The notes beneath the pieces are model-generated. The model saw only the letters and a program-made list of their open reading frames with translations. It was not told the origin of the DNA and ran no database searches. The translations under genes and the position numbers were made by a program. Positions 1-24,850 of a DNA stretch of 24,850 bases are shown piece by piece. The stretch is from a virus. Position 1 is the first letter of the stretch; each line of letters begins with the position of its first letter. The DNA is taken from the IMG/VR virus record IMGVR_UViG_3300005548_000032, positions 1 through 24,850 of that record, one strand, 5' to 3'.

Positions 1-399
1 CCGGAAGGCTACATCTTCGTCTTCGGTTCCAATCTCGCTGGCTATCACGGCGCTGGTGCCGCCAAGGCTGCACTTGATTACTACGGCGCCAAGATCAAGC
101 ACGGCGTTGGTCTTTACGGCCGCTCGTACGCGATCCCGACCAAGAACGAGTTCATCGAAACTCGCCACATGGAAGAGATCATCAAGTCGGTGTGCGAATT
201 CGTGAAATTCACCCATGACAACCCGAACATGAAGTTCTGGGTCACGCAGGTAGGCTGCGGTCTCGCGGGCCTCAAGATCGAACAGATGGCGCCCTTGTTC
301 TACGAAGCGCACAACTGCTCGTTCCCTGAGGAGTGGAAGGATGTTCTCGAGAACTGCGAACTCGGCGATGACGAAGAAGACGCGCAGGAGGCTGCGTGA
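1..399 (+). CDS. Macro-domain-like phage non-structural protein, 5' end cut by window
   Basis: The reading frame is open from base 1, so the start lies outside; 132 residues are visible. Near the visible N terminus is a glycine-rich loop, FGSNLAGYHGAGAA (visible residues 8-21), followed by GLYGRSYAIPTK and later VGCGLAGL (residues ~83-90), then a PLFYEA...FPEEW ending. This pattern matches a widespread phage family that I recall as the 'A1S_2505 family phage non-structural protein'. The two Gly-rich loops resemble the ADP-ribose-binding loops of macro domains. A role in binding or processing ADP-ribose-type ligands is inference only. The C terminus is acidic (GDDEEDAQEAA). It is translationally coupled to the next gene through a GTGA overlap. 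Only the extreme N terminus seems to be missing, since the first visible residues are already the first conserved block. Confidence 0.75.
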   Translation, partial: PEGYIFVFGSNLAGYHGAGAAKAALDYYGAKIKHGVGLYGRSYAIPTKNEFIETRHMEEIIKSVCEFVKFTHDNPNMKFWVTQVGCGLAGLKIEQMAPLFYEAHNCSFPEEWKDVLENCELGDDEEDAQEAA

Positions 400-719
400 A
401 GATCCTGATCACTGCGTCTGTCGATTACGCTGACGAATTCGACTGCAAGTTCTTCTACATCGTCGACGGTGTTGACGCAGCCACCTGCCAGGCTGACTTC
501 GCTCGAGCGGCGCATGAGTGTGAAGACGAGGAAGTCTACTTCGGGACGAATGAGTTCCTCACGGTGTCTGAATCTGATTTCCTCGGCAACTTCGCGTCGT
601 TCAAATTCACCGAGATCAGCGACGACGAGGCGGAGGTCATCAACCGTCTTATCGGGCCTGCCTTCGGAACTGGTACTGCCTACCTGGATCATCTGCTCGA
701 CCACATGGAGGGCAAATGA
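396..719 (+). CDS. Unknown acidic 107-residue protein
   Basis: I do not recognise a family. The start is GTG, overlapping the upstream TGA as GTGA, with AGGAG at 386-390 as a well-placed ribosome-binding site; this decides the start. The protein begins MKILITASVDYADEFDCKFF and is rich in Asp and Glu, with a C-terminal helix ending LLDHMEGK. The predicted mix of N-terminal strands and acidic helices suggests a small soluble cytoplasmic protein. It ends in an ATGA overlap with the next gene, so the three genes at the left edge form one translationally coupled operon. No catalytic motif is visible. Confidence 0.7.
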   Translation: MKILITASVDYADEFDCKFFYIVDGVDAATCQADFARAAHECEDEEVYFGTNEFLTVSESDFLGNFASFKFTEISDDEAEVINRLIGPAFGTGTAYLDHLLDHMEGK

Positions 720-988
720 GGATCAAGGCACTCGAAAAGAAGGTCGTCGAAGTCGAGATTTCCGAACAGGAACAGCTCGAGATCGTCTTCAAGTACATTC
801 GGGAGCGCTTCAAACTCCCAAGAGGCTCATTCCTCAAGAAGGGTGTGATCACGACCTCTTATGAAGTCGGCGGTGGCTCGCATTCCTGGTTCGAAGAAAA
901 CAAACACGGCAAGCCAACTGAGGATCAGGTCAAGGCCCTCGAGTTGCTCAACATTCTCCGTCCTTGGCCTTATCACGAAACCCTTTAA
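716..988 (+). CDS. Unknown 90-residue charged protein
   Basis: Family not recognised. The ATG overlaps the upstream TGA (ATGA), which supports translational coupling. The N-terminal half is strongly charged (ALEKKVVEVEISEQEQLEIV), followed by a likely helix (FKYIRERFKLP), a segment with VGGGSHSW, and a C-terminal helix (TEDQVKALELLNIL). No signal peptide or membrane segment is present, so it is probably cytoplasmic. It is the last gene of the left-hand coupled group: the next gene starts 11 bases later with its own Shine-Dalgarno site. Confidence 0.65.
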   Translation: MRIKALEKKVVEVEISEQEQLEIVFKYIRERFKLPRGSFLKKGVITTSYEVGGGSHSWFEENKHGKPTEDQVKALELLNILRPWPYHETL

Positions 989-999
989 CTGGAGTTGTC

Positions 1000-1638
1000 A
1001 TGAAGCGCTTCATCCTCCCATTCCTTCTCGCGTTTGCCGTCACATTGGCTGAGGCCAAGGGTGGCAGCGGATACTCCACATCGAGATCGAGTTCGTACTC
1101 GTCATCTCGTTCCTACAGTTCGCCGTCGAGATCAACGCCTTCGTATTCGAGTCCCTCTCGATCGACGCCGTCGTATACGACTTCGAGACAGAACTCGAGT
1201 CCTGCTCCGTCTCGTAGCATGCCGAACAGCACACCTGCGCCTTCGACATCGAGAAGCTGGTTCAGTCGCAGTACCACGACGTCACAACCGAGGGTCGTCT
1301 ACAAGACGGTCTATGCCACGCGGCCGGCGCCTTCGTATTGGGACCATGGCTACTATCGTCCCTACTATCAGCCGATGCCGTATTACGGTTGGGACTACTA
1401 CGGCCAACACCGTTCGAGTTTCTGGACGCCGTTCTTGGTCGGCGGTGGCCTCGGCTACCTGATGTTCCATGATTCGCATGGCAACCAGTTATCACAGGCT
1501 CAGGCTGCCACCGCGGCCCAGAAATGCGAGAAGGTCTCAGACGATTCGTTCCAGGCGTTGTTCGCCGACAACGTGTTCAGTCCCGAGGACTGGACCGCCT
1601 GGGAAAAGATCGTGGCGGATTGCGTTTCCAAGCAATAA
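1000..1638 (+). CDS. Exported Ser-rich protein with tandem SPSRSTPSY repeats
   Basis: Start chosen at ATG 1000 because GGAG lies at 991-994 and the resulting 212-residue protein begins with a clear Sec signal peptide: KR, then a hydrophobic core, with likely cleavage after A17-E18-A19. An upstream in-frame start at 964 would bury the leader and has no ribosome site. The mature protein has a Ser/Arg/Pro/Tyr low-complexity stretch (residues ~25-90) with a tandem 11-residue unit (YSSPSRSTPSY). An aromatic Tyr/Trp/Pro-rich segment follows (YWDHGYYRPYYQPMPYYGW), then a hydrophobic stretch FLVGGGLGYLMF (possible membrane segment) and a C-terminal helical part with two Cys. The function is unknown. 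Export to the periplasm or outer surface is supported by the leader. In a phage such a protein may alter the host envelope or block superinfection, but that is inference. Confidence 0.75.
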   Translation: MKRFILPFLLAFAVTLAEAKGGSGYSTSRSSSYSSSRSYSSPSRSTPSYSSPSRSTPSYTTSRQNSSPAPSRSMPNSTPAPSTSRSWFSRSTTTSQPRVVYKTVYATRPAPSYWDHGYYRPYYQPMPYYGWDYYGQHRSSFWTPFLVGGGLGYLMFHDSHGNQLSQAQAATAAQKCEKVSDDSFQALFADNVFSPEDWTAWEKIVADCVSKQ

Positions 1639-1642
1639 ATGC

Positions 1643-1671
1643 TTGACTTTTGAAAGTGTTTCCAATATAAT
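1643..1671 (+). promoter_or_regulatory. Sigma-70-type promoter, TTGACT-N17-TATAAT
   Basis: The -35 element TTGACT (1643-1648) is one base from consensus, and the -10 element TATAAT (1666-1671) is perfect. The spacer is exactly 17 bases. Transcription would start near 1678, giving a leader of about 33 bases before the ATG at 1711, with GAGGAG at 1698-1703. It lies in the 72-base gap between the two exported-protein genes. It should be recognised by unmodified host RNA polymerase, so the downstream gene or genes could be expressed early or independently of phage regulators. Confidence 0.85.
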
Positions 1672-1710
1672 GGTGGTGCAAGACCAACCCATCAAACGAG
1701 GAGTTCGTTC

Positions 1711-2082
1711 ATGAAACGCTTTGCACTCATCGCGGCACTCAGCCTGGCTTCCATGGCCCACGCCGACACGCTCACGATCTACCATCCGGGCCTCACCGAA
1801 ACCATCGGTGGCACGTTCCAGCAGCTGAACATCAACGGTTCCCACTACGGGAACAAGAACGGCGGCGGTGTCGAAATGGACGTCACGTCCTACGGAACCG
1901 AAGCCTCCTTCGCGCCGTCGTTCATCGGCAGGGCTGCCAAGGGTGGCGACCTGACGGAAGGCATCTGGGCAGTTTCGCTCAATGCCGACGACAGCAACCA
2001 CTACTTCCAGTACAACTGCGACTCGATGTTCCATTTCGCACCGAACAACGAGAGCTGGCTGGATCTCTACTGCTCCAACTGA
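1711..2082 (+). CDS. Small exported protein with signal peptide and two cysteines
   Basis: The 123-residue protein begins MKRFALIAALSLASMAHA, a clear Sec leader with cleavage expected after AHA (residue 18). The Shine-Dalgarno GAGGAG at 1698-1703 is strong and correctly spaced (7 bases). The mature part of about 105 residues is predicted to be mostly strand, with Gly- and Asn-rich loops. Its only two Cys, at 103 and 121, lie near the C terminus and could form a disulphide in the periplasm. No family is recognised. It is driven by its own sigma-70 promoter and shares its first four residues (MKRF) with the exported protein upstream. High expression by host polymerase plus export suggests a host-envelope function such as exclusion of competing phages or envelope stress control; this is inference. 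Confidence 0.8.
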   Translation: MKRFALIAALSLASMAHADTLTIYHPGLTETIGGTFQQLNINGSHYGNKNGGGVEMDVTSYGTEASFAPSFIGRAAKGGDLTEGIWAVSLNADDSNHYFQYNCDSMFHFAPNNESWLDLYCSN

Positions 2083-2089
2083 GGCCTCC

Positions 2090-2473
2090 ATGATCGTCGA
2101 CAGCGACGCAATCACGCAACACCTGAACAAATCGGGTGTTGCGTCAGAGTATCCCGTGATCGTCATCAGCAACACGCCTGTTGATGGCATCCGGGTATCC
2201 TACGGGATGCAGAACGAGTGCTACATTCGCCAAATGCATCTCGAGCAGGGGAAGCAACCGATCCCCACGAGCGCCAGAGATCCGTGGCGCGGCACGCCAT
2301 GCGAGGCGAAGGATGAAAGCGGCGAGTGGAAGCCGGCTCGATTCATTGCCCTGGACCTTGTTGGCGGCGAACCGCTGATCCAATTTGACAAGCGCATGCC
2401 GTGGTTCTCAACCTGGAACAGCGTCCGCGGAATTGACAAGGACGCTCTCATGAAGTACTACTTCCCGTCATGA
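2090..2473 (+). CDS. Unknown 127-residue protein
   Basis: The start is placed at ATG 2090 with GAGG at 2081-2084. A longer in-frame start at 1982 would lie deep inside the upstream gene and is not credible. The protein begins MIVDSDAITQHLNKSG. The central part contains a DPWRGTPCEAKDESGEW stretch followed by KPARFIALDLVGGEPLIQFD, which looks like a small beta-barrel (alternating hydrophobics around a W-x-P-A-R turn). The C terminus is helical (GIDKDALMKYYFPS). No signal peptide is present. It lies 7 bases after the exported-protein gene and overlaps the following small gene by ATGA, so it is probably transcribed from the same sigma-70 promoter. The function is unknown. Confidence 0.7.
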   Translation: MIVDSDAITQHLNKSGVASEYPVIVISNTPVDGIRVSYGMQNECYIRQMHLEQGKQPIPTSARDPWRGTPCEAKDESGEWKPARFIALDLVGGEPLIQFDKRMPWFSTWNSVRGIDKDALMKYYFPS

Positions 2474-2595
2474 CTCTGCTCAAGAACATCTGGTGTAGGA
2501 TCGCCCACGACTCCTTCCACCGCGTCACCTGGATCTACAGGGACTGCTTGCATGAGTATCACTGTGACAAGTGCAAGCGGACCTTCTACTCTTAA
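2470..2595 (+). CDS. 41-residue CxxC small protein, zinc-knuckle-like
   Basis: A 41-codon frame starts at ATG 2470, overlapping the upstream TGA as ATGA, and ends with TAA at 2593-2595. The product starts MTLLKNIWCRIAHDSFHRV and ends HEYHCDKCKRTFYS. The C-terminal C-x-x-C with a preceding His-Glu-Tyr-His looks like half of a zinc ribbon. Cys9 and Cys26, or the histidines, could complete the site. The coupled overlap, the absence of internal stops and the conserved-looking CDKCKRTFYS ending support a real gene, although it is short. The function is unknown. Such knuckles in phage proteins often mediate nucleic-acid or protein binding. Confidence 0.6.
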   Translation: MTLLKNIWCRIAHDSFHRVTWIYRDCLHEYHCDKCKRTFYS

Positions 2596-2617
2596 TCGCT
2601 AGCACGATCTGAGCCGG

Positions 2618-2625
2618 TAAATACT
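2618..2625 (+). promoter_or_regulatory. Putative T4-like late promoter (TAAATACT)
   Basis: TAAATACT matches the 3' part of the T4 late consensus TATAAATACT (recognised by the sigma factor gp55 with the sliding clamp), lacking the first two bases. By analogy with T4 spacing, transcription would start near 2629-2630. It lies in the 55-base gap between the small-gene region and the first tail gene. The same 7-mer TAAATAC recurs in gaps at 6616 and 16882. No gp55 homologue is in the window, so polymerase specificity is inferred. Confidence 0.5.
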
Positions 2626-2649
2626 CAAGTCGCAATGGCTTGAGTATTT
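2619..2649. repeat. Perfect 11-bp inverted repeat covering the tail-gene ribosome site
   Basis: The left arm AAATACTCAAG (2619-2629) and right arm CTTGAGTATTT (2639-2649) are perfect complements around a 9-base loop. The right arm ends one base before the ATG at 2651 and contains the only weak Shine-Dalgarno candidate (GAG, 2642-2644). In an mRNA reading through from upstream, the start region would be hidden in the stem. The late-promoter-like TAAATAC overlaps the left arm, so mRNA started there would lack that arm. No U-tract follows, so it is not a standard terminator. Confidence 0.75.
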
Positions 2650-2650
2650 G

Positions 2651-4753
2651 ATGACGGCAGGTTACAGGGACTCCGTCCTTGCCCTCGGTCCCCGGGCATT
2701 CTACACGTTCGATAACGACACCGCGTTTGATCCGGTGTCCAGAGAACTGATCTCTCCTTTCGTGACCGATGATTCTGGCAACGGAAACACGGGCGAAATC
2801 CACTTGGTTGACGATCAAGGAGGCGGACAGTCCTTCGGTTACGCTGCTGGAATGATTTCACTGATCCAGCGTGAGCAGTATCCTCAAACTTCATTCTGCT
2901 TCGGCTGGCGTGGATTCAATCCGTGGGGCAACCTGGATCAGGTTCACTTCCCATACGCCGCGTATCCGAAAGCGTTCATCACTCTCCCATCTACGATTGC
3001 GAAGTTCGAGAAGAATGACGGCTCCAAGCAACCAGGGTCGTTCACCTTGCTGTTCCACCTGCAAAAAGACAAGCGTGAATCTGAAGCTGGTGGCCTGCGG
3101 ACCTACTTCCCACCTGGAGCAGATACGATCTTCCGACCGATTTTCGCGTGGGAGGGCATTCTGTACCTGCATTACATCGAGGCTGAGTTCGCCAACACCT
3201 TCCGCCACCTCTGTGTAACATTCGCACCTGGCACGGGCATCTTCGACAAGTGGGTCAGTCTGGGTGGTTCAAACAAGAATCCAGGAGGCGACTCTGCTGC
3301 AATCGACGCCAACATGCCTAATACGCAAGGCGACTACGAGTGGAACGGGCCTATCAACTATACCAAAGATGCCAAGATGATAGCCATCACTTGGAAGGCA
3401 GACAATACCGGTAAGAAGGGACAGTTCTCCGTGTTTGTCGATGGTGAGATGATGTTTTCTCACAAAGTGGAGAATGCTCTATCCTCCCAGATCTTGCACA
3501 ACATCAAGAACGCCAAATTCTACATCGGCGGATTCCCTTACACGTACACACAGAACGACATTCCATACGTCGCCAACCTGGAGACGCCGACGTCGCGTGT
3601 CAGCACGTACGGAACCTTGAATGCTCCGCTTGAATTCCCAGACAGAGCAACCACCCCTCAATACATCGATCAGTTGGCGATCTTTGATTACGCATTGAAC
3701 AAGCCACAGATCTACTACCTGTGGATGAAGACTCGTACCTACAGAGATTCTGTACTTCGCCTCGAACCAATCGTCTATCTCCCGATGGACGAACCTTCTA
3801 GCGCGGTTGACATCAAGCGCTACACGGATCCGAATACAACAGATCCTGATGTTGCATTTTGGAACTGGGACCTGTCGGGTTCAGCCCAAGCTGGATTCGA
3901 GGGACCAGCCAACATCCAACACGCAGGAGCCGTCAAGTTCTTCGGCGGTGCATTGATTGCACCTTCTTCGTCTGCTCTTTCGACTCGTGACTTCACGATC
4001 GAGACCTGGATCAAACTCGATTCAACCACGACTGATAGAGGTGTTGTGTTCGCATGGTCTGCTGTCGACTATCCGTACTACGGAGGCGCGACACTGCAGG
4101 TGAACTGGCGTCAGGATGTCCCGCTGGTTGGGGCACTGCAATTCAACATCGATGCCACGACCTACATTTGCACCAGGATCGGAACTTCAGTCACGGATGG
4201 CAACTGGCATCATGTCGTCTTGATTAGGAAGAAGAATTCGCTGGAGATGTGGGTGGATGGACAGAAGCAGGGAGCCCTCTACAACATCACGATCAACAAC
4301 TCCACGGCCAAGACCTACTCCCAGATGCATTTGGGCAACCAAGCTGATGGATTGATTCCGTTCCAGGGATACCTCTCCAACTTCGCACTCTATGCGTATG
4401 CACTGTCGGGAGCCCAGGTTAAATATCACTACTACTACAACGTGAAGTATAGGATCAGAGGCAACACCGTGGAATCGGGTTCTGCGGAACCTTCAGATGT
4501 CAGGCTCCTGAATCACACAGACGGAGAGTTGGTAGACAGAATCATCACAGATCCACTGGTGGCTGATTTCGAGTTCAATCCAACCGTTTCTACACAGTAT
4601 GATGTCTTTGCTATCGATCCAGATTTCCCGACACCTCATGCAAGAGCATTCGGGCCTCTGATTCCAACCACGTATCCAGACACGCTTCCATACAGACGGT
4701 TCCTGGACAGCGGATACTTCAATCCAGGCTCCGACGGCCAAGGTAACAACTGA
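2651..4753 (+). CDS. LamG-domain tail fibre/virion surface protein A1
   Basis: A 700-residue protein made of two consecutive concanavalin A-like modules and a C-terminal beta-sandwich. Module 1 (residues ~1-360) opens with YRDSVLALGPRAFYTFDND. Module 2 (~361-595) opens with YRDSVLRLEPIVYLPMDEP and has the LamG core signatures DFTIETWIKLDS (~447) and GNWHHVVLIRKK...WVDG (~517-540). The end (~598-700) resembles the small carboxypeptidase-regulatory/Rhs-type sandwich frequent at phage fibre tips (VRLLNHTDGELVDRI...YDVFAIDPD). The family binds glycans or forms trimeric fibre sections, so a receptor-binding or tail-surface role is inferred. ATG 2651 is preferred over an adjacent TTG at 2648; ribosome binding is weak and lies in a hairpin. 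It overlaps the next gene by one base (TGATG), and that gene is a paralogue. Confidence 0.8.
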   Translation: MTAGYRDSVLALGPRAFYTFDNDTAFDPVSRELISPFVTDDSGNGNTGEIHLVDDQGGGQSFGYAAGMISLIQREQYPQTSFCFGWRGFNPWGNLDQVHFPYAAYPKAFITLPSTIAKFEKNDGSKQPGSFTLLFHLQKDKRESEAGGLRTYFPPGADTIFRPIFAWEGILYLHYIEAEFANTFRHLCVTFAPGTGIFDKWVSLGGSNKNPGGDSAAIDANMPNTQGDYEWNGPINYTKDAKMIAITWKADNTGKKGQFSVFVDGEMMFSHKVENALSSQILHNIKNAKFYIGGFPYTYTQNDIPYVANLETPTSRVSTYGTLNAPLEFPDRATTPQYIDQLAIFDYALNKPQIYYLWMKTRTYRDSVLRLEPIVYLPMDEPSSAVDIKRYTDPNTTDPDVAFWNWDLSGSAQAGFEGPANIQHAGAVKFFGGALIAPSSSALSTRDFTIETWIKLDSTTTDRGVVFAWSAVDYPYYGGATLQVNWRQDVPLVGALQFNIDATTYICTRIGTSVTDGNWHHVVLIRKKNSLEMWVDGQKQGALYNITINNSTAKTYSQMHLGNQADGLIPFQGYLSNFALYAYALSGAQVKYHYYYNVKYRIRGNTVESGSAEPSDVRLLNHTDGELVDRIITDPLVADFEFNPTVSTQYDVFAIDPDFPTPHARAFGPLIPTTYPDTLPYRRFLDSGYFNPGSDGQGNN

Positions 4754-6612
4754 TGAGTGCATACAAGAACGCGATCATGAATCTCAAGCCGAAGTGTTTC
4801 ATCACCTTCGACGGAGATGCATTCGATCCATTCTCCGGAGTCTTGACTGGTTCACCTCCGGTGCTGATTGATGAATCAGGCCACGCCAACGTCGGAGTCA
4901 TGCAGGGAGATGTGCTTGGCTACTCGATGGGCCAGACCTCTCTGGTTGAGATTGAATTGGGTGGCGTCTATTCATGCATTTTCGGGCAAGCAGGATTCTT
5001 CAATCTTGGTGACCCGTTCCCGAAGGCCTACGTTGAAATTCCAAACAGTTCAGATTTCAATTTCAACAACTTCGGTTCGTTCACGGTTTCGATGTTCGTG
5101 GAGAAGACTGCGACTGAAGCTGTCTTCCGTGCACACCCTGAACTAGGATGGCCGCTATCTGGAAATAACAACACAGCTCTGTTCCGCCCAATCATTTCAA
5201 AGGGCCCTGCTCTGATCATGGGGTTCATTGACAACATCCCCGTCAATGGATCGAACGACCAGCGCATCAGGGTCATTGATCCGAATGGCACGCAGACTGA
5301 TGTCACGATGCCTGTGACTTATGCTCCGTTCTTGAACGATCAGAAGCACCTGGTCTATGTCTGGAACGTCATCCAGACGGCCCCGAACATCTACAAGGCA
5401 ACGTCGACTCTGTACATCAACAGCGTTCGCGCGTTCCAGAACACTTACAACTACACCTTCACATACCCAAACACTGCAACACCTGCTTCTTGGTTCATTG
5501 CCGGCGCTCCGACGACTCCAATCTCTGGTGACCCGCTCTACAACTTCTCGGATCGATGCACCGCGCCAACTCTGTTTGACCAGATCGCGATCTTTGATTA
5601 CGGTCTGACAGAATTGCAGGTCGCGTCGTTGTTCAAGAAGACGCGACCGTATGATCGCGTGGTGGCGGCTCGTGTTCCGCAAGCATACTTCCCGATGGAA
5701 GACGCAGAAATCGCGGGCAACTATACAGTCATCAATCAAGGCCTTGGCAACACCGGAAACGGAACACTCTACGGTGGTTCGTCTCTGGTCCATCGACGAG
5801 TCACGGGTCCGAAGATTCCTGCTGCCTTTGCCACCTTCTTCACTAACGGCGGCATGGGTGAACTCTGCGCCAATCCAGCGGCGGCGCAGTTCCCAATCTT
5901 CACGGCGGACTTCACGGTTGACTGTTGGATCAATTGCGGTACAGGCGACAGAGGCGTCGTATTCGCGCTCCCGCAGAATGACAACTACCCGTTCGACGGA
6001 CCAGTCCTCCAGATGAACTGGGCCAATGACCAAGCGACTCCAGGCGCATTCCAATTCAATATCAGGCAGGACCTGGGCATCAGTACACCGCCGGGATACA
6101 CATGGAATGATGGCCTCTGGCATCATGTCGCATGCATCAGGCGCGGAACGTTTTTGGAACTCTGGGTCGATGGTTTGATGCAGGCACAGTCTGGAACAGT
6201 TGCTGTGACACAGACGGCCAACACCGGATTTGCTCGCTCCATGTACATCATGGGTATGCTCCCAGAGAAGTTGCACCTGACGGGATCTATCTCCAAAGTG
6301 GCTGTTCAGTATTCGGCCCTCCAGCCATACGAGATCCAGATGCGCTACACTTATTCGATGGCGTACCGTCTCTTTGGTGGTGTGACCCTGCAGACAAATC
6401 CTGTTGCTGCGAACATCAGAGTCTATCGTCACTTCGATGGATCCTTGGTGACTACCGGAGTTTCCGATCCAGTTACGGGCAAGTTCGAAATCGATGTCCC
6501 GAATTACGACAAATACGATCTGATGTTCCTTTCTGGCTCGGATCCAACTGTGAGATACAGGGCATACGGTCCGATGGTTCCAGGCGCCTACCCTGACACG
6601 GCCCTCAACTGA
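4753..6612 (+). CDS. LamG-domain tail fibre/virion surface protein A2 (paralogue)
   Basis: A 619-residue protein collinear with its upstream neighbour. It opens YKNAIMNLKPKCFITFDGD, compared with YRDSVLALGPRAFYTFDND. The first module ends with QIAIFDYGL, compared with QLAIFDYAL. A second LamG module starts near residue 294, with core DFTVDCWINCGTGDRGVVFAL (~386) and GLWHHVACIRRG...LWVDG (~453-474). The C-terminal sandwich (~537-619) has IRVYRHFDGSLVTTGVSDP and ends RYRAYGPMVPGAYPD, matching ARAFGPLIPTTYPD in the neighbour. The second copy is shorter, mainly in module 1. Tandem gene duplication followed by divergence is the simplest explanation, and the pair may form a heteromeric fibre or alternative receptor binders. 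The start overlaps the upstream stop as TGATG. Confidence 0.8.
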   Translation: MSAYKNAIMNLKPKCFITFDGDAFDPFSGVLTGSPPVLIDESGHANVGVMQGDVLGYSMGQTSLVEIELGGVYSCIFGQAGFFNLGDPFPKAYVEIPNSSDFNFNNFGSFTVSMFVEKTATEAVFRAHPELGWPLSGNNNTALFRPIISKGPALIMGFIDNIPVNGSNDQRIRVIDPNGTQTDVTMPVTYAPFLNDQKHLVYVWNVIQTAPNIYKATSTLYINSVRAFQNTYNYTFTYPNTATPASWFIAGAPTTPISGDPLYNFSDRCTAPTLFDQIAIFDYGLTELQVASLFKKTRPYDRVVAARVPQAYFPMEDAEIAGNYTVINQGLGNTGNGTLYGGSSLVHRRVTGPKIPAAFATFFTNGGMGELCANPAAAQFPIFTADFTVDCWINCGTGDRGVVFALPQNDNYPFDGPVLQMNWANDQATPGAFQFNIRQDLGISTPPGYTWNDGLWHHVACIRRGTFLELWVDGLMQAQSGTVAVTQTANTGFARSMYIMGMLPEKLHLTGSISKVAVQYSALQPYEIQMRYTYSMAYRLFGGVTLQTNPVAANIRVYRHFDGSLVTTGVSDPVTGKFEIDVPNYDKYDLMFLSGSDPTVRYRAYGPMVPGAYPDTALN

Positions 6613-6615
6613 CTC

Positions 6616-6622
6616 TAAATAC
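6616..6622 (+). promoter_or_regulatory. Putative T4-like late promoter (TAAATAC)
   Basis: TAAATAC lies in the 35-base gap before the gene starting at 6648. By T4 spacing the transcript would start near 6627, leaving about 21 bases of leader with GAGAAG at 6637-6642 as ribosome site. Unlike the other sites, no inverted repeat reaching the start codon was found here. Confidence 0.45.
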
Positions 6623-6647
6623 AACCTGATCTAACTGAGAAGAAATC

Positions 6648-7838
6648 ATGGCCACACCTATCGTATACGATTCTGGCGACTCTGGCGCCCCACAGCTCAC
6701 GATTCCAACAGGCTCCCAGGTCATCGCCACCTACCAGCAGGTGCTCAATGTCATCAAGACCTGTCTTGTTGGCACAGGTACAGCATACGGCTCGAAAACG
6801 GCTGCCGGTTGGACCATGGCGTATGACTCTTCAACCAGCGGCACCAACCCACGAATGGCGCTGCGTCAGGGATCAGGTTCTCAGTTCTACATTCGAATTG
6901 ATGCCGGCGGCCTGTCTGGTGCTCTTGGACAGCCATACGGCACAGCTCAGCTGAACGTCGTGTCAGCTGGTACGATTTCTATCGGACGACGCTTCTTGCG
7001 CGTGCGTGGTTATGAAACGATGTCAAACGTCGACACCGGTACCAACCTTTTCCCAACCTTGGGTCAGGCCCCGGAGTCATCTTCCGTTTCATTTTATTGG
7101 GCGTGGGCATGTGGAGCTAACTCGATTGCTTCTCCAGCTTCAAGCATCACGATTCCGTGGACGATCATCGCGACAGACAGCTTCTTCTACATCCGTTTCT
7201 TCTCGAATTTCGGATGCGGCGCCACGGACACATCTATCACAACATACTTCTTCGGAGACTTCATCACCGGACTGTCGTCTGATCCGTACAAGTGCATCAT
7301 TTACGCTAACTCTGACGTATCTACAACAACAGCGACCGCTGGTACGGCTACGCTCCCGAATGCCAATACGGTGAACGCTACGACGCTTGCTCATTATCAC
7401 CCATTCAATGGAGCTGGCGCTGCTGCCACACCAGGCACCAACCCTGGAAACATGTTGGGTTCCTACAACAATCTGTGGATTGCGCGTCCGTACATCGGTG
7501 TTGGTTCTCCTGTCAACGTTGGATTGCACTCAGATTACTACAAGTGTTCTGACGAATTCGGGAACGGCAATTTGGATTACCCGGAGAAGGCAACAGGCTC
7601 ACTCTTTGTCTCGAAATGCTACATTCATGAACCGACGTCGGGTTACTTGGTCCGTGGAACTCTCCCTGGTCTATGGATCCCAAATCACACGCGGCCATTG
7701 TCTGACATGGTGACCTTCGCTGGAACAGGAGCGTTCAGCGGACAGAACCTGATTTCACTCAGAAACGCGCGTTATGCGACGGATCTGAACTCGTATAACG
7801 TCATCGTCCAACTTGGTGATTGGGCCGCAGGACCGTAA
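6648..7838 (+). CDS. Phage virion protein, 'CLV-GYGSK-AGW' family, copy B1
   Basis: A 396-residue protein of a family common in tailed phages and prophages and generally annotated as virion structural protein. Hallmarks seen are an N terminus TPIVYDSGDSGAPQL, the block CLVGTGTAYGSKTAAGW (~residues 39-55), ALRQGSGSQFYIRID (~72-86), RGYETMSNVDTGTNLFP (~119-135), a central YFFGD followed by CIIYANSD, and a near-C-terminal RGTLPGLWIPNH. The ribosome site GAGAAG (6637-6642) and ATG 6648 fix the start. The exact position in the virion is not known to me; its setting between LamG fibre genes suggests a tail-associated structural component. It overlaps its own paralogue by one base (TAATG). Confidence 0.75.
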   Translation: MATPIVYDSGDSGAPQLTIPTGSQVIATYQQVLNVIKTCLVGTGTAYGSKTAAGWTMAYDSSTSGTNPRMALRQGSGSQFYIRIDAGGLSGALGQPYGTAQLNVVSAGTISIGRRFLRVRGYETMSNVDTGTNLFPTLGQAPESSSVSFYWAWACGANSIASPASSITIPWTIIATDSFFYIRFFSNFGCGATDTSITTYFFGDFITGLSSDPYKCIIYANSDVSTTTATAGTATLPNANTVNATTLAHYHPFNGAGAAATPGTNPGNMLGSYNNLWIARPYIGVGSPVNVGLHSDYYKCSDEFGNGNLDYPEKATGSLFVSKCYIHEPTSGYLVRGTLPGLWIPNHTRPLSDMVTFAGTGAFSGQNLISLRNARYATDLNSYNVIVQLGDWAAGP

Positions 7839-8986
7839 TGTCAACACCTATCGCCTACTCTTCTCTTGACCCAGGCGCCCCGCAAGTAATCGGAAACAAT
7901 CCACTCAGCGTTCTCAACATGTTGATCTGCTGTTTGGTGACCGGATACATCGGGAAGCCTGGTGCTGGCTGGTCTATCTATTCGTTCGACCCTGTCAACT
8001 GCACCCTGGTCTTGCAACAGGGGCCAGGCGGCACAACTTCTACTTCCCAGAAGTACCTGATCATCAGTCAGCCGAAGGTGGTTACATCCACAGCGGCTTG
8101 GACGACAGGCGTCTTCGCATTCGATGTGCGGGGCGCCGAGAACATGAGTGGCTCCACACCAGTCAATGTATTCCCGTCCACGAATAACAATTCGTATTGG
8201 TGCTTCATGGGCGGGCGCACTTCTTCAGTCGGTGTCGATCCAAGCGTTGTCTTGAATTACAATTCGAATATCAAATGGGGCCTGGTAGCAGACGACCGTG
8301 GACTCTACGTCAAGTTTGAACCTCTCCTGTTGATGCCAGGTGGCGCCTACTTGGGTGGCAAGGCAATCTACTTCTTTGGGGATCTGGCTAACCAGATTCA
8401 GAATGATTCGTCCTGCATCATCTATTCGAATTGGGATGTTACTGCAACTTCGGCAACAGCAACATACGGAAAGTTTGCCTTCAACGACACGACACAGCTT
8501 GCTGGTGTCTCTAACACCACAGGATTTTACGCCGATCCGTTCATCTCCATGAACAATTTCGGCGGTGTCAATGCTGGACTCTGGGCATCCAGGCAGATTT
8601 CTCAGAACTTCAACCCAATCAACCTGGGTACAGAATCGACTGACGGATTGTTCCTACAGACAGCAACGATCAATACACTGGGTGTTGACGCATTCAACAA
8701 GACGGTGACCCTTTCGAATCTGTTCTTGTACGAACAAAATGGCGCTATCCGTGGCACCTTCCCGGGCCTCTATGTCCCATCCACCAACCTGTTCAATTAC
8801 CCAGCTGTGGCAGCCGATATCATCATCAGTGTCAACAATATCCCGATGCAGTTCTGGCACTACACCACCGCAGGTCTCTCTGCTACTGTTCCTAACACAG
8901 AGGTCAATTCCCTGAGTACCTTCGGAACAGGCGGACGTGGTGATGATCTGAGAGTATTCATTCGACTCGACTCCTGGGGTAGATAA
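7838..8986 (+). CDS. Phage virion protein, 'CLV-GY-K-AGW' family, copy B2
   Basis: A 382-residue paralogue of the preceding gene. Shared landmarks in the same order are TPIAYSSLDPGAPQV at the N terminus, CCLVTGYIGKPGAGW, LVLQQGPGG...KYLIIS, VRGAENMSGSTPVNVFPS, YFFGDLANQ with CIIYSNWDV, and RGTFPGLYVPS near the C terminus. ATG 7838 overlaps the upstream stop (TAATG); a longer in-frame frame from 7820 begins inside the neighbour and is rejected. It has diverged further from the usual family pattern than copy B1 (for example GKPGAGW in place of GSKTAAGW), as expected for a duplicate free to vary. Probable virion surface component; copy-specific function unknown. Confidence 0.72.
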   Translation: MSTPIAYSSLDPGAPQVIGNNPLSVLNMLICCLVTGYIGKPGAGWSIYSFDPVNCTLVLQQGPGGTTSTSQKYLIISQPKVVTSTAAWTTGVFAFDVRGAENMSGSTPVNVFPSTNNNSYWCFMGGRTSSVGVDPSVVLNYNSNIKWGLVADDRGLYVKFEPLLLMPGGAYLGGKAIYFFGDLANQIQNDSSCIIYSNWDVTATSATATYGKFAFNDTTQLAGVSNTTGFYADPFISMNNFGGVNAGLWASRQISQNFNPINLGTESTDGLFLQTATINTLGVDAFNKTVTLSNLFLYEQNGAIRGTFPGLYVPSTNLFNYPAVAADIIISVNNIPMQFWHYTTAGLSATVPNTEVNSLSTFGTGGRGDDLRVFIRLDSWGR

Positions 8987-11970
8987 TGTCCTACACCTGG
9001 GCACTCCCTACAGGCTGCCAAATCTCGACTGCGCAGAAGATGTTTGGAAACTCTTCTCTGCAGCTAGCCAACGTTAACGTTTCAGCTCTCGCTGTCAATC
9101 CCAACACGGGATATGACATGATGTGTGACAGGTTCACCATCGAGTTCTGGTTGTACATGACGACCTTTCCGGTGTCTAACAACCTGCTCATGACCTTTGG
9201 TGGGCCTGAAACCAACTTCAACGGCGGCACGCTGAATAACTCAATCGCCCTCGGCGCCCGTACAACTGCTGTATTCACCTTGAGGCAGAATCTTACTTCC
9301 GGTTCCGCCCAGGTTGATAGTACTGTGGTTCCAACAGCTGGAACATGGAATCATATCGCTATCGTGGCGAACGATGGTGCATTGTCCATTTGGGTTGGAG
9401 GAGTGTGGGGAGGAACCATCGCCACGGCATACACCACTGGCATGATCGTTCCAACAGCAATTTACTTGGCAGGTAGTACTACAGGCACAACCAATTACGT
9501 CGATAGCCTCAGGATCACCAAGAACATCGCTCGATACACAGATACGGCGAATGGATTCACCCCGCCGGCTGCTGCTTTTACCTTGGTCGGCGATCCGTAC
9601 GCATCGAATGTTGTGATCCTTGCCAACATGGAGGCGCCAAACGGCACGACTTCATACGGCGACGATTCCCCGACATGGACCGAACCTGGAGCTACTGGAA
9701 CAGTCTCTACCGAAACGAGGCAGAAAACAAACTCTGCAGGTCTTCCAACTGGCACAATAATCACCAATCCTTCATTGTTGACTGAGTCCGCTACTGGATT
9801 GTCTCGTCATCCGATCTACGTGGCCAAGTCTCTTCCAGCGTACGCCGCTCCGGCTGGATTGCCGTATCCGTGGACAGGCACTGTCACCATCAAAGCAGAC
9901 ATGCTTTCGAGAAAAGTGCTTCCGGTTGCTGTTCCCGTTCAGAGTCTTCTGACCATGAACTTCGCCGAAGACATCTTGGTGAACAACAGTATCCCATTCG
10001 ACAAGTCGCGACTCGGATTCTCCACCACACAGACACCTGACGCTTCATACAACGCATTCGTGCAAGGCGTCGTGCTCAAGGATGGATCGCCTGTTGTGGG
10101 AGCCAGGGTCTTCCTGGAAGCGCCAGATACGGTCCAGGTCAGAACGCCACCTGTCATCACGAAGGCAGACGGTTCGTTTGTGTTCCATGGACTGAATCCG
10201 CTTGTCCGTTACAGTGCTCGTTGCTTCCCACCAGGTTCAATTGATGCCGACGCACTGATCTGGTCTCAGATCAAAACGATTCCGTACGCCATCGGGGTCA
10301 CAGGTGAGTTCACGCAGAACCTGTCCACGGGAACAATTGATTCGACTGTTATCTTCTCTGGTGGCTTTGCAGGCAACACACCTACAACTCCATTCACAGT
10401 ATCTGTGGTTTCTGGATCTATCCCATCAGGAACTACTCTGGCACAATCCGGACGCCAATTGCAGCTTCTTGGCACGATCCCCTCCGCCGACCCCTTCTTC
10501 AGCAATGTCAAAATGTTGTTCCAATTCAACGAATCGAACGGAACATCATCTCCTGTTGAAGTCAAAGGTCATTCTTACACCAAGACGGGGTCGCCTGTAC
10601 TTTCGAATGTAGCGCCAGCATATGGCACGACTTCGTTGTACCTGGATGGTAGCTCGTACTTGGAGATGGCTTCTAGTTCTGACTGGACATTGGGAACTTC
10701 GGATTTCACATTTGAGGGGCACTTCAATTTCAAATCAGGCGGAACGGGTGCCCGATTTATCTTCGGTGCAACAGGCGTGGGCCTGTACTACAACTCCAAT
10801 CAGATCCTCCTGTGGGCGTCTGGTAACGTTTTGGCGACAGGTACTACTATCACTGAAGACACCGATTACCACATTGCCCTCGTGCGTGACCACACACAAA
10901 CGAACAACTGGATTCTGTATATCAATGGTGTCAATACGATAACTGGTGCTTCAGCGGTTTCATTGTCTGGAACAGACTTCCGTTTGTTCGGAAATTCTGC
11001 GATTGGTGTTCCATTCTACGGGTATGCAAAGGGTGTGCGTCTAACCAAGGCTGTCCGATACACAGGAACGTTTACTCCGCCAACAGCGGATCTCCCAGTA
11101 GTGAACGTGTTGGACTACAAGTTCACGCTCAAGGTGTCAGGTGTTTCCGCGTATACCACACCTGCCTTGGTTGATTTTGAGATCAAGAACCCAACTATCC
11201 CAGGAAAGACTCTTGGAGTAGCCCGAGCACAATCAGGCGAAGTATTGAACTGGTGGAAGAACCTGGCCATCTTCCTTGACTTCGAGAATACAGGAGCGGC
11301 AGGCCTTTCCACCTCTGGTTCAACCTACGTGGTGGACAAGGCATTCAAGATGGGCTGGAAGAACTCTAGTACCACGAAGATCATCACGAACACGAAATCC
11401 AAGTTTGGATCCCAGTGTGGATACTGGTCTGATGCTTCTGCTGGTTCTTGGTTCTCCAAGACGTATGAAATGACTCCCCTCAACCAGCAGTTGGTCACGT
11501 TGGCCAACCAGCCATTCTCGTTTGAGATGTGGGTCTTCCTGACAGCCTATCCGACGTCAGGAAACTTCTACTTCTTGCTCAACAAGGACATCAATACAGG
11601 AACGAGAGACTGGGCCGCGGCAATCAATTCAACTGGCAACCTGTCCCACAACCTGTGGCTGAATAACACCACGAACGTTACTGTCACCAGCTCGGGTACA
11701 GTTACATTGAACCAGTGGGTTCATCTGTACGGAGCACGCAACGGAAACAACCTCATGGTTGCCATCGACGGAACGATGACGACAGCCAACATCGGAAATG
11801 TCTACAACTCAGACGCCAATACGCAAATCACCTTGGGCGCTTCACAGGCTGATACATCTCAGACGCGCTTCCAGGGATACATGGACCAGGTACTTTTCTT
11901 TGGTGGATGGGCTCGCTACACTGCTAACTTCACTCCCGACTCAACCGTCTTTAACCCATTGATCTACTGA
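8986..11970 (+). CDS. 994-residue multi-domain LamG/Ig-like tail fibre protein C1
   Basis: The largest gene here. Visible modules are: LamG1 (~1-200; RFTIEFWLYMTTFP, GTWNHIAIVAND...WVGG, DSLRITKNIARYT); a fragment that looks like only the first strands of another LamG (~203-245, DPYASNVVILANMEAPNGT); a carboxypeptidase-regulatory-like sandwich (~354-420, VQGVVLKDGSPVVGARVFLE...ADGSFVFHGL); an Ig-like/He_PIG start (~450-502, SVVSGSIPSGTTLAQSG...LLGTIPSADP); LamG2 (~503-705, SNVKMLFQFNESNGTSS...VRLTKAVRYTGTFTPP); the likely end of the same Ig-like fold (~708-735, YKFTLKVSG); and LamG3 (~753-994, FSFEMWVFLTAYPTSGN). LamG3 is closely related to the LamG of the next gene. The protein is inferred to be a long tail fibre or surface adhesin. 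ATG overlaps the upstream TAA (TAATG). Confidence 0.8.
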   Translation: MSYTWALPTGCQISTAQKMFGNSSLQLANVNVSALAVNPNTGYDMMCDRFTIEFWLYMTTFPVSNNLLMTFGGPETNFNGGTLNNSIALGARTTAVFTLRQNLTSGSAQVDSTVVPTAGTWNHIAIVANDGALSIWVGGVWGGTIATAYTTGMIVPTAIYLAGSTTGTTNYVDSLRITKNIARYTDTANGFTPPAAAFTLVGDPYASNVVILANMEAPNGTTSYGDDSPTWTEPGATGTVSTETRQKTNSAGLPTGTIITNPSLLTESATGLSRHPIYVAKSLPAYAAPAGLPYPWTGTVTIKADMLSRKVLPVAVPVQSLLTMNFAEDILVNNSIPFDKSRLGFSTTQTPDASYNAFVQGVVLKDGSPVVGARVFLEAPDTVQVRTPPVITKADGSFVFHGLNPLVRYSARCFPPGSIDADALIWSQIKTIPYAIGVTGEFTQNLSTGTIDSTVIFSGGFAGNTPTTPFTVSVVSGSIPSGTTLAQSGRQLQLLGTIPSADPFFSNVKMLFQFNESNGTSSPVEVKGHSYTKTGSPVLSNVAPAYGTTSLYLDGSSYLEMASSSDWTLGTSDFTFEGHFNFKSGGTGARFIFGATGVGLYYNSNQILLWASGNVLATGTTITEDTDYHIALVRDHTQTNNWILYINGVNTITGASAVSLSGTDFRLFGNSAIGVPFYGYAKGVRLTKAVRYTGTFTPPTADLPVVNVLDYKFTLKVSGVSAYTTPALVDFEIKNPTIPGKTLGVARAQSGEVLNWWKNLAIFLDFENTGAAGLSTSGSTYVVDKAFKMGWKNSSTTKIITNTKSKFGSQCGYWSDASAGSWFSKTYEMTPLNQQLVTLANQPFSFEMWVFLTAYPTSGNFYFLLNKDINTGTRDWAAAINSTGNLSHNLWLNNTTNVTVTSSGTVTLNQWVHLYGARNGNNLMVAIDGTMTTANIGNVYNSDANTQITLGASQADTSQTRFQGYMDQVLFFGGWARYTANFTPDSTVFNPLIY

Positions 11971-11971
11971 T

Positions 11972-13489
11972 ATGCCTACAGCTACACTTGAACCAGTACC
12001 AATGAAGGATGGCTTCAACGTCACCTGGCCGTCAGGCGGAGTTTCGCTGTGGCTGGATTTTGATCTGATCGGGAACAATCCTGCATTCCCGGGAGTCACC
12101 CAGACACCAGGTTGGGTATTTGATCGTTCATGTTTGTACTCATGGGGCGTGAATAACGGCTTCACGATCTCCAATGTGCAAGCGCTTCCGGGCAAGAAGT
12201 ACTCGGGCATGAATACGGCCACAGCCGGAACCAACCAGAATGGTTGCTTCGTGAATGGCTCCACTATTCGAAATAATTCGATCCAGTATCCTGGAACTAC
12301 TCAGAGTTGGCAGGTGATGTCCTACGGCACAAACTTCGCCAACCGACCGTTCTCAATGGAATTCTGGGCATACATCACAGCGTATCCTACGTCTGGCAAC
12401 ACATACTACCTGGTGGCCCAATCTCTTGAAACCGGAACACCAGGTTGGCGCTGCTACATCACCTCGACTGGCGCCTTTGTTTTCAGCTGCCATGGCTCTG
12501 ATCTGGTACTCTACACAGCCAGCGGTTCTACAGTTCCCTTGAATCAGTGGAACCACTTTGCTATCGAGAGGAAGGATGACACGATCTACACATTCGTGAA
12601 TGGCGTAGCTTCCAGCAGTGTTGTACTCCCAGCAGCCATCGCTCTAGCAGACGGGACATCCAATCCGTTGGTCAGCATCATGACGTCTATTGGTGACGTT
12701 TCCACGACGAGAACAACAGGCTGGATCGACCAGGTCTTGATTACCCAGGGATTTGCCAGGTTCCCAGTGGCAGGATTCACTCCTGCAGTGCCGTATCCGC
12801 TGATCAGTACTCCATTCGGTGGAAACGTCACACCTATCGGATCACTGGCAACTCAGGCTCCGGTATCAGGTTTGATTTGGACTGTAGCACAAGGGCCTGC
12901 TGCAAGTAACTGGAATCTCCTAACAAACAGCATTGGGTCGTATGCTATCTGGACAACCAGTATCAATAACATGGCAACGGTCTATGCTGGAAGCGGTGTT
13001 CAGCTTGAAAACATCATGCACTACTTCGAAATCGTGGTCACTGGCACGGCCACAGGCAGCGGTGTCGCTATTGGAATCGTGGATCCTTCAAATGCAGCAT
13101 TCACCAGCTGGTTGGGTCAAGATACACATGGATTGGCATTCTACTACCCAACCCCTCAATTTTACGCCAATAGCAGCGTAATCTCAGGAACTTATCCAGC
13201 CAGCTGGGGTACAACTGGCGACAATCTCGGTGTGGCGATGAAGTGGGATTCTGTGAACAGCCAGCTGAGGGTCTGGCTCCGTCGTAATGGAGGGGCCTGG
13301 GGTGGTGGCGGTGATCCAGCCGCCAATACAACGCCTTCCGCCATTATCAACGGATCGTTCTTGGCTTCGGGAGTGTTCCAAGTGGCGGGCCACATCCAAT
13401 ATGCAAACGAGACGTCGCCATCTTACACCATGCGTGTTCTCCAATCAGCGGCATACACAATTCCGTCTGGCTTCTCCTACTGGGTCTAA
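11972..13489 (+). CDS. LamG plus SPRY-like tail surface protein C2
   Basis: A 505-residue protein. The N-terminal half is a LamG module (core FSMEFWAYITAYPTSGNTYY at ~124, then VPLNQWNHFAIERKDD...FVNG, WIDQVLITQGFARF), clearly paralogous to the last LamG of the upstream protein (FSFEMWVFLTAYPTSGNFYF, LNQWVHLYGARNG, YMDQVLFFGGWARY). The C-terminal part (~349-505) reads like a SPRY/B30.2-type sandwich: HYFEIVVTG...GVAIGIVDPS, HGLAFYYP, GDNLGVAMKWDSVNSQLRVW and RNGGAWGGGGDP. SPRY-like modules occur in phage tail proteins as binding domains. It starts one base after the upstream TGA (TGATATG). It is the last gene before a 52-base gap carrying possible regulatory hairpins. A receptor- or glycan-binding tail role is inferred. 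Confidence 0.78.
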   Translation: MPTATLEPVPMKDGFNVTWPSGGVSLWLDFDLIGNNPAFPGVTQTPGWVFDRSCLYSWGVNNGFTISNVQALPGKKYSGMNTATAGTNQNGCFVNGSTIRNNSIQYPGTTQSWQVMSYGTNFANRPFSMEFWAYITAYPTSGNTYYLVAQSLETGTPGWRCYITSTGAFVFSCHGSDLVLYTASGSTVPLNQWNHFAIERKDDTIYTFVNGVASSSVVLPAAIALADGTSNPLVSIMTSIGDVSTTRTTGWIDQVLITQGFARFPVAGFTPAVPYPLISTPFGGNVTPIGSLATQAPVSGLIWTVAQGPAASNWNLLTNSIGSYAIWTTSINNMATVYAGSGVQLENIMHYFEIVVTGTATGSGVAIGIVDPSNAAFTSWLGQDTHGLAFYYPTPQFYANSSVISGTYPASWGTTGDNLGVAMKWDSVNSQLRVWLRRNGGAWGGGGDPAANTTPSAIINGSFLASGVFQVAGHIQYANETSPSYTMRVLQSAAYTIPSGFSYWV

Positions 13490-13493
13490 TCTC

Positions 13494-13534
13494 ACCTCGA
13501 GTCAGGTCCATTAATACGAGGTATCTCCTACCTC
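13494..13534. repeat. Two mutually exclusive 6-bp hairpins sharing one GAGGT element
   Basis: In the 52-base gap before the TGE-repeat gene, CGAGGT (13517-13522) can pair with ACCTCG (13494-13499, 17-base loop). Alternatively GAGGTA (13518-13523) pairs with TACCTC (13529-13534, 5-base loop). Both cannot form together. The only Shine-Dalgarno-like sequence upstream of ATG 13542 is this GAGGT, 19 bases away, which is too far for normal use. The stems are short, so chance cannot be excluded. Confidence 0.4.
13511..13517 (+). promoter_or_regulatory. Weak late-promoter-like motif (TTAATAC)
   Basis: TTAATAC differs by one base from the TAAATAC seen in the other gaps and is the only such candidate in this gap. 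If used, the transcript would start near 13522, inside the left arm of the GAGGTA/TACCTC hairpin. The leader would be about 20 bases with no evident ribosome site. Confidence 0.25.
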
Positions 13535-13541
13535 TTTGACC

Positions 13542-15365
13542 ATGACTCAAGTCGATCCAAACTACGAAGGGCTCCCGCCTGGGTATGACGTCGTATTCGA
13601 TTTTTCGATTCCGACGGCAGGATACCCACAGCCGGGCTACGACGTCGTCTTCGACTTCTCTGCGCACCCGACGTTCACCACTGCACGATCTGTCACTGGT
13701 GAGTTAGTTGTAACTGATCTGACGACAACTGCGTCGTCTCTTGGAACGCTGGTCTGTCGGACAGGCGAGGTAGGAAGTTTTGATCTGTTGCTCGACTGGA
13801 AGGTCATCTTCCATGCTGGCGAATTGGCGCAAGTCACAACGATCTCCATCGCCCAGTTGCTGGGCAACATCACCATGTGGCACGGAGAGTTGGGCCACGC
13901 CACAATCTCCGCTGCATACGCTGTTGTTCCTTCTGCTCGTGATGGTCAGAAGACTGCATGTACCCTGACTCCAGGACAAGCTGCTAACCTAGGCATCATT
14001 CCTGTTCCGACAGGTGAGCGTGGCGCAGTCGGAACAATCAACGCAGCATTCAACCTGCCGTCGGCTGGAACCACAGGTGAGAAGGCATCAGGCGAGATTG
14101 AAATCCATCCGCTGATCCTGTTCGTCACCAATGTGATGCCTACGGGCGAAAAGATCATCAATGCGCTTGCCTCGTTTGTCCAGCCAGTTCCGTCAGGACG
14201 CACGGGCGAAAAGACTGCATGTGATCTGACAGTCACCGGACCAACCACCGTCAGGATGAAGACTGGCGAAGTAGCGCTGGTTGAACTGAATCAGGGATTC
14301 ACGATCATTCATCCGCTGGGTATGCGCACCGGCGAATGCATCATCAGCACGACCCTGAACACGAGGCCGGCGGCCAACCCGGTTGTTACTTTCGTGACTG
14401 GCGAGAAGGCGATTGGCGATCTGACTGTGCATCCAACGGCGCACATGACCGCCATTGCGAAATCAGGCGAAGAATTCTGGGCAGCCATGAAGGGTCAGAC
14501 CCGTTGGATCGATCTCGGATACGATCGCAACGGACCAGACGCATTCTACACCTGGTGGGATGATGTCTACAACCAGCAGGGCAACTGGGTCATCATCGAC
14601 ACATACGAGAATGACTACCCAGGCATCTATCACAACGTCGGATGCAATCAGTACGCCACGGCACAGCTGAGCACGCGCGCTCGATTCTACGATATCGAGT
14701 TCCGATCTGGCGAGCGCATGCACCACGAGCAGTCTGCCTGGATCTTGAATTGGGCAGCTGGCAATCCAGCGTTCACACCAATCAAGGCCCTGATGGGTCA
14801 GGCGATGCAATGCCAGTTGGAAGCCGACATCAAGGTTCCGCTGTGCTTCGGTAACATCATCCCAGACCCAGACTTCGTGTTCATTGAATTGTCATCCCCG
14901 TATGGCGATCCATGCGAATCGTGGTGGATGAAGACGGGCGAGAGTGCGTTCGTGGCAAGGAACGGATTCTTGGTCGTTCCATCTCTGGGTCATCCAGTTT
15001 GCCCAACAGGCGAAGTGGCGAAGGCTGAACTGACACCTGATCCGCCTTGGATCGTGCGCATGTGGACTGGCGAACGTGTCAAGTGTGAGTTGTGGAACGA
15101 CCCATCCATGCAGCCGATCTTCCGTACGGGTGAAAGAGCCACTGCCAGAATGCAGGATCTGGCTGCGAATGCCCAGGACGGCGCAAGGGCAATCGTCACG
15201 GCAATGCACACGAATTACGACGTCTTCTTCGACGAGCATGGCTGCTTGGAGAACCGATACGTTCCACAGACTCCAGACGGTGATCCAGATTACGCTAACG
15301 CGCCTCCAGCTACACCAAGAGAGCTTGATCCGTTCCAACACTTCATCTTGAGCCACTGCGAGTAA
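13542..15365 (+). CDS. TGE-repeat virion protein (~21-residue tandem repeats)
   Basis: A 607-residue protein, family not recognised. The N terminus carries a duplicated segment, GYDVVFDFS, twice within residues ~10-43; a related YDVFFDEHG appears near residue 561. From residue 52 a degenerate unit starting [T/S/A/H/D]-G-[E/Q]-[K/R/V/L] repeats at 52, 74, 92, 114, 134, 157, 178, 201, 221, 241, 263, 286 and 308. A non-repeat insert of ~150 residues rich in Trp/Tyr/Asp holds one isolated copy at 389. Copies then resume at 465, 489, 509 and 529. Within a unit the consensus is roughly TGEkA.a.L followed by a hydrophobic strand and a Pro turn, which would suit a beta-solenoid or stacked-sandwich fibre. 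No enzyme motif is visible. The ATG at 13542 is preferred to an in-frame TTG at 13536. Its position between fibre and baseplate genes suggests a tail structural part. Confidence 0.8.
   Translation: MTQVDPNYEGLPPGYDVVFDFSIPTAGYPQPGYDVVFDFSAHPTFTTARSVTGELVVTDLTTTASSLGTLVCRTGEVGSFDLLLDWKVIFHAGELAQVTTISIAQLLGNITMWHGELGHATISAAYAVVPSARDGQKTACTLTPGQAANLGIIPVPTGERGAVGTINAAFNLPSAGTTGEKASGEIEIHPLILFVTNVMPTGEKIINALASFVQPVPSGRTGEKTACDLTVTGPTTVRMKTGEVALVELNQGFTIIHPLGMRTGECIISTTLNTRPAANPVVTFVTGEKAIGDLTVHPTAHMTAIAKSGEEFWAAMKGQTRWIDLGYDRNGPDAFYTWWDDVYNQQGNWVIIDTYENDYPGIYHNVGCNQYATAQLSTRARFYDIEFRSGERMHHEQSAWILNWAAGNPAFTPIKALMGQAMQCQLEADIKVPLCFGNIIPDPDFVFIELSSPYGDPCESWWMKTGESAFVARNGFLVVPSLGHPVCPTGEVAKAELTPDPPWIVRMWTGERVKCELWNDPSMQPIFRTGERATARMQDLAANAQDGARAIVTAMHTNYDVFFDEHGCLENRYVPQTPDGDPDYANAPPATPRELDPFQHFILSHCE
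13695..14480 (+). repeat. Protein-level tandem repeat array 1 (13 TGE units)
   Basis: Thirteen units start at codons for T/S/A/H/D-G-E/Q at nucleotides 13695, 13761, 13815, 13881, 13941, 14010, 14073, 14142, 14202, 14262, 14328, 14397 and 14463. Spacing is 18-23 codons (mean about 21). DNA identity between units is low apart from the ACxGGCGA core, so the array is old or under selection for structure rather than a recent expansion. Confidence 0.85.
14934..15190 (+). repeat. Protein-level tandem repeat array 2 (4 TGE units)
   Basis: TGE units resume at 14934, 15006, 15066 and 15126, spaced 24, 20 and 20 codons. A degenerate DGARA unit follows near 15180. The same pattern as array 1 (TGE[SVR], then alternating small and hydrophobic residues, then a Pro- or Trp-containing turn). 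Confidence 0.8.
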
Positions 15366-15368
15366 TTC

Positions 15369-16703
15369 ATGGCAACATGTCTTCAAACCATTGCAGATGT
15401 GATGGCAGGTCCCGGCATCGATTCGCTGACCGTCATCAATCCAAACACCAACACGCCAATCGTGGTCACACCTTCGGCGAATCAGCTGCTGTTGGCGCGT
15501 ATGCAGGTTCAACAGACAGTTACATTCACGGTGACCTTGTCGTCATCTATCCCTGGTTCATTCAACGTTTCTCTCACGATCTATCAGGTCGTTGGAAGCA
15601 CTGTCAGTTCATACGCGTCAATCAACCTGACAACGGCAAGCACCACGTTCCAGAAGGACTTCCAATCAGGCACGTACATCTTCTGCTTCCACGGAAATAA
15701 CACAGCGTCGTACACAGGTAACATCATCGGATCGTTCATCAGTGTCCCGTCTTCCGCTATTCTGTTCCCGGTGTTCAAGGTTGGCGAGAAGGTGAAAGCA
15801 GATCTCACGATTCCTTCGCCCCCAAGAGTCTGCAGCCAGGTGATGTTCTACGAAGTCACAGCTGGAGAAGTTCCGCCTGGCGTCTATTTGGATGAATTGG
15901 GAACTCTGCGAGGACAGCTCCCGAACCTTGACTGTATGCCACCAGATCAATTTGGGTACACCTACTCGCCTTCGTTCAACTGGTTCTATGAGCGATCAGG
16001 TATCTCGTATCCGTTGGGCCGTCAGTGGAGATTCAAGGTCAAGTTGTCTCTGGCTGCGAATCCTGAGGTGTTCATCGAAGATTGGTTCTGCATCAGGGTC
16101 TACAACAACTGGGACTTTGACCGAGACAACTTCATTGCCCAGGCGCCTTTCGACCATGAGACCGAAGTAGCTGAAGAGATTCCGCCGCCAGTCTTGGAGC
16201 CACTTTGCGAGGACTGCCCCGAGCCTGAAGCCAAGAAGGATCCGGTGGCGCTACAGCAAATCTGTGTACCTTGTGACTCTCCTCCAGAGACGTCAATGGT
16301 GACTCTGATTGAGATCCCTGAGCCGTTGCGTGCATTGCCGCCATCTCAATTCACGCAATGGTACGCCGTGAATAACGAGACAGATTTCAGCAAGAGCTGC
16401 CCGGAGATCCAGAAGTTCATCAACGACCTGAAAGGCTCCACGATCTTCAACAAATTGCTGGAACAGAATTCGTTGGCACCATCCACAGAGCTAACCGAGC
16501 AAGAGTTGTTCATTGCCACCACGTACAAGAACTTCCTGCAGATTGCTTCTACTCGTCTCACCAACGGCAGGAATCCGACAGACATCGACACACAGTTGTT
16601 CCAGTGGCAGTTCCAGGAGAACCAAGCCAATCCGCTGTTCAGTGATGTCTACTCAGGTGAAACCATTCCGCCATTCGAACTAGAGTTCTCGCGCCATGAT
16701 TGA
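15369..16703 (+). CDS. Virion protein with TGE-type unit, Ig-like segment and CxxC motifs
   Basis: A 444-residue protein, family not recognised as a whole. Residues ~1-125 are beta-rich and Ser/Thr-rich (PNTNTPIVVTP, VTFTVTLSSSIPGSFNVSL), like a fibre sandwich. Residue ~138 starts a VGEKVKADL unit like those of the upstream repeat protein. TAGEVPPGVYLDELGTLRGQ (~163-183) is the signature of an Ig-like/He_PIG fold. A Trp/Tyr-rich part (SFNWFYERSG...GRQWRFKVKL) and a Pro/Glu-rich linker follow with two knuckles, C280-x-x-C283 (LCEDCPEPE) and C299-x-x-C302 (ICVPCDSPPE). The last ~120 residues are helical. It starts three bases after the upstream stop and overlaps the next gene by eight bases. 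Probably a connector between the fibre-like proteins and the baseplate; this is inferred from position. Confidence 0.75.
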   Translation: MATCLQTIADVMAGPGIDSLTVINPNTNTPIVVTPSANQLLLARMQVQQTVTFTVTLSSSIPGSFNVSLTIYQVVGSTVSSYASINLTTASTTFQKDFQSGTYIFCFHGNNTASYTGNIIGSFISVPSSAILFPVFKVGEKVKADLTIPSPPRVCSQVMFYEVTAGEVPPGVYLDELGTLRGQLPNLDCMPPDQFGYTYSPSFNWFYERSGISYPLGRQWRFKVKLSLAANPEVFIEDWFCIRVYNNWDFDRDNFIAQAPFDHETEVAEEIPPPVLEPLCEDCPEPEAKKDPVALQQICVPCDSPPETSMVTLIEIPEPLRALPPSQFTQWYAVNNETDFSKSCPEIQKFINDLKGSTIFNKLLEQNSLAPSTELTEQELFIATTYKNFLQIASTRLTNGRNPTDIDTQLFQWQFQENQANPLFSDVYSGETIPPFELEFSRHD

Positions 16704-16884
16704 GCTTCCAACACTTCCTGAATCACTTTGTGATCCATGTCCTGTTCCCGAGCCTGACAAGACGTATCTGACTCCAACGAAGCAGGTTAAGGTGGTGAAG
16801 ACGGATTGTTTTCCGTCGATGATCAAAAACATGACAGCAGCAAAGGCTTGTGCAGCATGGCCTCCTGCTTGTAACGTCGGTTAA
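16696..16884 (+). CDS. 62-residue Cys/Pro-rich small protein
   Basis: ATG 16696 overlaps the 3' end of the upstream gene by eight bases, and the frame ends at TAA 16882-16884. The protein contains LCDPCPVPEPDK (C12-x-x-C15), closely resembling LCEDCPEPE in the upstream protein. It has further Cys at 38, 52 and 59 and many Pro residues. No signal peptide or membrane segment is present. It immediately precedes the PAAR spike-tip gene. The five cysteines suggest a metal site or disulphides. A role in spike or baseplate assembly is a guess from position and from the shared motif. Confidence 0.6.
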   Translation: MIELPTLPESLCDPCPVPEPDKTYLTPTKQVKVVKTDCFPSMIKNMTAAKACAAWPPACNVG

Positions 16885-16888
16885 ATAC
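16882..16888 (+). promoter_or_regulatory. Putative T4-like late promoter (TAAATAC)
   Basis: TAAATAC overlaps the stop codon of the small Cys/Pro gene and precedes the baseplate operon. By T4 spacing the transcript would begin near 16893, just ahead of AGGAGA (16895-16900), giving a very short but functional leader for ATG 16906. The motif is identical to those at 2618 and 6616. Confidence 0.5.
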
Positions 16889-16907
16889 AGGACCAGGAGA
16901 ACTGTAT
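16885..16907. repeat. 6-bp inverted repeat around the PAAR gene ribosome site
   Basis: ATACAG (16885-16890) and CTGTAT (16902-16907) are perfect complements around an 11-base loop that holds the Shine-Dalgarno AGGAGA. The right arm takes in the first two bases of the ATG at 16906. The left arm overlaps the late-promoter-like TAAATAC. The stem is short and could arise by chance, but the layout repeats that seen at 2619-2649. Confidence 0.4.
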
Positions 16908-17205
16908 GCCATCCGTAGCACGTCTAGCCGATCTCTGTACCGGGCATGGTTGTTATCCGCCGCGCCCAAACATCCAGGGATCGCCTACTGTATTCGTGAA
17001 TGGAAGGCCGGTGCACCGATTGACTGATGCTTGGGCGATCCATTGCTGCGGGCCATCGTGTCATGGAGCAGTCCTCGCGAAAGGCTCGACTACAGTATTC
17101 GTGAATGGCCTCCCATGCGGCAGGATCGGGGACCTGGTAGGTGTTCCAGGTGAATGTGGTTCAGTTGTCATGACGGGATCAACAAACGTTTCAGCAGGTG
17201 GGTAA
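16906..17205 (+). CDS. PAAR-repeat spike-tip protein (T4 gp5.4-like)
   Basis: A 99-residue protein with the PAAR layout: GHGCYPPRPNIQGSPTVFVNGRPVHRLTD, a central IHCCGPSCHG, the second half-repeat GSTTVFVNGLPCGRIGD, and an ending CGSVVMTGSTNVSAGG. PAAR proteins cap the central membrane-piercing spike of phages and type VI secretion systems and hold one structural zinc or iron. Candidate ligands are H14, H37 or H46, and C84. Seven cysteines (11, 16, 47, 48, 52, 71, 84) are more than usual for the family. AGGAGA at 16895-16900 gives a strong ribosome site. The gene opens the baseplate operon, and its stop overlaps the gp25 start (TAATG). Confidence 0.9.
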   Translation: MPSVARLADLCTGHGCYPPRPNIQGSPTVFVNGRPVHRLTDAWAIHCCGPSCHGAVLAKGSTTVFVNGLPCGRIGDLVGVPGECGSVVMTGSTNVSAGG

Positions 17206-17612
17206 TGTCGGTCAAGCTTCTATCAACTGAGATTGTCGCGTATTCGGATCTGGACTTGTCGTTCACCCCGAATCCGTTGACTGGAGATCTGACTCCGCTG
17301 ACCAACGTGGCGGCGGTCCGGCGCTCTGTTGTCAATCTCGTGAACATGGATGCATTTGATATCCCATTCGACTTCGGAGCGGGCTCCAGCATCAAGAAGA
17401 TGTTGTTTGAGCCTGCTACAGAGCTCACTGCTGCCGCACTTAATACGCGAATCGAATTCCTCATCGCCAAATACGAACCAAGAACTGTCTTGCAAAGTGT
17501 CGACACAACAGTAGGCACAGGCGGCATCGGTTTCAATGTCACAGTCCGAATCCTGGTTAGGGCCACGGCTCAGATTGAGACATTCACATTCTACGTATCG
17601 AGAGTACGCTGA
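17205..17612 (+). CDS. 25: Baseplate wedge protein gp25-like (GPW/gp25 family)
   Basis: 135 residues, against 132 for T4 gp25. It shows the family landmarks AYSDLDLSFTPNPLTGDL near the N terminus, VAAVRRSVVNLV, then FDIPFDFGAGSSIKKMLFEP, a helix ELTAAALNTRIEFLIAKYEPR, and strand-rich IGFNVTVRILV at the end. The EPR triplet at ~92-94 is the conserved motif of gp25 and TssE and contributes to the wedge core that nucleates the sheath. ATG 17205 (overlapping the PAAR stop as TAATG) gives the expected N terminus, so the longer in-frame start at 17154 is rejected. The stop overlaps the gp6 start (TGATG). Confidence 0.9.
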   Translation: MSVKLLSTEIVAYSDLDLSFTPNPLTGDLTPLTNVAAVRRSVVNLVNMDAFDIPFDFGAGSSIKKMLFEPATELTAAALNTRIEFLIAKYEPRTVLQSVDTTVGTGGIGFNVTVRILVRATAQIETFTFYVSRVR

Positions 17613-19453
17613 TGTCATCAGTAAACAACTTCCCAGTCGCGGGCCTGAACTTCGACGAGATCCGAGCTAACTTCATCAAGTACATGAAGGGGAATCCTGC
17701 TTACAAGGATTTCAACTTCAATGGTGCAGGTATCTCGCAGCTGGTCAACCTGTTGGCGTACAACACGCACATGCAGGGATTCTACACCAAGATGCTGATG
17801 GATGAGTCATTCACCGACTCCGCGCACACGCGCCCAGCATTGCTCTCGCACGCAAAGCGCACAGGATACACGCCAGGATCGAAGAAGTGTTCACAGAATC
17901 AGATCACACTATCTGTATCTGTTCCAGTTGCCAACGATCCAACCTCCCAGAACATTGTAGTCCCTGCTGGATCTTCTCTCAAGTCCACGAACTCAAAGGC
18001 TGACCAGCGCGTATTCAACCTGATTGAAGACGCTACTCTGGACCAGAAGTCATCTGGATTTGATGCCCAGAACAATCCAGTCTACATCTACACAGGCGCG
18101 CCAATCACTGTATACGAAGGTGCGTACACAACCTACAAGTTCCAGGTCAACAACAGCACCGATAATCAGAAATTCATCATCCCAGACCTGAACATTGACA
18201 CCGACACGCTCAAGGTTTCGGTGACACTCGGTGGATTGACTGACGTCTACAAGACTGTGGCTGACATCTTCGAAGTAGACAAGGATTCGTTCGTTTACTA
18301 CCTGACGACCAACTATGACCAGAACTACCAAATCTTCTTCGGACAGAACATCTTCGGCGTCCAGCCTCAGAACACGTCTGTCATCACCTGCAAGTACGTC
18401 AGCACCAACGGAGCGTCTGGCAACGGTGCGCAGAACTTCAAGTTCAACCAGCTCCCTCAGGGAACCACTCTGCCGCTTGGCGCGATCGTCACGGCTGTCG
18501 CCCTTCCGGACAACACCTACAATCCCGCTGTCCCGACCGCGTCATACGGCGGCATGGACGTCGAGGACACCGAGTCGCTGAGGTTCACGATTCCACACGC
18601 TTGGAAGCGTCAGAACCGAATCGTGACAGAATCAGACTACCAGTCGATCATTCTCGAGAAGTTCAGGAACATCGATAGCTTGAGCGTTTGGGGCGGCGAG
18701 AAGAATTCTGTTCGTCAGTATGGAAAAGTCTTCCTCTCCATCAAGCCAAAGTTCTCTGACGCCCTGACGGCAACCGCGAAGCAGCAGATCTCTGATGCGA
18801 TCTCGGGCAAGTTCGGCGTCGTCGGAACGGATCTGCTCTTCATGGATCCAGAGTTCATCGATGTCGACGTCAGCTTGGTTGGTGAGGTGAATACGCTTTT
18901 GACCAACGACACACTCTCGATCATCCAGGGACGCCTCTTGGCGGATCTGGATACATACAACACTGATGTCATGAACCACTTCGGAACTATCCTGTCCGAC
19001 GTCAACATGCTCAACTACCTGATGGATGATGAGCCATCGATTGTCACGCTGTTCTCTGTCAAGAACATGCACAAGAACTTCACTGTCTTGTATCAGTCTA
19101 CTGGCACGAATGTCATCACCTTCTCGAATCCGTTGGTTCCAGGAACGATCTACACGACGTCTCCGATCCTGTATGGTCTCAATGGCCCGTATCAGATGAA
19201 AGACGACGGATTGGGAGCGCTCTGGCTGAGGGATGCCAATGGGGCATCGCCAACCTTGCAGGCGATTGGCTCAGTGGATTATGATCAGGGCATCATCCGA
19301 TTTGTGCTCCCGCTGTTCTCCACGATCCAAAACTACAACGGAAACTCGGGTGTCATCACAATCTATGCGAAGCCGCTGAATCCTGACATCAAGACTTCGC
19401 TCAACAACATCGTCCGAATCGCAAGCACAACCTGCACCTTGACCGCACAATGA
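17612..19453 (+). CDS. 6: Baseplate wedge protein gp6-like (gpJ-related)
   Basis: 613 residues, against 660 for T4 gp6. The N terminus is diagnostic: NFDEIRANFIKYMKGNP, then DFNFNGAGISQLVNLLAYNT and MLMDESFTDSAHTRPAL, then AKRTGYTPGS. A later block (~330-378) WKRQNRIVTESDYQSIILEKF, followed by GGEKN...GKVFLSIKP, is the gpJ-like core shared by P2 and Mu baseplate proteins. In T4, gp6 dimers form the continuous ring of the wedges and drive the sheath-triggering change. The start overlaps the gp25 stop by one base, and the stop overlaps the next start by four bases (ATGA). Complete, with no frameshift seen. Confidence 0.92.
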   Translation: MSSVNNFPVAGLNFDEIRANFIKYMKGNPAYKDFNFNGAGISQLVNLLAYNTHMQGFYTKMLMDESFTDSAHTRPALLSHAKRTGYTPGSKKCSQNQITLSVSVPVANDPTSQNIVVPAGSSLKSTNSKADQRVFNLIEDATLDQKSSGFDAQNNPVYIYTGAPITVYEGAYTTYKFQVNNSTDNQKFIIPDLNIDTDTLKVSVTLGGLTDVYKTVADIFEVDKDSFVYYLTTNYDQNYQIFFGQNIFGVQPQNTSVITCKYVSTNGASGNGAQNFKFNQLPQGTTLPLGAIVTAVALPDNTYNPAVPTASYGGMDVEDTESLRFTIPHAWKRQNRIVTESDYQSIILEKFRNIDSLSVWGGEKNSVRQYGKVFLSIKPKFSDALTATAKQQISDAISGKFGVVGTDLLFMDPEFIDVDVSLVGEVNTLLTNDTLSIIQGRLLADLDTYNTDVMNHFGTILSDVNMLNYLMDDEPSIVTLFSVKNMHKNFTVLYQSTGTNVITFSNPLVPGTIYTTSPILYGLNGPYQMKDDGLGALWLRDANGASPTLQAIGSVDYDQGIIRFVLPLFSTIQNYNGNSGVITIYAKPLNPDIKTSLNNIVRIASTTCTLTAQ

Positions 19454-21327
19454 CACGAGAGTCAGTCGTACCAGTAATCACAGCGAGACTCCCGAACTAT
19501 ATTCGGGAACAGTACCCTGTGTTCGCTCAGTTTGTGGAAGACTACTTCAACTGGTTGGAGTACAATCCGGCGCATGATCCAGAGGCCCTTCCTGGCGCGT
19601 CTCCGAACTTCTTGTCAATCCTGACAGAGTGGGGCAGGAACCTGGATGCTGACGACTACAACGTCAAGCCAGAGAACGACAACGATGCATACTTGAATGC
19701 TATCTTGCGTGATGCTGGCTTCATCCTGAAGCGTCAGCTCGCAATTCCGAAGTCGATGCTCTTGAACAGCCTGCGGGACTTCTACCTGTCTCGTGGCTCG
19801 GTTCAGTCGTTCCAGTATCTCTTCAAGTTGATGTTTGGCGACCAGTCAATCACTATCACGTATCCGCGTGACAAGATGCTGGTGCTGTCCAACGCCAATT
19901 ACGGTGAAGTCAACTACATCTATTTGACCTTGGACGACGTAGATCTAACGGATGTCGATCTCCTCTACATCCTACAGAATGCTGCAACTGACGGTGGCAC
20001 GGCTCACGGTTCTGTCTCCAAGATGACAGCATTCGTGGAAGACGCCAAGATCCAACATTACACAGAAGGTGAAGTCCTGCGTTTGCAGATCGCCAAGCCG
20101 GTTGGCGAGTTCGTTGGCAACGACCAGATCACTGTCACAGTTGGCGATCATTCATTCACCAAGTTCATCTTGAATGTCGTGGTCCCGAATATCGACACGC
20201 CAGGTAAGCTGTATCAGCCAGGCGAATTCTTCCGCATGTCTGGTGTAGGCGTGTATGAAGGATCGATGCAGATTGAAAGTGTTGCCACTGGTTCGGTTGA
20301 AGATATCCAGATCGTAAACGGCGGCGTCGGATACTCAGTTGGAAACATCATCAGGGCGCGTCCTGCAAACAACATCCATGGCAGAGGCTTTTCTGCTTAT
20401 GTCACGGCGATCACCCCAGATGGTGGTATCGCTGATGTAGAAGTATTCGACCCAGGGTATGGCTATGATGTGATGCCGACGATCTACATCGTCGATCCGC
20501 CGGCGCCACCGAAGCCACGGCCATCAGCAGTCCTTGGCTTCGGAACAGCTGGAACAAGCGTCAAGCCATTCAAGTGGGGCCAGACCATGGGCAAGGTCAC
20601 CCTCACGAAGCTGCCTCCAGCCAATCCGGGCGGAACGTTCGGACCTCAATGGTGGTGGGATGGCCAGCGTGCGAAGGTTACTCAGCTGATTCTTTCCTAC
20701 AACCTACTGACCAACCTGACAGCACAGAATGGTGAACGGGCGATTGCGTATCTGAAGACGGATCACTCAAGAGCATTCATTCTAGGCTTCACAAATACGA
20801 TCGGTCGACTGAAGAAGGTCTCGGCGGATCAGCCTTACCTGATCCTGGGAACCAACATCCCAACAATCAACGTAACTGTTGAATCTGAGTTCGGATCTGG
20901 AGCTACCTTCTCCTTCGGGACCCAGACGCGTTTCAGCACCAAGGCGTGGACCAACCAAGCGGGATTCTTGGGAATCAATGCCACCCTCATCGACTCCAAT
21001 AAATACCAACAGTTCTCCTACGAGATTGAAACACAAGAAGATCCTGATCTGTATCTGGATGCTGTTGATGATTTGCTCCACCCAGTTGGCTATCTGAGAT
21101 TCACCGTTTCTAGCCGAGAAGGTGTTGCCGATCTTCATCTTGCAGCAGGTCCAGCTTCCGTGGCTACACAGCCAATCATTTCTGGACAAGCAGGCCTTAC
21201 AGAAACTGCTCGTGACGTTGTCATCGAGTCTATCTCTGAAGCAGGAAACATCTTGGGTCAGTCTTTCACTCATCACCTATTCACAATCGTGACGCAGTCG
21301 GGCGACTCTATCACATTCCAGGACTAA
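19450..21327 (+). CDS. Baseplate wedge-associated protein in the gp7 position
   Basis: A 625-residue protein. The N terminus LPNYIREQYPVFAQFVEDYF (14-33) followed by WLE, and the block LLNSLRDFYLSRGSVQSFQ with LFKLMFGDQSITITYPRDKML (~103-145), belong to a family placed next to gp6 in many large myoviruses. The middle contains NGGVGYSVGNII (~289) and DPGYGYDVMPTIYI (~334), the 'G-x-G-Y ... P-T' beta units common in tail proteins. A Pro-rich hinge (DPPAPPKPRP) precedes a C-terminal beta domain. In T4 the gp6-gp7-gp8 order is conserved, and gp7 is a 1032-residue wedge arm. This protein is much shorter, so it is a positional rather than a sequence-proven counterpart. Start overlaps the gp6 stop (ATGA). 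Confidence 0.7.
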   Translation: MTRESVVPVITARLPNYIREQYPVFAQFVEDYFNWLEYNPAHDPEALPGASPNFLSILTEWGRNLDADDYNVKPENDNDAYLNAILRDAGFILKRQLAIPKSMLLNSLRDFYLSRGSVQSFQYLFKLMFGDQSITITYPRDKMLVLSNANYGEVNYIYLTLDDVDLTDVDLLYILQNAATDGGTAHGSVSKMTAFVEDAKIQHYTEGEVLRLQIAKPVGEFVGNDQITVTVGDHSFTKFILNVVVPNIDTPGKLYQPGEFFRMSGVGVYEGSMQIESVATGSVEDIQIVNGGVGYSVGNIIRARPANNIHGRGFSAYVTAITPDGGIADVEVFDPGYGYDVMPTIYIVDPPAPPKPRPSAVLGFGTAGTSVKPFKWGQTMGKVTLTKLPPANPGGTFGPQWWWDGQRAKVTQLILSYNLLTNLTAQNGERAIAYLKTDHSRAFILGFTNTIGRLKKVSADQPYLILGTNIPTINVTVESEFGSGATFSFGTQTRFSTKAWTNQAGFLGINATLIDSNKYQQFSYEIETQEDPDLYLDAVDDLLHPVGYLRFTVSSREGVADLHLAAGPASVATQPIISGQAGLTETARDVVIESISEAGNILGQSFTHHLFTIVTQSGDSITFQD

Positions 21328-21330
21328 CAG

Positions 21331-22950
21331 ATGGCGGCAATCAGCGTAAAACTCAAGTCGTATGTGGTTCAGTCGATGATCTCGGATCTGCAGACTCAGA
21401 ACCCACAGGCCTGGCAGGCGAATACGAACTACTTCGTTGGTGACCAAGTCACGAACTTTGGCAATGTCTATGTGAACTCTAGGACGGGTCAGTCAGGTTC
21501 TCTTGGCCCGACGTCTACTGGCTCCAATATCGACAACACGGTTACCTGGATCTACGTCGGCCCTGCCAAGCCAGGCACCGGAGTCAATTACAACCTGTAT
21601 GTTGCGCTCTCTGGTGTCGCCAATTGGCCGAATCCAACGACTCCGCCAACCGAGACGCCTGACATCGAATCCACGATCCAGCAAGTCAAGAACGAAGCGT
21701 TCACCTTGCTACGTATGTCTTCGTCGAATGCACGTCTGGGTCTCCAGCGTAATGACTGGACGACCGGCACAGTCTACTTGCAGTATGATGGATTGGGCGA
21801 GGTTCCGCAGTCTGGAACCGGCTACTACATCACGACCGCTAGCGGCGACATCTACAAGGTCATCGACAACAAGAATGGCGCAGCTTCGACAGTGCAGCCA
21901 TCAGGAAAGACGAACGATTACACTGTAACTGGTGACGGATACGTCTGGAAGTTCATGGGCTCTGTTGGTCCAGACAACACAACGTTCGGTATCTCGCCTG
22001 GCACGCTCCCAGGATACGTTCCTGTCACGACTTCACCAACTCAGGGCGCAAATCCTGACCAGTGGAACGTCCAGCAGCACGCTGCAACAGGTTCCATCTC
22101 GACGTATGCGACATCAACAATTGCTTCTCACGTTACGTCTCCAAACACAATCACAGCTCCACTGACGTCTCCGGACCTGACGATTGCATCCTTCGATAAG
22201 ACCGGAGCGGTTGTATCGCCAGTCCTGTCTTCTGCAGCAGCTGTATCTTGGACTGGTAACAATCTCACGCGCGCGTATGCATCTGCAGCCGGTGCCGGTT
22301 ACGGCACAAACACCTACCTGATCGCTTCGCCAGCTACTTCAGGAGCCACGATCCTGTACCAGGCGGCAACAATCGCGGGTGGAGCAATCACTGCTGTCGC
22401 GACAGTCGATCCAACAAAGGTCTTCGCCAATGGCGTTGAAATCTTCGTGCTCGGTGACGGCACAGGCGCTTCTATCACTGGAGCACTTGACGGTTCCAAC
22501 CACCTGACTCTGTCTATCGCGAATGGCGGTTCTAACTACACTTGGGCGGTCGTTGTTGTGGTTCCGTATCCAGTTGGCTACTCTGGTGTCAAGGTCGTTT
22601 GGACAGCCAAGGCCATCATGGCTCCTGTTCAGGGCCACGGCGCAAACATGGCGCTGGAATTGGGTGCCAATGCTATCCTGCTTTCGTATGACGTATCGAA
22701 TACGCTGACAGGATACATCCTCCCAGACTTCCGCTACCATCAGGTCGCTCTGATTTCTGATGTTGGTGCAAAGACGGGATCAACCGACAATGCGATTGCG
22801 TTCGTGGGTCCCGCTTCTTCCAATTACGGCACCGCAGGCCTGGATAAATACGAACCAACGTCGGGCCACGTGCTTTACCTCGACAACATCACTGAAATTC
22901 ATCACACTACAGATGCCGAAGAGCGTCTGAAGATCGCAATCACCTTCTGA
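21331..22950 (+). CDS. 8: Baseplate wedge protein gp8-like with inserted domains
   Basis: 539 residues, against 334 for T4 gp8. Family landmarks are RNDWTTGTVYLQYDG (~142-156), YYITTASGDIYKVIDNKNGA followed by PSGKT (~166-197), DGYVWKFMGSV (~203-213), and the C-terminal SGHVLYLDNITEI followed by ERLKIAITF, equivalent to the 'sGkilYieNr...ikivi.F' ending. Residues ~28-77 add a CBM5/12-like or fibre-repeat segment (WQANTNYFVGDQVTNFGNVY...VTWIYVG). The region ~300-420 adds beta units of the G-x-G-Y type (AGAGYGTNTY, NGGSNYTWAV). In T4, gp8 dimers bridge the wedge and link to gp7 and gp10. It begins three bases after the upstream stop. The extra surface modules may bind glycans or neighbouring fibre proteins; inferred. 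Confidence 0.8.
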   Translation: MAAISVKLKSYVVQSMISDLQTQNPQAWQANTNYFVGDQVTNFGNVYVNSRTGQSGSLGPTSTGSNIDNTVTWIYVGPAKPGTGVNYNLYVALSGVANWPNPTTPPTETPDIESTIQQVKNEAFTLLRMSSSNARLGLQRNDWTTGTVYLQYDGLGEVPQSGTGYYITTASGDIYKVIDNKNGAASTVQPSGKTNDYTVTGDGYVWKFMGSVGPDNTTFGISPGTLPGYVPVTTSPTQGANPDQWNVQQHAATGSISTYATSTIASHVTSPNTITAPLTSPDLTIASFDKTGAVVSPVLSSAAAVSWTGNNLTRAYASAAGAGYGTNTYLIASPATSGATILYQAATIAGGAITAVATVDPTKVFANGVEIFVLGDGTGASITGALDGSNHLTLSIANGGSNYTWAVVVVVPYPVGYSGVKVVWTAKAIMAPVQGHGANMALELGANAILLSYDVSNTLTGYILPDFRYHQVALISDVGAKTGSTDNAIAFVGPASSNYGTAGLDKYEPTSGHVLYLDNITEIHHTTDAEERLKIAITF

Positions 22951-22957
22951 GAATAGA

Positions 22958-24850
22958 ATGCCACAGCTCAATTTCAACCGTGCGCCATACTTCGATGATT
23001 TCGATCCAGCGAAGAACTACCTGAAGGTACTCTTCCAGGCTGGACTGCCTGTTCAGGCTCGAGAGCTGAACACGATGCAGAGCATCTGGCAGAATCAGCT
23101 GGAGCAGTTTGCGAACAACATTTTCAAGAACGGCTCGATCGTTTCCGGTGGCCAGTCGGTCATGACGGGAACGGCGTATGTTCGCCTGAAGCCAAATGCT
23201 TACATCGGCCCGCCTCCAGCGACTGGTCCGCTGGCGAATGTTGAGCAGTTTGCTGAAGGCACACAGCTGCTGGGCTCTGTCTCTGGCGTCACCGCCGTCT
23301 ATGTCATGGGTGTCAATGCAACAGTTGACGATCCTCCGACTATGTTCGTGGTCTATACGGGCGTCGGTATCGATGGCAAGCAGAAGGTCTTCCTTCCTGG
23401 CGAAAACGTTCAGGTCATCGACTCGAACAACCAGACGGTTTACACTGTCACGGTTCGTTGCCCAGGTTGCTCGCAGTCCGGCTCTGAAGCTGTTGCCGAG
23501 CCGCCACCAACAGGCATCGGCCAGATCTTCACGGTTGACGAGGGCGTCTTCTACTATGACGGCTACTTCGTCTCCTGCCCACGCCAGAAGCTGATCGTCC
23601 AGAAGTATTCGCTCAAGAAGATCTCTCCGCGAGCATCGCTGTCGACTGTCACAACAACGGTTGGAACGAACACAACCTCTCGTCAGGTTGTAGACGATTC
23701 CTCTGTTGTGATCGACAACACGACCTTGCCTGACGGCACGATTCCAATTCCGGCCTGCAAGATCGGTCTCGATTTCCAGCAGGAAGTGATTACATTCGAA
23801 GAAGACCAGTCGTTGCTCGACCCGTCTCTCGGATACCCAAACTCCACGGCTCCAGGTGCTGATCGTTACAAGGCTTCTCTGGTTCTCAACAAGCGCGGCT
23901 ACAATGACGACGATGGTGATGATTTCATCGTTCTCGCCCGTGTCAATTCTCTGGGAGGGATCGAGTATCAAGCATCTGAATCGCAGTACGCATCCATCAT
24001 GGATGAGATCGCTCAGCGCGACTATGAAACGAACGGCAACTACACGCTGGCTCCTTTCAAGATCAAGTTCTTCGAGTCCGCCAAGAACTCCGAAACCGAT
24101 GCACAAGGCTTTGCCTTTGACGGTTCGACAGATAAGGTTGTGTGCATGGTCTCACCTTCTGTCGCTTATGTCAACGGATACAGAGTTGAGATCAAGACCA
24201 ACACGCCGGTTCAGGTTCCGAAGGCGCGTTCCACGAAGAAAATTGCTTCGGGCATTCTGAATTTCCCAGAGCGAACCTACATCGTTCTGCAGCCTGCTGA
24301 TACTTCTGGTGCTCCTGCGCCAGCGTATCCGAACTCGCAAGTCGATCCAGGCATGGTCGGAACATTCCGCATGCTGTTCAGAGATGCATCGAATACCGTG
24401 ATCGGCTACTGCTTGATCAACGACATGAAGTACCACGGCACCGTTGGTACCTCTCCGACCTTCCACCACCAGTACCGTTACTACGTCTACAATGTGACGA
24501 TGCAGGCAGGCCACTCCCTGTCTGAGGTCAAGTCCACGGCGTCCACGACTGGATCTGGTTACACTGCAACGGCGATTGGTGCAGACGGTATCAATGCTGC
24601 TGACCCAGTCACCAATCCGTTCCAGCTGTTTAATCCGAATCAGCAGGCGCTCCTGTACGACATGAGCCAGTCGAATGTCAAGTCGCTCCGCGACATGGAC
24701 AACCAGGCAAACGGATCTCTCGACGTCATCGTGCGCAAGAAGCTGACAGGTGTTGCAAACGCCTCTGGCATCATGGCTTTCACGGCTGCCACCAACCAGG
24801 CCTTCTTGTCGGCAAACGACCGTACAATCATCATGGTCTACAACTCTGGT
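22958..24850 (+). CDS. DUF4815 virion/tail protein, 3' end cut by window
   Basis: The open frame runs 631 codons from ATG 22958 to the window edge without a stop. The N terminus FNRAPYFDDFDPAKNYLKVL, followed by LPVQARELNTMQS and IFKNGSIVSGG, is the hallmark of Pfam DUF4815. Further blocks are DEGVFYYDGYFV (~190), ITFEEDQSLLDP and APGADRYKASLVLNKRG (~275-315). DUF4815 proteins are virion components usually encoded beside gp6/gp8-type baseplate genes and often lead into tail-fibre or collar modules. A short Cys motif, RCPGCSQSG (~167), is an unusual local feature. It starts seven bases after the gp8-like stop with only a weak purine-rich ribosome site (GAATAGA), consistent with coupling. The role inside the baseplate is not established. 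Confidence 0.85.
   Translation, partial: MPQLNFNRAPYFDDFDPAKNYLKVLFQAGLPVQARELNTMQSIWQNQLEQFANNIFKNGSIVSGGQSVMTGTAYVRLKPNAYIGPPPATGPLANVEQFAEGTQLLGSVSGVTAVYVMGVNATVDDPPTMFVVYTGVGIDGKQKVFLPGENVQVIDSNNQTVYTVTVRCPGCSQSGSEAVAEPPPTGIGQIFTVDEGVFYYDGYFVSCPRQKLIVQKYSLKKISPRASLSTVTTTVGTNTTSRQVVDDSSVVIDNTTLPDGTIPIPACKIGLDFQQEVITFEEDQSLLDPSLGYPNSTAPGADRYKASLVLNKRGYNDDDGDDFIVLARVNSLGGIEYQASESQYASIMDEIAQRDYETNGNYTLAPFKIKFFESAKNSETDAQGFAFDGSTDKVVCMVSPSVAYVNGYRVEIKTNTPVQVPKARSTKKIASGILNFPERTYIVLQPADTSGAPAPAYPNSQVDPGMVGTFRMLFRDASNTVIGYCLINDMKYHGTVGTSPTFHHQYRYYVYNVTMQAGHSLSEVKSTASTTGSGYTATAIGADGINAADPVTNPFQLFNPNQQALLYDMSQSNVKSLRDMDNQANGSLDVIVRKKLTGVANASGIMAFTAATNQAFLSANDRTIIMVYNSG

Follow-up and report, generated by a model that had tools for sequence, protein, structure and literature searches.

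We describe a tandem-repeat protein encoded in a 24,850-base viral record (IMGVR_UViG_3300005548_000032, positions 1 to 24,850; hereafter the window). Judged by sequence comparison, it belongs to an unnamed family common to large T4-like phages, a repeat family that is apparently new, but within a known kind of structure, the phage tail-tip fibres. The protein probably is a virion structural component at the baseplate periphery of a T4-like myovirus, where it would form a rod-like arm or fibre anchored by its C terminus together with a partner protein.

A diverged repeat of about 21 residues

The open reading frame spans positions 13536..15365 on the plus strand (609 amino acids from the listed TTG; an ATG at 13542 appears the likelier start). 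It contains 19 copies of the motif [TSAHDQY]G[EQ], compared with a mean of 1.8 and a maximum of 9 in 20,000 composition-shuffled sequences, and TGE itself occurs 13 times (shuffled mean 0.28, maximum 4). Fifteen of the 18 successive motif spacings measure 17-25 residues, where random placement yields a mean of 2.7 and a maximum of 10. A score matrix built from other phages only, with the window left out, detects 18 units in the window protein (13 + 5) on comparison with shuffled sequences. Even with the central xGE columns masked, the flanking columns by themselves exceed shuffled sequences by 8 SD at the motif sites. Motif counts, spacings and the window-free matrix together confirm the ~21-residue TGE tandem repeat proposed in an earlier sequence-only reading of this DNA.

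The same reading had described DNA identity between units as low and the pattern as kept by selection, and both statements hold. Identity between units averages 37% at the DNA level (30% once the motif is excluded, compared with a background of 26.5%), and the T and E of the motif are encoded by freely varying codons from unit to unit, ruling out recent duplication of the DNA. We also rejected recent unit duplication at the protein level, because the best unit pair in the window protein reaches only 58% amino-acid identity. The repeat is old, diverged and maintained at the protein level.

We derived a unit consensus from 18 proteins, which together contribute about 490 units, numbering positions relative to Gly 0. 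On the N-terminal side, hydrophobic residues are found at -7, -5 and -3, followed by Y at -2 (46%) and S, D, T or E at -1. The central G (93%) is followed by E, A, S or Q at +1, and the C-terminal side carries hydrophobic residues at +3 and +5, L at +7 (50%), T at +9 (34%) and P at +11 (20%), with the P falling in the longer units of the array alignment. TGE is thus a local variant of the more general Y-[STDE]-G-[EASQ]. Unit length ranges from 17 to 24 residues, with spacings mostly of 20 and 22-23. Short and long spacings alternate in 188 of 324 cases, compared with 161 ± 8.5 in shuffles and a maximum of 187 in 2,000 shuffles. Disjoint array fragments from the window protein align best at offsets of one parity, and this registration together with the spacing alternation points to a 42-residue double unit.

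MORN repeats are about 23 residues long, start with Y-x-G and contribute two strands per unit, and they thus resemble the TGE unit in length, start and strand number. The TGE unit, however, lacks the second G-x-G of MORN, as only one Gly is conserved across the about 490 units. Neither the window protein (at E <=1) nor any of 28 array fragments (at E <=0.1) matches the MORN profile (PF02493), and we rejected membership on both grounds. The window protein has no match in Pfam, PHROGs, NCBIfam or PDB sequences, in line with the earlier statement that no named repeat family can be assigned.

Architecture and distribution of the family

The window protein starts with a second type of repeat (13578..13661, plus strand; residues 15-42), in which two copies of PGYDVVFDFS (13578-13607 and 13632-13661) follow one another with an 18-residue period and differ in their DNA at third codon positions only. 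Similar PG-x-x-h-x-F-x-F copies are numerous in the N termini of the relatives L004 and L008, and the N terminus of the Variovorax phage V45v66 protein contains many W..PG..h.h.F copies. Array 1 (13674..14501, plus strand; residues 55-311), defined by motif statistics and the score matrix, comprises 13 units, with G at residues 55, 77, 95, 117, 137, 160, 181, 204, 224, 244, 266, 289 and 311, as previously counted. It is followed by an inter-array segment (14502..14903, plus strand) and by array 2 (14904..15215, plus strand; residues 468-549), where the score matrix places G at residues 468, 492, 512, 532 and 549. The second array had been read as four copies and in fact has five, the last one being a DGA that was overlooked. 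The ~150-residue insert between the arrays (about residues 323-456) is likewise present as described, but holds one weak GE site (SGE, 14706, residue 391), and homologs share the LCFGNIIPDPD at its 3' end, the family form being LC-x-G-N-[FIL]-IPD.

Alignment of homologs defines a conserved C-terminal region formed by array 2 and a terminal block (14823..15362, plus strand). These ~180 residues are conserved across the family, with the last 60 usually among the best conserved. Array 2 units are spaced by about 20, 20, 17-20 and 17 residues in most members, and the terminal block F-x-E-x-GCL-x-N ... E ... H ... C consists of residues that are invariant or nearly so. From N to C terminus, family proteins are built from a variable N-terminal region, array 1, the LC-x-G-N-[FIL]-IPD segment, array 2 and the terminal block. 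Complete members contain about 17 to 48 units (about 18 in the window protein), of which array 1 contributes about 9 to 26 in one run. The L019 and L020 proteins are 35% identical and differ by about eight detected units, and the L038, L041 and L043 proteins reach about 1,570-1,650 amino acids. Laminin_G_3 domains are inserted between array units in both proteins tested, L038 (1.6e-12) and L041 (3.6e-11), and large non-repeat inserts are also found in the X1 and L011 proteins. In the latter two (X1, L005 positions 4457-7651; the metagenomic L011, positions 6048-8573) a similar insert (GNAT...WTQ) lies within or beside the array and by eye resembles the C-terminal part of the window ORF at 11972-13489. 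A Pfam search of the window TGE protein itself found no Laminin_G_3 (PF13385), and we rejected its assignment to LamG or concanavalin-like fibres for this reason.

A tblastn search of 50,697 phage records returned 20 records with homologs, which are called 'hypothetical' wherever annotated: 16 from Stenotrophomonas phages (Menderavirus where checked), two from Acidovorax phage ACP17, and one each from Variovorax phage V45v66 and Xanthomonas phage X1. As a single-sequence query, the window protein gave no match among viral contigs; alignment queries, used directly or via the partner gene, recovered about a dozen more metagenomic relatives on contigs of up to 305 kb (L045). The nearest relative is L031, whose partner gene is 69% identical to that of the window and whose TGE gene is represented by its final 30 residues only. 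Searches of bacterial and archaeal genomes with the C-terminal block and the partner as queries returned no relatives. The closest known proteins are the hypothetical proteins of the Menderavirus phages Marzo (QYW02754.1), Mendera (QFR56764.1) and Ps15 (UMO77182.1), of ACP17 (ASD50352.1) and of X1 (WEM34251.1). They share with the window protein homologous arrays, the C-terminal region and the same downstream neighbour gene, but are only 25-33% identical to it and differ in unit number, in their inserts and in their N-terminal regions. No function has been described for any of them, and the available parts of the Ps15 and X1 genome papers do not discuss the protein. The window protein thus combines the unit arrays, the conserved C-terminal block and the downstream partner gene that characterize the family.

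Fold of the array

We calculated AlphaFold2 models for the full protein from 7 sequences and for residues 67-237 from 28 array fragments. Both are low-confidence models (pLDDT 31.6 and 50.1, respectively), and both are all-beta, with strands on either side of most xGE sites in array 1. The monomer prediction suggested by the sequence-only reading thus yields two strands per unit in either case, though only at these pLDDT values. That reading had also proposed a repetitive beta architecture such as a solenoid fibre; the predicted pair of strands per unit is consistent with the architecture, but the solenoid part fares worse, given the low confidence of the models and the lack of parallel, in-register covariation outlined below.

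It is possible, though less likely than not, that the array is a parallel beta-solenoid with one unit per rung and G-E at the corner, forming a fibre like the beta-helical tailspikes. Regular strands in each unit of both models would be in line with such a fold. In a Foldseek comparison of the array model with the PDB, most of the matches are beta-helices (SufB, pectate lyases, LpxD, bactofilin, P22 tailspike), which makes the array model solenoid-like, but these matches are insignificant, all having probability <=0.10 and E >1. Searching the full model against BFVD placed the independently predicted ACP17 ortholog first (E 9.5e-10, with a global TM of only 0.10). For the array model this ortholog was top in probability (0.57) and TM (0.65) among the matches listed, at a non-significant E of 1.9. 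AlphaFold2 is known to over-predict solenoids for repeats, as documented for perfect repeats (PMC11795689), and our models are for this reason weak evidence for a solenoid. Beta-helical tailspikes and pectate-lyase-like phage proteins likewise are elongated, repetitive beta structures at the tail tip. The window protein shows no sequence match to them, and we rejected membership in pectate-lyase-type families as no profile matched.

We analyzed covariation between units by permutation within each protein, with the column and turn tests permuted also within spacing class. After stratification, neighbouring units show no same-column covariation (Z 1.0, no higher than in offset columns), which counts against parallel stacking, as does the variable unit length of 17-24 residues. 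Antiparallel column pairs, in contrast, covary across the loop of the 20-residue spacing (Z 4.05, where the other registers give <=2.2), and a weaker signal spans the turn (Z 2.85). An antiparallel beta-meander has, in our estimate, close to an even chance of being correct. Here, xGE would form a tight hairpin turn and the T-x-P loop the next turn, giving a 42-residue structural repeat in which the double unit alternates 20- and 22-residue spacings, with either oligomerisation or a second sheet covering the hydrophobic face. The alternation of short and long spacings supports this arrangement, as do the antiparallel signals. A type II' turn accommodates Gly followed by a polar residue, as found at the centre of the unit. 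These signals are however weak. The units lack independence, the tests covered several registers, part of the effect could stem from unit subtypes, and no model gives a hairpin fold with confidence. We thus lean towards antiparallel hairpins over a solenoid, and consider the question unsettled.

Gene neighbourhood and a putative baseplate arm

Upstream of the TGE gene, the window contains a fibre-like block of six plus-strand genes (2648..13489), four with Laminin_G_3 and two with 'tail assembly protein'-like profile matches. The Laminin_G_3 genes at 2648-4753 and 4753-6612 are apparently paralogous (both phrog_31125), and the tail-assembly-like genes at 6648-7838 and 7820-8986 form a paralogous pair (both phrog_9600). 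The TGE gene is followed on the same strand by the partner gene (15369..16703; 444 amino acids, phrog_29085), a PAAR-repeat spike-tip gene (16906..17205; phrog_281, E 1.7e-30), genes for gp25-like (17154..17612; phrog_261, phrog_43) and gp6-like (17612..19453; phrog_219, Gp6-like_1st) baseplate wedge proteins, and two further wedge genes, and thus sits within a baseplate/tail-tip block. The PAAR spike-tip gene lies near the fibre-like genes of the window. The true start of the gp25-like gene probably is internal to the listed ORF.

The TGE gene lies directly upstream of the partner in every locus with both genes. This includes the most distant loci (L038, L040, L041, L043 and L045), where phmmer missed the gene but the C-terminal block and the units in the translation just before the partner reveal it. 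Most loci have the order TGE-partner-PAAR-gp25-gp6, and many have LamG-containing genes like those of the window upstream of the TGE gene. Menderavirus is an exception, its TGE-partner pair being separated from the wedge genes, and in the L045 locus neither gp25 nor gp6 was detected. Matches to the T4-type late promoter TATAAATA are no more frequent than expected by chance.

The partner protein itself carries TGE-type units. One is found near residue 140 in essentially all homologs (residue 139 in the window, about position 15783, score 18.1), and most homologs have a further unit at the extreme C terminus, such as YTGESLSVELTV in Marzo, which scores 18.0 compared with a shuffled 95% level of 9.0. 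The corresponding site in the window partner (residue 430) scores 5.7, not above shuffles at the same 95% level of 9.0. A stretch ELPPGI-x-L...G-x-L-x-G-x-LPNLDC in the partner presumably resembles the He_PIG Ig-like motif; it has no Pfam match.

The baseplate synteny of the homologs supports a role in the virion. Several features together fit an arm or fibre attached to the baseplate: where the gene lies, how long the protein is, its repeat rod, the lectin inserts, the conserved C terminus and a partner that shares single units. We infer that the protein is part of the virion, where its many ~21-residue, two-stranded beta units would build an elongated rod. The conserved C-terminal region would act as the anchor, most likely jointly with the partner, docking through the beta units that the two proteins share, and the variable N-terminal side, where arrays differ in length, a second repeat occurs and some relatives carry a LamG insert, may be the outward adhesive or spacing part. 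The two candidate folds discussed above are sub-questions of this explanation rather than alternatives to it. T4 gp12 and gp34-gp37 are baseplate-attached fibres with repetitive beta rods and thus resemble the TGE protein in likely place and architecture, but the TGE protein matches no Pfam or PHROG tail-fibre family and is conserved at its C terminus instead of its N terminus. Most tail fibres are anchored by the N terminus, and the reverse orientation proposed here counts against a baseplate arm. A position beside fibre genes would also suit an assembly factor, and the available parts of the Ps15 and X1 genome papers yielded no virion proteomics for the family. It is nevertheless very improbable that the protein acts only in assembly, as a chaperone or scaffold for the fibre proteins encoded beside it, because members reach about 1650 amino acids and contain long repeat arrays and lectin inserts; we know of no tail-fibre chaperone with these features.

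The TGE gene and its fixed downstream partner thus mark out a structural family that lacks annotation and is widely spread among large T4-like phages. The hosts of these phages are Stenotrophomonas, Xanthomonas, Acidovorax, Variovorax and uncultured organisms, and most of their tail-tip proteins are called 'hypothetical'. Should the protein prove to be a rod, the family would give these phages a likely adhesin arm and provide a natural, length-variable beta rod able to carry lectin modules. A more far-reaching proposal, which we regard as doubtful, is that the repeat represents a new beta fold, an extendable rod to which each unit adds two strands, into which lectins are inserted and which is fixed to the baseplate by strand exchange with the single units of the partner.

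Elsewhere in the window, a partial ORF at positions 1-399 contains FVFGSNLAGYHGAGAAKAA, a motif that we take to be widespread in phage and bacterial proteins. On the minus strand, antisense open frames of 475 and 388 amino acids (5197-6624 and 22940-24106, respectively) lie opposite structural genes and probably are shadow frames.
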